64,000 nucleotides of DNA. It comes from Sorangium aterium (GTDB taxonomy: Bacteria > Myxococcota_A > Polyangia > Polyangiales > Polyangiaceae). Both the position numbers and the translations under genes were made by a program. Position 1 is the first letter of the stretch. Each line of letters opens with the position of its first letter. This document shows positions 1-64,000 of this stretch, one piece after another. The notes beneath the pieces were generated by a model. The model made no database searches. It was not told the origin of the DNA and worked only from the letters and a program-made list of their open reading frames with translations. The stretch covers positions 1 to 64,000 of the forward strand of contig NZ_JAQNDK010000004.1 of assembly GCF_028368935.1 (NCBI RefSeq), in the 5' to 3' direction.

Positions 1-1599
1 CCGCTGAAGGGGCAAGTCGTCTACGAGATGCACATCGGGACCTTCACCCGGGAGGGCACGTGGGAGTCCGCGGCCCGCGAGCTGCCCGAGCTCGCGCGGA
101 TCGGCGTCTCCCTGATCGAGCTGCTCCCCATCGCCGAGGTCCCCGGCCGCTTCAACTGGGGGTACGACGGCGTGAACCTCTTCGCGCCGACGCGCCTCTA
201 TGGAAGCCCGGACGATCTCCGCCGCTTCGTGGACGCGGCGCACCGCGCCGGGATCGCGGTGATCCTCGATGTCGTCTACAACCACCTCGGCCCGGACGGC
301 AACTACCTCGGCCAGTTCTCCGCGGACTACTTCACCGATCGTCACAAGACGGACTGGGGAGCGGCGATCAACTTCGACGGCCCGCGATCCGAGGCGGTGA
401 GGGAATACTTCATCTCCAACGCCGGCTACTGGATCGACGAGTTCCACCTCGACGGGCTCCGGCTCGACGCGACGCAGAACATCTACGATGGCTCGAAGGA
501 CCACATCCTCGCCGCCATCGCGCGCCGCGTGCGGGAGGCGGCGAAGGGCAAGGAGACGTTCCTCGTGGCCGAGAACGAGTCCCAGGAAGAGTGGCTGATC
601 CGCGCCGCCGAGCGGGGCGGCTACGGGCTCGACGCGATCTGGAACGACGATTTCCACCACAGCGCCAAGGTGGCGCTCACCGGCCATAACGAGGCCTATT
701 ACAGCGATCACGAGGGTTCGCCCCAGGAGCTCCTCTCCGCCCTGAAGCACGGGTTCCTCTTCCAGGGGCAGCGCTACCACTGGCAGAGGCAGCGGCGAGG
801 GACGCCGGCGCTCGGCGTGGATCCGGCCCGCTTCGTCCTCTTCCTGGAGAACCACGATCAGGTCGCCAACACCGCGCGAGGCGAGCGGCTCTGCCACATC
901 GTGAGCCCGGGCAGGCTCCGGGCGATGTCGGCGGCCCTGCTCCTCGCCCCGGGGACACCCATGCTCTTTCAGGGGCAGGAGTTCGGGTCCTCGGCGCCGT
1001 TCCTCTTCTTCGCCGACCACAACCCCGAGCTCGCCCCGCTCGTGCGCAAGGGCAGGGCGGAGTTCCTCGAGCAGTTCCCGTCCTGCGCGGCGCCCGAGGT
1101 CCGCGCGCAGCTCGACGATCCGAGCGACCCGCGGACGTTCGAGCGCTGCAAGCTCGATTTCTCCGAGCGCGAGCGCAACGCCGCCATCTACGCCCTCCAC
1201 GAGGACCTCATCGCGCTCCGCCGGCGCGATCCGGTGATCCGGGCCCAGCGCCCGCGCGGCGTCGACGGGGCCGTCCTCTCGGCGCACGCCTTCCTCCTGC
1301 GCTACTTCGGCGACGACGGCGACGACCGGCTGCTCCTCGTCAACCTCGGGCGGGACATCCACCGAGGGTCGTTGCCGGAGCCGCTCTTCGCCCCGCCGCC
1401 GGGGCGCCGCTGGGAGACGTCGTGGTCCAGCGAGTCCCCCCGCTACGGGGGCCAAGGCAGCCCACCTGTCATCACCGAGGAGGGCGTCCATATCCCGGGC
1501 GAGGCGGCGATCCTCCTCCACCCCGTGGTCGGGACGCCGGTGCCCGAGAAGACGAGCGCCAACCCGCGCCCGGAGGAGCCCAAGAAGCATGTACGCTGA
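1..1599 (+). CDS. treZ: Malto-oligosyltrehalose trehalohydrolase (5' end outside window)
   Basis: A GH13 alpha-amylase-type enzyme that would release trehalose from maltooligosyltrehalose in the TreY/TreZ route. The frame is open from base 1, and residues before the first internal Met (PLKGQVVYE) already match the family, so the N-terminal carbohydrate-binding domain and the true start lie upstream. Visible GH13 motifs are VVYNHLG, GLRLDAT (nucleophile Asp), VAENE (acid/base Glu) and LENHDQ (third carboxylate). The FQGQEFGSSAPFLFF stretch and the C-terminal beta domain are typical of TreZ rather than of glycogen branching enzyme. The 3' end overlaps the debranching-enzyme gene by 11 nt, suggesting an alpha-glucan/trehalose operon. 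A branching enzyme is the main alternative. Confidence 0.9.
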   Translation, partial: PLKGQVVYEMHIGTFTREGTWESAARELPELARIGVSLIELLPIAEVPGRFNWGYDGVNLFAPTRLYGSPDDLRRFVDAAHRAGIAVILDVVYNHLGPDGNYLGQFSADYFTDRHKTDWGAAINFDGPRSEAVREYFISNAGYWIDEFHLDGLRLDATQNIYDGSKDHILAAIARRVREAAKGKETFLVAENESQEEWLIRAAERGGYGLDAIWNDDFHHSAKVALTGHNEAYYSDHEGSPQELLSALKHGFLFQGQRYHWQRQRRGTPALGVDPARFVLFLENHDQVANTARGERLCHIVSPGRLRAMSAALLLAPGTPMLFQGQEFGSSAPFLFFADHNPELAPLVRKGRAEFLEQFPSCAAPEVRAQLDDPSDPRTFERCKLDFSERERNAAIYALHEDLIALRRRDPVIRAQRPRGVDGAVLSAHAFLLRYFGDDGDDRLLLVNLGRDIHRGSLPEPLFAPPPGRRWETSWSSESPRYGGQGSPPVITEEGVHIPGEAAILLHPVVGTPVPEKTSANPRPEEPKKHVR

Positions 1600-3661
1600 C
1601 GAGATCTGCCGGAGGATGGTCTGGTCCCGGGGCGCCGCCCCCACCTCGCAGGACGACGCCGAGCGCGGCTCGGACCCGCTCACGCGGGAATGGCTCGTCA
1701 CGAACGGCCTCGGCGGTTACGCGTCGGGCACCGTCTCCGGCGCGGTGACCCGCCGCTTCCATGGACTGCTGATCTCCGCGCTGCCGGCCCCCCTCGGCCG
1801 CACCATGATGCTCAGCGATCTCTCCACCCGGATCTTCACCGCGGACGACAGGGTGTACCAGGTGGGCGGTCAGGAGCCCTGGCTCGACGACGGCGGCGCG
1901 CAGGTCATCGATCTCGCCGAGTTCCGCCTCGAGGCCGGGCTCCCCGTCTGGCGCTACGAGGGCGCGGGGATGGCGATCGAGCGGCGCCTCCTCATGCCCC
2001 ACGCGCAGAACACGGTCCATGTCACGTACACGCTCGTCGAGGGGACGGGGCCGGTGCGGATCGAGCTCCAGCCGTGGGTGAATTTCCGGCCGCACGAGGG
2101 CGCGCTCGATCGGCCGGTGGCGGGCCCCTATGCGCTCACCGTGGTCGAGGATCGCTACGAGCTCGCGTCGCCGAGCGACCTGCCGCCGCTCCGGCTGAAG
2201 GTCCAGGGCGCTCGGGCCGAGTTCAGGATCGAGAGCGCCCGGCTGCGCAACGTGCGCTACCGGATCGAGCAGAGCCGCGGATACGACGCCGTGGGCGAGT
2301 TCTACAGCCCTGGCCGCTTCAGCCTGGAGCTCCCGGTCTCCGGCAGCGTGACCCTGATCGCGTCGACGGAGGCCTGGGAGACGCTCAACGCCCTCTCCAC
2401 GGACGAGGTGCAGCGCGCGGAGCACAAGCGCCGGACACGGCTCCTGCTCGCGGCGGCGCCCCAGGTCCGCACCGGGCCGGCGGCGGAGCTCGTCCTCGGC
2501 GCCGATCAGTTCCTCATCAGCCCCGCCGGCCGCGTCGAGGACGCCGCCCGCGCCCGGGCCGCCGGGGACGAGGTGCGCACCGTCATCGCGGGCTATCACT
2601 GGTTCACCGACTGGGGCCGGGACACCATGATCAGCCTGGAGGGGCTGACGCTCGTCACCGGGCGCCACACCGAGGCGGGCTACATCCTGCGCACGTTCGC
2701 CCATTACGTGAAGGATGGGCTCATCCCCAACATGTTCCCGGAGGGCAAGAACGACGGGCTCTACCACACCGCCGACGCCACCCTCTGGTTCTTCCACGCG
2801 CTCGATCGCTACCTGGCGACCACCGAGGATCGCGAGACGCTCCGGCTCATCCTCCCCACGCTGATCGACATCGTCGAGCACCACACCCGCGGGACGCGCT
2901 TCGGGATCCGCGCCGACCCGCAGGACGGCCTGATCCGCCAGGGGGAAGAGGGGTATCAGCTGACCTGGATGGACGCGAAGGTCGGCGATTACGTCGTCAC
3001 GCCACGCCGGGGGAAGGCCGTGGAGATCAACGCGCTCTGGTACAACGCCCTGCGCCTCATCGAGCGCTGGGCGCGCGAGTCCGACGGCGACGGCGCAGCG
3101 AAGCGCTACGGCGTGGCCGCCGAGCAGGTCAAGGCCTCCTTCAACCGGCGCTTCTGGTCCGAGAAGCACGGCTATCTATATGACGTGATCGACGGCGAGC
3201 AGGGCGTCGACGACGCCTTCCGGCCAAACCAGCTCCTCGCGATCTCTCTGCCTCACCCCGTCCTCGACCCTGCGCGCTGGAAGGGGATCGTCGATCAGGT
3301 GAAGGAGCGGCTCTGGACGCCCGTGGGCCTCAGGTCGCTCGCGCCGGGGCACCCGGACTACAAACCGAAGTACTTCGGCGACCTCCGCGCCCGGGACATG
3401 GCCTATCACCAGGGGACCGTGTGGGGGTGGCTCATGGGCCCGTTCATCGACGCCTGGCTGAAGGTGTATCCCACCGATCTCGCCGGGGCGCGGCGCCTGC
3501 TCGAGGGCTTCGCGCCGCACCTCGACGAGGCCTGCGCCGGCTCGATCAGCGAGATCTTCGACGCCGAGCCGCCGTTCACGCCCCGCGGGTGCGTCGCCCA
3601 GGCGTGGAGCGTGGCCGAGGTGCTGCGCGCCTATGCCCGGACGGCCCCCTCGGGGGGCTGA
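1589..3661 (+). CDS. Glycogen debranching enzyme (amylo-alpha-1,6-glucosidase)
   Basis: Predicted to hydrolyse alpha-1,6 branch points of glycogen or limit dextrins. It is 690 residues, the size of the bacterial GDE_N plus GH133 type. The N-terminal region starts with EWLVTNGLGGYASGT and RRFHGLL, typical of the GDE N-terminal beta-sandwich. The C-terminal (alpha/alpha)6 barrel carries WFTDWGRDTMISLEGL, GLIPNMFPEG, the TWMDAKVGD stretch and the YHQGTVWGWLMGP block that ends such enzymes. The ATG at 1589 lies inside the end of treZ and has GGAGGAG (1572-1578) about 10 nt upstream, consistent with translational coupling. Its placement beside treZ links glycogen turnover to trehalose formation. 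The gene ends 12 bp before the end of the convergent P450 gene. Confidence 0.93.
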   Translation: MYADEICRRMVWSRGAAPTSQDDAERGSDPLTREWLVTNGLGGYASGTVSGAVTRRFHGLLISALPAPLGRTMMLSDLSTRIFTADDRVYQVGGQEPWLDDGGAQVIDLAEFRLEAGLPVWRYEGAGMAIERRLLMPHAQNTVHVTYTLVEGTGPVRIELQPWVNFRPHEGALDRPVAGPYALTVVEDRYELASPSDLPPLRLKVQGARAEFRIESARLRNVRYRIEQSRGYDAVGEFYSPGRFSLELPVSGSVTLIASTEAWETLNALSTDEVQRAEHKRRTRLLLAAAPQVRTGPAAELVLGADQFLISPAGRVEDAARARAAGDEVRTVIAGYHWFTDWGRDTMISLEGLTLVTGRHTEAGYILRTFAHYVKDGLIPNMFPEGKNDGLYHTADATLWFFHALDRYLATTEDRETLRLILPTLIDIVEHHTRGTRFGIRADPQDGLIRQGEEGYQLTWMDAKVGDYVVTPRRGKAVEINALWYNALRLIERWARESDGDGAAKRYGVAAEQVKASFNRRFWSEKHGYLYDVIDGEQGVDDAFRPNQLLAISLPHPVLDPARWKGIVDQVKERLWTPVGLRSLAPGHPDYKPKYFGDLRARDMAYHQGTVWGWLMGPFIDAWLKVYPTDLAGARRLLEGFAPHLDEACAGSISEIFDAEPPFTPRGCVAQAWSVAEVLRAYARTAPSGG

Positions 3662-3673
3662 GCGCTCGCCCGC

Positions 3674-4891
3674 TCAGAACACCACAGGAACCGCCGCCGG
3701 GCCGCGGATCACGGGCCACTCGCTCCACACGATGTCGCGGGGCGAGGTGGCGAGCTCGATGCGCGGCAGCCTCCGGAGGAGCGTCGAGAAGGCGATCGCC
3801 GCCTCGATCCGCGCGAGCATCGCGCCCAGGCAGAAGTGGATCCCGCTCCCGAAGGCGATGTGCCGGTTCGGCGAGCGGCCGATGTCGAAGCGGTCTGGAT
3901 CCGGAAAGTGCTCCGGATCCCGGTTCGCGGCCAGGAGCCCCGCCGCGACCCCCTCTCCCGCCGGCACGCGGGCGCCGAACAGCTCGATGTCCTCGAGCGC
4001 CCAGCGGATCGTCGAGAGCTCTGCCGGCCCCTCGCAGCGCAGCGCCTCTTCCACTGCGGAGCCGACGAGCCCGGGGTCCTCGGCCAGCCGGCGCCGCTCC
4101 GCGGGGTGCGAGAGCAGGAGGAGCATGCCGCTCGCGATGAGGTGCACGGTGGTCTCGTGGCCCGCGACGAGCAGGAGGAACACCATGCTCGAGAGCTCGA
4201 TCGGGCTCAGCTTGTGCTCCTGCTCCTCGGCGAGCACGAGGCCGCTGATCATGTCGTCGCGCGGGGCCTTGCGGCGCGCGTCGAAGAGCGCCCGGAAGTA
4301 CGCCCCGAACTCCTCCACCGCGGACTGCCCGCGCTCCACGAACTCGCGATCTTTCGCGGGCGCGAGGAGGACCTTGGTCCACCGGCGGAACCGGTCGCGA
4401 TCCTCGACGGGGAGGCCGAGGAGCTCGGCGATCACCCCGGTGGGGAGCGGAAAAGCGAAGTCTGCCACGAGCTCCATCCGGCGCCGGTCGATCACGGCGT
4501 CGATGAGCCCGTCCGCGATCGCCTGGATGCGCGGGCGCAGCCCTTCCATCATCCGCGGCGAGAAGGCCCGCTGGACGAGGCCCCTGAGCCGCGTGTGATC
4601 CGGCGGATCGGCGTCGAGCATGTGCCGATCCATGAAGGTCGTGCGCTCGCTGAGCGGGAAGTAACGCCGGCGCACCTCGGCAGGGAGCTTGTGGACGTCG
4701 CGGATCAGGCGCGGATCCTTGAGGAGCTCCACGCAGTCGTCGTGACGCATGGCCACCCAGATGGGCACGTCGAGGCGGGGGTGAATGAGGCGATGCAGGC
4801 GCCCCGCGGCGCGCATGCGCGCGTAGATCGCGTGAGGCTCGGCGCGGCTGCTCGGATGGAACAGCTCCGGAAAAGCGTCCTGGTCGACCAT
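3674..4891 (-). CDS. Cytochrome P450
   Basis: A 405-residue soluble bacterial class I type cytochrome P450. The haem-ligand loop FGSGIHFCLG puts the cysteine at about residue 354. The I-helix oxygen-activation motif AGHETT and the K-helix ExxR (EEALR) are all present, as is the typical HTRLRGLVQRAFSPR stretch. The start MVDQDAFPELF follows a GGGGGA sequence. A much longer upstream reading exists in the same frame, but it does not resemble P450s and overlaps the nuclease gene antisense. No ferredoxin, reductase or biosynthetic cluster adjoins it, so redox partner and substrate are unknown. It is convergent with the debranching enzyme gene. Confidence 0.93.
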   Translation of the reverse strand: MVDQDAFPELFHPSSRAEPHAIYARMRAAGRLHRLIHPRLDVPIWVAMRHDDCVELLKDPRLIRDVHKLPAEVRRRYFPLSERTTFMDRHMLDADPPDHTRLRGLVQRAFSPRMMEGLRPRIQAIADGLIDAVIDRRRMELVADFAFPLPTGVIAELLGLPVEDRDRFRRWTKVLLAPAKDREFVERGQSAVEEFGAYFRALFDARRKAPRDDMISGLVLAEEQEHKLSPIELSSMVFLLLVAGHETTVHLIASGMLLLLSHPAERRRLAEDPGLVGSAVEEALRCEGPAELSTIRWALEDIELFGARVPAGEGVAAGLLAANRDPEHFPDPDRFDIGRSPNRHIAFGSGIHFCLGAMLARIEAAIAFSTLLRRLPRIELATSPRDIVWSEWPVIRGPAAVPVVF

Positions 4892-5064
4892 GATTCCCCC
4901 GTTCGTTCCATGGCGTCCGGACGTTCGAGGTGATGCTCGCGTCACGCCGGATCGCGAGGTGTGCATGGTGGAGAACCGCGCGCCGTCAAGCGGCGGTCGG
5001 AGCGCGGCGATCCATCGAGCCGCGGGCCCGGATCTCGAGCGCGCCGCGGGAGCGCGCCCGATCT

Positions 5065-6324
5065 TCAGGGCGCGTCGCTCGCGCCGAGCAGCCGCGAGAT
5101 CAGCGTGTGCTCCACGTCGTCGAGCGCCTCGCGCAGGAACGACGGGTCGTCGAGGCGGATCGCGTCGTCTCCCTCGCGCGCCTCGACGGGCAGCTTGTTC
5201 CTGAGGCTCGCGAACTCGCGCAGCAGCGAGGACAGGCCCGCCTCGTCGTCGCGCAGCGCGCGCAGCGACCGCGTGAGCTGGCCGATCGCGTCGTCCCGCT
5301 CGTCCAGCGCGCCCACCTGGAGCGGCGAGATCGTCCGGGAGAGGACGCGCTCGATCCAGAGCGCGCCGCCGAGGTCGTTGGCGATCGCGCGGATCTGCCC
5401 CATCCAGCGCTCGAAATCGGCGCGGAGCGCGGCGTGCGCCTTCGTCGCGCCGCACAGGAAGACCCGCGCGGCCAGCGTGCGCCCGTCCGCCTCGGCGAGG
5501 CGCCGCTCGAGCTCCTCCCGCGTCAGATCCACGATGTCGTCGGCGCTCGCGGCCGGGGAGAGATCGACCTCGCAGGCGCACCAGCGCACGACGTCGAGGG
5601 GGCGGTGCTCGACCGAGGTGATGCGGCCCTCGTCCACCGCGACGAGCAGGGCGCCCTTCTCGCCGGTCTCGCGGGCGTGGCGGCCCTGGAGGTTGCCGGG
5701 GAACGCGATGTACGGATCGCGCGAGAGCACCTCCCGGGTGTGCACGTGGCCGAGCGCCCAGTAATCGTATCGCTTCCCGACGAGGGTGTTCAGGCTGCAA
5801 GGAGCGTAGTTGTCGTGGCCCTCGCGGCCGCCCAGGCAGGTGTGGAGCATGCCGATGTTGAAGAGGCCTGCCCGCGCGTCCGGATAACCCGCGGCGAGAT
5901 CGTCGGTGACGGCCTTGGTCGCGAAGCTCTGTCCGTGGACGGCGATCCCGAGCCGATCGAAGACGATGGACTCGGGGCGGCGGGGATCGAGCCGCCGGGC
6001 GTTCTCGGGGAGCTCCAGGTGACGCGTGATGTTGCTCTCGGCGTCGTGGTTGCCATAGAGGAGCACGACCTCCACCTTGGCGGCGCGCAGCCGGGAGAGC
6101 TGCGCGGCGAAGAACAGGCCTGTGCTGTAGTCCTTCCAGTCGCCGTCGTAGATGTCGCCCGCGAGGAGCAGGAGGTCGACCTCCTCGGCGAGGCAGAGGT
6201 TCACGAGGTTCTCGAGCGCGCGGCGGGTCGCCCCGCGGATCTGCTCGACGGGGGCGCCCGGGTAACGGTCGAGCCCGCGGAGGGGGCTGTCGATGTGGAG
6301 GTCGGCGGCGTGGACGAACTTCAT
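5065..6324 (-). CDS. Metallophosphoesterase, YhaO/SbcD-like DNA repair exonuclease
   Basis: A 419-residue calcineurin-like phosphoesterase of the SbcD/Mre11/YhaO kind. The metal-binding motifs are in the expected order: HAADLHIDSP at the N-terminus, LAGDIYDGD, YGNHDAES and GHVHTRE. The C-terminal third (roughly 270-419) is the variable capping region. In SbcCD/YhaON systems this nuclease works with a large SbcC/YhaN-type ATPase encoded next to it. Here the downstream neighbour on the same strand is a P450 gene and the upstream neighbour is a gene remnant, so no partner is adjacent. The start MKFVHAADLH is unambiguous because family members begin exactly this way. Its role is probably double-strand-end processing, by family inference. 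Confidence 0.85.
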   Translation of the reverse strand: MKFVHAADLHIDSPLRGLDRYPGAPVEQIRGATRRALENLVNLCLAEEVDLLLLAGDIYDGDWKDYSTGLFFAAQLSRLRAAKVEVVLLYGNHDAESNITRHLELPENARRLDPRRPESIVFDRLGIAVHGQSFATKAVTDDLAAGYPDARAGLFNIGMLHTCLGGREGHDNYAPCSLNTLVGKRYDYWALGHVHTREVLSRDPYIAFPGNLQGRHARETGEKGALLVAVDEGRITSVEHRPLDVVRWCACEVDLSPAASADDIVDLTREELERRLAEADGRTLAARVFLCGATKAHAALRADFERWMGQIRAIANDLGGALWIERVLSRTISPLQVGALDERDDAIGQLTRSLRALRDDEAGLSSLLREFASLRNKLPVEAREGDDAIRLDDPSFLREALDDVEHTLISRLLGASDAP

Positions 6325-6466
6325 GGGCTGGCGCGGCCCGAGCTTAGCCGCTCGGCGCCGGGAGCGCTGCTCATCCGATGAGGATCGCGCTCGCCTGAAG
6401 CGGCCGAGCCGTGCCCTGGCGAGGAGGCAGACGGAGCGCGCCCGCGGAGGGGGGCTGACGCGGGCG

Positions 6467-6655
6467 CTAGCCTAACGGACGCACGTGCAGGCGGAGCTCG
6501 GTATCAGGCGTGTCCTTGTCCTGCTCGCCCGCCCTGTCGACGACTCGGGCGTCCATGCCGAGCTGCTGCAGGAGCTCGGTCACGAGCGCGATGGCCTCCT
6601 GCTTGTCCGCCTGCGTGCGCGGGGAGGACCATGCGTTGCTCTTCGCGACGAGCGT
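6467..6655 (-). pseudogene. 3' stub of an unidentified gene ending at the pfa3 junction
   Basis: On the minus strand about 60 codons have strong G/C third positions and encode a plausible helical C-terminus, including ADKQEAIALVTELLQQLGMD and finishing TELRLHVRPLG before TAG at 6467-6469. Further 5' this frame runs antisense through the ketosynthase and stops looking protein-like. I therefore read it as the tail of a gene whose 5' part was lost when it was joined to the truncated pfa3 gene. The right boundary (about 6640-6660) is estimated from where ketosynthase homology begins on the other strand. I do not recognise the family. It could instead be chance, but the codon bias argues against that. 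Confidence 0.5.
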
Positions 6656-9600
6656 CCTCACGCGGCCCGATCCGCGCAACCGGTTCATGTCGGGGCTGCC
6701 CGCCCACCTGCTGGCCGACGTGCTCGGCCTCGGGGCCGGCGCGTTCGCGCTCGACGCCGCGTGCGCGTCGTCACTGTACGCGATCGCGCTCGCCTGCGAG
6801 CGGCTGCACGATCGCGAGGCCGACCGGATGCTCGCAGGCGCGGTGTGCCGCTCGGACGATCTCTTCATCCACATCGGGTTCTGCGCGCTGTCGGCCATGA
6901 GCCGCACCGGGCAGAGCCGCCCGTTCTCGTCGGAGGCCGACGGCCTGGTCCCGGCGGAGGGCGCGGCGTTCGTGGTCCTGGAGCGCCTGTCGGACGCGGA
7001 GGCCGCGGGCAGGCCGATCCTCGGCGTGATCCGCGGGGTCGGCCTGTCGAACGACGGCCGCGGCCGCGGCCTCCTCGCGCCCGCCGTCGAGGGCCAGCTG
7101 CGCGCGATGCGGGCCGCGTATGCGACGGCCGGCCTCGATCCTCGCGAGGTGTCGCTGCTCGAGTGCCACGCGACGGGCACGCCCCTCGGCGACGCGACCG
7201 AGATCGCGACCCTCAAGGAGGTGTTCGGCTCCCGCGAGGTCCCGCTCGGCTCGCTCAAGTCGAACCTCGGTCACCTCGTCACGACGGCCGGCGCGGCCGG
7301 GCTCCTCAAGCTGCTCGGCGCCATGGCGGCGGGCGTCCGCCCGCCGACGCTGCACGCCGATCCGCTGAGCGAGGCGGTCGCCTCGAGCCCCTTCCGGGTG
7401 CTGCAGCGCGCCGAGCCGTGGGAGGGGCGTCGGCTCGCGGGCCTGTCGGCGTTCGGGTTCGGCGGGAACAACGCCCACCTCCTCGTGGAGGCGTACGAGC
7501 CGTCGTCGCCGAGGAGCCGAGCGGCCCACGCCGCGCCGCAGGTCGCTGCAGCGGCCTCGCGCCCTGTCGATGCCGCGCGCCCCGCGCCGGCAGGCCACCT
7601 GGCCGTGGTGGCCATGGGCCTGTGCGTCGGTGAGCTCAGCGGCGTCCGGGCCTTCGCCGAGCCGCTCCTCTCGGGCCGCGGCGCGGATCCTCGCCGCGCG
7701 GCCGTCGCGCTGCCGGCGGACCGGCTCCGGTTCCCGCCGCGCGATCTTCAGCAGGCGCTCGCCCAGCAGACGCTGCTGCTCGAGGCGGCGATCGAGGCCA
7801 CCGAGGGGCTCGCGCTGCCGCGCGATCGCACCGCCGTGCTCATCGGCATGGGCGCCGACACCGAGGTGTGCAGGTACATGACGCGCTGGCGGCTCGCCGA
7901 GACGGCGCCGCCGCGGCTCGGTCCGTCGGTCGACGTCGGCGCGCTCCAGGACGCGATCATCCCTGCGCTGCAGGCGGCGGGCGTCGTCGGGAACATGCCG
8001 AACATCCCGGCGAACCGGCTGAACAGCCAGCTCGACGTCGGTGGACCGTCGTTCACGATCGCCGCCGAGGAGCTGTCGGGCCCCTGGGCGCTGCGCGTCG
8101 CGTCCCGCGCCCTGCGCGCCGGCGCGGTCGACGCGGCGATCGTCGGCGCGGTGGATCTCTCGTGCGAGCCCGCCCACGCGGCCGCGCTCGAGGCGCTCGG
8201 CGTCCGCCTGCCCCCCGGCGACGCCGCCGTGGTGCTCGTGCTCGAGCGCCTCGACGACGCCGTCCGGGAGCGGCACCCGGTCCTGGCGGTGGTCGTGGAC
8301 GAGCCGGGCGACCCTGGCCTCGTGCTGTCGTCCACGGATCTCGCGCCGCGGTTCGGCCACGCGCACGCCGCGTCGGGGCTGCTGCACGTGGCCGCCGCGG
8401 TGCTCGCGTGCCGTCACGGCCGCAGGCTCGACGGGGCGCCGTGGTCCGACGAGATCCGGGTCGCCGAGGTCCGCTGCGCCGGCCTCGGCGGCGGCTCGCT
8501 GTCGGTCCGCATCGGGGCCGGCGGCCCTGCCGCGCCGCTCCCGCCGCCGCGATCGGCGGAGGGGCCGATGCTCACGCTCCCCGCCCACCCGCCGGCGATC
8601 GTCGTGCCCGGCGCGGCCTCCTGTTCATCCCCCGGAGACTCCATGGAACCTGCGCCGCCTCTGCCGTCCGCTCTCGACGACCTGCCGCCGCTGTACCCCG
8701 GGCCCACGGGGTTCTCTGCCGCCGACGCGGAGCGGGCGCCGTCCTGGGACGAGCCGGCGGCGGTCGAGCCGGCGGTCGTCGCGGCCGTCGCCGCGCGCCT
8801 GGCAGAGGAGCCGCCGCCGGTCGGACCGGCGGTCGTCGCGGCCGCTGCCGTGGATATCCCGGGCGACGTGATCGCCGGCGCCGCGGCGTTCACCGTGCAG
8901 CTTGCGCAGATCCACAAGGAGTGGGCGGAGCAGCAAGCCCAGGTCCACCGTCGGTTCCTTCAGATGCGGCAGCGCGCGCTGGACTCGCTCGTGCAGGCGT
9001 CGTCGGGCGCGGCCGCGGTGGTGGTCGAGGCCCCCTTGGCGCAGGCGCCCCACGCCGCGCCGGTCTGGATCGATGCCCCGCGCACGGTCGAGTCGCCGCG
9101 CCCCGCCGCTGTGCCGCAGCCGGTCGGCGCGTCGGCTCTCGCGCGCCTCGACGCGCCGCGCCCCGCTGCTGTGCCGCAGCCGATCGATGCGCCGGCTCTC
9201 GCGCGCCTCGACGCGCCGCGCCCCACCGCTGCGCCGCAGCCCGCTCGCGCCGAGGCGCCGCAGCCCGCCCGCGCCGAGCCGCCGCGCTCGTTCGAGCCGC
9301 CGCGCCCCGCCGCCGCGCCGCCTGCGCCGCGCCCCGCCGCCCAGCCGGAGCTCCCTGCGGCGTCTTCCCTCGCGCCCCGCGGCCCCCGGTTCAGCCGCGA
9401 GCAGCTCGAGCACCTCGCCTCGGGCCGGATCTCCGACGTGTTCGGCCCGCTCTTCGCCCGGCAGGACGCCTATCGACGCCAGGTGCGCATGCCCATGCCG
9501 CCGCTCCTGCTGGCCGATCGGGTCACCGGGATCGACGCCGAGCCCGGCTCGATGAAGCTCGGCACGATGTGGACCGAGACCGACGTGCGGTGGGATTCCT

Positions 9601-12600
9601 GGTACCTGCACGACGGCGCGATGCCGGCCGGCGTCATGATCGAGAGCGGCCAGGCCGACCTGCTGCTCATCAGCTGGCTCGGCGCGGACTTCGAGAACAA
9701 GGGCGAGCGCGTCTACCGCCTGCTCGGCTGCGAGCTCACCTTCTACGGCGGCCTGCCGCGCCCGGGCGACACGCTCGTCTACGACATCCACGTCGACGGG
9801 CACGCGAAGCACGGCGACGTCCGCCTGTTCTTCTTCCACTACGACTGCCGCATCGGCGGCGAGCTGCGCCTGAAGACGCGCAAGGGCCAGGCAGGCTTCT
9901 TCACCGACGAGGAGCTCGCGAGCTCCGGCGGCGTCCTCTGGGACGCGGACACCGCCGAGCATGCGAAGACCGCCCGCCTCGATCCGCCCCGGATCGCGTG
10001 CCAGAAGTCCGCGTTCGACCGGGCCGACCTCCTCGCGTTCGCGGCCGGCGACGGCGCGGCGGCGTTCGGCCCCGCCTTCGATCGTTTGAGCACCCACGTC
10101 AGGACGCCGCGGATCAGCGCGCCGCCGATGCTGTTCTTCGATCGCGTCGACGTGTTCGACCCGGCCGGCGGCCCGTGGAAGCGCGGCTATCTCCGGGCCA
10201 CGCTGCCGATCACGAAGGACGGCTGGTACTTCGAGGGCCACTTCAAGGACGACCCCTGCATGCCGGGGACGCTCATGTTCGAGGGCTGCCTGCAGGCGCT
10301 CGCGTTCTACATGGCGGCCATGGGCTTCACGGTGGACGCGGACGGCTTCCGCTTCGAGCCCGTGCCGGAGATCCCCTACCTGCTCCGCTGCCGCGGCCAG
10401 GTGGTCCCGACGAGCCGGGTGCTCACCTACGAGGTGTTCGTCGAGGAGGTCCACGACGGCCCGTGCCCGACGGTGTTCGCCGACTTCCTGTGTACGGTCG
10501 ACGGCCTCAAGGCGTTCCACGCCCGCCGCGTGGGCCTGCGCCTCAGCCCCGACTGGCCGCTGACGAGCGCCCCCGAACTGCTCGACGGCCACGTCGAGCC
10601 GGTGCCGGTCGCGCGTGTCCCCTGGTCCGAGACGGGTGCGGCGCCGCCGGATGGCGCCTCTGCAGACGCCGGCGGCTTCCCGTTCGATTACCGGAGCCTG
10701 CTCTCGTGCGCCTGGGGCAGGCCGTCGGACGCGTTCGGGCCGCTCTACCGCAGGTTCGACGGGGGACAGCACGTCGCCCGGCTCCCGGGGCCGCCGTACC
10801 ACTTCATGAGCCGGGTCCTGTCGGTCTCGCGCCCCATGGCGGCGATGAAGGCCGGCGCCGAGGTCGAGGTCGAGTACGACGTCCCGGAGGACGCGTGGTA
10901 CTTCGACGAGAACGCGAGCCTCACGATGCCGTTCGCGGTGGTGCTCGAGGCCGCGCTCCAGACGTGCGGCTGGCTCGCGAGCTACACCGGCTGCGCGCTC
11001 TCGACCGACGGCGCGCTGTACTTCCGCAACCTCGACGGCAAGGGCACGCTGCACGCCGAGGTCCTGCCGGCGCCGGCGCCGGCAGTGAGCGCGCTGCGCA
11101 CCAGGTCGCGGCTCACGAACATGTCCCGGTCGGGCGGCATGATCATCCTCTCGTTCCGGGTCGAGTGCAGCCTCGGCGGCGCGCGGGTGTACGAGCTCGA
11201 CACGGTGTTCGGCTTCTTCCCGAAGGCCGCGCTCGCGACGCAGATCGGGATCCCGCCGAGGCCCGAGGAGGTCGCCGCGCTCGATGAGCCGTCCGATTTC
11301 GACGTCGATCTCCGCGAGCGCCCCGCGCGGTACTGCGGCGGCAAGCTCGGGCTCGCGCGGCCGTCGCTGCTGATGATCGACCGGATCGACGGCCTGTGGC
11401 AGGCCGGCGGCCGGAAGGGGCTCGGCCGGCTCCGCGCGCGGCGGGACGTCCACGCGTCGGAGTGGTTCTTCAAGGCCCATTTCCTGGGCGATCCCGTGCA
11501 GCCAGGCTCGCTCGGCATCGAGGCGATGCTGCAGACGATCCAGTTCTGGATGCTGCACCAGGACCTCCACGCGGGCCTGCGCGATCCGCGGTTCGAGCCC
11601 GTGATGACGGGGCACGAGCACTCCTGGCGGTACCGGGGCCAGGTGCTGCCGGCCAGCCGGCGGGTGACTGTCGACACCGACATCCTCGAGGTCGGCCGCG
11701 ACGACCGCGGGCCCTACGTCATCGCCGAGTCCTACCTCTGGGTGGACGGCCTGCGCATCTACGGCGCGACGCTCGGCGTGCGGATCGTCGACGGCGCCTC
11801 GCCCCGCGCGCGTCGCGACGTCGGCTTCGACCCGCGCGCGAGCGCGCGCCGCCTCGCGTCGCTCCCCGGCGCCGTGGGCGGGAGCCCGCGCCTGCGCCCG
11901 CAGGAGCAACCCGCGGCGAAGGCCGCGCCTGCGCCGGCGCTCGACGACGTCGAGGAGGTGCTGGACCCGGACGGGTGGGTTGCGGATCACCGCCCCACGT
12001 GGACGGTCCCGGCGCTCCCCGGGATGAGCATGGTCGACCGGCTGGCCGGCGCCGCGTTGCGAGCGCGCCCGGGGAGCGTGGTCGTGGCCGTGGAGGACGT
12101 GGTGGTGCAGCGCTGGCTGCCCGTGCCGGGGCCGGTGCGCGTCAAGGCCGAGGCGACCGGCTCGGGCGACGAGCTCGATGTCCGGCTGCTCGCGTGGCGC
12201 GAGGCATCGAACCCGGCGCTCTCGCGGTTCGAGCCCGTGTGCACCGGCCGCGTGCGGGTGGCCCGTGACTACCCGCCCGCCCCGGCGCCGGAGCCGGCGC
12301 TCGACGCACCTGAGGCGGACGATCCGTACGCGGCGGGGACGCTGTTCCACGGCCCTGCGTTCCAGTACCTGACCTCGCTCAGGCTCGGCGCGCGCGGCTC
12401 GTCGGCGGTGCTGGACCCCCGGAGGGGCTCGGTGCCCCCAGGGACGCTGCACCAGGGCATGCTCGACGCGCTGACCCACACCATCCCGCACGATCGGCTG
12501 TCGCTGTGGGATCCAGGGTGCCCGCCCGCCCAGATCGCGTTCCCGTCGCGCATCCCGTCGCTCCGCGTGTACGGGCCGGCGCCCGAGTCGCCGGTGCGCG

Positions 12601-14057
12601 TGGAGGTGCGTTACGAGGGCCGTGACGATCGCTTCGTCTCGTTCCGGGTGCAGGCCATCGCGCAGGCCGGGGCCGAGGTCGGGGCCGCGGCGGGAGAGCG
12701 CGTCTGGCTGGAGCTCCGGCTTGTCGAGGTGCTGCTCCCGCAGGGGCCGATCGGCGGCGCGCCGCCCGGGATCCGCCGGGCGTTCCTGCGCGATCGCGCG
12801 CCGGTCGACCTCGCCGTCTCGCGCGTCGACGCGGCGTCGGGCGAGGCGCGCTGCAGCCCCGCCGACGTGCGCACGATGGACTGGATGCCCGGCACCGTGG
12901 CGCAGCTCTACGCCGCGTCGGGCGACCTCGTCGAGGCGGCGGCGGTGAAGGATCACGTCGCGCGGCGCGCGGGCGTGCACCCGTCGACCGTGTCCCTCGC
13001 CGGCGTCTCGTCGGCGCAGCCGCTGACCCGCTGGCCGTTCACCGTGGCGCGCGAGGGCTCGGAGGTCGTGGTCCGCGACGCGGGCCCGCCCATGATCGAC
13101 ATCGCGCCGGTCCGCCGCTACTGGGGCGCGGCCATGGGCATCGGCCGGTGGCCGGCGGAGGACCTCTACTTCGGGCTCATCGAGCGGTTCATCCGCCGGG
13201 TGCACGTCGTCGATCCCGCAGCGTTCAGCGCCGTGAAGGGCCGGAGCCTGCTCTACCTGGGCAACCACCAGGTCGGCGTGGAGTCGCTGCTGTTCGGCAT
13301 CGCCGTGTCCGGCCTGACGGAGGTCTCGACGGTCACGCTGGCCAAGGCCGAGCACCGGACGACGTGGCTCGGCACGATGCTGGCGCACTGCTTCGCGTAC
13401 CCGGGCGCGCGCGATCCGAAGGTGATCACGTACTTCGATCGCGAGGACAAGGCGTCGCTCGGGAGCATCATCGCCGAGCTCGGGGCCGAGATGCAGGGGG
13501 CTGGCAAGGGCGTGATGGTGCACGTCGAGGGCACGCGGTCGCTCGAGTGCCGCACGCCGGTGCGCAAGATGAGCGGCTCGTTCATCGACATGGCGCTCGC
13601 GGTGGGCGTCCCGGTGGTGCCTGTGCGCTTCTCCGGCGCGCTGCCGCCGGAGCCGCTCGAGCGGCGGCTCGAGTTCCCGCTCGGCATGGGCGTGCAGGAC
13701 ATCTGGATCGGCCGCCCGCTGCTGCCCGAGGAGCTCGCGGGGCTGACCTACAAGGATCGCAAGGACCTCGTGATCAGCGGCATCAACGGGCTCGGCCCGA
13801 GCAACGCGGTCGAGCAGCCGTTCCCCGGGGATCCTGCGTTCGCGGCGTCGGTGGACGCCTGGGTGGAGGAGGCGGGCGTCGCGCACGAGGACGCGACGGT
13901 CTTCCGGGTGCTGCAGGCGTGCGCCGACCCGACGCCGGAGACAGCCGCGATCCTGGAGGCCGCGCGCACGGGGCGGCTCGTCGCGCCCGACGCGCGGCGG
14001 GCGGACTGGCTGCGGAAGCTCGCCGCGCGGCTCATCGGGAGGCGGCTCGGGGGGTGA
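6510..14057 (+). CDS. pfa3: Pfa3/PfaC-like polyunsaturated fatty acid synthase subunit, ketosynthase N-terminally truncated
   Basis: An open frame of 2515 codons with the domain order of myxobacterial Pfa3. The partial KS has Cys85 in DAACASS, His220 in CHATGT and His255 in KSNLGH. The chain-length-factor-like KS (about 360-690) has GPSFTIAAEE, with no active-site Cys. A Pro/Ala linker follows (about 700-960), then two FabA-like hotdog pairs with HFKDDPCMPG (about 1242) and HFLGDPVQPG (about 1656). A third DH-like region starts near 1817 (VADHRPTW). A C-terminal acyltransferase has NHQVGVE near 2251 and EGTRS near 2340. The KS lacks well over 100 N-terminal residues: homology starts at RPDPRNRFMSG (about residue 52), and the preceding sequence is antisense to another gene. 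The GTG at 6510 has no good ribosome site. No pfa1 (enoyl reductase) or pfa2 (MAT/ACP/KR) gene lies upstream. It is probably a recently disabled gene, although the frame is otherwise intact. Confidence 0.85.
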   Translation: MSLSCSPALSTTRASMPSCCRSSVTSAMASCLSACVRGEDHALLFATSVLTRPDPRNRFMSGLPAHLLADVLGLGAGAFALDAACASSLYAIALACERLHDREADRMLAGAVCRSDDLFIHIGFCALSAMSRTGQSRPFSSEADGLVPAEGAAFVVLERLSDAEAAGRPILGVIRGVGLSNDGRGRGLLAPAVEGQLRAMRAAYATAGLDPREVSLLECHATGTPLGDATEIATLKEVFGSREVPLGSLKSNLGHLVTTAGAAGLLKLLGAMAAGVRPPTLHADPLSEAVASSPFRVLQRAEPWEGRRLAGLSAFGFGGNNAHLLVEAYEPSSPRSRAAHAAPQVAAAASRPVDAARPAPAGHLAVVAMGLCVGELSGVRAFAEPLLSGRGADPRRAAVALPADRLRFPPRDLQQALAQQTLLLEAAIEATEGLALPRDRTAVLIGMGADTEVCRYMTRWRLAETAPPRLGPSVDVGALQDAIIPALQAAGVVGNMPNIPANRLNSQLDVGGPSFTIAAEELSGPWALRVASRALRAGAVDAAIVGAVDLSCEPAHAAALEALGVRLPPGDAAVVLVLERLDDAVRERHPVLAVVVDEPGDPGLVLSSTDLAPRFGHAHAASGLLHVAAAVLACRHGRRLDGAPWSDEIRVAEVRCAGLGGGSLSVRIGAGGPAAPLPPPRSAEGPMLTLPAHPPAIVVPGAASCSSPGDSMEPAPPLPSALDDLPPLYPGPTGFSAADAERAPSWDEPAAVEPAVVAAVAARLAEEPPPVGPAVVAAAAVDIPGDVIAGAAAFTVQLAQIHKEWAEQQAQVHRRFLQMRQRALDSLVQASSGAAAVVVEAPLAQAPHAAPVWIDAPRTVESPRPAAVPQPVGASALARLDAPRPAAVPQPIDAPALARLDAPRPTAAPQPARAEAPQPARAEPPRSFEPPRPAAAPPAPRPAAQPELPAASSLAPRGPRFSREQLEHLASGRISDVFGPLFARQDAYRRQVRMPMPPLLLADRVTGIDAEPGSMKLGTMWTETDVRWDSWYLHDGAMPAGVMIESGQADLLLISWLGADFENKGERVYRLLGCELTFYGGLPRPGDTLVYDIHVDGHAKHGDVRLFFFHYDCRIGGELRLKTRKGQAGFFTDEELASSGGVLWDADTAEHAKTARLDPPRIACQKSAFDRADLLAFAAGDGAAAFGPAFDRLSTHVRTPRISAPPMLFFDRVDVFDPAGGPWKRGYLRATLPITKDGWYFEGHFKDDPCMPGTLMFEGCLQALAFYMAAMGFTVDADGFRFEPVPEIPYLLRCRGQVVPTSRVLTYEVFVEEVHDGPCPTVFADFLCTVDGLKAFHARRVGLRLSPDWPLTSAPELLDGHVEPVPVARVPWSETGAAPPDGASADAGGFPFDYRSLLSCAWGRPSDAFGPLYRRFDGGQHVARLPGPPYHFMSRVLSVSRPMAAMKAGAEVEVEYDVPEDAWYFDENASLTMPFAVVLEAALQTCGWLASYTGCALSTDGALYFRNLDGKGTLHAEVLPAPAPAVSALRTRSRLTNMSRSGGMIILSFRVECSLGGARVYELDTVFGFFPKAALATQIGIPPRPEEVAALDEPSDFDVDLRERPARYCGGKLGLARPSLLMIDRIDGLWQAGGRKGLGRLRARRDVHASEWFFKAHFLGDPVQPGSLGIEAMLQTIQFWMLHQDLHAGLRDPRFEPVMTGHEHSWRYRGQVLPASRRVTVDTDILEVGRDDRGPYVIAESYLWVDGLRIYGATLGVRIVDGASPRARRDVGFDPRASARRLASLPGAVGGSPRLRPQEQPAAKAAPAPALDDVEEVLDPDGWVADHRPTWTVPALPGMSMVDRLAGAALRARPGSVVVAVEDVVVQRWLPVPGPVRVKAEATGSGDELDVRLLAWREASNPALSRFEPVCTGRVRVARDYPPAPAPEPALDAPEADDPYAAGTLFHGPAFQYLTSLRLGARGSSAVLDPRRGSVPPGTLHQGMLDALTHTIPHDRLSLWDPGCPPAQIAFPSRIPSLRVYGPAPESPVRVEVRYEGRDDRFVSFRVQAIAQAGAEVGAAAGERVWLELRLVEVLLPQGPIGGAPPGIRRAFLRDRAPVDLAVSRVDAASGEARCSPADVRTMDWMPGTVAQLYAASGDLVEAAAVKDHVARRAGVHPSTVSLAGVSSAQPLTRWPFTVAREGSEVVVRDAGPPMIDIAPVRRYWGAAMGIGRWPAEDLYFGLIERFIRRVHVVDPAAFSAVKGRSLLYLGNHQVGVESLLFGIAVSGLTEVSTVTLAKAEHRTTWLGTMLAHCFAYPGARDPKVITYFDREDKASLGSIIAELGAEMQGAGKGVMVHVEGTRSLECRTPVRKMSGSFIDMALAVGVPVVPVRFSGALPPEPLERRLEFPLGMGVQDIWIGRPLLPEELAGLTYKDRKDLVISGINGLGPSNAVEQPFPGDPAFAASVDAWVEEAGVAHEDATVFRVLQACADPTPETAAILEAARTGRLVAPDARRADWLRKLAARLIGRRLGG
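9097..9240 (+). repeat. 60-bp tandem repeat in the pfa3 linker
   Basis: Positions 9121-9180 and 9181-9240 are near-identical 60-bp units, with a partial third copy at 9097-9120. They encode a 20-residue Pro/Ala-rich unit containing APRPAAVPQP and ALARLD. The repeat keeps the frame and lengthens the flexible linker between the chain-length-factor and dehydratase regions. Confidence 0.85.
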
Positions 14058-14090
14058 GCCGCGGCTCGACCCCGGGAACGAGCCGTCGCC

Positions 14091-14132
14091 GCGCGCGTGT
14101 CACGGCCGCCGTTTCGGTCGCGACACGCGCGC
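14091..14132. terminator. Bidirectional terminator-like hairpin
   Basis: GCGCGCGTGTC (14091-14101) pairs perfectly with GACACGCGCGC (14122-14132) across a 20-nt loop. It lies between the convergent ends of pfa3 and the PEGA/TPR gene. No T-run follows on either side, so termination efficiency is uncertain. Confidence 0.55.
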
Positions 14133-14143
14133 GCCCTGGCCCC

Positions 14144-15166
14144 TCACCACCTGATCGCCGCCGGCTCCGCGACCCAGTTCAGGCTTCCCCCGTTGTAGTC
14201 CGGCTCCGGCCGGGTCAGCGCGTACGTCAGCACCACGCCTCCCGCCACCACCGCCGCCGCGCCCGTCCAGAACCACCACCGCGTCCACAGCGACGGCCGC
14301 ACCTGGATCAGCTTGGCCGTCATATCCGCCCGCTGCCCCGCGTGCAGATCGAGCGTCGCCGCGTACGTCTCGAACCCGTCCCGCACCACCTCGATCCTGT
14401 ACTTCCCCGGCGGTCGCTCGATGTCGATGGGCGCGAGCCCGGCCTCGCGGCCGTCCACACGCACGAGCGCCTGCGCCGGCTCCGCGCGCACGGCCACGCG
14501 CGCGGGCAGGATGTCGAGGTGCAGATCGAGCGTCGCCTTCTCCCCCGGCCGGTAGGTCTTCTGAACGAACGCATCCTGGCGTCCTGGCCGCGCCGCGCGG
14601 AAGAGATGGACCCCGGGATCGAGCTCGACAGTGAACCTCTTCTCCACCGGCGCCGCCGCGCGCTCGGCAGACCCGGGGAGCGTCACGAAGACGCGGGTCC
14701 CATCGTCGGTGGCCGGCCGGAGCGCGCGCCCGTCGACGGTCAGCGGGGTGCCCGGGGGATCCAGCGTGACCGCCACCCGGACCACGAGCTGATCCAGCTC
14801 GGCGACGAACGCCCTGGCGTCGTCGATCTGCGCGGCCGCGAGGCCCTCGGTGCCCGCGAGCACGCGGCGGAAGGTGCGGCGCGCAGCGACGTAGCGGCCC
14901 AGGGCGCGCTCGCAGAAGCCGATGTTGTACTGGACGATGGGCGCGTCCCGCGCCGCCGCCGCCTCCTCGAAGGCGGCGAGCGCCTCGCCCCACTGCGCGT
15001 CCTTCGATCGCTGCACGCCGAGCAGGAACGCCGCCCTGCCGCGCGCGGTGCGCTCATCGACCGCCGGCGCCTCCGCCGGGGCCGGCGCCTCGGCGCGCGC
15101 GCGCCCGGCCGTCGAGAGATCGAGCGCCGCCACGACCAAGCCACCCAGGATCCATCGCGTCCGCAT
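14144..15166 (-). CDS. TPR-like and PEGA-domain protein with C-terminal membrane anchor
   Basis: A 340-residue envelope protein. The start is set at MRTRWILGG because it opens a signal peptide (ILGGLVVAALDLSTAGRARA); a Met 24 codons upstream would bury it behind an arginine-rich stretch. Residues about 45-130 form a short TPR-like helical region (ALAAFEEAAAARDAP, NIGFCERALGRY). About 150-290 hold PEGA-like beta modules (LTVDGRALRP; VRVDGREAGLAPIDIERPPG). One transmembrane helix near the end (WWFWTGAAAVVAGGVVLTYA) leaves a short tail. It resembles the TPR-PEGA proteins at 41259-42305 and 46882-47529 that sit next to kinase genes, but no kinase adjoins it here. Function unknown; surface scaffold or adaptor by inference. 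Confidence 0.78.
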   Translation of the reverse strand: MRTRWILGGLVVAALDLSTAGRARAEAPAPAEAPAVDERTARGRAAFLLGVQRSKDAQWGEALAAFEEAAAARDAPIVQYNIGFCERALGRYVAARRTFRRVLAGTEGLAAAQIDDARAFVAELDQLVVRVAVTLDPPGTPLTVDGRALRPATDDGTRVFVTLPGSAERAAAPVEKRFTVELDPGVHLFRAARPGRQDAFVQKTYRPGEKATLDLHLDILPARVAVRAEPAQALVRVDGREAGLAPIDIERPPGKYRIEVVRDGFETYAATLDLHAGQRADMTAKLIQVRPSLWTRWWFWTGAAAVVAGGVVLTYALTRPEPDYNGGSLNWVAEPAAIRW

Positions 15167-15192
15167 CGTATCCCTCGTCTTTGGTCGCCCCC

Positions 15193-16146
15193 TCAGTCCG
15201 TCCCGCCGCAAGCGATCTCGCAGTGGGCGAGCGCGCAATCGAGCCCGGCCTTGTGGGTCGCCACCGCGTCCGGGAACATGGCGTCACACTCCTGGAGACA
15301 GGCCTGGTCCGCGACGTCGCACGGGACCTGGCAGTTGTCCAGCAACGCACACTCGATCTCATGCTGGCAAGCCGCCATCTCATCGGCGCAGTGCAGGTTC
15401 TGGCACTTGACGCAGGGGTCCAGCGGCTCGTTGCCGCAAGCGTCGTCGTCGAAGCAGAAGTACTGCATACACGCCATCCGGTGGCTGTAGGCGGCGTAAC
15501 CTGCCGTGTGCGCCTCGTAACACGCGCTCTCGCAGGGCGAGAAGGCGGCATCATCCGGGGCCTCGGCGCACGCCTTGACGCACGTGACAAGGTCCTGGCA
15601 ATCCTGGTCGTCTTTGCACGCCTGGTAGGTCTCGCAGCAGCGCTCGTCCTCGCACTGATAGCAGGTGTTCGGATCCGCCGACGGCGAGCACGTCTGGTTG
15701 AAATCCGGGTCTGTCGGGGCGGGGATCTGACCGCAACCGGCGCACGCCGCGCCCGGGCCGGAGAGGCGGCAGTCGATGAAGGCCTGTTTCGCGCTCTGGC
15801 CAAGAGAGCCGGTGACGGGCGGGCACGCCTGCTCGCACGCGATGTCCGCGTCTCCGCCCGGGCCCAGCGGACAAGCGTCGAGGCAGTCGAGGTAGGCGGC
15901 GCAGCCCGGGTCGGCCGCGCAGGCGTTCACCTGGGACAAACACGCTGTCTGCTCCACGCACGTGCCGCACGCGCTCGCGCCGTACGTGGCCTCGCCGCCG
16001 CCACCACCGCTGCCGCCGCTGCCGCCCGATCCCGTGCTCGCCGCCGCTCCCGGAGCTTCTGGGGAATCGCCGTCGCACGCGGGGGAGAGCGCCGCCGCGA
16101 TGGCTACGGAGAGCGCGGCGAGCACTGGCCGGGTGAACCACGACAT
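15193..16146 (-). CDS. Cysteine-rich lipoprotein
   Basis: A 317-residue protein with an N-terminal signal (RPVLAALSVAIAAALSPAC) ending in the lipobox LSPAC, followed by a Gly/Ser-rich tether. The remainder contains about four or five cysteine-rich modules of the type CxxC...C...C..CLxxC, for example CGTCVEQTACLSQVNACAAD and CYQCEDERCCETYQACKDD, probably disulfide-bonded outside the cytoplasm. Such modules are common in myxobacterial surface proteins of unknown role. It is divergent from the SUMF1-fold lipoprotein genes, with a 173-bp gap holding a short tandem repeat. Confidence 0.8.
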   Translation of the reverse strand: MSWFTRPVLAALSVAIAAALSPACDGDSPEAPGAAASTGSGGSGGSGGGGGEATYGASACGTCVEQTACLSQVNACAADPGCAAYLDCLDACPLGPGGDADIACEQACPPVTGSLGQSAKQAFIDCRLSGPGAACAGCGQIPAPTDPDFNQTCSPSADPNTCYQCEDERCCETYQACKDDQDCQDLVTCVKACAEAPDDAAFSPCESACYEAHTAGYAAYSHRMACMQYFCFDDDACGNEPLDPCVKCQNLHCADEMAACQHEIECALLDNCQVPCDVADQACLQECDAMFPDAVATHKAGLDCALAHCEIACGGTD

Positions 16147-16175
16147 ACAATCTCCTCGCGAGCGGCAGAGCGATG

Positions 16176-16211
16176 TTCGGGTAATTCGGGTGATTGGCGT
16201 GATTCGGGTGA
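16176..16211 (+). repeat. 9-bp tandem repeat, four units
   Basis: Four consecutive nonamers, TTCGGGTAA, TTCGGGTGA, TTGGCGTGA and TTCGGGTGA, lie in the divergent intergenic region between the Cys-rich lipoprotein and the first SUMF1-fold lipoprotein. The region is noticeably less GC-rich than the flanking genes, so it probably includes both promoters. Confidence 0.8.
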
Positions 16212-16319
16212 AGCGGCGAAAGAACCCGCTTGGCCTCGCCGCTCCTCGATGATAGCGAGGAGACTACTCCTGGGTCCTGTCGGGCGGCAACGAGAAACGA
16301 GAAAGGCGAAAGGCGGCAG

Positions 16320-17786
16320 GTGGTCGAACCGACACGCGCGCTCTCGATCCTCTCCGTGCTCGCTGCGGCTGGGCTATCCGCCTCCTGCGGTGAGCGAGAG
16401 CGCCGGCAGCTCCTCGTCGTCGTGGACACCGACGCGCCGGTTGCTGCGCAGCTCCTGGCGGACCCCTCCATCTCTCCGGAGGCGGTCATCGATACGGTGC
16501 GCATCGACGGGTTCGACGAAGCGTGGCGCCCCGGCTGCATCGATGACGTCGACTGCACGGCGAACTTCGTCCTGCCGGACCCTTCGTCCTGGCCGTTCTC
16601 CTTCGGGGTGGCCGCGCCGGAGGAGCGGAGCGCCGTGCTCCGCCTGCGCATCCGGGCGTTCCGCGGCGCCGTCGCGACGCGGGGTAAGGACTCCATCGAG
16701 GGGAGGGGGTTCTCGACCATCGATCCTCCGCCAGAGGCCGCCATCGACCGGCTGATCGAGGTCGCGCTCCCCGCGTCCGGCGTGGAGACGGTGCAACTCG
16801 TGCTCTCGGCCGATTGCCTGGGCGTGCCCGCGTCGCTGCGCAAGCCGCCGCACACGTGCATCGACGCCTCCAGGCGCACGGCGGTCCCGTCGGATGGCGT
16901 CCTCGTCGGATCGGAGGCAGACATGGGCGCGACGCGCGCCGGCACGTGGTCGCGCGCGCGGGAGATCCCCTGCGGCGCCGCGCCCGAGGGCGCCGATGCC
17001 GTCTGCATCCCCGGCGGATTCAGCGTCCTCGGCCAGGCCGAGCTCGCCGGCGTCGACGAGCAGAGCTACGTCTCGGTCGTGCCGCCGCGGCCGGTGCATG
17101 TGGGCCCGTTCTTCATGGACAGGACGGAGTTCACGGTCGGTCGCTTCCGTGCGCTGCTGAACGAGGGGCTCCTCCACGCGGAAGGCGATGACCTCGCCGG
17201 GCCTGATCCGGGCAGGGCGGGGCTCGCAGACTGCCGCTGGCTGGGCGCCGCCGACGGCGCGAACGATAAATATCCCCTCAACTGCATCTCGTGGCGCCTC
17301 GCCCGCGAGGCGTGCAGAGCGAGCGGCGGTGATCTGCCGACGGAGGCGCAGTGGGAGCACGCAGCGCGGGGTCGAGGGCAGGGGCGGATCTATCCCTGGG
17401 GTGACGCGTCTCCCGCGTGCTGCACGGCGAGCGCCGGGCGGGGGACGCTGTGCCCTGGCGATCCGGGGCCGGAGGAGGTCGGCTCGCATCGGCCCTCGGC
17501 GGCGTGCGGCGGCCTGGGCGACAGCTCCAGGGATGGCGTCCTGGATCTCGGCGGGAGCCTGAGCGAGCTGTGCGCCGACAGGCTGGTTCCGTACGGAGAG
17601 GGCTGCTGGAGCGCGCCCGGGGTCTTCGTCGAGCCCCGCTGCGACGATGACGGCATCAACGCCCATGCCGCCCGTGGCGGAGACTGGGCCAGCGGCCCCG
17701 CGAACACCAGGCCCGCGTTCCGGAGAGGTGATGTCCTGGACTCGCTGCACGGCTTCCGGTGCGTCTACGCGGGAGGTGCGCCGTGA
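16320..17786 (+). CDS. SUMF1/FGE-fold lipoprotein (copy 1)
   Basis: A 488-residue lipoprotein. GTG at 16320 is chosen because it directly precedes the signal peptide ALSILSVLAAAGLSASC (lipobox LSASC) and has AAAGGCG upstream; an in-frame ATG at 16230 would add 30 unlikely residues. About residues 30-200 form a beta-rich N-terminal domain beginning QLLVVVDTDAP. About 240-488 are the formylglycine-generating-enzyme fold: VCIPGGF, DRTEFTVGRFR, LPTEAQWEHAARG, YPWGD, LDLGGSLSEL, ARGGDW, GFRCVY. The paired cysteines of true FGE, normally right after the GGSW block, are missing, so sulfatase activation is unlikely. It overlaps the next gene by 4 nt (GTGA) and is paralogous to it. Confidence 0.85.
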   Translation: MVEPTRALSILSVLAAAGLSASCGERERRQLLVVVDTDAPVAAQLLADPSISPEAVIDTVRIDGFDEAWRPGCIDDVDCTANFVLPDPSSWPFSFGVAAPEERSAVLRLRIRAFRGAVATRGKDSIEGRGFSTIDPPPEAAIDRLIEVALPASGVETVQLVLSADCLGVPASLRKPPHTCIDASRRTAVPSDGVLVGSEADMGATRAGTWSRAREIPCGAAPEGADAVCIPGGFSVLGQAELAGVDEQSYVSVVPPRPVHVGPFFMDRTEFTVGRFRALLNEGLLHAEGDDLAGPDPGRAGLADCRWLGAADGANDKYPLNCISWRLAREACRASGGDLPTEAQWEHAARGRGQGRIYPWGDASPACCTASAGRGTLCPGDPGPEEVGSHRPSAACGGLGDSSRDGVLDLGGSLSELCADRLVPYGEGCWSAPGVFVEPRCDDDGINAHAARGGDWASGPANTRPAFRRGDVLDSLHGFRCVYAGGAP

Positions 17787-19177
17787 CGGCTCGTTGCCTG
17801 TCGACGGCGCTCGCGGCCGCCGGGCTTCTGCTCCCGGCGCTCTCGGCGTGCGAGCCCGAGCCTCGCCAGTGGCTCGTCAGCGTCTCCACGGACGCACCGG
17901 CGCCCCGCTTCGGCGATCACCTGCTGCTCGAGGTGATGGGCGAGGGCGCGATCTGCACCGGGTGCATGCGGCTCATCGGGGTGGATGGGCCGGACAGCCT
18001 GCCCGTCAGCTTCGGCGTGGTCCCGCAGGAGGAAGGCGCCGCCGTGCGGGTCCGCGCGCGGCTCTACCGGGCCGAGCAGGCGGGCCCCGACGGCCTCCCA
18101 CGCGGTCCTGCGCTGATCGACGCCGTGGCCAGGCTCCCGCCGCTCGACGGCGAGACGCGCGTGGCGCTCGATCTGTCCATGCGCTGCTTCGGCGTCCCGA
18201 GCCTCCCCGAGCAGCGCGCGACCTGCGATCCGGAGGCGGGCGCGCTCGCGCCGGAGCCGGTGCTCCCGCTGCTGTCCGAGGCCGAGGCCCGGCCAGAGCC
18301 CGGCTCCTGGCCGGGCGCGGCCCCGGTACCCTGCCAGGGGCCGGCGCCCGCGGGGATGGTGTGTGTGCCCGGAGGGGTCTTCCTTCTCGGGACGCCGCGA
18401 CCCGGTTACACCGTCGATCTCGACGAGCTGAGCCAGCCCGAGCGCCTCGTGCAGCTCGGCGCGTTCGCCATCGACGCGGACGAGGTGACCGTGGGCACCG
18501 TCCGGGAGCTCGTGGCGACAGGGCAGATCCGGTCAGAGCCCGTTGTCAGGGACCTCGACGCGCCGGGGTCGGACCTGGGCGCTTGCACGTACCTCGGCGC
18601 GTCCGACGGCGCGAACGACGCGCTGCCCGTCAACTGCGTCACCCACGCGCTGGCGGAGGAAGCCTGTTCGGCGCGGGGATTGCGGCTCCCCACCGAGGCT
18701 GAATGGGAGTACGCGGCCGGCAACCTCGATGACGAGACGGCCTATCCCTGGGGCAACGGCGGGGATCTCTGCGCGATGGCGCTGCTCGGCAGGGGCCGGG
18801 GCAGCGGGGAGGTCGACCAAGGCGTGTTCGAGAACTCCGGCTGTCGCCCGCTCGACGCGCCGGTGCCCTGGGGGCCTGTCGCCGGAGGAGCCCCGAGCGA
18901 CGTGACCGCCCTCGGCATCCGGAACCTCGCCGGGAGCATGTCCGAGTGGGTGGCCGACACCTTCGCTCCCTACGCCGCGCCTTGCTGGCAGTCGGGCGGG
19001 CCGCTCCTCGTCGATCCGGTGTGTCGTGAGCCCGCGCCCGGCGCGGCGCCGAGCTTCTCTTATCGCGGGAGCTCCTGGTCGGGTTACAAGCTGGGGGCCC
19101 GGGCCACGGCGCGCAGCCATGAGAGGGCGTCGGCGTTCAATCCGGCCACCGGCTTCCGCTGCGCGCAGCCGATGTGA
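17783..19177 (+). CDS. SUMF1/FGE-fold lipoprotein (copy 2)
   Basis: A 464-residue paralogue of the preceding gene. The GTG at 17783 overlaps the upstream stop (GTGA) and has GGGAGG at 17771-17776. The signal ALAAAGLLLPALSAC ends in a lipobox. The N-terminal domain repeats the QWLVSVSTDAP pattern, including FGVVPQEEGAAVRVRARL, which matches copy 1. The FGE fold follows: VCVPGGVFLLG, IDADEVTVGTVREL, LPTEAEWEYAAG, YPWGNGG, IRNLAGSMSEWVADT, YRGSSWSGYKLGARATAR and GFRCAQP. As in copy 1, the catalytic cysteine pair is absent. The two proteins are probably exported and act together. A kinase gene starts 78 bp downstream on the same strand, so co-expression is possible. Confidence 0.85.
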   Translation: MTARCLSTALAAAGLLLPALSACEPEPRQWLVSVSTDAPAPRFGDHLLLEVMGEGAICTGCMRLIGVDGPDSLPVSFGVVPQEEGAAVRVRARLYRAEQAGPDGLPRGPALIDAVARLPPLDGETRVALDLSMRCFGVPSLPEQRATCDPEAGALAPEPVLPLLSEAEARPEPGSWPGAAPVPCQGPAPAGMVCVPGGVFLLGTPRPGYTVDLDELSQPERLVQLGAFAIDADEVTVGTVRELVATGQIRSEPVVRDLDAPGSDLGACTYLGASDGANDALPVNCVTHALAEEACSARGLRLPTEAEWEYAAGNLDDETAYPWGNGGDLCAMALLGRGRGSGEVDQGVFENSGCRPLDAPVPWGPVAGGAPSDVTALGIRNLAGSMSEWVADTFAPYAAPCWQSGGPLLVDPVCREPAPGAAPSFSYRGSSWSGYKLGARATARSHERASAFNPATGFRCAQPM

Positions 19178-19255
19178 TCGCGCTGCCGCGGAGCGGCGCC
19201 GGCCGGCGATCGCGGTACGCTGCGTCCGGCCGGGAACCACGGTACGCTGCCGCTC

Positions 19256-20635
19256 GTGTCGGACGATCTCCAGGGCTCCCTCCCGGCCGGCAAGATCATC
19301 GCCGGGCGCTTCCGGATCGAGCGCCTCATCGGCCGCGGCGGGATGGGCGAGGTGTACGCGGCCAGGAACGTCGGCACCGGGCGCGACGTCGCGCTCAAGA
19401 TGATCCGCGGCGTCGTCGACGCCGCGCAGACCCGGCGCTTCCTCCGCGAGGCCAAGGCGGCGACCGCGATCCAGCACCCGAACGTGATCGAGGTGCTCGA
19501 CGTCTTCGAGGAGGAGGACCACACGCCCGTGATGGTCATGGAGCTGCTCCGCGGCGAGCCGCTCTCCGGGCTGCGCAAGCGCAGGGGCGCGCTGCAGCTG
19601 TACGAGGCGGCGCGCCTGCTCGCGCCGGTCGCCTCCGCGCTCCGCGCCGCGCACGAGAAGGGGATCGTGCACCGCGACCTCAAGCCGGACAACATCTTCC
19701 TCTCGGAGCCGCAGGCCGGCGGGTGCATGCCCAAGGTGCTCGACTTCGGGATCGCCAAGGTGCTCGACCCGACCTCCATCAGCTCGGAGACGCAGGGAGG
19801 CAACACGAGCACCGGCTCGATCCTCGGGACGCCTCACTACATGTCGTTCGAGCAGGCGATGAGCGAGAAGGACATCGATCATCGCGCGGACATCTGGGCG
19901 ATGGGCGTCATCCTCTTCGAGGCGCTCACCGGCCGGAGGCCGCTCGAGTTCGAGAACCTCGGCGAGATGTACACGGCGTTCCTGCAGCGCGAGGTGCCGT
20001 CGATCCGATCGGCCGTGCCCGACCTGCCCGCGGACGTCGCCGGGGTGCTCGACCGCTGCCTGCAGAAGCGGCGCGAGGATCGGCTCGACGATCTGGGGCC
20101 GCTCGTCGAGGTCCTCGGCCGCTACGCCGATCCCACGTCGGCGGGCGCGCTCGCTGGAGGCAAGGTCGTCGGCGCGCTCGCGCCGCTCGCCGCGTCTCCG
20201 AGCTCGGGAGCCGTCGCGGCGCCCCCGGCCCTCGCGGCCCCCGACGGGCGCGCGAGATCGCCGTCGAGGGCCGTCGCGGTCGCGGCGCTCCTCGTGGTGG
20301 CCTTCGTGGCGGCGTTCGCTGCGCTCCGCCGCTCGACGGCGGACGGGCCTGCCGCTCCGGTCCCCGCCTCGGCGGAAGCGGCGGTGCACCCGCCGCCCGC
20401 GGCGGTCGCGGCGCCTCCCGCATCCATGGCGAGCTCGCCCACCGCGCCCCTCCCCGCTCGAGACGAGCCTGCTGTGGCAGACGTCTTGCCGTCCGCGGCG
20501 TCGTCGTCCAGGCGGCCCTCACCGAGAGCGCTCTCTGGCACGCTGAAGGCGCCGGCGACACCGGCGACATCGGCCCCGCCGCCGTCGGCGCCGACGACGC
20601 AAGCGAGGGGGATCGTCGACCAACTCCCGTACTGA
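19256..20635 (+). CDS. Membrane-anchored Hanks-type Ser/Thr protein kinase
   Basis: A 459-residue kinase starting at GTG. The kinase domain covers about residues 18-275: glycine loop LIGRGGMGEVY, VALK lysine near 48, catalytic loop HRDLKPDN near 137, DFG in VLDFGIAK, and the GTPHYMSFEQAM activation/P+1 segment (family consensus is MSPEQ). A Pro/Ala linker leads to a transmembrane helix (VAVAALLVVAFVAAFAAL, about 342-360) and an extracytoplasmic Pro/Ser/Ala-rich tail without a recognisable sensor domain. The next kinase gene begins 35 bp later. Substrates cannot be told from sequence; the upstream SUMF1-fold lipoproteins are possible pathway partners by position only. Confidence 0.9.
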   Translation: MSDDLQGSLPAGKIIAGRFRIERLIGRGGMGEVYAARNVGTGRDVALKMIRGVVDAAQTRRFLREAKAATAIQHPNVIEVLDVFEEEDHTPVMVMELLRGEPLSGLRKRRGALQLYEAARLLAPVASALRAAHEKGIVHRDLKPDNIFLSEPQAGGCMPKVLDFGIAKVLDPTSISSETQGGNTSTGSILGTPHYMSFEQAMSEKDIDHRADIWAMGVILFEALTGRRPLEFENLGEMYTAFLQREVPSIRSAVPDLPADVAGVLDRCLQKRREDRLDDLGPLVEVLGRYADPTSAGALAGGKVVGALAPLAASPSSGAVAAPPALAAPDGRARSPSRAVAVAALLVVAFVAAFAALRRSTADGPAAPVPASAEAAVHPPPAAVAAPPASMASSPTAPLPARDEPAVADVLPSAASSSRRPSPRALSGTLKAPATPATSAPPPSAPTTQARGIVDQLPY

Positions 20636-20670
20636 CGGCGAGCGCGCAGCGCGTTACCCTGCTGCCGGCC

Positions 20671-21876
20671 ATGGAAGGTCAACGCATCGCCGGGAAGTAC
20701 CGCCTTGCCCGGCTCCTCGGCAGGGGCGGGATGGGCTCGGTGTGGCTGGCAGAGCACCTGTCGCTGCGCACGCCGGTGGCCATCAAGCTCATCGACGTCG
20801 AGGCCGCGAAGAACGCGACCGCCCGGGCCCGCTTCGATCGTGAGGCGCAGATCGCGGCGCGGATCCGCAGCGCCCATGTGGTCAAGGTGCTCGACCATGG
20901 CCTCACCGACGATGGCTTGCCGTACATCGCGATGGAGTGTCTGGCAGGCGAGAGCCTGCGCGATCGCCTCTCCGCGCGCCGGCGCCTGACGCCGGCGGAG
21001 ACGGCGAAGATCGTCTCTCACATCTGCCGCGCCCTCTCGCGCGCCCACGAGGTCGGGCTCGTCCATCGCGACATCAAGCCGGAGAACATCTTCATCGCGC
21101 GCGAGGATGATGGGGAGATCGTCAAGATCCTCGACTTCGGCGTGGCGAAGGTGACAGACGCGCTCGCCATCACCGGGATGGATCCCACGCGCACGGGGGC
21201 GCTCCTCGGGACGCCCTACTACATGAGCCCGGAGCAGGCGAGAGGCCTGAAGAGCGTCGATTACCGGTCCGATCTCTGGTCCCTGGGAGTCGTGGTCTTC
21301 GAGTGTCTCACGGGGGCGCGTCCCTTCACCGCCCCGGCGCTCGGGCCGCTCATCGCCAAGATCCTGGGGACGCCCCCGCCCGCGCTGTCCGCGGCGGCGC
21401 CGGGCGCTGGCATCCCGGTGGAGGTCGAGGCCTGGATGCGGAAGGCGCTCGCCGTCGAGCCGGACGCGCGCTTCGCCTCGGCCCGGGAGCTCTCCGAGGC
21501 GTTCATGGTGGCGTCGGGCGTGGCCGACTCGATGGATCGCGGCTCCTCCGCGGGCCTCCCGGACGGCAAGCCGCCCTCGGCCGTGCGGCCCCCTGACGGG
21601 GTGTGGGAGACGGCCGATACGGTGGCCTTGCCCTCGGGCGACGGGCGGGCGCCGGTCGCCGCTGCGCCGCAGCCCCCGGTCGCCGCCACGCCGCAGCCCC
21701 CGGTCGCCGCTGCGCCGCAGCCCCCGGTCGCCCCCCTGTCGTCGGCGACGGGGCCGGGCGCGGTCGCGGCCGCGCGCCCTGTTGCGCCCGCGCGCGTACT
21801 CGTCTGGGCGGTCGTCTTGCTGGCGATCGCGCTGCTCGCGGTGAGCGGCGTGCTCGCCGCGACGCTCCTGCGCTGA
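20671..21876 (+). CDS. Membrane-anchored Hanks-type Ser/Thr protein kinase
   Basis: A 401-residue kinase. ATG at 20671 is chosen because MEGQRIAGKYRLARLLGRGG begins the kinase fold at once; the same frame is open for 1.5 kb upstream but there it is antisense-like and out of frame with the preceding kinase. Motifs: glycine loop LLGRGGMGSVW, VAIK, HRDIKPEN near residue 131, ILDFGVAK, GTPYYMSPEQ. After the domain (about residue 270) come three repeats of APQPPVAA and a C-terminal transmembrane helix (VLVWAVVLLAIALLAVSGVLAA) with almost nothing beyond it. This is a tail-anchored kinase with no external sensor. It probably shares a transcript with the kinase 35 bp upstream. Confidence 0.9.
   Translation: MEGQRIAGKYRLARLLGRGGMGSVWLAEHLSLRTPVAIKLIDVEAAKNATARARFDREAQIAARIRSAHVVKVLDHGLTDDGLPYIAMECLAGESLRDRLSARRRLTPAETAKIVSHICRALSRAHEVGLVHRDIKPENIFIAREDDGEIVKILDFGVAKVTDALAITGMDPTRTGALLGTPYYMSPEQARGLKSVDYRSDLWSLGVVVFECLTGARPFTAPALGPLIAKILGTPPPALSAAAPGAGIPVEVEAWMRKALAVEPDARFASARELSEAFMVASGVADSMDRGSSAGLPDGKPPSAVRPPDGVWETADTVALPSGDGRAPVAAAPQPPVAATPQPPVAAAPQPPVAPLSSATGPGAVAAARPVAPARVLVWAVVLLAIALLAVSGVLAATLLR
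21652..21723 (+). repeat. 24-bp tandem repeat, three units
   Basis: Three in-frame 24-bp units at 21652-21675, 21676-21699 and 21700-21723 encode the Pro-rich octapeptide PVAAAPQP with one Ala/Thr variation. They sit in the juxtamembrane linker of the kinase gene. Confidence 0.85.
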
Positions 21877-22010
21877 CGGCGATCCGCTGGATGCGGAGCG
21901 GCGTGCGACGGCGGCGGCGCGGCGCGCGTCAGCGGCCAGCGTGGCGCGTGGTGTGTGGTGCGCTGCCTTCGTGCTTGATCGCCCGGCGACGCGGGAGATA
22001 CCCTGCGCGC

Positions 22011-22514
22011 ATGCGCCGCCTCGTCCCGTGCGTCCTCCTTCTCTCGTCCTTCGCCCTTGCGTCGGGTTGCGCGACCTACACGCAGGATCTCGATCGCGCC
22101 CGCAGCCACTACGAGGCGAACCGGTTCGAGCAGGCGCTGGCGCTGTTCCGGGTGCTCGAGAACGATCAGGACTCGTTCTCGGTCCCGGAGCGGGCGCAGT
22201 ACGCCTACCTCCGGGGCATGACGGACTACCGCCTGGCCGACCTGGCGCCGCAGGGCACCGGCGTCGCCGATCCGCGCAAGGGCTACCGCGACAACGCGCG
22301 CCACTGGCTCGGGCTCGCCGCGGCGACCGAGAAGCAGGCCCCCGGCGGCATCACCAGCGAGCAGAAGAACCGCCTGACCGAGACCCTCGCGGACCTCAAC
22401 CGCGACGTGTACGGCGGCGCCGAGGCGCTGCCCGAGGGGGGCGCCGCGCCGCAGACCGACGCTCCCGCATCGCCCGAGGAGCCGCCGTCCGAGCCGTCGG
22501 CGCCCGCGCTCTGA
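22011..22514 (+). CDS. Small lipoprotein with TPR-like helices
   Basis: A 167-residue lipoprotein. The signal peptide RLVPCVLLLSSFALASGC carries the lipobox ALASGC. The mature part starts with a TPR-like helical pair (LDRARSHYEANRFEQALALFRVLE and AQYAYLRGMTDYRLAD) and continues helical to about residue 130. It ends in a disordered Pro/Glu/Ser-rich tail. It probably lies on the periplasmic face of a membrane. No neighbour suggests a specific pathway. The start ATG is the only one fitting the signal peptide. Confidence 0.78.
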   Translation: MRRLVPCVLLLSSFALASGCATYTQDLDRARSHYEANRFEQALALFRVLENDQDSFSVPERAQYAYLRGMTDYRLADLAPQGTGVADPRKGYRDNARHWLGLAAATEKQAPGGITSEQKNRLTETLADLNRDVYGGAEALPEGGAAPQTDAPASPEEPPSEPSAPAL

Positions 22515-22778
22515 CCGCAGCGCGCAGGCGCCCTCGCACGTCGCGCCTCGCGGGCATCGAATTGGGTGCGAGCCTCCCGCGGCGTGCGCGCCCCCGCCGG
22601 TGCATCCGCCATGGCGATCGGGCGTGCGCGCGTCCCTGCAGCGCGCCCAGAGCCGTGCGGCGTGCACAGCGTGCGAGCTGCCCATTGCGTTGGCGCGCTG
22701 GATGTCTGGAATGGAGCGGAAAGGGGCGGGGGTGCGCCGTATGTGGCGCAGGATCGAGGGTCGGCTAGGGGTCGCTCG

Positions 22779-23000
22779 CTACGACAACCGCCGGCGCAGG
22801 GATTCGATCTCGTCCTTCGCGGCGAGCTTGTGCTTCTTGAGCTGGGCAGCTTCCATTCTCTCCCCCGGTGTCAGGAACGCCCGTCGACCCAGCTGCCTGA
22901 GGCGTGAGTCGAGCTCGCGATGACGCGCTTCCACCATGCTCAGCCGCTGCTCCGGGCCGACTGCAGTCACCGCGCGAGGAGAGATGATCTGATGCTTCAT
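22779..23000 (-). CDS. DUF465 (YdcH-like) small helical protein
   Basis: A 73-residue protein with the DUF465 pattern: N-terminal helix with VEARHRELDSRLRQLGR, a turn, then LKKHKLAAKDEIESLRRRL. The family is small, coiled-coil and of unknown function. ATG at 23000 is supported by GGAGGTG about 6 nt upstream; the longer in-frame reading upstream is not family-like. The 5' leader contains two hairpins (see 23015-23066). It stands alone between two divergently or convergently placed lipoprotein genes. Confidence 0.82.
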   Translation of the reverse strand: MKHQIISPRAVTAVGPEQRLSMVEARHRELDSRLRQLGRRAFLTPGERMEAAQLKKHKLAAKDEIESLRRRLS

Positions 23001-23338
23001 GTGCCCACCTCCAAGGCCCCACAACGGGGCCGTGATGCCTTCGAGGGCCCACAACAGAAGCCCTCGTCCTGATCGTCGCTGGAGAGGAGACCGCCGCCGA
23101 CCGTGGTACACGCCGAGACAGCGGCCTGATGAACGAATGCGAGATTACCGCAACATGGCGGATCCATGCAGGCTTTTTGTCGGGCGAGGCCATTCTGCAA
23201 TTTCACAGAGCGGCCGTTGTAGCCAGGGATTGCCCTAAGGCGTACAGCAATCCACCGGTGTCCCGGACGGCCGGGCCGGACTCTCCGTCCATGCACGTTG
23301 CGGAACAACCTCAAGCGCGGGGCTATTCTTCCCCGGCA
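23001..23338. other. Intergenic region between the DUF465 and TPR lipoprotein genes
   Basis: A 338-bp divergent region, lower in GC than its surroundings between about 23130 and 23250. It should hold promoters for both flanking genes. Apart from the two hairpins next to the DUF465 gene I see no gene, and no -35/-10 pair with acceptable spacing. Confidence 0.6.
23015..23066 (-). promoter_or_regulatory. Twin hairpins in the leader of the DUF465 gene
   Basis: Read on the minus strand, the sequence just upstream of the ribosome site can form CGAGGGC/GCCCTCG (23066-23060 with 23048-23042, 11-nt loop) and GGCCCC/GGGGCC (23031-23026 with 23020-23015, 5-nt loop). Both loops contain GTTGT. The repeat of loop sequence and position suggests a post-transcriptional control element, but no known RNA family is recognised. 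Confidence 0.4.
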
Positions 23339-24511
23339 ATGTCGAGTTCCAGCGCCACCTCGGTCGCCCTCTTGGCCCTTGCGGTCGTCCTGGGCGGATG
23401 CACTTCGCAGGCCACCGTGCCGGCGCGGGCGCGATCGCCGCAGCCGGCCTCGGCGCGCCCGCCGGTCGAGCTCGCGCCGGTCGTCGTGTCGCCTTACTCG
23501 GACGCCGAGCTCGCGGCGGAGTTCGAGCGGGCGCGCGCGCTGCTCCTGGCCGACAAGGCGCGTGAGGCGGCGCCCCTGTTCGAGCGGCTCGCCCGCCTCG
23601 CGCCGGGCGGCGAGGTCGCGCCGCCGAGCCTCTTCAACGCCGGCCTCGCGCACGAGGCGCTCGGCGACCGCGCGCTCGCGGCCGAGCGCTACCGCGAGGT
23701 CGCGCAGCGCTTCCCGGACCACGCGGTCGCGCGCGGCGCGCTCTTCCGGCTCTCGCGCGCGGCGGCCGCCCTCGAGCGGTGGCCCGAGCTCGTCGAGGTG
23801 TCGCGCCGCCTGCTCCGCCTCGGCGATCTGAGCGTGCTGGAGGCGATCGAGGCGCGCGGCGCGCTCGCGCTCGGCCTTGTCGAGCAGGATCTCGTGGATG
23901 AGGCGGCGCGCCAGGTCGCGCTCGCGCGCGATCTCATCGAGGAGCACCGGCTGGGCGAGTCAGGCAAGCCGCCGATCGAGCTCGCGCAGGTGAGCTTCGC
24001 GCTCGGCGAGGTGCGGCGCCGCCGGAGCGAGGCGATCACCTTCGTGCCGGTGCCGGCGAGCTTCGCCGAGGCGCTCGAGCGCCGCTGCCAGGGCCTGCTC
24101 GACGCGCAGAGCGCCTACACCGAGGCCATGCGCAGCCTCGACGCCCACTGGTCGGCGATGGCGGGTTACCGCATCGGGCAGCTCTACAAGGAGCTCCACC
24201 GCGACGTGATGCAGGTCCCGCCGCCGCGGAGCGCCGACACCCCGAGGGAGAGGCAGCTGTTCGAGGGGGCGATGCGCCTGCGCTACCGCGTGCTCCTGGA
24301 GAAGGGGCAGAAGATGCTCGCCGGCACCGTGCGCCTCGGCGACCGCACGGGGGAGTCGTCGGGGTGGGTCCTCCGCGCCCGCGACGCGCAGCGCGAGATA
24401 GAGCTCGCGCTCGCCGACGAGCAGGCGGCGCTCGCGAGGCTCCCGTTCACCGAGGCCGAGCTCCTCGCGGCGCTCGACGCCCTGAAGACGGCGGCGCCGA
24501 AGCGGCCGTGA
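23339..24511 (+). CDS. TPR-repeat lipoprotein
   Basis: A 390-residue lipoprotein whose signal VALLALAVVLGGC ends in lipobox LGGC; ATG at 23339 is the start that places it correctly. After a Pro-rich tether, residues about 60-200 are TPR-type helical pairs (AREAAPLFERLARLAPGG, SLFNAGLAHEALGDRALAAE, ERYREVAQRFPDHA). The rest is alpha-helical with no clear domain. Such proteins usually act as periplasmic scaffolds. It is convergent with the VWA lipoprotein gene, with a GC-rich hairpin between them. Confidence 0.8.
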   Translation: MSSSSATSVALLALAVVLGGCTSQATVPARARSPQPASARPPVELAPVVVSPYSDAELAAEFERARALLLADKAREAAPLFERLARLAPGGEVAPPSLFNAGLAHEALGDRALAAERYREVAQRFPDHAVARGALFRLSRAAAALERWPELVEVSRRLLRLGDLSVLEAIEARGALALGLVEQDLVDEAARQVALARDLIEEHRLGESGKPPIELAQVSFALGEVRRRRSEAITFVPVPASFAEALERRCQGLLDAQSAYTEAMRSLDAHWSAMAGYRIGQLYKELHRDVMQVPPPRSADTPRERQLFEGAMRLRYRVLLEKGQKMLAGTVRLGDRTGESSGWVLRARDAQREIELALADEQAALARLPFTEAELLAALDALKTAAPKRP

Positions 24512-24512
24512 G

Positions 24513-24531
24513 CCCCGCCCGGGCGGCGGGG
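24513..24531. terminator. GC-rich hairpin between convergent genes
   Basis: CCCCGCC (24513-24519) pairs with GGCGGGG (24525-24531) around a 5-nt loop, immediately after the TPR lipoprotein stop and before the VWA gene end. There is no T-run. Confidence 0.4.
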
Positions 24532-24547
24532 GAGGGGCCCGCGCGGC

Positions 24548-25687
24548 TCAGTTCAGCGTCGGCGCGCACCCGAAGAGCACGTCGAGCTCCGCGCGCACCT
24601 CGTGCTGCACCGTCGTGCAGGACGCGGGGCAGAGGATGATCTTCTTCGGGAGCGCCTCGTCGTCGTAATACCACCCCGGCCCCGTGCCGCAGTCCGCTGC
24701 GTCGTCCGCCTTCGGGACCTCCAGCGGGCTCGCGCCCTCGGGCGCGAACCTGACAGCGACCCGGCTCGTATCGAGGACCGCGCCCGCGGGCGGCGCGGGG
24801 ATGAGGAGCTCGCACGGGAGCGCCGACGCGCGGATCTCGGCCATCTTCGCCGAGAACGCCGTGATGTCCGCCGTGACGTCGAACGCGCGGGTCGTCCCGC
24901 CGGCGTCGGCGATCTGGTCCAGGTTGGTGAGCGTCGAGCCCTGCACCGCGATGACGTAGGTCTGGACGCCGTTGTAGCGGAGGGCCCTCTGCGCCATCTC
25001 CGCGGTGCTCGCGACGGTGTTTCCGGAGCAGCCCGAGGGATCGCCGTCGGTCGCGAGCACGACGATCACCTTGTGAGAAGGGTTCGCGTCCTTGTAGGCG
25101 GTCGCGTTCGTGAGCACCCCCTGGAGCGCCGGCCGCATGGGCGTCCCGCCGCCCGGCGAGGTGCTCTGGATGGAGGCGGTGAGCTCCTGCGTGTTCAGCG
25201 GCAGCTCGCCGATGGCGACCGCGAGCTCGTCGTAACTCGTGTGGTTGCAGTCGCTTTGCCCGTTGCTGCTCCGCGGGAAGTAGGTCAGTCCCACGTTCAT
25301 CCCGGCCGAGGCGGCGTCGGTGACGAACGCCGAGAGCGCGTTCGTGACGCCGACCCATTTCGAGCCGAGCATGCTGCCGGATCGGTCGAGCAGGATGAGC
25401 ATATCGAGCGGCAGGAGCGTGGCCTCCGCGCTCGCCTGGGCGCAGGAGGACCCCTCCCCGAGGCCGCCCTCGCCGGCGCCGCCGAGCCCTCCCCCCTCGC
25501 CGAGCGACGTGTCTCCGCTCGCGCTGCTCACGCCGAAGGAGCCGCCGTCGCCGCCGCTCGCGGCGTCATCCGGCCGGGGGATGCTCGCGGGCTTCTCGTC
25601 CTCGGTGGCCGCACAGCCGCCCGACTGAGCCGCGATCCCGGCGGCGACGAGGATAGGGGCAAACACGAAATGACGTCGGAAGGACAT
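24548..25687 (-). CDS. VWA-domain lipoprotein
   Basis: A 379-residue lipoprotein. Start MSFRRHFVFAP is followed by the signal APILVAAGIAAQSGGC (lipobox SGGC) and a Gly/Ser/Asp-rich tether. Residues about 110-290 form a von Willebrand factor A domain: the MIDAS motif DMLILLDRSGSM (DxSxS), a downstream Thr/Gly region, and VIVVLATDGDPSGC. A C-terminal domain with PAPPAGAVLDTSRVAVRF and paired cysteines follows. It is probably a surface adhesion or metal-dependent binding protein. Comparable VWA lipoproteins are frequent in myxobacteria. The upstream region contains a degenerate 9-bp array. Confidence 0.85.
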   Translation of the reverse strand: MSFRRHFVFAPILVAAGIAAQSGGCAATEDEKPASIPRPDDAASGGDGGSFGVSSASGDTSLGEGGGLGGAGEGGLGEGSSCAQASAEATLLPLDMLILLDRSGSMLGSKWVGVTNALSAFVTDAASAGMNVGLTYFPRSSNGQSDCNHTSYDELAVAIGELPLNTQELTASIQSTSPGGGTPMRPALQGVLTNATAYKDANPSHKVIVVLATDGDPSGCSGNTVASTAEMAQRALRYNGVQTYVIAVQGSTLTNLDQIADAGGTTRAFDVTADITAFSAKMAEIRASALPCELLIPAPPAGAVLDTSRVAVRFAPEGASPLEVPKADDAADCGTGPGWYYDDEALPKKIILCPASCTTVQHEVRAELDVLFGCAPTLN

Positions 25688-26109
25688 CTCTGCGCTCCTC
25701 TGGAAATGGGTGCGACGTGGGTCGGGGCCGCGGGGCTCCACGCGCGAAGTGGTCTGTCTATCGAGGGATGGCCGAGCTCCGAGACGATCTCGTCAGTGTA
25801 TGCGTATCTCGATCGAGGCGCGATAGGGGCTCTCCGGTTTGTAAGCCTGGCTCGTGTCGCGCTGTCGTTGCTCTCTTGTCTTTCGCTGCTTGTCACGGCT
25901 CTCGTCGCTTGTCGCAGCTCTCGTTGCTCTCGTTGCTCTCGCAGGGTCTCGCGCGCTCGTCGGCGCGGCGGGGCTCGGTGTCTTCGCTCGTCGCTGATTG
26001 CGCCGACCGTTCCGGGTGCTCGCGCGCGGGAACATCATGTTTCCTTGCGCAGCCGCGAAGGACGCGTAATTCCCACGAGGTGCGTCACGCTTGCTGGAAA
26101 GAGGCGAAC
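25688..26109. other. Divergent intergenic region carrying a tandem array
   Basis: 422 bp between the divergent VWA and Cys-rich protein genes. It is less GC-rich than the genes and contains the 9-bp array at 25862-25944. No convincing gene is seen: readings through it are Arg/Ser-rich and lack family features. Promoters for both flanking genes must lie here. Confidence 0.6.
25862..25944 (+). repeat. Degenerate 9-bp tandem array, about nine units
   Basis: Successive 9- or 10-bp units with consensus CTCTCGTTG run from 25862 to 25944: CTGTCGTTG, CTCTCTTGT, CTTTCGCTG, CTTGTCACGG, CTCTCGTCG, CTTGTCGCAG, CTCTCGTTG, CTCTCGTTG, CTCTCGCAG. The array is pyrimidine-rich on this strand and lies 165 bp upstream of the Cys-rich lipoprotein start. 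Confidence 0.75.
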
Positions 26110-27666
26110 ATGACTAGGTGGATTCCATGGGTACTTTCCGCTGTCGCCCTGACGGATCTCGGCTGTTCGACTGCGACATCCGCGGGCAGCTCGGGCCCGG
26201 CGGGGGCCGGCGGCGCCGCTGGGGCGGCTGTCTCGAGCGGAGGGGGCGGCGCAGGCGGGGACGGCGCGCCGTGCCGGATCGACTGCTCGCTCGTTCCGAC
26301 CTCGCAATGCGTCGTGGCCGTGTGCAACGAGGCGACGCGTGATTGCGAGCTCGTCCCCAGCGCGGGCGGGGAGCCCTGTGACGACAGGGACGCCTGCACG
26401 GTCGGCGAGGTGTGCGAGGAGGGTGTCTGTCAGGGCGGGGCCCAGGAGGACTGCGGCCTCGCGCCGGACGCCTGTCACGTGGTCACGTGCGTCGACGCGG
26501 GCGGCGCTCCTCGCTGCGGCGTGGAGCCGAGGGCGAACGGGGCCCCGTGCGCGACGGAAGACCGCTGTATCCTCGACGCGGCGTGCCTGGACGGCGCCTG
26601 CGTCGGGACCCCGCGGGACTGCTTCTTCTTCCACGTGCCGGACTCCTGTCATGTTGGTGCGTGCGACCCTGCCTCCGGTGCGTGCGAGGCGGTTCCGGGG
26701 AACGAGGGGGCGCCGTGCGCGGACTCCGGCGATCTCTGCATGGTCGGCAAGACCTGCCAGAGCGGCCGCTGCGAGGGGGGCGTCCCGAAGGACTGCAGCG
26801 CGCTGAGCGTCGGGTGCAACGATGGCGCCTGCGATCCGGGCTCTGGCAATTGCTATGCTGAGCCGATCGGACCGGGCGGCGCCTGCCTCTCTGGGACCGA
26901 CGAGTGCAATCGTGGCGTCTGTGACGAGAGCGGCGCCTGTATTTCCATCCCCACCCCCGGAGAGCCGTGCCCCTCGCGGGCGATCGGTTGCACGCGCGGC
27001 GTCTGCAGCGAGTCCGGGGTGTGCACGGCGCGCCCGGTCCCCGATGGCGGGCTCTGCGTTGACAGCGACTCGTGCACCGTGGGGGAGTCCTGCCTGGCTG
27101 GCGTCTGTCAGGGCGGCGCCGCCGCGGCGGCGCCGGTGGTCTATTTCCGGGATACGTTCGAGAGCGACGCGGCCGGGTGGGAGCTCGGTCCGACCTGGCA
27201 GATCGGCGCGGCGAAGGCGTCAACCGGCCAGACCTACGGGCACGCCGATCCGGCGCTCGATCACACGGCGACGTCGGACAACGGGGTGGCCGGCGTGGTC
27301 ATCGGAGGGAACGCGCCCGTCGGGGTCCACCCGTACTTCTACCTGACGAGCCCGGTCGTCAACGCCGATGTCGCGGGCGGCGTGTACCTGACGTTCTGGC
27401 GTCTCCTGAACAGCGATGAGACGCCCCACATGACGAACCGTGTCGAGGTCTACGACGGCGTCCGCTGGAAGGTGCTCTTCGAGTCGGGGGCGTACCCCGG
27501 CGTCCGCGACTCGGCCTGGACGAAGGTCGTCTATGACCTGACGCCCCACAAGAACGCCAGCCTGCGGGTCCGCTTCGGCTACGAGATCGGGCGGGAGTCC
27601 TTCGTCGACATCGTGTCGAGCTGGAACATCGACGATGTGGAGATCGCGAACGCCGCTTGCCCGTAG
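26110..27666 (+). CDS. Cys-rich surface lipoprotein with C-terminal beta-sandwich domain
   Basis: A 518-residue exported protein. The signal IPWVLSAVALTDLGC ends in a probable lipobox, followed by a Gly/Ala/Ser tether. Residues about 55-340 are repeated disulfide-rich modules of the form PCxDxDxCTVGExCxxGxCxGG alternating with CxxxxCDxxSGxC, which resemble EGF/dickkopf-like modules of myxobacterial surface proteins. The last ~170 residues, from VVYFRDTFESDAAGWELG, contain aromatic and Gly residues typical of jelly-roll (MAM or carbohydrate-binding type) domains and end in SSWNIDDVEIANAACP. It may bind an extracellular polymer, by inference from fold only. ATG at 26110 is the start directly preceding the signal. 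Confidence 0.8.
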   Translation: MTRWIPWVLSAVALTDLGCSTATSAGSSGPAGAGGAAGAAVSSGGGGAGGDGAPCRIDCSLVPTSQCVVAVCNEATRDCELVPSAGGEPCDDRDACTVGEVCEEGVCQGGAQEDCGLAPDACHVVTCVDAGGAPRCGVEPRANGAPCATEDRCILDAACLDGACVGTPRDCFFFHVPDSCHVGACDPASGACEAVPGNEGAPCADSGDLCMVGKTCQSGRCEGGVPKDCSALSVGCNDGACDPGSGNCYAEPIGPGGACLSGTDECNRGVCDESGACISIPTPGEPCPSRAIGCTRGVCSESGVCTARPVPDGGLCVDSDSCTVGESCLAGVCQGGAAAAAPVVYFRDTFESDAAGWELGPTWQIGAAKASTGQTYGHADPALDHTATSDNGVAGVVIGGNAPVGVHPYFYLTSPVVNADVAGGVYLTFWRLLNSDETPHMTNRVEVYDGVRWKVLFESGAYPGVRDSAWTKVVYDLTPHKNASLRVRFGYEIGRESFVDIVSSWNIDDVEIANAACP

Positions 27667-27687
27667 AGCGCGCGACGCGGGCGCGGG

Positions 27688-27719
27688 GAGCCACAGGGAC
27701 CTTGCGCCCTCGGTGGCTC
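27688..27719. terminator. Two-part hairpin between convergent genes
   Basis: GAGCCAC plus AGGG (27688-27698) pairs with CCCT and GTGGCTC (27707-27719), with a 2-nt bulge. It lies between the convergent ends of the Cys-rich protein gene and tmk. There is no T-run, so it is a candidate only. Confidence 0.45.
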
Positions 27720-27748
27720 GACTCCGATGTTCGGCCGGGGCCCTTGGC

Positions 27749-28435
27749 TCACCGCTCCACGACGGCCGCGAGCGCCGCCGTGATCGCCCGGGAGACCTCG
27801 TCGACCGGGCCATCCCCGTCGATATGGATGATGCGGTCCCCCGGGACGAGCTCCTCCGCCCGGCGGTACGCCTCCGCGAGCCGCGCCTGCAGCTCTGTCT
27901 TCTCGAACAGCTCCTCCGCCCCCCCGCGGCCCCGGCGGCGCTTCTCGGCGATCTCGGGCGTCACGTCGATCACCACCGTGACGTCGGGCCTCAGGGCGTG
28001 GCGGTTGAGCTCACGGATCCATTCGATGATCTCCTCGGAGCGCCCCCCGTCCTCGCTCGCCGTCGTCGACTGGTAGGCCAGGCTCGACAGGTCGTAGCGA
28101 TCCGAGATCACGACGTACCCGTCTCGGAGGAGGGGCTCGATCTCGGCGCCGAGGTGATCGAGGCGATCGGCCGAGAAGAGGAGCGCCATGATCTCCGCCT
28201 GGTGGGCGCCGGGGAGCGAGATCCGGTGGGTCAGGACCTGCCGGAGCAGCGCGCCCACCGGCCCGGCGCTCGGCTCTCGGGTGACGTGGACAAGGCGCCG
28301 CGCCGCCCTGAGGTGCGCCGCGTAGCGCTCGGCCTGCGTGCTCGTGCCGGCGCCGTCGATGCCCTCGAACACCACGAAGACGCCACGGCCCGCCTCCTCC
28401 GCCGGGCTCTCTTGCTCGCCTCTCGTCTTCGGCAT
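27749..28435 (-). CDS. tmk: Thymidylate kinase (dTMP kinase) with altered P-loop
   Basis: A 228-residue nucleoside monophosphate kinase that would convert dTMP to dTDP. Family motifs are REPSAGPVGALLRQVL, LLFSADRLDHL and DRYDLSSLAYQS, plus an Arg-rich lid (EKRRRGRGG) and FEKTELQARLAEAYRR. The P-loop reads FEGIDGAGTSTQ, so the usual lysine (GAGKST) is threonine; the DNA is unambiguous here (GGC ACG AGC). The start MPKTRGEQESP gives an 18-residue extension before the core. Its ATG directly abuts the panC stop codon, so the two form an operon. It could be a sole divergent Tmk or a second, specialised copy. Confidence 0.88.
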   Translation of the reverse strand: MPKTRGEQESPAEEAGRGVFVVFEGIDGAGTSTQAERYAAHLRAARRLVHVTREPSAGPVGALLRQVLTHRISLPGAHQAEIMALLFSADRLDHLGAEIEPLLRDGYVVISDRYDLSSLAYQSTTASEDGGRSEEIIEWIRELNRHALRPDVTVVIDVTPEIAEKRRRGRGGAEELFEKTELQARLAEAYRRAEELVPGDRIIHIDGDGPVDEVSRAITAALAAVVER

Positions 28436-29326
28436 CTAGATCGCCTCCTCGCTCCCCTCCACGACGGGCGGCGCGTCCTCCCCGAGCACGACGTTGTCGA
28501 TGAGCCGCGTCGTCCCGACGCGGACGGCGACCGCCAGCAGCGCCCGATCGCCGATCGCCGGTGCGTCGCTCCAGATCGCCAGGGACTCCGGATCGGCGAG
28601 GTCCACATAATCGATGCTCGTCGCGACGGCCGCCAGGCGCGCGCGCGCGGGCTCGAGGAGCGCCGCGGCGCGCCGCTCGCCGCGAGCGAACGCGCGGCAC
28701 GCGCCGGCGAGGGCGAGCGGGATGGCGCGCGCCGCGCTCCGCTGCTCGGGCGAGAGGTAGGCGTTCCGGGACGACATGGCGAGGCCGTCCGGCTCGCGCA
28801 CCGTCGTCGCCCCGACGACCTCGACGGGAAGGAACAGGTCGGCGACGAGCCGCCGGATGACCTGGAGCTGCTGGTAGTCCTTCCGGCCGAAGACGGCGAC
28901 GCACGGGCCGGCGAGCGACAGCAGCTTCGTCACCACGGTGGCGACGCCCTCGAAGTGCGCGGGCCGATGGACGCCGCAGAGCGGGCCCGCGGTCGCGCCG
29001 ACGCGCACGCGCGTCTCCTCGCCGGGCGGGTACATCGCGGCGACGTCCGGCGCGAACACGCCGTCGGCGCCGGCCTCCGCGCAGGCGGCGAGGTCTCGCT
29101 CGAGCGTCCGCGGGTAGCGCGCCAGGTCTTCGCCCACGCCGAACTGGGTCGGGTTGACGAAGACGGTCACGGCCACGAAGTCCGTCCTCCGCCGCGCCTC
29201 CGCGATCAAGGCGAGGTGGCCTGCATGGAGCGCGCCCATCGTCGGGACGAGGCCGACGCGGCGCCCTGCCGCACGAGCCCGCTCGCACGCCACCCTGAGG
29301 TCGCCAGGATGTCGCCAAAACTCCAT
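28436..29326 (-). CDS. panC: Pantothenate synthetase
   Basis: A 296-residue enzyme that condenses pantoate and beta-alanine using ATP in coenzyme A synthesis. The signatures are [18 protein letters not shown] (HxGH nucleotide-binding), [32 protein letters not shown] and the KMSKS-like [14 protein letters not shown]. The length is close to the family's usual ~280-300. The start [11 protein letters not shown] matches the usual distance to the PTMG motif. It is the first gene of a panC-tmk pair and is divergent from ppk1, with only 43 bp between the two start codons. Confidence 0.97.
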
Positions 29327-29369
29327 AATGGAATCCTATCAGACGTACGGCAAAATCGGAGCTTCGATC

Positions 29370-31733
29370 ATGGTCGACCCGCCGTCCAGCCCAGACAACG
29401 CCATCGCTCCCGACTCGGAAGACGCCATCGATTCAGCTCCGGCCGCCGGGCCTGGATCGCGACCGGGCGGCCCCTCCAGCACTCGGTCCGGGGGGAGCTC
29501 TGCCCCGTCCAGCGGCCCGGTGCCGATATCGGCCGCCCCGGGGGTGATCGCGATCGAGGGGGACCCGACGCACTACCTGAACCGCGAGCTCTCGTGGCTC
29601 GAGTTCAACGCGCGGGTGCTGGCGGAGGCCAGGTCGCACGAGGTGCCGCTGTTCGAGCGCCTCAAGTTCCTGAGCATCTTCTTCTCGAACCTCGACGAGT
29701 TCTTCATGGTGCGCGTCGCCGGCCTCCAGGCGCAGACGCAGCGCACGATCGCGGAGGTCCCGCCGGACGGGCTCACGCCCCACGAGCAGCTCGTGGCGAT
29801 CAGCGCGCGCGTCCACGCGCTCGTCGATGACGCCTACCAGCTGTGGCACTCGGATCTGATCCCGGCGCTCCAGCGCGCCGGCATCGTGATCGTCCGGCCC
29901 GACGAGCTCGGCGCGACGGAGCTCAGCGCGCTCGACGATCGGTTCCGCACCGACATCTTCCCGATCCTCACGCCGATCGCGATCGACCCGGGGCACCCGT
30001 TCCCGCACCTGCGCAACAAGATGATCAACCTCGGGATCATGTTCTCCCGGGAGCATGAAGCGCAGGAGCCCGGCTTCGCGGTCATCCAGGTGCCGCCTGG
30101 GCTGAGCCGGCTGATGCGGGTGCGCGTGGAGGGCGCGGCGCGCGCGTTCGTCCTGCTCGAGGACGTGATCGCCCGGCACGTGAAGGATTTCTTCCCCTCG
30201 GGCAGGCTGCGCGGCACGTACCCCTTCCGCGTCACCCGGAACTGGGACCTCGAGATCGACGAGGAGGAGGGCGAGGACCTGCTGGAGACGATCCAGGCCG
30301 AGCTCCGCCGGCGCGATCGCGGCAACGCCGTGCGCCTGGAGATCGGCTTCGGCGAGGGCGCCGGCACCTCGGTCCAGCGGCTCTGCCGCGCGCTCAAGGT
30401 CGACGCGTCGCACGCCGTCTACCGGGTGCCGGGGCCGCTCCACATCGCCGACCTCATCGGCATCGTCGCGGACGACGAGCGCCGCGAGTACCGGGACGAG
30501 CCGTTCGCCCCGCAGGTCCCGCCGCTCTTCCGGGACGTCGAGGACATCTTCGCCGTCATCCGGGAGCAGGACGTGCTCCTGCACCACCCCTACGAGTCGT
30601 TCGATCCGGTCGCCGAGTTCGTCTCCCGCGCCGCCGACGACCCGAACGTGCTCGCGATCAAGCAGACGCTCTACCGGACCGGCGGTGACTCGCCGATCCT
30701 GAAGGCGCTCGCGCGCGCGGCCGAGAGCGGCAAGCAGGTGACGGCCATCGTCGAGCTGAAGGCGCGGTTCGACGAGGCGAGCAACATCCAGTGGGCGAGG
30801 ACGCTCGAGCAGAGCGGCGTGCAGGTGATCTACGGCCTGCTCGGGCTGAAGACGCACGCGAAGGCGCTGCTCGTGGTGCGGCGCGAGAAGGACAAGCTGC
30901 GCCGCTACGTGCACCTGTCGACGGGCAACTACAACCCGCAGACCGCGCGGCTCTACACGGACATCGGCCTGTTCACGGCGAACCGGGAGATCGGCGAGGA
31001 CATGACGTCGCTCTTCAACCTGCTGACCGGCTACAGCGCGCCGCCCAAGTGGAACCGCCTCCTCGTGGCGCCGCTCGGCCTGCACCAGGCGGTGCTGGGC
31101 CTCATCGCGCGCGAGGAGGCCCACGCGCGGGCCGGGCGCAAGGCGGAGATCGTGGCGCAGATGAACGCGCTCGTGGACGTCGACGTCATCGACGCGCTCT
31201 ACTCGGCGTCGCAGGCCGGGGTCGACATCAAGCTCGCCGTGCGCGGCATCTGCTGCCTCCGGCCGGGGATCCCGGGCCTGTCGGAGCGGATCCAGGTGCG
31301 CGCGATCATCGATCGTTTCCTCGAGCACAAGCGCCTGTTCCGGTTCGCGAACGGCGGCAGCGAGGAGATCTACATGTCGAGCGCCGACTGGATGCCGCGC
31401 AACTTCCATCGCCGCGTCGAGCTGATGATCCCGATCATCGAGCCCGCCACCCGCGCGCGCGTGGAGGACATGCTGAACACCGTGATGTCCGACACGGCGA
31501 AGACCTGGGAGCTCGCGAGCGACGGCAGCTACCACAAGCTCCAGCAGCCCGCCGGCGCCCCCCTGCTTCGGTCGCAGCACCGCTTCATCGAGCTCGCGCG
31601 CGAGCGGGTGAAGCTCAGCGATCCGCTGGCGCGCGGCGGCGGGCGCTTCCACATCCTCCGCATGCCCGCGGGCGCGGACGACGGCGAGCCTCGCCACCGC
31701 AAGGGCGCCAAGAAGAAGAAGGGTCTGCTCTGA
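29370..31733 (+). CDS. ppk1: Polyphosphate kinase 1
   Basis: A 787-residue enzyme that makes inorganic polyphosphate from ATP reversibly. The four-domain PPK1 layout is visible: N domain HYLNRELSWLEFNARVLAEA and FLSIFFSNLDEFFMVRVAG; then ALKQTLYRT-type VLAIKQTLYRTGGDSP; the C1/C2 catalytic domains with VHLSTGNYNPQTARLYTDIG (phospho-accepting His) and SSADWMPRNFHRRVELMIPI. ATG at 29370 has GGAG about 8 nt upstream; an in-frame ATG at 29328 lies 2 bp from the divergent panC start and leaves no room for a promoter. About 60 N-terminal residues are a disordered Ser/Pro/Gly-rich extension. Confidence 0.96.
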   Translation: MVDPPSSPDNAIAPDSEDAIDSAPAAGPGSRPGGPSSTRSGGSSAPSSGPVPISAAPGVIAIEGDPTHYLNRELSWLEFNARVLAEARSHEVPLFERLKFLSIFFSNLDEFFMVRVAGLQAQTQRTIAEVPPDGLTPHEQLVAISARVHALVDDAYQLWHSDLIPALQRAGIVIVRPDELGATELSALDDRFRTDIFPILTPIAIDPGHPFPHLRNKMINLGIMFSREHEAQEPGFAVIQVPPGLSRLMRVRVEGAARAFVLLEDVIARHVKDFFPSGRLRGTYPFRVTRNWDLEIDEEEGEDLLETIQAELRRRDRGNAVRLEIGFGEGAGTSVQRLCRALKVDASHAVYRVPGPLHIADLIGIVADDERREYRDEPFAPQVPPLFRDVEDIFAVIREQDVLLHHPYESFDPVAEFVSRAADDPNVLAIKQTLYRTGGDSPILKALARAAESGKQVTAIVELKARFDEASNIQWARTLEQSGVQVIYGLLGLKTHAKALLVVRREKDKLRRYVHLSTGNYNPQTARLYTDIGLFTANREIGEDMTSLFNLLTGYSAPPKWNRLLVAPLGLHQAVLGLIAREEAHARAGRKAEIVAQMNALVDVDVIDALYSASQAGVDIKLAVRGICCLRPGIPGLSERIQVRAIIDRFLEHKRLFRFANGGSEEIYMSSADWMPRNFHRRVELMIPIIEPATRARVEDMLNTVMSDTAKTWELASDGSYHKLQQPAGAPLLRSQHRFIELARERVKLSDPLARGGGRFHILRMPAGADDGEPRHRKGAKKKKGLL

Positions 31734-31803
31734 ACGACGGCGCGCAGGAGAGGCGTCCCCGCGGCCTCGCGCGCGGGGAGGAGCATCGGGCCGCGGGAGC
31801 CCT

Positions 31804-32700
31804 TCAGAACTGCGTCTGCAACGCGGCGGAGCCGGGGCCGAGCGAGAGCGTGGTCTCGACAGAGGCCTTGGGCGCCGTGTCGCCGGCTGGCACCTTCTTC
31901 CCGCCGATAACCCAGAGCGGGATGCCCACGGCGATCATGAGGCCGCCCGCCACGGAGACGAGCGCGCCGGCGAGCTGACGGCGCCCATCGGTGCGCGTCT
32001 CGCAGATGCCCGTGAAGCCCCCGAAATCGCAGTAGATCTCGTATCGGTTGCTCGCCGACGCGAGCAGGCCGGTCCCGGTGAAGAACGCGATCGTGCCGCC
32101 GGCGGTGAGCGCGATGCCGCCCAGCATCAGGCCCGGGCTCTTCCGACGCAGGGGAACCGGGGGCGGAGCAGGCGGGATCTCCGACGGGCTCACGGGGTAG
32201 CCCGGCGGGAGCGGAGGGTAAGCGCCGCCGTAAGGAGCGTAGCCGCCCGGGGGACCCGGGGGCGGATAGCCCGGCGAGGCGCCTGGCAGAGCCTGAGGGG
32301 CCTCCTGCGGCGGCGCCGGGTAGGGGACCGCAGGGTACGGCGGCGCGGAGGCACCCGGCGGCGCGGAGGCAGCCGGCGGAGCGGGTTGCGGCGCCGCAGC
32401 GCCTGGCGGTGCAGCAGGCGCGCTGCCGGGCTGTTGCGTCGCAGCAGCCGGGGTCGGCGCGGCTGGCGGCGAGGCGGCCGGCGGCGCAGCGGCGGCGCCG
32501 GGCTGCTGCCGCGCGACGCCCGGCGCCACGGGCGACCCTGCAGGAGGCTGTCGTTGCGGCGCTGGTTGCGCGCCCGCCGTCGCCGCGGCGAGGAGGCCGG
32601 ACAGCGCGACGCCGAGCGGCAGGGCGCGCGCCCGCGCGCGGGCGCGCGGCGAGCGGCCCGGCGTTCGGGCGGCGTCGGGCGAAGCATTCAAGCGAAGCAT
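31804..32700 (-). CDS. Pro/Ala-rich protein with a C-terminal membrane hairpin
   Basis: A 298-residue protein. A signal sequence (LPLGVALSGLLAAATAGAQ) is followed by about 150 residues of low-complexity Pro/Ala/Gln/Gly (GYPPPGPPGGYAPYGG), probably exposed and disordered. Two hydrophobic segments (GLMLGGIALTAGGTIAFFTG and GALVSVAGGLMIAVGIPLWV) flank a short loop with two cysteines (CDFGGFTGIC). The hairpin-with-Cys-loop layout recurs in the TPR-PEGA protein at 41259-42305. Function unknown. The extreme composition makes the start uncertain by a few codons. Confidence 0.65.
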   Translation of the reverse strand: MLRLNASPDAARTPGRSPRARARARALPLGVALSGLLAAATAGAQPAPQRQPPAGSPVAPGVARQQPGAAAAPPAASPPAAPTPAAATQQPGSAPAAPPGAAAPQPAPPAASAPPGASAPPYPAVPYPAPPQEAPQALPGASPGYPPPGPPGGYAPYGGAYPPLPPGYPVSPSEIPPAPPPVPLRRKSPGLMLGGIALTAGGTIAFFTGTGLLASASNRYEIYCDFGGFTGICETRTDGRRQLAGALVSVAGGLMIAVGIPLWVIGGKKVPAGDTAPKASVETTLSLGPGSAALQTQF

Positions 32701-32731
32701 CTCGGGCGTCCTTTCATCACGGCGGTTGCAA

Positions 32732-33610
32732 TCACTCGTGTGGAAGCTCGGCAGGCTTCTGCGCCGGCTCTGGCGGAGGCGCCGCCTCCGCTGCCGGCGT
32801 CGCCCCCGCTGAAGGTGTCGCCACGGGGGGCGCGGCGGCCGGCTTCGGTGCGCTGGTGCGCTTCTTCGGCGGGGCGGCCGCGGCTGCTCCGGTGGCTGCT
32901 CCTTTCGGAGAGGCGCTGGCAGCGGTTCCCTCTGGCGAGGCGCCGGCAGCAGCGCGCTGCGGGGCTGTCGCGCGCGCCGTCTCCGCTGCGGCAGGTTCGG
33001 CCGTGACGATCGTCGGCGGCGACGAGTCGACGGGAGGTGGAGCCGGCAGCTCGGCCGTCTCCGTCGGCGTGGCAGGGGACGCGGTGGACGGCTCCGCCGT
33101 GTGTGTCTTTGCCGGAGCGCCTTTCGCGGGTTCCGGCGCAGCGCGCTCCGGGGTGCGGGGGGACTGCGCGGCGAACACGATCACCGCGGCGAGCGCCACG
33201 AGGCCCAGGAAGACCAGGAGCACGCGATCTCGCTTTGGCTTCGTCTGTGTGCTTCCGCCGCGCGCTCGCGCGGGCTGCGTCTCGACGCCGCCTCTCCGAT
33301 GGGATCGATCGCCGGCGTCGCGCGCCCGCGCGCTCTCCGCGGCGTCGCGCGCCCGCGCGGGCTCCGCGCTGCTCGGAGCAGCGGCGCCGCGCGCCCGCGC
33401 GCCGCGCGGGTCGTCGCCGCCTCGGCTCACCGTCGGATCGACGCGCGCCCCCGCGGGGCCTCGTGCCGTCGCGCTGTCGCCCTGATCGCTTCGCGACGAG
33501 GGCGCCGCGCTCCCCGGATCCACGCCGGACGCCGTCCTCGACGCAGCGCTGCTCTGCGGCGCCTTGCGCCGGCTTTCTTTACGCTGGGCGCGTGAAAGCT
33601 TCTTCGTCAC
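32732..33610 (-). CDS. Single-pass membrane protein with disordered flanks
   Basis: A 292-residue protein of unknown function. It starts basic (KKLSRAQRKESRRK) and continues as about 110 residues of Arg/Ala/Ser-rich low complexity. A single transmembrane helix (VLLVFLGLVALAAVIVFAA, about 130-148) precedes a Pro/Ala/Thr-rich extracytoplasmic tail ending AQKPAELPHE. GTG at 33610 is preferred because the basic start fits an inside-positive topology and the longer upstream reading enters repeat-containing intergenic DNA. No enzyme or domain motif is present. Coding status rests on G/C third-position bias and the membrane helix. Confidence 0.5.
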   Translation of the reverse strand: MTKKLSRAQRKESRRKAPQSSAASRTASGVDPGSAAPSSRSDQGDSATARGPAGARVDPTVSRGGDDPRGARARGAAAPSSAEPARARDAAESARARDAGDRSHRRGGVETQPARARGGSTQTKPKRDRVLLVFLGLVALAAVIVFAAQSPRTPERAAPEPAKGAPAKTHTAEPSTASPATPTETAELPAPPPVDSSPPTIVTAEPAAAETARATAPQRAAAGASPEGTAASASPKGAATGAAAAAPPKKRTSAPKPAAAPPVATPSAGATPAAEAAPPPEPAQKPAELPHE

Positions 33611-33963
33611 GCAGCGACCGTACCGAACAGCAGGCGGGCCGCCAAGGGGCCCGCGGCGCGCGTCGGCGTCCGACTCGTGCGGCGCGCGCAGGGGCCCGCG
33701 CATCCCGGGAGCCGCCGGCGCACGCCGAGCGCCCCGTCGAACGAGACGTGCGCGGACGGCCCCCGCAGCGCGCCGTGACCCACGAGCTCGTCGCGCGGGG
33801 CCAGGACGCGCAGAGCACGGCCCCCGCCGGCGCAGCGGGATCGACGCGACCCATGCGACCGCCACGAACGATGCAGCGCCTCGGCGAGCGCAACGGATGG
33901 GACCGACGCAACCTACGTGAACGATGCGACCCACGCGGCGGACGCGTCGACGCAAGCGACGAG

Positions 33964-34003
33964 AACCTACGGGAACCTACGGGAAGCGACGCGAATCGAC
34001 GCG
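33964..34003 (+). repeat. 10-bp tandem repeats upstream of the str operon
   Basis: Four adjacent decamers are AACCTACGGG (33964-33973), AACCTACGGG (33974-33983), AAGCGACGCG (33984-33993) and AATCGACGCG (33994-34003), followed by AACGAACGG. One turn of B-DNA per unit places each AA step on the same face, 50-90 bp upstream of the -35 box. Confidence 0.75.
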
Positions 34004-34050
34004 AACGAACGGCTCGCTGGCGTATCCAACACGAACGGGTATCGTCCCGC

Positions 34051-34078
34051 TTGACATGGGTCGCCTCCTGGGTATCCT
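34051..34078 (+). promoter_or_regulatory. Sigma70-type promoter of the rpsL operon
   Basis: A perfect -35 hexamer TTGACA (34051-34056) is followed after 16 bp by TATCCT (34073-34078) as -10. Transcription would start near 34085, about 30 nt before the rpsL ATG, leaving room for the AGGGGGA ribosome site at 34096-34102. Confidence 0.75.
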
Positions 34079-34115
34079 GCGCGTCCCCATCCCTCAGGGG
34101 GAAATCCGCGTCACT

Positions 34116-34514
34116 ATGCCGACCATCAGCCAGCTCATCCGCCAAGGCCGCGAGGCCGCTCGTTACAAGACGGCCTCTCCTGCGCTCAAGTCCTGCCCGC
34201 AGCGGCGAGGCGTGTGCGTACGTGTTTACACCACGACGCCGAAGAAGCCCAACTCGGCGCTCCGCAAGGTCTGCCGCGTCAGGCTGAGCAACCAGATGGA
34301 AGTGACGAGCTACATCCCGGGCGAAGGCCACAACCTGCAGGAGCACTCGGTCGTCCTCATCCGCGGCGGCCGTGTCAAGGACCTGCCGGGCGTGCGTTAC
34401 CACGTCGTCCGCGGCACGCTCGACGCGTCCGGCGCTGCCGGGCCGAGCTCCACCAACAAAGCGACCCGCAACCGCAAGCGCTCGAAGTACGGCGTGAAGC
34501 GCCCGAAGGCCTGA
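34116..34514 (+). CDS. rpsL: 30S ribosomal protein S12
   Basis: A 132-residue decoding-centre protein. It matches S12 throughout: [74 protein letters not shown]. Lysines whose substitution causes streptomycin resistance in other bacteria (TPKKPN and GGRVKDLPG) are wild type. The C-terminus is slightly longer and Lys/Arg-rich compared with the E. coli protein (124 residues). The first gene of the operon, with a clear promoter 40-65 bp upstream and rpsG 13 bp downstream. Confidence 0.98.
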
Positions 34515-34527
34515 CAGAGGAACGAAG

Positions 34528-34998
34528 ATGCCCCGTCGTCGCGAAGTCCCGAAGCGGAAGATCATTCCGGACCCGAAGTACAAGGACAAGCTCGTCGCCA
34601 AGTTCACGAACTCCCTGATGCAGTCGGGCAAGAAGGCGACCGCCGAGGGGATCCTCTACGGCGCGTTCGACATCGTGCGCGACCGATTCAAGGAGGAGCC
34701 GATCGACGTCTTCCGCAAGGCGCTCGACAACGTGAAGCCGAAGCTCGAGGTGAAGAGCCGGCGCGTCGGCGGCGCGACCTACCAGGTCCCCGTCGAGGTC
34801 CGCCCCGAGCGCCGCGTCGCCCTCGCGATGCGGTGGCTCGTGACCTACTCGCGCGGCCGCGGCGAGAAGACGATGCGCGAGCGGCTCGCCGCCGAGCTCG
34901 TCGACGCGGCGCAGAACCGCGGCAACGCGGTCAAGAAGCGCGACGACACGCACAAGATGGCGGAGGCCAACAAGGCGTTCGCCCACTACCGCTGGTAG
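34528..34998 (+). CDS. rpsG: 30S ribosomal protein S7
   Basis: A 156-residue primary rRNA-binding protein of the 30S head. It starts [20 protein letters not shown] and contains [49 protein letters not shown] and [27 protein letters not shown], all typical. The length is normal. The ribosome site GAGGAACGAAG lies just before ATG. It is followed by an unusually long, structured 305-bp gap before fusA. Confidence 0.98.
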
Positions 34999-35008
34999 GT
35001 CAGCGAGG

Positions 35009-35035
35009 CCAGCGCGGATCCCGGATCTGCGCTGG
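35009..35035 (+). terminator. Hairpin directly after rpsG
   Basis: CCAGCGCGGATC (35009-35020) pairs with GATCTGCGCTGG (35024-35035) over a 3-nt loop, with a single G-U pair. It begins 11 nt after the rpsG stop and is followed by a modestly T-rich stretch (TTCGTCATTTC). It could terminate part of the transcripts or stabilise the rpsG mRNA end. Confidence 0.5.
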
Positions 35036-35119
35036 TTCGTCATTTCAGGTCCCATCCCCAGGCGAGGAGACGCGTAGAGCGAGATGGCACAGCTGACATA
35101 AGGATCGGGTTACAGAGCC

Positions 35120-35162
35120 GGTCCTCTCGAGGGAGCGCGACAGCGCCCACCCTCGCGGGACC
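35120..35162 (+). promoter_or_regulatory. Leader hairpin upstream of fusA (first)
   Basis: A 43-nt stem-loop with three helical parts: GGTCC (35120-35124) with GGACC (35158-35162), CGAGGG (35128-35133) with CCCTCG (35150-35155), and GCGC (35135-35138) with GCGC (35143-35146) closing a GACA tetraloop. It lies in the rpsG-fusA gap. Its left side CCTCTC could also pair with GAGAGG in the next hairpin. Confidence 0.5.
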
Positions 35163-35186
35163 TAGAAAAGCTGCTGCTGTACCCCG

Positions 35187-35250
35187 ACACCCTCTCCAGG
35201 TTTCAAGTGCCCGCCACAACGGAGGCGGGCCGGGCTGGAGAGGGTGTTTT
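35187..35250 (+). promoter_or_regulatory. Terminator-like attenuator hairpin upstream of fusA
   Basis: ACACCCTCTCCAG (35187-35199) pairs perfectly over 13 bp with CTGGAGAGGGTGT (35235-35247), enclosing an inner 7-bp helix GCCCGCC/GGCGGGC (35209-35215 with 35223-35229), and is followed by TTTT. It ends 54 nt before the fusA start. The shape is that of an intrinsic terminator inside the operon, so regulated readthrough into fusA-tuf is possible. Confidence 0.55.
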
Positions 35251-35303
35251 GCATCCTGAGTCCGGAACCCTCACCCCACGCATCACACGACGGAGAAGGA
35301 AAA

Positions 35304-37418
35304 GTGGCACGCGAGTACAGCCTGGAACGGACGCGCAACATCGGGATCATGGCCCACATCGATGCGGGCAAGACCACGGTCACCGAGCGCATCCTTTATT
35401 ACTCGGGTGTCAACTACAAGATCGGCGAGGTCCACGAGGGCGCAGCCACGATGGACTGGATGGTCCAGGAGCAGGAGCGCGGCATCACCATCACGTCCGC
35501 CGCGACGAACTGCTTCTGGGCGCCGGAGCAGGGCCCCGAGAAGGGCGTCTCTCACCGGATCAACATCATCGACACGCCCGGTCACGTCGACTTCACCATC
35601 GAGGTCGAGCGGAGCCTCCGCGTGCTCGACGGCGCGGTGGCGGTGTTCGACGGCGGCAACGGCGTCGAGCCGCAGAGCGAGACGGTGTGGCGGCAGGCGG
35701 ACAAGTACGGCGTCCCGCGCATCGCGTTCATCAACAAGATGGACAAGGTCGGCGCCGACTTCGACATGTGCGTCGACTCCATCCGCGAGCGCCTCGGCGC
35801 GAACCCGGTGGCGATCCACTACCCGCTCGGCGCGGAGGACTCGTTCCGCGGCGTGATCGACCTCGTGACCCTGCGGGCCGCCGTGTTCGACGAGGAGACG
35901 AAGGGCCAGCGCTACGACTGGCAGGAGATCCCGGGCGACCTGCTGCCGCGGTGCAAGGAGCTCCGCGAGAAGCTCATCGAGGCGTGCGCCGACGCGAGCG
36001 ACAAGGTGATGGAGAAGTTCATCGCCGGTGAGGTCGACCAGATCACCGAGCAGGAGATCCACGCGGCCATCCGCGCGGGCACCCTCGGCTTCAAGATCGT
36101 CCCGGTCCTGTGCGGCTCTGCGTTCAAGAACAAGGGGGTCCAGCTCCTGCTCGACAGCGTCGTGAACTACCTGCCGTCGCCGGTCGACATCCCGGCCGTC
36201 GAGGGGACGCTGCCCGACAAGAAGGACAAGGTCGTCTCGCGCAAGGCGAGCGATGAAGAGCCGTTCGCGGCGCTGGCGTTCAAGGTCATGAACGACCAGT
36301 TCGGCAACCTCACCTTCTTCCGTGTCTACTCCGGCACGACGAAGAGCGGCGTCAGCGTGCTCAACTCGACGCGCGGCAAGCGGGAGCGCTTCGGGCGCAT
36401 CCTCCGCATGCACGCGAACAAGCGCGAGGAGATCGACGTCTGCTACGCGGGCAACATCTACGCTGCCGTGGGGCTCCGCGACACCCGCACCGGGGACACT
36501 CTCTGCGAGGAGAAGAACCCGATCGTGCTGGAGCGGATGGAGTTCCCCGACCCCGTGATCTCGATCGCCATCGAGCCGAAGACCAAGGCCGATCTCGACA
36601 AGCTCGGGCTCAGCCTGCAGAAGCTCGCCTACGAGGATCCCTCGTTCCGCACCTTCACGAACGAGGACACGGGTCAGACGATCATCGCCGGGATGGGCGA
36701 GCTCCACCTCGAGATCATCGTCGACCGCCTGAAGCGCGAGTTCAAGGTCGACGCCAACGTCGGCAAGCCCGAGGTCGCCTACAAGGAGACCATCTCGAAG
36801 AAGGCGACCGACGTGGAGGGGCGCTTCGTCCGGCAGTCGGGCGGACACGGCCAGTTCGGTCACGTGAGGATCGACATCGAGCCCGCCGAGCGCGGCGCGG
36901 GCTTCGTGTTCGAGAACGACATCGTCGGCGGCATCATCCCGAAGGAGTTCATCCCCTCGATCGAGAAGGGCATCCGGGACGCGATGGGCCGCGGCGTGCT
37001 CGCGGGCTACCCCGTCGTCGACATCAAGGTGCGGCTCCACTTCGGCAGCTACCACGAGGTCGACTCCTCCGGGCCCGCGTTCGAGGTCGCCGCGTCCATG
37101 GCCTTCCAGGACGGCGCCAAGAAGGCGGGGCTCGTGCTCCTCGAGCCGATGATGGCCGTCGAGGTCGTGTCGCCCGAGAACTACCTCGGGGACGTCATCG
37201 GAGACCTCAACTCGCGGCGTGGCCGCATCCTCGATATGGGGCAACGCGCGAACACCCGGGTGATCCGCGCGGAGGTCCCGCTCTCAACCATGTTCGGTTA
37301 CGCGACCGACGTCCGTTCCAAGACGCAAGGCCGCGCGACCCATTCGATGCAGTTCTCTCATTACGCACCGGTTCCAGCAGCGATCCAGGAAGAGATCGTC
37401 GCCAAGCAGCGAGGTTAA
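35304..37418 (+). CDS. fusA: Elongation factor G
   Basis: A 704-residue translational GTPase catalysing translocation. GTG at 35304 follows GGAGAAGGA and gives the usual short N-terminus [20 protein letters not shown]. The G motifs are AHIDAGKTT (G1), [11 protein letters not shown] (switch I, canonical), DTPGHVDF (G3), [10 protein letters not shown] (G4) and [14 protein letters not shown] (G5). Domains II-V follow, including [12 protein letters not shown] and the C-terminal [21 protein letters not shown]. The length is typical. It is co-directional with tuf, 9 bp downstream, and preceded by the structured leader. Confidence 0.98.
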
Positions 37419-37427
37419 AAAGACGCC

Positions 37428-38618
37428 ATGGCCAAGGAGAAATTCACTCGTACGAAGCCGCACGTGAACGTGGGCACCATCGGTCACATCGACCACGGCA
37501 AGACCACGCTCACGGCGGCGCTCGTCAAGGTGCAGTCGAAGCGCAACCTGGCGAAGGCGATCTCGTACGCCGACATCGCGAAGGGCGGGACGGTCCGTGA
37601 CGAGACCAAGACGGTGACCATCGCGGCGGCGCACGTCGAGTACGAGTCGGCGAACCGCCACTACGCGCACGTCGACTGCCCCGGGCACGCCGACTACATC
37701 AAGAACATGATCACCGGCGCGGCGCAGATGGACGGGGCGATCCTCGTCGTGTCGTCGCTCGACAGCGTGATGCCGCAGACGCGCGAGCACGTGCTGCTCG
37801 CCCGGCAGGTCGGCCTGAACCACATCGTCGTGTTCCTCAACAAGTGCGACGCGGTGGACGACCCGGAGATGCTCGACCTGGTCGAGATGGAGGTCCGCGA
37901 GCTGCTGTCGAAGTACAAGTTCGACGGCGACAACGCGCCGGTGGTCCGGGGCGCGTCGCTGCCGGCGCTGCAGGGCGACCCGAAGTGGGAGGAGACGATC
38001 CAGCAGCTCCTCAGCGCGCTGGACAGCTACATCCCCGAGCCGGTGCGCGACATCGACAAGCCGTTCCTGATGGCGATCGAGGACGTGTTCTCGATCAAGG
38101 GCCGCGGCACGGTGGCCACGGGCCGCATCGAGCGCGGCGTGATCAAGGTCGGCGACGAGGTGCAGATCATCGGCTTCAAGGACACGAAGAAGTCGGTCGT
38201 GACCGGCGTCGAGATGTTCCGCAAGCTGCTCGATCAGGGGCAGGCGGGCGACAACGTCGGGTGTCTGCTCCGCGGCGTGGAGAAGGAAGAGATCGAGCGC
38301 GGCCAGGTGCTGGCGAAGCCCGGGTCGATCACGCCGCACACGAAGTTCACCGGTGAGGTGTACGTCCTCAAGAAGGAGGAGGGCGGGCGCCACACGCCGT
38401 TCTTCACCAACTACCGGCCGCAGTTCTACATCCGGACGACGGACGTGACCGGCACGGTGAACCTCCCCGAGGGGGTGAAGATGGTGATGCCGGGCGACAA
38501 CATCACGATGACGATCGAGCTCATCGCGCCGGTCGCGCTGGAGGAGCAGATGCGCTTCGCCATCCGCGAGGGCGGCAAGACGGTGGGCGCCGGCGTCGTC
38601 ACCAAGATCCTCGCGTAG
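37428..38618 (+). CDS. tuf: Elongation factor Tu with divergent switch I
   Basis: A 396-residue GTPase that delivers aminoacyl-tRNA to the ribosome. G1 [10 protein letters not shown]3 [12 protein letters not shown] and G4 NKCD are normal. Domains 2 and 3 are canonical ([41 protein letters not shown]). The switch I region differs: residues 41-72 read [20 protein letters not shown] then [12 protein letters not shown], where EF-Tus normally have RGITIxTAHVEY. The threonine at position 64 is kept, but Arg-Gly-Ile is replaced by Lys-Thr-Val. [14 protein letters not shown] also replaces the common SAADGPMPQTREH. It is followed 10 bp later by rpsJ. Confidence 0.96.
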
Positions 38619-38628
38619 GAAGAGCACC

Positions 38629-38940
<312 letters not shown>

Positions 38941-38953
38941 GAGTCCAGGTACC

Positions 38954-39577
38954 ATGAAGGTTACCGTTTACAACCTCAAGCGGGAGCAGGTCGGCGAACT
39001 CGACCTCTCGGACGAGGTCTTCGGGACCGAGGTGAAAGAGCACCTCTTCTATGAGGTCGTGAAGGCGCAGCTCGCGTCCCGCCGCTCGGGCACCAAGGCC
39101 ACCAAGGAGCGGAGCGCGGTCGCCGGCTCCACGAAGAAGCTCTATCGCCAGAAGGGCACCGGCCGCGCTCGCCAGGGCTCGATCCGCGCGCCGCACCACG
39201 CGGGCGGCGGCATGGCGCACGCCCTGGAGCCGAAGGACTGGTCGTACCGTCCGCCGCGCAAGGTGCGGATCGGCGCCCTGAAGAGCGCTCTCTCGCTCTT
39301 CGCGAAGGAGGGGCGGCTCATCGTGCTCGACAGCCTGGAGGTCTCCGAGATCAAGACCAAGGCGATCGCTGCCACGCTGACGACCCTGCAGGCGGACCGG
39401 AAGTCGCTGGTCGTCGACACGGCCGGCAACGAGAAGCTGGTGAAGAGCCTCCGCAACCTGGAGAACCACCAGTACCTGCCGCCGGAAGGGGTCAACGTCT
39501 ACGACCTCCTCAGGCACGACCACCTCATCGTCTCGAGGGACGCCGCCAAGGCGCTCGAGGCGCGTTGCCTTCGCTAG
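38954..39577 (+). CDS. rplD: 50S ribosomal protein L4
   Basis: A 207-residue 50S protein lining the exit tunnel. The start [20 protein letters not shown] and the extended loop with [25 protein letters not shown] are typical, as is [24 protein letters not shown]. In other bacteria L4 can repress its own operon. Here it follows rpsJ directly, in the place where rplC would normally intervene. Confidence 0.97.
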
Positions 39578-39592
39578 TCAGGGGAGTCCGAC

Positions 39593-39889
39593 ATGCAGCC
39601 CGAGCAGATCATCCGCCGGCCAATCATCCTCACGGAGAAGTCGAGCCGGCTCCGCGACCAAGGCAACAAGGTCATCTTTGAGGTCCGCCGCGAGGCGAAC
39701 AAGATCCAGATCAAGGACGCCATCCAGACGCTCTTCAAGGTGGGCGTCGTGGACGTCAACACGCTGATCATGCGCGGCAAGGACAAGCGCATGGGGCGCG
39801 GCTACGCGAAGCTGCGCAATTGGAAGAAGGCGATCGTCACCCTCAAGGAGGGTGACGAGATCCAGTTCTTCGACGAGAAGGCGGAATAG
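39593..39889 (+). CDS. rplW: 50S ribosomal protein L23
   Basis: A 98-residue protein at the tunnel exit and trigger-factor/SRP docking site. It is recognised by [49 protein letters not shown] and the basic [24 protein letters not shown]. Normal length and the expected place between rplD and rplB, with only 2 bp to rplB. Confidence 0.97.
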
Positions 39890-39891
39890 CG

Positions 39892-40722
39892 ATGGGAATC
39901 AGATCCTTCAAGCCGACCTCGCCGGCGCGGCGTTACTACTCGGTCAGCGACTTCAAGGAGATCACGAAGGTCGAGCCCGAGCGGTCGCTGCTGGAGCAGC
40001 AGACGTCCACCGGCGGCCGGAACAACAACGGCCGGATCACGTCGCGGTTCCGCGGCGGTGGTCACAAGCAGCGCTACCGGATCATCGATTTCCGGCGCGA
40101 CAAGATCGGCGTCCCGGCGAAGGTCGCCGCCATCGAGTACGACCCGAACCGGACGGCGCGCATCGCGCTCCTTCACTACGTGGACGGCGAGAAGCGCTAC
40201 ATCCTGGCGCCCGACGGCCTCGCGGTCGGGGCGACGCTGCTCGCGAGCCGGAACGCGGACATCAAGCCTGGCAACAGCCTGACGCTCCGCTACATCCCGC
40301 CCGGCACCTCGATCCACAACGTCGAGGTCAAGAAGGGCAAGGGCGGTCAGCTCGTGCGCTCGGCCGGCGTGGCCGCGCAGCTCATGGCGAAGGACGGCGA
40401 CTATGCGCAGGTCCGCCTCCCGAGCGGTGAGATCCGCAAGGTGCACCTCGATTGCCGCGCCACGATCGGGCAGGTGTCGAACTCCGAGCACGCGAACATC
40501 AGCCTCGGCAAGGCGGGGCGCTCGCGCTGGCTCGGGCGCCGGCCGCACAACCGCGGTGTCACGATGAACCCCGTCGATCACCCGATGGGCGGCGGTGAGG
40601 GCCGGACGAGCGGCGGGCGCCACCCGTGCTCGCCGTGGGGTCAGCTCTCCAAGGGCCTCAAGACGCGGAACAACAAGCGCACCGACGGCATGATCGTCCG
40701 GCGGCGCGGGACCAAGGGTTAG
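39892..40722 (+). CDS. rplB: 50S ribosomal protein L2
   Basis: A 276-residue protein near the peptidyl-transferase centre. It shows [37 protein letters not shown] and the conserved C-terminal [21 protein letters not shown]. Full length, with the essential His in the [12 protein letters not shown] segment retained. It is separated from rplW and rpsS by 2 bp each, so translation is probably coupled. Confidence 0.98.
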
Positions 40723-40724
40723 TC

Positions 40725-41024
40725 ATGCCGAGGAGCATTAAGAAAGGGCCCTTCATTGACGGTCACCTGCTGGAGAAGATCCAGGCGGCCCAGGCGACCA
40801 ATGCCAAGAAGGTGATCAAGACGTGGTCGCGCCGCTCGACGATCCTGCCCGAGTCGGTCGGCCTGACCTTCGCCGTGCACAACGGGAGGAAGTTCGTTCC
40901 CGTGTTCGTGACGGAGAACATGGTCGGCCACAAGCTGGGTGAGTTCGCCCCGACGCGCACGTTCCACGGCCACTCCGGGGACAAGAAGGCCAAGGTCGCC
41001 AAGGGCGGCCCGGGCGGTCGCTGA
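40725..41024 (+). CDS. rpsS: 30S ribosomal protein S19
   Basis: A 99-residue 30S head protein beginning [20 protein letters not shown] and containing [29 protein letters not shown] and [21 protein letters not shown]. It is the last gene of this operon fragment: a strong intrinsic terminator follows at 41061. rplV, rpsC, rplP and later genes, which normally continue the S10 operon, are not in the window. Confidence 0.98.
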
Positions 41025-41060
41025 TCGCTCCGCGTCAACCGCGAGCGCATCGACATGAAG

Positions 41061-41099
41061 CGGGCAGGGTCGCAGCAGCGACCCTGCCCGTTCCTTTTT
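41061..41099 (+). terminator. Intrinsic terminator of the str/S10 operon
   Basis: A perfect 12-bp stem CGGGCAGGGTCG (41061-41072) with CGACCCTGCCCG (41079-41090), a CAGCAG loop, and TTCCTTTTT immediately after. It lies 36 nt after the rpsS stop. This is the best intrinsic terminator in the window. Confidence 0.92.
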
Positions 41100-41132
41100 G
41101 CGCAGCTACGGCCTGACGGCGTCCGCGTCGCT

Positions 41133-41257
41133 GCGCGGGGCTCACCCGTACAGGAGACGGGTCCAGATCGGCGTTTTCGGCACGGAGGCGTACTCCCGTA
41201 CGCCGAGTACCGAAAACGTCGAGATGGGCCCGTCTCCGCAGCGGGTGAGCCCCGCGC
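41133..41257. repeat. 125-bp imperfect inverted repeat (palindrome)
   Basis: The two arms match in blocks of 16 (GCGCGGGGCTCACCCG with its complement at 41242-41257), 9 (GGAGACGGG), 9 (CGTTTTCGG) and 7 bp (GGCGTAC), with symmetrical unpaired stretches of 4/4, about 10/10 and 6/5 nt, and a TCCC turn. It occupies the space between the rpsS terminator and the stop codon of the convergent TPR-PEGA gene. It could be a mobile palindromic element, a structural RNA or a terminator for the minus strand. It has no open reading frame. Confidence 0.85.
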
Positions 41258-41258
41258 G

Positions 41259-42305
41259 TTAGAATTGGCCGCGTAGACCGGTGAAACCGGGGCCGACGAG
41301 CAGCTGCGTCGAGGCCGTGGCGCTCTGCGAGCCGCCGGCGCCGCCTCCGGTGAAGCTCAGGATGAGCAGGGTCGTGCCCGTGACGAGCCCGAGCGCGCCG
41401 ACCACGACGCCGATGTTCGCGACCGTCTTCTGGGTCTTGCCGGCGTCGACGTCGTCCTGGCGATCGGCGGGGCAGGGGCCCCTGCAGGTCTCGGTGAGAT
41501 CGCTGTAGGTGCTGTTCGCCATCAGCCCGGCGACGGTGAACATCGCGAGCCCCGCCACACCCACGCCGCCAGCGGCGTAGGCGTAAGGCCGCAGGTACGC
41601 ACGCGGCGAGGGCGCCTCCGAAAAGGGCGGGCTCGGGCCCTCGTCGAGGAGCGCCGGAGAGCCGGAGACGGCCTCGGTCGGGCCGCTCGGCTCGGCGTCG
41701 AGCACGACGGTCTTCGCTTCCCCCGCCGAGAGATCGAGGGTCTGCGGCGTCGAGGTGAGCTTCGTGCGCAGGACGATCTCGGTCTTGCCGGGCTTGACCG
41801 GGAACGGCTTGCCCCACCGCTCGCGCGGGACGTCCTTGCCGGCCACCGCGAGCGAGGTCGCCGCGTCCGGATGCGCGACAGTGACCGTGACGAGGGCGAT
41901 CTTGCGCGCGATCTCGTCGCGCTCCAGCTGCGCCGTCTGCTCCGTCTGGGCATAGCGCGGCTCGTCCTTCGCCCGGGACGCGGCCTCCGCCGCGACCTGA
42001 TCGAACTCGAGGTACGCCTCGATGTGATCGCCCAGATCCGCGAGGCAGCGCGCGATGTAGAGGTGGGAGTTCGGGCTCGGCACGGTGGCGTACGAGGCCC
42101 GGAACTGCTCGAGCGCCAGCGCATAGCGCTTGCTCTCGTAGAGGGCAGCGCCCTTCTTGAAGTGGTTCTGCGCCTTCTCCACCGCGTCCGGCGCGGGCGT
42201 CGCCGCGGCGCCGTCCGCGCCGGCCGCGGGCCCGGGGAGCGTGCACAAGCACACGCAAGATGCCGCACCGAAGAGCAGCGCACGGAGCCAGGGTCGAGAT
42301 CGCAC
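41259..42305 (-). CDS. TPR-PEGA envelope protein with C-terminal membrane hairpin
   Basis: A 348-residue protein, last gene of a kinase-TPR pair. GTG at 42305 lies 5 bp after the upstream kinase stop and opens a signal sequence (WLRALLFGAASCVCLCTLPG). Residues about 40-130 are TPR-like helices (AQNHFKKGAALYESKRYALALEQF, HLYIARCLADLGDHIEAYLEF). About 135-210 is a beta module of the PEGA kind (GKDVPRERWGKPFPVKPGKTEIVL). Two hydrophobic helices (YAAGGVGVAGLAMFTVAGLM; IGVVVGALGLVTGTTLLIL) enclose a loop with CRGPC. It ends QLLVGPGFTGLRGQF. It is likely an envelope partner or substrate of the kinase, by genome context. Confidence 0.8.
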   Translation of the reverse strand: MRSRPWLRALLFGAASCVCLCTLPGPAAGADGAAATPAPDAVEKAQNHFKKGAALYESKRYALALEQFRASYATVPSPNSHLYIARCLADLGDHIEAYLEFDQVAAEAASRAKDEPRYAQTEQTAQLERDEIARKIALVTVTVAHPDAATSLAVAGKDVPRERWGKPFPVKPGKTEIVLRTKLTSTPQTLDLSAGEAKTVVLDAEPSGPTEAVSGSPALLDEGPSPPFSEAPSPRAYLRPYAYAAGGVGVAGLAMFTVAGLMANSTYSDLTETCRGPCPADRQDDVDAGKTQKTVANIGVVVGALGLVTGTTLLILSFTGGGAGGSQSATASTQLLVGPGFTGLRGQF

Positions 42306-42310
42306 GGTGT

Positions 42311-45300
42311 TCAGATACCCGATGGGTTGTACTTCTTCTTGGGGCTGGGTTTGCCGGTCGTCGCTGGCTTGGGCGCAGGCTTCGCCGGCGTGGACGTCGT
42401 CCGGGGGCGCGTGGTCGACGGTGGGCGCGACGCCTGCGGTGCGGCGACGGGCTGCGCCGCCGCGGCCGCGGGCGCCTTGACCGTCGGGGGAGGCGTCGGC
42501 TCCGCCGCGGGAGGCGTCGGCGAGGGCGCCGGTGCTGCCTCGGGAGGCGTCGCCGACGCCTCGGGAGCGGGCGGCGACGCCGGCTGCGCCGTCTGAGGCT
42601 CCACCGGCGAAACGGGCCGAGCTGGGACGGCCTCCGCGGCGGCCGCGGTGGCGGTGGTGTCGGGCGCCGTGGCCGCGGGCAACGCATCGACGCGCGCCTT
42701 GCCGACCTCCGGACGCGAGCGCTCGTCGCCGCCGCGCACGACCAGCGCGACGGCCCCGAGCGCCACGCAGAACATCGCCGCGCCGGCCACGATCAGCTGG
42801 AGCCGCTTGCGTCGCTGCCCGGTCTCGAACGATCGGTCGACCGCCGTGACCTCGCCGACGTCGTTGGCGAGGCTCCGCGAGCCGCGCCTCGCGAGGCGTT
42901 CGCTGAGCGCCGCGGCCCGGGACGCGGGAGGATCCGCCGCCGCGAGCACCTTCGTGGCGGGCACGCCGGCCGCCGGGAGGATCCGCTTGGCGGATGGGCC
43001 GAGCGGCTTGCCCTCCCGGGCGGCGGGCCGCGGGCTCACCGGCTCGGCCGGCTCGCCGTCGGGCTGCAGCGCGGGCGCGATGATGAGCCGCGGCGGCGCC
43101 TCGGCGGGCTGCGCCGGCGCGGCGATCTCTTCGAACGAGATCGGCTCCAGGCTGACCGGCGGCTCCTCCTCCGCGATCGGTGATGCGGCCCCTCTGCTGG
43201 ACGCCGGACCGGCGCCAGCCGGCGCCTGTGCCGCAGGGGGAGGCGCGGCGGCGGGACCGCCCTCGTGCGAGCCCGCGCCGACGTCGGCCAGCGCAGCGTG
43301 GCCCTCCAGAGAGGCCCCGGGCCGGCGCTCCGAGTTCACGGCGGCGCCTGCGTCGACGGCCGCGATCGCGTCGCGGAGCTCCTGCGCGCGCTTCGACTGG
43401 ATCTCGCCGATCGCCTGCCGCACGAAGGCCGCCACGTCCTCGTCGGTCGTGGGCTCGCCGAGCGTCGACGCGACCTGATCGATGGCCCGCTGCATCTCCG
43501 CGCACGTCGAGAAGCGGCTCTCGGGGTCCTTCTCGAGCGCCTTGAGGATGATCCTGTCGAGCTCGGGGTGGATCGCGCCGTTCAGCTCCCGCGGGGGGAG
43601 CGGGTTCTTGATGGTGATGTTCTCGATGGTCGCGAGGTCGGTCTCGGCGCGGAAGGGGTGCAGCCCCGTCGTGAGCACGTACAGCAGCGCGCCGAGCGAG
43701 AAGATATCGCTCCGGCGATCGATGGGGAGCCCGCCGAGCTGCTCCGGCGAGAGGTACGGCGTCTTCCCCTTGACGATGCCGCCGGCGCGCGTGACGTGCA
43801 GGCGCCCCTTGGACTTCGCCACGCCGAAGTCGACGATCTTCACGAACCCGGCGGTCGAGATGAGCACGTTCGCCGGCGAGATGTCCCGGTGGACGAGGTC
43901 GAGCAGCACGCCGCTGTCGTCGCGGAGCTCGTGCGCGTTGTGGAGCCCCGCGCAGATCTGCGAGGCGATGCGGAGCACGATCCGCTGCGGGATGCCGCCG
44001 AGCCGCTTCGCGGCCTTCTGCAGCGTGCCCGCCGTCTCGCCGTCGACCCACTCCATCACGATGTAGAGGACGTCGTCCTCCTCGCCGAGGTCGAGGATCT
44101 CGACCACGTTGGGGTGCCTGATCCGCGCCGCGACCCGCGCCTCGTCGAGGAACATCGACTCGAAGTCGGGGTCGTCGGAGACGTCGGGCAGCATCGTCTT
44201 GATGGCGACGATCTTCCTGAAGCCGCGGGTGCCCTGCAGGCGCGCGGCCCAGACGGCCGCCATGCCGCCCTTGGCGACCGGCATGAGGATCTCGTAGCGG
44301 CCGAGGGTGCTCCCCGGGCCCAGCTGGTCCACGGCCGACGCCACGCGACCCCACAGCTTCGTCTGGCCCTGGACTCCGGTCGGCGTGGGGATCGTCCTGG
44401 TGGAGGTCGATGCCGGACCGTTGCCGCGCGCGCTCTCCTGCGTCGCAGGCGCCCCGCCCGGAAGCGCGGCCGCCACGGGCGGGGGCGGCGGGGTCTTCGC
44501 GGGGACAGGGATCGCAGGCGCGGTGGCCGACGCGGGCGCAACGGGGGGCAGCGGCTGAGAAGGCTCGGGCGACGCAGCCGGCGCGGGCGCCGCCGGCGGG
44601 AGGGGCGCCGACGGTGTCACCGGCGCGCGGCTCATCGTCTTCGCCGGCGGCGGCGGGGGCGTGGCGGCCGCGCGTGGCGCCGGCGTCACGGCGGGCACCA
44701 CGGGCGTGCGGCGCGTGGCAGCGGCCGGCGGCCCCAGCGGCGGCACAGGTACCCGAGGCGTCGGAGGGCTCGGCGCGAGCGCTGGCCCGACAGCCGCGGG
44801 CGCTGCAGCGGCGACCTTGCCGTGCGCCTCGGGCTGCGCCGGCGACGCCGCGCGAGCCGGCGGCGGCGGGCGTGGCGGCCTCGGGGACGGCCCCCCCGGG
44901 GCCGGCGCCGGCGGCTTCGGGACCGTCCCCTCGGCCGGCGTCGGCGTCGCCCGCGCCGCGAGGGCGTCGCCCGGATCGCCCGGGCGCGGCGCGGCCGGTC
45001 GCGCGGGCGGCTGCTCCTTCGCCGTGGTCGCCCCCGTCGCAGCGGCGCGCTCGGGGCTCGCACCGGCGGCGGCGCGGTCCTCCGTGCCCTGGCCCGACAG
45101 CTCGATCCGCGGAAGGGTCGCTGCGGGACGCCGCGGCCCGGGCAGGTCGCGGGCCGGGACGTCCTCCACCGAGCCCCACTCGGTGTCGATGCTGGCGTGC
45201 GCCGCATCGGCGCCCGCAGGCCCGGCGCCGTTCGACGCGCCTGCGCCGACCGCCGGCTTGGCCGCCAGGCCGTTCTTCGGCGCGGCGGCGTCCTTCGCCG

Positions 45301-46507
45301 CCGTCGGGCGAACCTGGCTCGTGGCGAGCGCGCCCGCCGCGGCCACCGGCGGCGCGCCCGGTGTCGCGCCGCGCGCGCGCGGCGTCGGCGCGGTGATGGC
45401 CTGGCGCGGGCCGTCGCCGCGGGGGGAGAGCGCGCCGTCGGCCGCGGGGATCGCCACGCCCACCAGCGTCATGCCCCGCGCGCGCGGCGGCGGCCGCGAC
45501 CCGTCCGCGCCGGCGGGGCTCGCCATGGCCGCCGCGATCATCGTCCTGCGCGGCTCGATCGTCTTGCCGGCCAGCCTGCTCACCGCCGCCGCCACGTCCT
45601 CGTCCCCGGCGATCCGCCCCGCTCCCGCGGCCTCCAGCGCCGCGAGCATCGCCGAGGCGCTCTCGAAGCGGCGCGCCGGATCGCGCTCCAGCGCCGTCTG
45701 GACGACATCGACGACCTCGGCCGGGACGGCGCCCCCGGCGAGCCCCGCGAGCGGCGGGATCGGCGCCGACTGCACCTTCTGGATGACCGCGGCCTCCAGC
45801 TTCGACGAGAACAGCCGCTGCCGCGCGAGCAGCTCCCAGAGGATCACGCCGACCGAGAAGAGATCCGCGCGCGGATCGAGCGGGGCCTCCGCGTGCGCTG
45901 CCATCGCCTTGACCCGCTCGGGCGCGGCATAGGCGAGCCGATCGGGGTTCCTCGTCCCCATGGGCGCGAGCCCCGCGATCGCCCGCGCGACGCCGAGCCC
46001 GCCGACCCGGGTGACGCCGTCGATGCCGACGGAGACGTGGGTCGGGTTCAGCTCGCCGTGAACGAGCGGCGCCGGCTGGGCCGCGTGCGCGGACGCGAGC
46101 GCGCGCAGCGCGTCGATCGCGATCCGGAGGGACACCGGCGGCGGCAGCCCCTCGGCGCCGGCCGCCGACACCAGCGCGCCCAGCGGCTCGCCCTCCACGT
46201 ACTCCGAGACGATGAAGACCTCGCCGTCGGCGGTGCGGGCGTCCAGCACCGAGAGCACGTTGGGGAAGCGGACCTGCTGCGCCATCCCGGCCTCGCGGAG
46301 GATGCTGTCGGCGGTCTCGGCCTTCTTCGTGAGGTGCCGGTAGATGCGCAGGATCGTGACCGGCGGCGCGCTCTTCGCCTCGCCCTCGTCGGAGGACGCC
46401 CGCGCGAGCCACGTGGAGCCGATGCCGCCACCGGAGAGCTCTCTCAGCAGCTCATAGTTGCCGAGTCGCGAAGCAGAGCCCGCACCGGGCGGCCTGTCGA
46501 GCGCCAT
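42311..46507 (-). CDS. Pseudokinase-kinase fusion Ser/Thr protein kinase
   Basis: A 1398-residue protein with two kinase-fold domains. The first (about 12-290) looks inactive: the VAIK lysine site reads VTILRI, the HRDxKPxN loop is HGELNPTHV, and DFG is GLG (VGGLGVAR). A Pro/Ala-rich linker of about 440 residues follows. The second domain (about 732-1010) is canonical: VAKGGMAAVW, IVAIKTMLP, HRDISPAN near 866, IVDFGVAK and GKTPYLSPEQLGG. A further low-complexity stretch leads to a transmembrane helix (LQLIVAGAAMFCVALGAVALVV, about 1232-1252) and a Pro/Ala/Thr-rich extracytoplasmic tail ending KPSPKKKYNPSGI. The downstream TPR-PEGA gene starts 5 bp after its stop. The pseudokinase may regulate the active domain. 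Confidence 0.9.
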   Translation of the reverse strand: MALDRPPGAGSASRLGNYELLRELSGGGIGSTWLARASSDEGEAKSAPPVTILRIYRHLTKKAETADSILREAGMAQQVRFPNVLSVLDARTADGEVFIVSEYVEGEPLGALVSAAGAEGLPPPVSLRIAIDALRALASAHAAQPAPLVHGELNPTHVSVGIDGVTRVGGLGVARAIAGLAPMGTRNPDRLAYAAPERVKAMAAHAEAPLDPRADLFSVGVILWELLARQRLFSSKLEAAVIQKVQSAPIPPLAGLAGGAVPAEVVDVVQTALERDPARRFESASAMLAALEAAGAGRIAGDEDVAAAVSRLAGKTIEPRRTMIAAAMASPAGADGSRPPPRARGMTLVGVAIPAADGALSPRGDGPRQAITAPTPRARGATPGAPPVAAAGALATSQVRPTAAKDAAAPKNGLAAKPAVGAGASNGAGPAGADAAHASIDTEWGSVEDVPARDLPGPRRPAATLPRIELSGQGTEDRAAAGASPERAAATGATTAKEQPPARPAAPRPGDPGDALAARATPTPAEGTVPKPPAPAPGGPSPRPPRPPPPARAASPAQPEAHGKVAAAAPAAVGPALAPSPPTPRVPVPPLGPPAAATRRTPVVPAVTPAPRAAATPPPPPAKTMSRAPVTPSAPLPPAAPAPAASPEPSQPLPPVAPASATAPAIPVPAKTPPPPPVAAALPGGAPATQESARGNGPASTSTRTIPTPTGVQGQTKLWGRVASAVDQLGPGSTLGRYEILMPVAKGGMAAVWAARLQGTRGFRKIVAIKTMLPDVSDDPDFESMFLDEARVAARIRHPNVVEILDLGEEDDVLYIVMEWVDGETAGTLQKAAKRLGGIPQRIVLRIASQICAGLHNAHELRDDSGVLLDLVHRDISPANVLISTAGFVKIVDFGVAKSKGRLHVTRAGGIVKGKTPYLSPEQLGGLPIDRRSDIFSLGALLYVLTTGLHPFRAETDLATIENITIKNPLPPRELNGAIHPELDRIILKALEKDPESRFSTCAEMQRAIDQVASTLGEPTTDEDVAAFVRQAIGEIQSKRAQELRDAIAAVDAGAAVNSERRPGASLEGHAALADVGAGSHEGGPAAAPPPAAQAPAGAGPASSRGAASPIAEEEPPVSLEPISFEEIAAPAQPAEAPPRLIIAPALQPDGEPAEPVSPRPAAREGKPLGPSAKRILPAAGVPATKVLAAADPPASRAAALSERLARRGSRSLANDVGEVTAVDRSFETGQRRKRLQLIVAGAAMFCVALGAVALVVRGGDERSRPEVGKARVDALPAATAPDTTATAAAAEAVPARPVSPVEPQTAQPASPPAPEASATPPEAAPAPSPTPPAAEPTPPPTVKAPAAAAAQPVAAPQASRPPSTTRPRTTSTPAKPAPKPATTGKPSPKKKYNPSGI

Positions 46508-46881
46508 GGGTCTCGCATGCTATCAGGACGTCAGAAGCTGGATCCAGCGTTCACGGCCGACGACTCGGCGAGTTTGGGCGTGTCCGGAGCGCCCTGTCAG
46601 GTGCGCCTCGCATGGGATCCAAGCGGGCGCTGGACGGTCGGGCCAGCGCCGCGCGTGCGGCAAAGCGCCACGGCCCGCGAGATCTGGCCGGCGTGTGGGC
46701 GCTCCGCGCGCGGCCGGACACACGCCCGCGACGAGCCGCAGGGCCGCGTGGAGAGGACGCTCCTCGCAGGGCGCGCCACCGCAGCGCGATCACGTCCGGA
46801 GCGAGGGGCGCGGGCCCCGCCGCTCACACACAGGTGCCGGGGTGTGGGGAGCTCGGTGCGGGCCGTCCAGGCTCGGCGAGC
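46508..46881. other. Gap between two kinase-TPR modules
   Basis: 374 bp between the stop of the 46882 gene and the start of the pseudokinase-kinase gene, both on the minus strand. It should contain the promoter of the latter. The part nearest the start (46508-46560) is less GC-rich and includes TGATAGCAT on the minus strand, a weak -10 candidate. No gene, repeat or clear terminator is visible. Confidence 0.5.
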
Positions 46882-47529
46882 TCAGGGGCGCGACACGCTG
46901 GACACGCGGAGCGCGACGGGGTGAACGGTCAGCGTCACGAACCTGGTTCGGCGCTCGTGGCTCGAGAAGGCGCTCGCGGCCACGGGGATCCCGTGCCGGA
47001 GCGCCACGGCGACGTGGGGGCCCGGATCGACCCGGATCGCCCGCGACGGCTGCGCCACCTCGCCGTCGAGCAGCAAGGTCACGCCGTCGGTCGCGCCGAC
47101 GAGGTTCAGCACGATCCTCGGCATCCGTCCCTCGAGGTCCTCGAGGCGCGCGTCGATCTCGGCGAGCACCGCCGGCGACGCCTTCCGCGCGTCCGCGTCC
47201 GCGCCGAGGATCGCGCGCGCGTTGTGGTACGTCCGCTCGGCCGTGCGCAGCCGGCCGAGCCGCTCGTGGCAGAGGCCGATGTGGTACGTCACGTTCGCCG
47301 TCGGCCGCCGGCGGGCGATTGCCTCGAACCTGTCGAGCGCGTCGGCCCAGCGCCCCGCGATCTCGAGCGACAATCCCTGCGCGAACTGGAGCCTCAGCGC
47401 GCGCGTCGCGCTGTCGTCCTGAGCGTGCAGCCAGGATGGCGAGAGCAGCGCCCAGCAAACGAGCCCGAGCGCAGCGGCGCGCCGCCAGCGGCGTCGGCGA
47501 AGAGCGGTGATCGGTGCGGCGCTGGTCAT
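46882..47529 (-). CDS. Secreted TPR-PEGA protein coupled to a kinase
   Basis: A 215-residue exported protein. An Arg-rich start leads into the signal AAALGLVCWALLSPSWLHAQ. TPR-like helices (LSLEIAGRWADALDRFEAIARR, VTYHIGLCHERLGRLRTAERTY) occupy about 40-130. A PEGA-like beta region (GVTLLLDGEVAQPSRAIRVDPGPHVAVAL) follows to the end. No C-terminal membrane helix is present, unlike its relative at 41259-42305. Its ATG (47529-47527) overlaps the stop of the kinase gene as TGATG, indicating translational coupling. A periplasmic adaptor for that kinase is a reasonable inference. Confidence 0.82.
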   Translation of the reverse strand: MTSAAPITALRRRRWRRAAALGLVCWALLSPSWLHAQDDSATRALRLQFAQGLSLEIAGRWADALDRFEAIARRRPTANVTYHIGLCHERLGRLRTAERTYHNARAILGADADARKASPAVLAEIDARLEDLEGRMPRIVLNLVGATDGVTLLLDGEVAQPSRAIRVDPGPHVAVALRHGIPVAASAFSSHERRTRFVTLTVHPVALRVSSVSRP

Positions 47530-48959
47530 CAGAACCCGGGGCTCGTGATGCGGCGTCGAGATGGCCCGCGCGGCGCTTGCCAGCGCGGGGGCTTGTCCTC
47601 GGAGGCCGATCCGAGCTCGTCGCTGCCCGGGTCCTTCGAGGCGCGCTCCGGCGAGCCCGGCGCGCGGTCGTGGCTCGCCGCGTTCCGTAGCGGCGCGCCG
47701 CTGCGCGTCGCCTCGGGCGCGCCGGCGCCGCGCCGCCAGGCGGCGCCGCTGTCGGCGAAGGCCGTGGCCAGCACGGGGCGCAGGCTCTCGCGCGCCGCGC
47801 TCTCGGGCCCCGCGTCCGCCTGCTCCCGCAGCGCGGCCGAGCAGAGCGTCGCCGCGAGCGCCGCCGCGCCCGCGAGCCGGATCGCCAGGATCGTCCTTGC
47901 GCGGCGCGCCGCGTCCTGCGGGGCGGCGGCGCCCTGCGTGCGCCCGATCGTCGTCGCCTCCCGCCATCCAGGCGCCCGCGGCGCCCGGGTCCAGAGCCGC
48001 TCGAGCGCGCGAACGGCGAGCCTCGGGGGCGCGGCGAGCGCGCCGGGGGCTCGCGTCATCTCCCCGGGCCGCGAGCCAGAGGCCGGCGGCGAGAGGACCA
48101 CGATCGGCGCGGGCGCGCTCGCGCCGAGATCGTCGAGCGCGGCCTTTAGATCCGCGCGCAGCGAGGCCGCGTCCGGGTAGCGCCGCGCCGGGTCCTTCTC
48201 GAGGCATCGGCCGGCGATCTTGCGGAGGCGCGGCGGGATCGAGGCCGGCAGCGGCGCGGGCTCGGTCTCGAGGATGCGCCGGAGGACCGCGTGGTGGTTG
48301 CCTCCCGTGAACGGCTGCGCGCCGCTGAGCGCCTCGTAGAGCATGACGCCCACGGCCCAGAGATCGGCGCGCGCGTCGATGGTGCGCTTGCCGAGCGCCT
48401 GCTCCGGGCTCATGTACGAGGGCGTCCCGAGCAGCTGTCCGTCGATGGTGATGGCGTCGCCCGCGCCCGTGAGCTGGCTGATGCCGAAGTCGACGATCTT
48501 CGGCACGATCCCCTCGCCGGGGACCGTCGCCATCATGATGTTCTCCGGCTTGATGTCGCGGTGGACGACGCCCTCGGCGTGGGCGGCGGAGAGCCCGCAG
48601 CACACCTCGATGAGGACGGGCACCACCTCCTCGGGCGGCAGCGGCCGGTTCGGCTGGAGGCGGTCAGCGAACGGCGAGCCCCGCAGGAGCTCCAGGGCCA
48701 GGAACAGGTAGCCCTCGTCCTGGAGCTGGCCGGCGTCGACGACGCCGACGATGTTCCGGTGCTGGAACTTGCCGATGATCTTCGCCTCCCGGATGAACCG
48801 CCCGACGACCTGCTCGTCCCGGAGCGCCGGGGACAGCTTGAGCGCCACGTCCCGGCCGATGAGCTCGTGGCGCGCCCACCACACGCTCGACATCCCACCC
48901 GCGCCGATCTGCCGGATCAGCCGGAAGCGACCTCCTGCAACGTCCCCGGCATGAAGCAT
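47529..48959 (-). CDS. Hanks-type Ser/Thr protein kinase
   Basis: A 476-residue kinase: glycine loop IGAGGMSSVWWAR, VALKLSP, HRDIKPEN near residue 128, IVDFGISQL, GTPSYMSPEQAL and RADLWAVGVMLYEAL. The domain spans about 10-275. A linker with the basic stretch RRART precedes a transmembrane segment (ILAIRLAGAAALAATLCSAAL, about 358-378) and a polar tail. The start MLHAGDVAGGRFRLIRQIG is the usual short lead-in. It heads a two-gene unit with the overlapping TPR-PEGA gene. Together with the next pair downstream this makes two consecutive kinase-TPR modules. Confidence 0.93.
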   Translation of the reverse strand: MLHAGDVAGGRFRLIRQIGAGGMSSVWWARHELIGRDVALKLSPALRDEQVVGRFIREAKIIGKFQHRNIVGVVDAGQLQDEGYLFLALELLRGSPFADRLQPNRPLPPEEVVPVLIEVCCGLSAAHAEGVVHRDIKPENIMMATVPGEGIVPKIVDFGISQLTGAGDAITIDGQLLGTPSYMSPEQALGKRTIDARADLWAVGVMLYEALSGAQPFTGGNHHAVLRRILETEPAPLPASIPPRLRKIAGRCLEKDPARRYPDAASLRADLKAALDDLGASAPAPIVVLSPPASGSRPGEMTRAPGALAAPPRLAVRALERLWTRAPRAPGWREATTIGRTQGAAAPQDAARRARTILAIRLAGAAALAATLCSAALREQADAGPESAARESLRPVLATAFADSGAAWRRGAGAPEATRSGAPLRNAASHDRAPGSPERASKDPGSDELGSASEDKPPRWQAPRGPSRRRITSPGF

Positions 48960-49091
48960 GTGCCCCCTTCGCCCATCGCGCGTGAGAAGCCTTCACGCCG
49001 ATCGAGCGACGAGACCGAAAAGCACGAGCAAGGCCACCGGGTCGGCCGCCCGCCGTCGGCGTCGAACGGGCCCCGGAGGCGGGGCCGCTCG

Positions 49092-50516
49092 TCAGGGGCG
49101 ATAGCGCTCCAGGATGTCGTTCGAGAGCTTCACGCCGAGCTCCTGGTAGCCGCGGAAGGTCAGGTGGACGCCGTCGCGCGACGCGCGCGGCGGGCGCTCG
49201 CGGTACCAGGCCTCGATCGAGCCCCTTCCGCCCATCGCCTCGTACGTGTCCCAGAACGCGCAGCCGCCCTCGCGCGCGGCGTCGCGCAGGACGTCTCGGA
49301 CGACGGGCGTGCGCTCCGGCGCGTCCCTCCGGTCCGTCGGCGCGAGCACCAGGCAGTCGACGTCGGGCTCCACCCTGCGGGCGCGGGCGAGCAGCTCGGC
49401 GAGCTGCTTCGCGTAGAGGGACGGATCCGCGGTGACGTCGCCCGCTTCGTTCGTGCCGTACTCGATCACGACGAGCTCCGGCGAGCGCCGCGCGAGCTCG
49501 GCGGCCCAGCCGAGCTCGCTCCACCGGAGCGGCGTCGCCAGGCGGGCGCCGTTGATGCCGAGCGTGTCGAGCACCACCCCGGCCCCGGCCTCCGGATCGC
49601 GCTCGACGACCAGCCCGCACAGCTCGGCCCCGCCCGACGGCGCGACGCCGAGCTTCACCGCGCCCGCGCTCGCCAGCCGCGCGTGCTGCAGCGCGCCGGG
49701 GGCCTCGCCCGCGGCCGCGCGGAGCACCTCGCTCGGGCCGCCCTCGATCGTCACCGCGACCTCGTCGCTCGGCGCGCTCGGGCGGAAGCACACGTCCCAG
49801 AGCAGCCGCGCGGGGGGCCGCGCCGAGGTGAGCGCGATCTCCGCGCGCACCGGGGCCGTCTGCGCGCCGAAGAGGATGCCCCCGAGCCCGAAGACGCCGT
49901 CGTCGGCCGGCGCGGAGCCGCCCGGCGACTTCGGGCGGGTCCGCCACTTGCCGTCGGCCGTGAGCCGCGCGCCGTCGTGGCGGTAGGCGGCATAGCCGAG
50001 GTGCACGAAGCCGAGCCCGCCGTCGCCGAAGCGCCGCTGCAGGGCGGCGCGGACCGCGCCGCTCCAGAAGTCCGCTGCGGCGTGCGAGTCGCCGAGCCAG
50101 GCGATGCGCACGTGATCCCGGCGGCGACCCTGCTCGAGCGCGCGGAGCGCCGCGAAGAAGTGGGCGTACACCCCGTCCTCGGGGCGCAGCAGATCCAGCT
50201 CCGGCGGGCGCGCCGGCGCGGCCTCCGCGGGGCGCGGCGCGGCTGTCTCCGGGGCGGGGGCCTCTGCGAGGCGCGGCGCGGGCGCTGGCGCGGGCGGCGC
50301 GGATCCCACCTCGGGCGCGGGCGGCGCGACGTGCTCGCGCGTCGCGCTGCAGCCGAGCGCAGCGGTCGCGAGCAGCGCCGCGAGCAGCGCCGCGAGGGCG
50401 CGCCGCGACGCCCCGGTGAAGGGCCGCGCCGGCGCGGGCCGCTGCGGGGTGCTGCAGGGCGCCGCGCGGCGCTCCGGGATCTCCGCGCGGGCTGCGGAGC
50501 GGGCTGCGCCGCTCAC
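49092..50516 (-). CDS. SGNH/GDSL-family hydrolase lipoprotein
   Basis: A 474-residue exported esterase or acylhydrolase-like protein. GTG at 50516 overlaps the stop of the SDR gene (GTGA). A signal ALAALLAALLATAALGC with lipobox follows about 35 residues in, then a Pro/Ala/Glu tether. SGNH blocks are visible: IAWLGDSHAAADFW (block I, nucleophile Ser), an intervening beta domain, VVIEYGTNEAGD (block III, Asn), and DGVHLTFRGYQ (block V, Asp-x-x-His). The layout resembles bacterial SGNH enzymes that de-acylate polysaccharides or glycans; the substrate is not deducible. The tight overlap suggests co-translation with the SDR-like protein. Confidence 0.85.
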   Translation of the reverse strand: MSGAARSAARAEIPERRAAPCSTPQRPAPARPFTGASRRALAALLAALLATAALGCSATREHVAPPAPEVGSAPPAPAPAPRLAEAPAPETAAPRPAEAAPARPPELDLLRPEDGVYAHFFAALRALEQGRRRDHVRIAWLGDSHAAADFWSGAVRAALQRRFGDGGLGFVHLGYAAYRHDGARLTADGKWRTRPKSPGGSAPADDGVFGLGGILFGAQTAPVRAEIALTSARPPARLLWDVCFRPSAPSDEVAVTIEGGPSEVLRAAAGEAPGALQHARLASAGAVKLGVAPSGGAELCGLVVERDPEAGAGVVLDTLGINGARLATPLRWSELGWAAELARRSPELVVIEYGTNEAGDVTADPSLYAKQLAELLARARRVEPDVDCLVLAPTDRRDAPERTPVVRDVLRDAAREGGCAFWDTYEAMGGRGSIEAWYRERPPRASRDGVHLTFRGYQELGVKLSNDILERYRP

Positions 50517-51655
50517 GACAGCGGATCCTCGACGTCGAGCTCGGCGTCCGCGCTGACCTCGATCTCCTGGCGCTCGCGCCGCTCGCGGACGCGCTCCTGG
50601 ACGGCGCCGACGAGCACGTCGACGTACGACTCGAAGGGCGGGCACGCGATCCCTGCGGCCGTGAGCACGAGATCCGCGTTCCGGGCGTCGTAGCGCACGG
50701 GGGTCATCAGCTGCTCGACGAACGCGCGCGGGCTGCGGACGAAGCGCTCGATCCCGGGCGTACGGAGCAGCGCCTTGGCGAGGTTCGACGGGATGTGACC
50801 GCGCGCTGCGCGGCGGCCGCTCGCCCGCGCGATGAGATCGAAGACCCGCCGCGCCGACAGCGGGTGCGGGTCGGCGATGTGGAGCGTGCGACCCAGCGCG
50901 AGGCGGTTCAGGCCGATCGCGTGGGACGCGCGGACGACGTGATCGATCGGGACGATGTTGAGCGGCACGTCGCCGCGGCCGGGCATCGGGATCGCCATGT
51001 CGGCCGGCGCCGCCATGATGAGCAGCACCAGGAGGTACAGGCCGTCGAGCCGGTCGATCTCCCCGGTCGTCGCGTCGCCCACCACCGTGGTCGGCCGGAC
51101 GACCGCCGCCGGCACGTGGCGCATCGCCCGCCGCACGAGCACCTCCGCGCGCATCCGCGTCTCCTCGACGGGGTTGCGGAACGCCTGGCCGGCCTCGAGA
51201 TCGTCCTCGTACACCGTCCCCGTCCGGTCCCCTGCGACGAACGCGGTCGATTGATGGACGAGGCACTGGAGCGAGGTGCAGGCGCGAGCGAGCTCGATCA
51301 CCTCGGCCGTCCCGACGACGTTCACGGCGTGGGCGGTGCTCTGGTCGGCCCCGGCGTGGCCCACGTGCGCGAGGTGATGGATCCGGTCGACCTCGCGGGC
51401 CAGCTGCCGGAACTCGGCGCCCGACAGCCCGAGATCCATCGCCGCGACGTCCCCCTCGAGCAGCACGAGGCGCTCGCGGTCCGCCGCCGGCAGCGCGTCG
51501 CGCTCCGCGCTCGCCTGCGCTGACGACTTCGCGAGCACGACGGCGACCACGAGCGTGCGCGGCTCCGACGCGAGGATGTGCTGCAGCATCTTCCGCGCGA
51601 TGAACTTGGGGAAGCCGGTGATGAGCACCACGCTGTCGTAGCCGGGGCGAGGCAT
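50513..51655 (-). CDS. SDR/fatty-acyl-reductase-like protein lacking YxxxK
   Basis: A 380-residue Rossmann-fold protein of the extended SDR (NAD_binding_4, fatty acyl-CoA reductase-like) type. Evidence: the N-terminal dinucleotide region VVLITGFPKFIARKML, LLEGDVAAMDLGLS, DRIHHLAHVGHAGAD, NVVGTAEVIELAR, HQSTAFVAGDRTGTVYEDDLEAG, VVRPTTVVGD and NIVPIDHVV. Two family features are altered. The glycine motif is GFPKFIA rather than GxxGxxG. The catalytic YxxxK is replaced by Val163 and Arg167 (NPVEETRMRAE). It may bind nucleotide without reducing a substrate. The gene overlaps the SGNH hydrolase gene by 4 nt and is divergent from the 51978 lipoprotein. Confidence 0.85.
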   Translation of the reverse strand: MPRPGYDSVVLITGFPKFIARKMLQHILASEPRTLVVAVVLAKSSAQASAERDALPAADRERLVLLEGDVAAMDLGLSGAEFRQLAREVDRIHHLAHVGHAGADQSTAHAVNVVGTAEVIELARACTSLQCLVHQSTAFVAGDRTGTVYEDDLEAGQAFRNPVEETRMRAEVLVRRAMRHVPAAVVRPTTVVGDATTGEIDRLDGLYLLVLLIMAAPADMAIPMPGRGDVPLNIVPIDHVVRASHAIGLNRLALGRTLHIADPHPLSARRVFDLIARASGRRAARGHIPSNLAKALLRTPGIERFVRSPRAFVEQLMTPVRYDARNADLVLTAAGIACPPFESYVDVLVGAVQERVRERRERQEIEVSADAELDVEDPLS

Positions 51656-51977
51656 CGGCTGGAGCTTACCGCAGCGGTGCGCCTGCTCCGCAGCTTTCCG
51701 CTGACGCCGCCTCGCACAAGCGCAGGGGTGATGCGGGCAGCTGCCACGCCGCGCGCCGCTGTCCGGCCGGGGCGTGCACCCGCGGCTGCAGCCAAGGGCT
51801 AGCCCGTCCGCGATCGCGGCTCGACGGTTCTTCGCCCGGTCGACGCGGCGTGCCCGGGAGTCGCCTCCTCGCGCACGAGCAGCTCGGCGGCGAGGACCTC
51901 GCGCGCGTCGCCCGGCGCGCGCTGCGATTTTGCAGGTTCGTGGTCGACCGCGGCGAGAAGGCGCTACCGTTCGGGTC
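51656..51977. other. Divergent intergenic region
   Basis: 322 bp between the divergent SDR and lipoprotein start codons. It should hold two promoters, but no -35/-10 pair with correct spacing stands out (TTGCAG at 51930 has no matching -10). No gene, repeat or notable structure is supported. Confidence 0.5.
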
Positions 51978-53801
51978 GTGATCGTGCGATCGACCTCTGC
52001 CGTGCGCCGCGGCGCTGCGGCGCTCCTGGCCATCGTCCTCGGCCTGAGCGCGGGCGCCCTGGGCTGCAAATCGCCTGGCGCGCCGTCCGACGCCGGCGCC
52101 TCGGCGATGAGCCCCGTGCCCGCGCCGGCGGGGCTCATCGCCGAGGCGTTCCTCCCGACGCCGGACGCCACGTGGGCCAAGGCGCGCGCCCTCGTCGGCG
52201 GCTCGGCGGCGCTCCTCCCGAGCAGCGCCGGCGCCCTTGCCGCGTCGCTGTTCGGCCTGCCCATCACCGTCGCGTCCGAGATCGACGGCGCGGTGCCGGT
52301 GCTCGGCGCCGCCGTGGAGGCCGCGGACGGGGCGCGCCCGCGGGCCGCGCTCGGCATCCACGTGAAGGACGGGGGGCGCTTCATCGACCAGCTCACGCGA
52401 GGCGAGGGGGCGCGCTTCCGCGCGAAGCCCGACGCGGCGACCGCCATCGCGCTGCTCGAGCCGCTCCAGGGGGCGAGCCCGGTGGCCCTCGGCGTCCTCG
52501 GCAACTACCTGCTCGTCGCGGAGACGCCCGGGGACCTGATCTCCCTGGGCCCCTACGTCGCGCGGACGATGCCTCAAGCGCAGGTGCCGAAGGAGGATCT
52601 CGCGGTCGAGCTCCCGAGGGCCGCGCTCGAGGGCCCGGTGCTCAAGGCGGCGCGGAGCGCCTGGGACAAGGCGCGCGGCCCCGACGGCGCGCCGCGCGCC
52701 ACCGCGGTGCCGCTCGGCCCGATGATCGAGGGCGCGCTCGCGATGCTCGGCGATCTCGAGCGAGCGCGCCTCACGCTGGTGCTGGACGAGGACGCGCACC
52801 TGCGCGTCTCCGGAACGCCGAAGGCAGGGGGCGGCCCGGCGTCGAAGGCGTCGGCCGATCTCGCCGTCGGCGACGTGAAGCCGCTGCTCGATCTGCCCGC
52901 CGACTCGCTCGTCGGGATCCTCGTCCGCGATCGGGCCGCGACGCGCGCCGAGAACGTGCCCAGGCTCGTCGACGCCCTCGCTGGGCTCGTCGAGGGCGAC
53001 CTCCCGGCCGCGGAGCGGGAGCGGCTCGGCGCCGCGATCCGCGCGGCGTCGGACGCGCGCGGCGACTGGTTCGCCGGCGGGCTCCGCTTCGACGGCGCGG
53101 GTCCCACGGCGTTCGTGCGCGCCGCCGTGGGCGACCGGGCCAAGCTCGAGGCCTCCATCCAGGATCTGCTCGGGACCGCGGAGCTCCCGCCGTTCAAGGC
53201 CGCGCTGCAGCGCGAGGGGCTCCGGGTCTCCGCGGGCAAGGCGGCGCTTCCGCTGCTCGACGGCGACGTGCGGCGGGTGCGGTTCGAGCGGACCGCCGGC
53301 GTGAGCGCGCCCCCTGGCGCCGGAGGGGCGCAGGCGCGCAAGGGCCCGCAGGGAGTGGGGCCGCAGGGCGGGACGCAGGGCGCGGGGCCGCAGGGCGGGA
53401 AGGGCGGGCCCGCCGCGCAGGGAGCGTCGCTTCCGCCGTCGTCGATCGAGCTGCTCTACCTGGTCCGCGACGACGGCCTCTTCGCGGCCGTCGGCAACGA
53501 TCCGGGCGCGGGGCTCCGCGGCGTGGTCGCCGCGCTCCAGGGAGAGCGCCTCGGCGAGGTCCCGTCCATGAAGAAGGCGCTGGCGCCGCTCGGCTCGGAC
53601 ATCGCGTTCGCGCTGGTGGTCGAGCCGCTGCGGCTCGTCGCGAGCCGCCTTGGCCAGCCGGGCGCGGGCGACACCGCGCCCGTGGTGATCGCCGCCGGCG
53701 CCGCGCCCGAGAGCGCCGGCTCACCCGCCGCGTTCTGGGCGCGCGCCGACATCGCCGCCGCGGCGCTCCGGGAGCTCGCCCGGCTCGGAGGCGCCTTTTG
53801 A
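51978..53801 (+). CDS. Large lipoprotein of unknown function
   Basis: A 607-residue lipoprotein. GTG at 51978 (or 51984) precedes the signal GAAALLAIVLGLSAGALGC with lipobox GALGC. The mature region has two similar halves. Each has a segment running from a Pro/Gly turn to a predicted helix-strand unit (DGGRFIDQLTRGEGARFRAK and AVGDRAKLEASIQDLLGT), reminiscent of periplasmic DUF3352-like proteins, but not enough for a firm assignment. A low-complexity insert with GPQG repeats lies near residues 455-480. The stop codon overlaps the TTG start of the 3D-domain gene. Function unknown. Confidence 0.7.
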   Translation: MIVRSTSAVRRGAAALLAIVLGLSAGALGCKSPGAPSDAGASAMSPVPAPAGLIAEAFLPTPDATWAKARALVGGSAALLPSSAGALAASLFGLPITVASEIDGAVPVLGAAVEAADGARPRAALGIHVKDGGRFIDQLTRGEGARFRAKPDAATAIALLEPLQGASPVALGVLGNYLLVAETPGDLISLGPYVARTMPQAQVPKEDLAVELPRAALEGPVLKAARSAWDKARGPDGAPRATAVPLGPMIEGALAMLGDLERARLTLVLDEDAHLRVSGTPKAGGGPASKASADLAVGDVKPLLDLPADSLVGILVRDRAATRAENVPRLVDALAGLVEGDLPAAERERLGAAIRAASDARGDWFAGGLRFDGAGPTAFVRAAVGDRAKLEASIQDLLGTAELPPFKAALQREGLRVSAGKAALPLLDGDVRRVRFERTAGVSAPPGAGGAQARKGPQGVGPQGGTQGAGPQGGKGGPAAQGASLPPSSIELLYLVRDDGLFAAVGNDPGAGLRGVVAALQGERLGEVPSMKKALAPLGSDIAFALVVEPLRLVASRLGQPGAGDTAPVVIAAGAAPESAGSPAAFWARADIAAAALRELARLGGAF

Positions 53802-54754
53802 CGAGCGCGGCACGCGCGCGAGCGCTCGTCATCGGCGGGCTCCAGGCGTTCCTGCTCGCGCTCCCCGCGGGGTGCACGACGAAGGGAGGCGCGGACTGGG
53901 TCCACGACGGCTCGAGCGAGCCGCAGATCGCGCGCGGAGGCGGCGGGTGGCTCCACGAGCCCTCCCCGGACGACGGCGATCGCGACCGGGGCGCCAGCGC
54001 CGCTGTCGACGGCGCGCAGGGCGAGGCGCCGGGCGCGGCGCAGGCCGATCTGGGCGGCGCCGCGGGCGAGGGCGACCCCGTGATCCTCGTGCGCGAGCAC
54101 GGCCGGCCCGCGCGCGCGACGCCGGCGCCGCAGGCCGTGCCGGCGCCGGTGCCACAGGTGGCGCCGGGGCTCGCGCCCGGGATGTTCCGGAACACCTACT
54201 ACGACTTCCCGAGCGAGGGCGGAGGGCCGAAGGATGCGGTCCTCTACGACGCCGCCTGCGCGGCGCTCGCGAGCGTCCCGCGCGCGTTCCACGACCAGGT
54301 CTGCGTCCAGGGCAGCGGCCGGCTCGCTTCGGGTGACACGGTAAGCTTCGCGCGGCGCGGCTGCGCATGCGCCGATGTCTGCCCGCGCACCGGCCAGCAG
54401 GTCTGCTTCGAGCGGCTCGATCCGCGGCGGTTCCCGTATGGCCGCGGCGCGACCGGGCGCCCGATCACGCCGCTGCGCACGGTCGCGGTCGACTCGAGCG
54501 TCATTCCGCTCGGCACGTCCCTCTTCGTGCCCGAGCTCGTCGGGCTGCCGCTCCCGGGCGGGGGCCGACACGACGGCTGCTTCGTCGCCGAGGATCGCGG
54601 CATCAAGGTCGTCGGACGGCAGATCGACGTCTTCACCGGCGATCCTGCGGTCACCGCGCGCCTCAACGCGATCTTTGCCTCCAACCGCGGCGTGCGTGTG
54701 GTGCTCGAGGACGCCCGGTGCCGCGCGCTCGGGCGCCCTGCCGGGCCGTCCTAG
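53798..54754 (+). CDS. 3D-domain (MltA-like) lipoprotein
   Basis: A 318-residue exported protein. I use the TTG at 53798, which overlaps the upstream stop (TTGA) and has GGAGG 7 nt before it; it gives the signal ARALVIGGLQAFLLALPAGC with a proper lipobox. After a Gly/Asp/Pro-rich linker (to about 125), the C-terminal domain contains cysteine pairs (CACADVCPRTGQQVCF) and the 3D motif: RTVAVDSSVIPLGTSLFVPE, then CFVAEDRGIKVVGRQIDVFTGD, with the aspartates expected of MltA-type lytic transglycosylases and resuscitation-factor relatives. Peptidoglycan cleavage in the periplasm is likely. Translational coupling to the 51978 lipoprotein suggests a common role. Confidence 0.85.
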   Translation: MTSAARARALVIGGLQAFLLALPAGCTTKGGADWVHDGSSEPQIARGGGGWLHEPSPDDGDRDRGASAAVDGAQGEAPGAAQADLGGAAGEGDPVILVREHGRPARATPAPQAVPAPVPQVAPGLAPGMFRNTYYDFPSEGGGPKDAVLYDAACAALASVPRAFHDQVCVQGSGRLASGDTVSFARRGCACADVCPRTGQQVCFERLDPRRFPYGRGATGRPITPLRTVAVDSSVIPLGTSLFVPELVGLPLPGGGRHDGCFVAEDRGIKVVGRQIDVFTGDPAVTARLNAIFASNRGVRVVLEDARCRALGRPAGPS

Positions 54755-55067
54755 CTCCGCGCACCGGCGGTCCCGCCGGGGATCTCCGGAAGCGGATTCG
54801 AGCACGCCGTGGACCTCGCGCATCGAGCCGCCCTCCGCCCATCGGTGTTCCGAGCCCCCAGCGCGGATGGTCATCACGTGCCGGGCACGCGGCTCGGCGG
54901 CTCTGGCGGCGGTGGTGCGCCGGCGGGCTTCCGTCTCGGCCGCCAGCGGCAGGGCCCCCAGCGCCGCCCTTCGAGACGAGCCGAGCCATGGCGCGCCGCC
55001 CTCCGCGGCGCGTGTTCCTCTGCTCCTGATCAAACCGCGCCGTGCGCGGCTTCGCTACGTCGCTGTC
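54755..55067. other. Region between convergent genes
   Basis: 313 bp after the 3D-domain gene and before the 3' end of the 55068 gene. A GC-only hairpin CCGGCG/CGCCGG (54764-54779) sits about 10 nt after the stop and may terminate transcription. The rest has no supported gene on either strand. Confidence 0.5.
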
Positions 55068-55457
55068 TCAGCGCAGCCGCAGCGCCGCCAGCGCCACGCC
55101 GCACAAGACCCCCAGCACGAAGAGCACCGCGCCGATCAGCGCCAGGCGCGAGCTGCGCCGCTCGGTCTCGCCCTTGTCCGGCACCGCGCTGACCCATGCC
55201 GCGTCGTCCGCCTCCTGCGTGGTGGCTCGCTCCTCGGCGGCCCACTGCTCCACCTGGCTCGCCAGCCGCACGAGCAGCGCCTCCATCCGGGGGTCCTCGA
55301 CCCCGTAGATCTCCATGACCCGGCGGGCACGCTTCTCCGCATGCCGCTGCTTCTCCGCCTCAGGCGTCGTCGCGCACCACACCGGATCCATCCACGGATC
55401 GAGCGAGGCTGCCGGGTCCGCCAGCAGCCGGGCGCGGATATACTTCGGTGTGTTCAT
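55068..55457 (-). CDS. Small tail-anchored membrane protein
   Basis: A 129-residue protein of unknown function. The cytoplasmic part is charged and helical (EAEKQRHAEKRARRVMEIYG, RMEALLVRLASQVEQWAAEE), and one C-terminal transmembrane helix (LALIGAVLFVLGVLCGVALAALRL) ends the protein, giving tail-anchor topology. ATG at 55457 is strongly supported by GGAGGAGG about 6 nt upstream and overlaps the stop of the preceding minus-strand frame (ATGA). Confidence 0.75.
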   Translation of the reverse strand: MNTPKYIRARLLADPAASLDPWMDPVWCATTPEAEKQRHAEKRARRVMEIYGVEDPRMEALLVRLASQVEQWAAEERATTQEADDAAWVSAVPDKGETERRSSRLALIGAVLFVLGVLCGVALAALRLR

Positions 55458-55834
55458 GGGCGGTCCTCCTCCACACGGCGTCTGCGACGCAAAATCCCAG
55501 CAGAGCCCAGCACTTCCCGGCGCGCCGGCGCTCTCCGACGGACCGCCGGGCGCGGCGCTGCCGCCGTCGCCGGCCGTGCCCGGAGTGAACTGTACCGCCG
55601 GCGCGTCGCCCGGGGCCGCCGCATGGGCGATGCCTGCTGCGCGGCCGCCTCGACCGCCAGCGCCGGGGCCTCCGTCTCCACGACCGCCTCGACCACCATC
55701 GCAGCCAGGAATTGAGCCCGGTCCTCGCACGTCGTCACGCCGGGGTCGCCGCCTCGCACGAAGCCCCCGATCACCTCGACCCCCACCCCGATCGTCACGC
55801 TCTCCGCGAACGTGCCGCTCGCGCACGCAAGCAC
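55454..55834 (-). CDS. Hypothetical protein upstream of and overlapping the tail-anchored protein gene
   Basis: About 126 codons whose first half has clear coding bias (GTFAESVTIGVGVEVIGGFV, EDRAQFLAAMVVEAVVETEA). The second half becomes Arg-rich, while another frame (TPGTAGDGGSAAPGG) looks more natural from about 55640 onward. The frame may therefore contain a frameshift. The start is uncertain: GTG at 55834 lacks a good ribosome site and the frame stays open further upstream (RPCASLGEAIANANGK). The ATGA overlap with the next gene supports translation of this frame. No family recognised. Confidence 0.4.
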   Translation of the reverse strand: MLACASGTFAESVTIGVGVEVIGGFVRGGDPGVTTCEDRAQFLAAMVVEAVVETEAPALAVEAAAQQASPMRRPRATRRRYSSLRARPATAAAPRPAVRRRAPARREVLGSAGILRRRRRVEEDRP

Positions 55835-56121
55835 CCGCTTGCCGTTCGCGTTGGCGATCGCTTCCCCGAGCGACGCGCAGGGCCTCGCCCTGGTGCCGTA
55901 TCGGCCGGCGGCCAGCCCTCGTAATCCCGGCCGGCGCCGCCCGTGCGGCGCTCCCTCGCATCCCTGGGCCGGACTTCCGGCGGGCGGAACGAGCTACCGT
56001 GCCAGCGTCGCCCTGCACCCGCCCGGCGCCAGGAAACGGTAAGGTGCACTGCCGGCTCGCCGAAATCCGGAACCTCGTGCGGGCGGGGAGGTGATACGAT
56101 TTCCCGCCTTCCGGTGGCCGA
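55835..56121. other. Region upstream of the HEAT-tailed kinase gene
   Basis: Between the hypothetical minus-strand gene and the kinase start. Part of it may still encode the N-terminus of the minus-strand protein. The 40 bp before 56122 (AGGTGATACGATTTCCCGCC) are relatively AT-richer and may hold the kinase promoter (GATACGAT as a -10 candidate). Confidence 0.4.
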
Positions 56122-58950
56122 ATGACCTCACGTGGCGTCCTCCCCGAGTCCGTCATCCCTCCGCCCTCGGAAGTCACGGACGCGCCGGACGAGAAGCAGC
56201 GGGCGCGCGCCCGCCTCGGGATGACCGTCAAGAACAAGTGGCGGATCGACTCGCTCCTCGGCGTGGGCGGCATGGCCTCCGTGTACGCCGCAACGCACCA
56301 CCGGAACGGCTCGCGCGCCGCGCTGAAGATCCTGCACGCCGAGTTCGCGCGCGACGTCGGCATCCGCGAGCGGTTCCTGCGCGAGGGCTACGTCGCCAAC
56401 AAGATCGATCACCCCGGCCGGGTCGCGATCCTCGACGACGACATCACCGAGCAGGACGAGCCGTTCCTCGTGATGGAGCTGCTCGACGGGGAGACCGTCC
56501 AGCAGCTCTGGAAGCGCAAGAGCCGGAAGCTCCCCGTCGCCGAGGCGCTCTGGATCGCGGGGGAGGTGCTCCTCACGCTCGAGAGCTTCCACGCGGAAGG
56601 CATCGTCCACCGCGACCTGAAGCCCGCGAACATCTTCATCACGAAGGACAACGTGGTGAAGCTGCTCGACTTCGGCGTGGCGAGGATGCGCGGCGCGCCC
56701 GGCGACAAGACGAAGGCGGGCACGGCGCTCGGTACCCCGTCGTTCATGGCGCCCGAGCAGGCGATGGGCCTCACCGAGGGGGTCGACGGGCGGGCGGATC
56801 TCTTCTCGATCGGCGCGACCCTGTACGCCGTGCTCAGCGGGCAGCGCCTCCACCAGGGGCGCTCGGACAACGAGGCGTTCATCCTCGCCGCGACGACGCC
56901 GGCGCCGTCGCTCGCGCGGATCGCGCCCGAGCTGCCCGCCTCGGTCATCGGCCTCGTCGACAAGGCGCTCGCCTGGGACAAGCGCAACCGCTTCGAGTCG
57001 GCCGCGCAGATGCGGCAGGAGGTGCTGCGCGTCCTCGAGGAGGTCGGCGCGTCCGTGCCCCGCCGCTCCTCGCCGACGAGCACGAGGCGCCCCCCGCCGG
57101 ACGACTCGCCCACGGCCGTCGGGATGCGGGCGGCGGAGGAGCCCGCGCCTCAGGACGAGCCGGGCGAGGCGGAGCCGGACGACCCTGCGGTCACGCGGCT
57201 GACCGAGGTGTTCCGCCGCATGGAGCGGCTGCTCCCGGCGGTGCGTCACTACGGCTTTCGCCATCCGGACGCGGACAACAAGCTCCGCGCGACCTTCCAG
57301 GCGATCGTGGAGGCGCTGCGCGCTGACGGGACCCTCGTCCACTGGACGCTGACGCCGTACGCCTTCGAGCATCGCCGGCGGACGGTGTGGGAGCCGCAGC
57401 ACCCGCTCGACCTCGTCCCGTACAACCTCTTCGCGGCCGGCGTGCGGCGCGTCCAGCTGCTCCCCGGCATCACGGAGGACGAGCTGCGCGCCCTCTGCGA
57501 GGTGCTGCTGCTCGATCCGCTGCGCGACCTCGCCCCCGAGGACGACGTCGCGGCCGCCCTGTGGGAGCGCCGCCTCGAGCACGTGCGCTACGACGTGGTG
57601 AGCGTCTTCGTCGAGGGGGACGCGGCCGACCGCGAGCAGTTCTGGCACGAGGCCGACGACCTCGAGGGCATGGCCCGGCGCGCCGCCGAGGAGAAGGCGA
57701 ACCGCGCCGAGGCGGCCGCGATGGTCATCGACACCGACGCCGCCGCGCTGCGGGCCGCGCGCCGCGCCGCGAGCGCGCTCGCGCTCGACCCGGTCGCGCA
57801 GCGCGCGCTCGGCACGCAGCTCGTCATGAGCCCGGATCGCTGGAGCGAGCGCTTCGTCGAGGTCGTGGCCGACGCCTTCCTGAACGCCAGGCGGTACAAG
57901 GACGTCGAGCTCGTGACCGAGCCGATGGCCGCCTCGGCGCGCGATCTCATCCTGGCGCGCCGCTTCGAGGTGCTCTTCGGGATGCACGACGCGATCGAAA
58001 AGGCCCTCGACGCGCTCGCGCCCAAGCAGCAGGGGGGCGCGCTCGCGACGGAGCTCGCCCGGGGGATGTTCCCGCCCGACACGATGCGGCTGCTCCTCCG
58101 CGAGGCGACGCGCGTCGTCATGACGGCCGCCCCCGGCGGCGCGGCGCAGCCCGCCCCCGTCGACCTCGATCTGGTCGCGCAGCGGCTCGCGCCCATCCTG
58201 CACAAGCTCGGCAGCGAGACCCTGCCCGTCGCGATGGAGGTCGTGGGGCACACCGGCCACGAGGCGCTGCGCCGCGCGCTGCTCGGCCACGTCGAGCGGA
58301 CGCTGCCCGGGCACGAGGAGGGGGTCGTGGACGCGCTCATGACGCTGGATCTCGACGTGGCCCGCCCGATCCTCAAGATGTTCGCCGCGTCGCGGACGCA
58401 GGGCGCCCTGGGCGCGCTGAAGCGGCTCTCTGGGTGCGCGAACGCGGCGCTCCGCTGCGAGGCGATCGCGCACCTCGCGACGAGCCCCGAGCAGATCCGG
58501 GACGAGCTGCTCTCGCTCGCCGAGTCGGCGCCGCCCGACGTGCGCGTCGCGGCGCTCCGCACGCTGGCGCACCACCAGGTCCGCGCGGCCGGCCCGCTGC
58601 TCGTCCGCCGCGTGCAGGACAGCTCGTTCCACCAGCTCACGCTCGACGAGCGGCGCGAGTTCCTCGGCGCGCTCTACACGCTCAACCCGGCGCGCGGCGA
58701 GTCGGTCGCCGTCGAGCTGCTCCAGCGGCACGGCCTCCTCGCGGACGACGCGGCGGAGCAGACACGCTGCCTCTCGGCGGAGCTGCTCGGCCGCGAGGCG
58801 CGCTCGCAGGAGGCGCTCGACGCGGCGCTCGCCGCCACGAAGCGGCGGCCCTGGAACAGCCAGGCGCTGCGCGACGCCGCGGGCGCCGCCGCCGAGGCCA
58901 TCGCCGCGCGGCTCGGCAAGCGGATCTCGACCGCCGGGGAGGTCCCGTGA
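56122..58950 (+). CDS. Ser/Thr protein kinase with long HEAT-like C-terminal region
   Basis: A 942-residue cytoplasmic kinase without transmembrane segments. The kinase domain (about 38-305) is complete: LLGVGGMASVYAA, AALKILH, HRDLKPAN near residue 162, LLDFGVAR, GTPSFMAPEQAM. After a Pro/Asp-rich linker, about 360-560 is a helical region of unknown type. About 560-930 is helical with paired-helix HEAT-like periodicity (ALGALKRLSGCANAALRCEA, LAESAPPDVRVAALRTLAHH). Its stop overlaps the next start (TGATG), so the two proteins are probably made together. The HEAT-like tail probably mediates protein contacts with the coupled scaffold protein downstream. Confidence 0.9.
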   Translation: MTSRGVLPESVIPPPSEVTDAPDEKQRARARLGMTVKNKWRIDSLLGVGGMASVYAATHHRNGSRAALKILHAEFARDVGIRERFLREGYVANKIDHPGRVAILDDDITEQDEPFLVMELLDGETVQQLWKRKSRKLPVAEALWIAGEVLLTLESFHAEGIVHRDLKPANIFITKDNVVKLLDFGVARMRGAPGDKTKAGTALGTPSFMAPEQAMGLTEGVDGRADLFSIGATLYAVLSGQRLHQGRSDNEAFILAATTPAPSLARIAPELPASVIGLVDKALAWDKRNRFESAAQMRQEVLRVLEEVGASVPRRSSPTSTRRPPPDDSPTAVGMRAAEEPAPQDEPGEAEPDDPAVTRLTEVFRRMERLLPAVRHYGFRHPDADNKLRATFQAIVEALRADGTLVHWTLTPYAFEHRRRTVWEPQHPLDLVPYNLFAAGVRRVQLLPGITEDELRALCEVLLLDPLRDLAPEDDVAAALWERRLEHVRYDVVSVFVEGDAADREQFWHEADDLEGMARRAAEEKANRAEAAAMVIDTDAAALRAARRAASALALDPVAQRALGTQLVMSPDRWSERFVEVVADAFLNARRYKDVELVTEPMAASARDLILARRFEVLFGMHDAIEKALDALAPKQQGGALATELARGMFPPDTMRLLLREATRVVMTAAPGGAAQPAPVDLDLVAQRLAPILHKLGSETLPVAMEVVGHTGHEALRRALLGHVERTLPGHEEGVVDALMTLDLDVARPILKMFAASRTQGALGALKRLSGCANAALRCEAIAHLATSPEQIRDELLSLAESAPPDVRVAALRTLAHHQVRAAGPLLVRRVQDSSFHQLTLDERREFLGALYTLNPARGESVAVELLQRHGLLADDAAEQTRCLSAELLGREARSQEALDAALAATKRRPWNSQALRDAAGAAAEAIAARLGKRISTAGEVP

Positions 58951-61900
58951 TGGCGCCCCAGGTCGACGTCATCAGCCAGAACGTGTCGGAGAACATCCGC
59001 CGCGAGCAGGCGCGCGATCTCGCCGCCAGCGTCGTGCAGGCCCTCTTCCGGCTGGTGAAGCTCTCGACGCTGCACGCGATCGACAACCAGGCCATGGTGC
59101 GGCAGGTCGAGGAGACGGTCTCGCTGGTCCAGGACTTCGGCCAGCGCTCCGGCCACAACGTCTCGATCCTGTTCACCCGCGGGTCGGTGTTCGTCTCCGG
59201 GCAGCTGCTCAAGGCGAACCGCGCCGTCTACGAGGGCGCGCTCGAGCTCGGCGAGGTCCTGAGCCGCTGCGGCTACTCCGAGATCGGCGTCGCCAAGGAC
59301 GTCCGCGCGAGCGATCTCTACGCGCTGGCCTCCGCGCTCGCCGAGGCGCTCCGCAGCAGCAAGCCGGCGCTCGCCGACCGCCCGGCGCCGCGCGTCCGCC
59401 TGCGCGCCGTGGACGAGGCCGTGCTCCGCCGCGAGGTGGCGATCGATCGCGAGGGCGACGAGACCTCCGCGATCGTGCGCACCTACGCGACGGCGATCGT
59501 GATGATCCGCCGGTTCTACGACGACCTGCGGCACGGCCGGTACACCCTGCGGCAGGGCGTCAAGCGCATCACCCAGCGCCTCGTCGACCTGTCTTCGAAC
59601 GAGACGCCGGCCTTCCTGGGCGTCACCGCGCTGCGCAACCAGAACCACGACGACGCCGGGCGCGCCGTGAACACGGCGATCCTGAGCCTCGCGATGGCGC
59701 GGCAGATCACGAGCGACGTCGTCCTGCTCCAGCGGCTCTCGATGGCGGCGCTGCTCTTCGACATCGCCCGGCCGCGCCTCACGGGCGCCGCGACGAGCGG
59801 CTCCGGCGGGCTCGTCCCGCAGCTGAGCGAGCAGCAGGAGGCGGACGTCCCGGCGGGCACGGCGGTCGTGCTGACCGCGCTCGGCCTCGTGAACGAGCCC
59901 AGCGTGATGCGCACCGTCGTGGCCTACGAGGCGCACTGGGTGCGCCGCCAGCCGGCGCTCGGCCCTGTCTACCGCGGCCTCCGCCAGCCGACGCTCCAGG
60001 CGCGGATCCTCGCGACCGCCCGCGCCTTCAACGACCTCCTGACGGCGGCTCCGGGCCAGGCGCCGCTCTCCGCCGACGAGGCCATCGCCAAGCTCGAGCA
60101 GGAGGCGGCCGATCCGGCGGACCGCACGGTGCTGCGGCTGCTCGTGGGCGCGCTCGGCATCTTTCCGACCGGCACGCTCGTGGAGCTCTCGACCGGGGAG
60201 GTCGCGCTCGTCGTGCAGACGCCGGCGCACCCGGCCCGGTACTCGCAGCCGCGCGTCCGGCTGGTCCTCGACGCCTCCGGCGGCCCCATCCCGCGCGCGC
60301 TCGAGGTCGATCTCGCCGAGCGGCCTCGCCAGGGCGAGCCGCCGCGGCACATCCGCCGGATCGTCGCGACGAGCGACGACCCCGCCGCCGCGTCGATGCG
60401 CGCCCACGCGGCGATCCAGGAGGCGCCGCAGGTGTCGCTCCGCTCGCCGGCGCTCGCGGCGGAGTCGCCGCCGATCCGCACCGCGCCGGCGTCGCCGCTC
60501 GGCAACCTGCGCATGCCGCCGCAGCAGCAGATCACGCGGCCCTCGTCGCCCACGCTGCCGATGACCAACGCGCCGGCGAGCCGGAGGACGCAGCCGCGGG
60601 CCAGCGACGCCGCCCGCGGGCCGGCCTCGCCGCCCGAGGCCACGTTCGGGGGGCTGCCCGGCGACGGCGCGGACGCCAGGATGCTCGCGGATCTGCCGCC
60701 TGCGCCGTCCGGCAGGCTCTCTCCGACCTTGCGGCCAGGGCGCACGACGGCGCGCTGGCCCGATCCACCGCATCTGGAGCCCGCCTCGGTGGCGGACCCG
60801 CACTCGCCCGCCCCGGGCGCTCATGGAGAGGAGTCGTGGTCGGTGCAGACAGACAGCGATCCGGACGAGGTCCCCGAGGAGAGCGCGCGGCCGCCTTCGG
60901 TGCGAACCCGCGGCTGGGGAGATCCGCCGCAGCGGCGCGAGCGCAACCCGGTGTCTGATCTGCCGCCATCGGCGATGGCCGGTCCGATCGCCGTGCTCTC
61001 GTTGCCGGGCGACCCGCCGACCGCGGAGGGCACGCTCGCGCGCACGCCGCTCGTCCACCTCCTCGTGTACATGCTCGACCGGCGCCTCACCGGCACGACG
61101 TGCTTCATCAACCCCGAGGGCGTCCGCCACGGCATCTTCTTCAGCGACGGCGTGCCGGCCAAGATCTGGACCGGGACGATCATCGCCCCGCTCGATCGGG
61201 TGATCCTCGATCTCGGCCTCCTGGACGAGGCGACGCTCCGGGAGACGCTCCGGGACATCACCAAGCGACGGGTGCTGCATGGCCGGCTGCTCGTCTCCCG
61301 GGGCCTGCTCGACAGGGAGACGGTGTTCGGCGTGCTGCGCGAGCAGCTCGTGCGCAAGCTGGTCGCGCTCTACGATCTCCCGCCCGAGACGCGTTACGCC
61401 TACTACGACGCCCAGAACCTGCTGTCGTCCTACGGCGGTCCGGATCTCATCGGGTGCGAGCCCCTCGCGGTGATCATGGCGGGCGTCCGGCTCCACGCCG
61501 ACGATCCGCTGATCGACACGACCCTGGACCGGATCCAGAACCGGCAGCTCGGGCTCCACGTCGAGGCCGAGATGAAGCGGTTCCAGCTCCATCGCGACGA
61601 GGCGGCCATCGTGGATCTCCTGCGGATGCGGCGCATGACGCTGGCCGAGCTGCTCGCCTCGGGGGTCGCGCAGGAGCGCGTGGTGCGCCTGATGATCTAT
61701 GCGCTCGCGATCACGCGGCACCTCGATCTCGGCGCGCCGGGCCGGCGCCCTGTCGGGGTCGGCGGTCCCGCCGGGCCCGGCCGGGAGCGGGCCGCCGGCA
61801 CGCCAGCGGCCGACGCGGCGCCAGCGCCCCAGCGCGAGCCGTCCGGCGCGGCGGCGCGCTCGCCGCGCCCTGCCGCGGGCTCGACGATGCCTGGTCCACG

Positions 61901-63152
61901 CCCGGCGCGCGGCGAGGCCGACGGCCGCGCACCGCTGCGGCAGCCCGACGACGTCGCGGCGCCGTCCAGCAGGCGCGCTGGGGCCCCGGTCGCTCCGCGC
62001 CGCTCCACGGCGCCGCCTCCGGCCGCGGCGCCGGAGGCCGCGTCCTGGAGCGGCGCGCCGACCCCGAGCCCGGCGGCGCCCTTCGACCCGCGCGCGTCCG
62101 GCGGTGATCCGGGCGGCGGTTACCGCGGCGTGGACCCCAAGGCGCTGAGGCCGCCTCCTGCGCCGACCTTCACCACCGCCCGCGTTCAGCCGCCGCCCCC
62201 GCAGGCGCCCACCGTCAAGATGGCGGCGGTCGGCCCGGAGGTCAGGGCCGCGCGCGGGGCAGGGCGCGCCGAGGCGGCGTCGCCCGTGCCGCCGGCGCGC
62301 GCCGCGGAGCCAGCCAAGCCGCAGGGAGCGGCGGCGCTCGCGCCCGATCTCCCGCCGCTGCCGCGCGCCGCGCCGAACCCCGAGCTCGCCGCGCGCCGCG
62401 CCGAGATCGAGGCGCGCGCCGCGTCGATCGACGGCGAGAGCTTCTTCGAGATGCTCGGCGTCGCGGAGGACGCCCCTCCGGAGCGCGTCCAGAGCGCCTA
62501 TTTCGCGCTCGCCAAGCGGTGGCACCCCGACCGGACGCCGGCGGAGCTCCAGGACGTCAAGCCGCTCGTCGCGCGCGTGTTCGCCCGCATCAGCGAGGCC
62601 TACCAGACGCTGAGCGATCCGAAGCGGCGCGCCGAGTACCAGAGCGCGCCGAAGGAGGCCCCGCCCCCCGCCGAGGACGAGCAGAAGATCGCCCGCGCCG
62701 TCGACGCCGCGCTCGAGTTCCAGAAGGCCGAGATCCTGCTCAAGAAGAACGACCTCGCGGGCGCCGAGGCCCGCGCGCGGCGCGCGCTCAACGCCGACCC
62801 GGAGCAGCCCGAGTACATGACGTTGCTCGTCTGGATCCAGGCGCAGCGGCGCGGCGACCCGCCTGTGCTCGCGGAGGGGGCCACCAGCGCGCACTACGAC
62901 GACCTGATCCAGACGCTGGATGCCGTCCTGGAGAGGGAGCCTCGCTACGAGCGGGCGCTCTTCTACCGCGGCATGCTCCTCAAGCGCTCGGGGAGGATCG
63001 ACAAGGCGATCGGCGATTTCCGCCTGGCGGCGGAGCTCAACCCGAAGAACCTCGACGCCATCCGCGAGGTCCGCTTGCAGGAGATGCGGAGCCGCACGAC
63101 CACCGATCCGACGCCCGCGGGCGGCCTCCTCGGCAAGTTCTGGAAGCGCTGA
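58950..63152 (+). CDS. Multidomain signalling scaffold: degenerate HD-GYP, PATAN-like, J-domain, TPR
   Basis: A 1400-residue cytoplasmic protein. ATG at 58950 overlaps the kinase stop and is preceded by GGGGAGG. The N-terminal ~400 residues resemble HD-GYP proteins (FLGVTALRNQNHDDAGRAVN, AILSLAMARQ, AALLFDIARPRL, MRTVVAYEAHW), but the metal-binding His and HD pair are lost (LLFDI instead of LLHDI). A Pro/Ser-rich linker follows. About 678-920 is PATAN/DUF4388-like (EGTLARTPLVHLLVYMLDRR, INPEGVRHGIFFSDGVPAKI, VLHGRLLVSRGLLDRETV). Another long linker leads to a J-domain (about 1160-1235; FFEMLGVAEDAPPERVQSAY with HPD near 1192) and TPR helices to the end. The J-domain implies Hsp70 recruitment. 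Confidence 0.85.
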   Translation: MAPQVDVISQNVSENIRREQARDLAASVVQALFRLVKLSTLHAIDNQAMVRQVEETVSLVQDFGQRSGHNVSILFTRGSVFVSGQLLKANRAVYEGALELGEVLSRCGYSEIGVAKDVRASDLYALASALAEALRSSKPALADRPAPRVRLRAVDEAVLRREVAIDREGDETSAIVRTYATAIVMIRRFYDDLRHGRYTLRQGVKRITQRLVDLSSNETPAFLGVTALRNQNHDDAGRAVNTAILSLAMARQITSDVVLLQRLSMAALLFDIARPRLTGAATSGSGGLVPQLSEQQEADVPAGTAVVLTALGLVNEPSVMRTVVAYEAHWVRRQPALGPVYRGLRQPTLQARILATARAFNDLLTAAPGQAPLSADEAIAKLEQEAADPADRTVLRLLVGALGIFPTGTLVELSTGEVALVVQTPAHPARYSQPRVRLVLDASGGPIPRALEVDLAERPRQGEPPRHIRRIVATSDDPAAASMRAHAAIQEAPQVSLRSPALAAESPPIRTAPASPLGNLRMPPQQQITRPSSPTLPMTNAPASRRTQPRASDAARGPASPPEATFGGLPGDGADARMLADLPPAPSGRLSPTLRPGRTTARWPDPPHLEPASVADPHSPAPGAHGEESWSVQTDSDPDEVPEESARPPSVRTRGWGDPPQRRERNPVSDLPPSAMAGPIAVLSLPGDPPTAEGTLARTPLVHLLVYMLDRRLTGTTCFINPEGVRHGIFFSDGVPAKIWTGTIIAPLDRVILDLGLLDEATLRETLRDITKRRVLHGRLLVSRGLLDRETVFGVLREQLVRKLVALYDLPPETRYAYYDAQNLLSSYGGPDLIGCEPLAVIMAGVRLHADDPLIDTTLDRIQNRQLGLHVEAEMKRFQLHRDEAAIVDLLRMRRMTLAELLASGVAQERVVRLMIYALAITRHLDLGAPGRRPVGVGGPAGPGRERAAGTPAADAAPAPQREPSGAAARSPRPAAGSTMPGPRPARGEADGRAPLRQPDDVAAPSSRRAGAPVAPRRSTAPPPAAAPEAASWSGAPTPSPAAPFDPRASGGDPGGGYRGVDPKALRPPPAPTFTTARVQPPPPQAPTVKMAAVGPEVRAARGAGRAEAASPVPPARAAEPAKPQGAAALAPDLPPLPRAAPNPELAARRAEIEARAASIDGESFFEMLGVAEDAPPERVQSAYFALAKRWHPDRTPAELQDVKPLVARVFARISEAYQTLSDPKRRAEYQSAPKEAPPPAEDEQKIARAVDAALEFQKAEILLKKNDLAGAEARARRALNADPEQPEYMTLLVWIQAQRRGDPPVLAEGATSAHYDDLIQTLDAVLEREPRYERALFYRGMLLKRSGRIDKAIGDFRLAAELNPKNLDAIREVRLQEMRSRTTTDPTPAGGLLGKFWKR

Positions 63153-63165
63153 CGCGCGTCAGCGC
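63146..63165. terminator. Perfect 20-bp palindrome at the end of the scaffold gene
   Basis: GCGCTGACGCGCGTCAGCGC is fully self-complementary and includes the TGA stop of the 58950 gene. It lies 8 bp before the end of the convergent S41 protease gene. It could act as a bidirectional terminator or as a protein-binding site; no T-run follows. Confidence 0.45.
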
Positions 63166-63172
63166 ACGCGCT

Positions 63173-64000
63173 TCAGCGCGCTGCCGCGGGCACCGCGCCG
63201 AGCGACCGCAGCGCGCGGCAGACCGTCTCGTCGCGGCAGGGCCCTATCCGCCCGGCGTGCGCCGGCCAGGGCACGTCGCGCACGCGGTGCAGATCGCGCA
63301 CGTCGGGGCCTCGCCACGGGCCTAGCGCCCGGTCCACGCGCGCCTCGCGCTCGCTCGTCGCCGGCAGCGAGAGCTGCACCTGCGGCACGATGCCCACCTT
63401 CTGCACCGGCGCGCCGTCGGGGAGCGCGTAGAGGAGCGTCGTGAGCCGCAGCACGCCGACGTGGGCGTCGTCGTCGAGGTACTCCTGAGCGCACCCCTTG
63501 CCGTACGTCCGATCGCCGATGATCACGCCGCGCCGGTAGCTGCCGATCGCGCCGGCGATCATCTCCGCCGCGCTCGCGGAGTCGCCGTCGACGAGCACCG
63601 CGAGCGGCCCGCTCCACCCGCGCTCCTCCGGGACGTCGGGCGAGCGCTCCACCTCGACGCCGCCGTCGCGGCGCCGCATCGGGAACAGCGGTACACCCGG
63701 CAGGAACAGCGCCAGCGCGGCGATCGCGCCGTCGGTCGAGCCGCCGCCGTTGGCGCGCACGTCCAGCATCACGCCCCGCGTGTCGCCCTGCGCGCGCGCG
63801 CGGAGGAGCGCCGCCGCGACCCGATCCCCGAGGTCGTCGGGCACGTCGGGGATGGCGATCACCGCGACCTTGCCGTCCCCGTAGCGCACAAGATCGAGCG
63901 GCAGCTCGGAGGGCGCCGCCTCGGGCGGCTGGGGTCCGACCGGGTGCGGCGCCACGGTCAGCTCGAGCGGCGCCGCGGCCCCGCGCCGCAGCAGCGCCAC
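63173..64000 (-). CDS. S41-family peptidase (5' part outside window)
   Basis: The C-terminal ~275 residues of a C-terminal-processing-type serine protease; the frame is still open at the window edge, so the N-terminal and PDZ parts lie beyond. Visible features: GVMLDVRANGGGSTDGAIAAL, then the nucleophile segment AVLVDGDSASAAEMIAGAIG, and the lysine segment GDRTYGKGCAQ, matching the Ser-Lys dyad of tail-specific proteases. A C-terminal extension (DALGPWRG to AVPAAAR) with a cysteine pair follows. It probably works in the periplasm. Confidence 0.9.
   Translation of the reverse strand: MALLRRGAAAPLELTVAPHPVGPQPPEAAPSELPLDLVRYGDGKVAVIAIPDVPDDLGDRVAAALLRARAQGDTRGVMLDVRANGGGSTDGAIAALALFLPGVPLFPMRRRDGGVEVERSPDVPEERGWSGPLAVLVDGDSASAAEMIAGAIGSYRRGVIIGDRTYGKGCAQEYLDDDAHVGVLRLTTLLYALPDGAPVQKVGIVPQVQLSLPATSEREARVDRALGPWRGPDVRDLHRVRDVPWPAHAGRIGPCRDETVCRALRSLGAVPAAAR

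Follow-up and report, generated by a model that had tools for sequence, protein, structure and literature searches.

Chimeric contig ends, in which sequence from a distant locus is fused at the end of a contig and exact overlaps with other contigs are left unmerged, occur in long-read assemblies. Chimeric reads are a stated target of filtering in the scaffolder gapless, according to the accessible part of its description (PMC10166144). The make-up of the myxobacterial pfa cluster has been described, and in the accessible part of that source the Pfa3 of Sorangium is given as being without an AT domain (PMC8436480). We analysed a window of 64,000 bases, by which we mean the whole stretch of DNA under study (bases 1-64000 of contig C4), from a 13.47 Mb Sorangium genome that comprises seven contigs (C1-C7). 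The original prediction held that a pfa3 gene in this window was truncated inside its ketosynthase (KS) and joined head-on to the 3' end of another gene, and it left three explanations: a recent event, retention of the rest for another reason, or a misjoined assembly. The truncated pfa3 is almost certainly an assembly artefact, in which the head of C4 was misjoined at a chimeric contig end, and recognising it as such prevents the mistaken conclusion that a PUFA synthase gene is decaying.

Results

The open reading frames of the window include a plus-strand frame of 2515 residues (6510-14057), of which the last 2464, from residue 52 on, agree at every position with residues 168-2631 of the complete Pfa3 encoded on C2. 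The codon of the active-site Cys (6762-6764) corresponds to residue 201 of the complete protein, 33 residues past residue 168, and the His codons of the KS lie at 7167 and 7272. The Pfam ketoacyl-synt profile was matched only at positions 145-252 of 252. The predicted KS, with a Cys-His-His triad, a start about 30 residues before the Cys and a missing front, was thus found as described, and the remaining 7.4 kb is indeed open (7396 bp). Direct repeats with an offset of 60 bases, identical at 80 of 88 positions, were observed in pfa3 at 9094-9241. GTG codons at 6485 and 6510 open frames in the window, a point in favour of a Pfa3-like family that truly starts just before the active-site Cys; the probability of such a family is nevertheless close to nil, since the 51 residues that precede Pfa3 residue 168 are antisense to a minus-strand frame on C7. 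The KS homologues speak against it as well: among the best 80 of at least 545 related stretches, 79 matched from query residue 10 or earlier and the remaining one, which lies at a contig edge, from residue 66, so that no case of a KS starting at this point was seen, in a ranking that favours full-length matches and is weak evidence alone.

The breakpoint, which falls within the region originally proposed for the join (6467-7400), lies 6.7 kb from the start of C4 and inside two coding frames (Table 1). When the three sequences were compared, the window departed from C7 to the right of base 6661 and from C2 to the left of it, and no shared repeat was found at the break beyond that one common base. 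Both sides of the junction are uninterrupted elsewhere in the same assembly, on C2 and C7. A 1-kb query with the junction at position 500 was searched against this genome and 19 relatives; among the matches listed only C4 spans the junction, those on the pfa side begin at 497 at the earliest and those on the C7 side end at 516 at the latest. An exact 60-base junction pattern had 0 matches in a contig database whose scope possibly excludes this genome. The absence of pfa1 and pfa2 before the break, which had been pointed out from the window, is explained by the origin of bases 1-6661 in C7 sequence.

Table 1. Coordinates of the junction, the contig overlaps, the terminal pieces and the pfa genes.
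Feature	Position	Strand	Size	Correspondence
C4 head, probably misplaced	window 1..6661			copy of C7:22111-28773; 0 mismatches, one 2-base deletion at about 6496
End of giant minus-strand frame	window 6467..6661	-		stop at C7:28582, frame open up to at least 49998
Breakpoint C7/C2	window 6661..6662			base 6661 fits both sources
pfa3 3' part	window 6662..14057	+		from within codon 167 of 2631 to the stop; identical to C2 pfa3
Overlap C2 end/C4 start	window 6661..14696	+	8036 bases	100%; C2:2517350-2525385, the end of C2
Native continuation of pfa locus	window 14086..29386			one 84% alignment with sequence 2.2 kb after pfa3 in single-contig G004
Overlap C4 end/C6 start			11972 bases	100%
Overlap C3 end/C1 start			9599 bases	100%
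Overlap C1 end/C7 end reversed			9155 + 1667 bases	100%; a 455-base stretch only in C7
Overlap C5 end/C7 start			951 bases	100%
Overlap C6/C3 start			5378 bases	100%
Terminal piece	C4:1-6661			second copy C7:22111-28773
Terminal piece	C7:580239-582319			second copy C7:148543-150622
Terminal piece	C1:4029259-4030638			second copy C2:2410697-2412076
Terminal piece	C6:1053334-1072799			second copy C1:3566087-3585551
Terminal piece	C7:1-1356			second copy C2:1342485-1343840
pfa1	L091:1949-3625 (C2 stretch)		558 aa	PfaD family TIGR02814, 631 bits, cut-off 449
pfa2	L091:3652-11469 (C2 stretch)		2605 aa	PfaA TIGR02813, 1804 bits, cut-off 1010
pfa3	L091:11466-19361 (C2 stretch)		2631 aa	ketoacyl-synt 2-252 of 252

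As a check it had been proposed to look for the 5' part of the minus-strand gene. On C7 this gene does continue upstream, in a frame that stays open across the break for at least 7138 codons. Its last 2447 codons encode PolyA_pol (poly(A) polymerase head) and UCH (ubiquitin carboxyl-terminal hydrolase) domains. The join to the tail of a coding frame on the minus strand had been read correctly. Its supposed ending, TELRLHVRPLG, did not hold: it arises from the 2-base deletion in the C4 head, and the C7 copy ends in EHSACTCVR. Because C7 and four congener stretches (L094, L095, L096 and L097) keep both bases, the deletion, and with it the TELRLHVRPLG tail, is most likely a consensus error in the C4 head. 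The translations of L094, L095 and L097 end in CVR, L096 has both bases in the DNA alignment, and a fifth stretch, L098 from congener G003, gave no match. Part of the giant frame is repeated at 86% at C7:35836-36473.

The search of the genome for pfa1, pfa2 and the missing half of the KS led to C2, where all of them were found in the order pfa1-pfa2-pfa3, with the KS of Pfa3 whole. Pfa2 contains KS, AT, five ACP stretches and KR. The C2 Pfa3, whose start codon at L091:11466 is our choice, has the features of a myxobacterial Pfa3 (a homologue of PfaC): a complete N-terminal KS among two ketoacyl-synt stretches, three FabA-like dehydratase stretches and a C-terminal acyltransferase (AGPAT, residues 2360-2490 of 2631), and the genes in front of it scored above the cut-offs for PfaD (pfa1) and PfaA (pfa2). 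Pfa3 is thus complete, and the operon resembles an ordinary PUFA synthase of the Sorangium type.

Comparison with five Sorangium congeners (G001-G005, of which G004 is a single contig and G002 a fragmented assembly) extended this locus beyond the end of C2. In four of the five, the C2 breakpoint (query position 1501 of 3001) lies within one alignment (G004 91%, G003 89%, G005 90% over query 1-2341, G001 69%); G002 lacks a near match at this point of the KS. The sequence that stands behind pfa3 in C4 also follows pfa3 in four of the five, starting at window position 14086 in G004 and at 21957-21962 in G002, G003 and G005. In the latter three, the blocks reach 26043 (G002, one piece), 37472 (G003, several pieces) and 32348 (G005, several pieces), with the first blocks 85-88% identical. 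In G001, where pfa3 reaches only 69% identity, the window was not matched beyond pfa3 within 18.5 kb downstream. Because the downstream C4 sequence follows pfa3 in four of the five congeners, C2 and C4 form one locus. The stretch 14086-21957, which is about 7.9 kb long and lies behind pfa3, is shared with G004, finds no match at the corresponding position in G002, G003 and G005, and looks like a variable stretch; additionally, the 2.2 kb between pfa3 and the shared block in G004 are extra and unmatched in the window. At the C7 source, the end of the gene was matched across the breakpoint (query position 2001) in G001, G002, G004 and G005. The neighbourhood here is not conserved in all congeners, since for G003 no match spanning the breakpoint was listed and in G004 the block that matches the phosphoesterase side lies about 27 kb from the gene end.

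The arrangement at the head of C4 recurs at other contig ends. The 14 contig ends were compared with one another over about 20 kb each, in some cases more, and 12 of them overlap another contig at 100% identity, which gives one consistent chain, C2-C4-C6-C3-C1-C7(reversed)-C5(reversed). Among the 14 ends, the starts of C2 and C5 had no overlap with any other, and hence the overlaps do not join the chain into a circle. Outside the overlaps there are six terminal pieces, of which all except C3:1-995 were searched genome-wide. All five searched pieces have a near-exact second copy at a distant locus, two of them identical and three differing by 1-2 bases in length; C7:1-1356 was the last to be searched, when the pattern was already apparent from the other four.

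Discussion

The systematic pattern at the contig ends fits chimeric reads. The most likely source is a single long read joining a piece of the C7 locus to a piece of the pfa locus, which would have provided the start of C4 and placed C7 sequence before the middle of pfa3; both the chimera and the use of long reads are what we infer from the contigs. C2 and C4 would then have been left unmerged despite their exact overlap, as the head of C4 disagrees with C2, and the real locus would run through pfa1-pfa2-pfa3 on C2 and continue in C4 from window position 14697. On sequence grounds, the pfa3 copy on C4 is the exact overlap with the end of C2 and not a second gene. The misjoin that the original prediction had listed last is consequently the explanation that both halves of the junction, traced to C7 and to the end of C2, bear out. 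Neither a recent event nor retention of the remainder for another reason found support.

The exact identity over 8 kb would be equally expected of a very recent duplication. Conceivably, then, genuine and very recent duplications copied 6.7 kb of C7 together with 8 kb or more of the pfa locus and joined them at a third site in the genome, with a second, truncated pfa3 as the outcome; near-perfect identity fits such an event, and the assembly as it stands reads that way. We consider these duplications very improbable, since the C2 copy stops exactly at the end of C2, C4 continues in the way that four of the five congeners continue after pfa3, the two sources have a single base in common at the break, and the pattern recurs at all of the other four terminal pieces that were searched genome-wide. 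Only read counts would separate a chimeric read from a true rearrangement in part of the culture, with minority reads placed at the contig end; we regard the latter as extremely improbable, since the five terminal pieces searched would require five junctions of this kind, every one of them at a contig end. Taken together, a reading in which the junction is real and arose very recently, either strain-wide or in a fraction of the culture, and made a second, KS-truncated pfa3 has very little probability. If it were true, the chain-length-factor, dehydratase and acyltransferase domains of the truncated gene could still be made. A recent truncation of pfa3 itself was likewise considered and is unsupported, as the whole gene is present on C2 and the C4 copy is an overlap. 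The chimeric contig end is favoured over these readings because it explains together the stop of C2, the continuation in C4 and the recurrent terminal pieces.

By our own sum, about 78 kb of contig-end sequence in this assembly is redundant or misplaced and could yield further false fusions, duplications and truncations. As judged from the assembly alone, the head of C4 resembles chimeric contig ends in both respects, with sequence of a distant locus fused to it and exact overlaps left unmerged. The operon on C2, in turn, is like the Sorangium-type PUFA synthase in the accessible part of its description, with a PfaD-family Pfa1, a PfaA-family Pfa2 and a Pfa3 that consists of a KS, a second KS-like stretch, FabA-like dehydratases and a C-terminal acyltransferase (PMC8436480). 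The C2 Pfa3 also had no match to Acyl_transf_1 (AT), in agreement with what that part of the source states for Sorangium (PMC8436480). At the level of the domain scan, the operon does not differ from the Sorangium type, and its broken look belongs to the contig end of C4 only.
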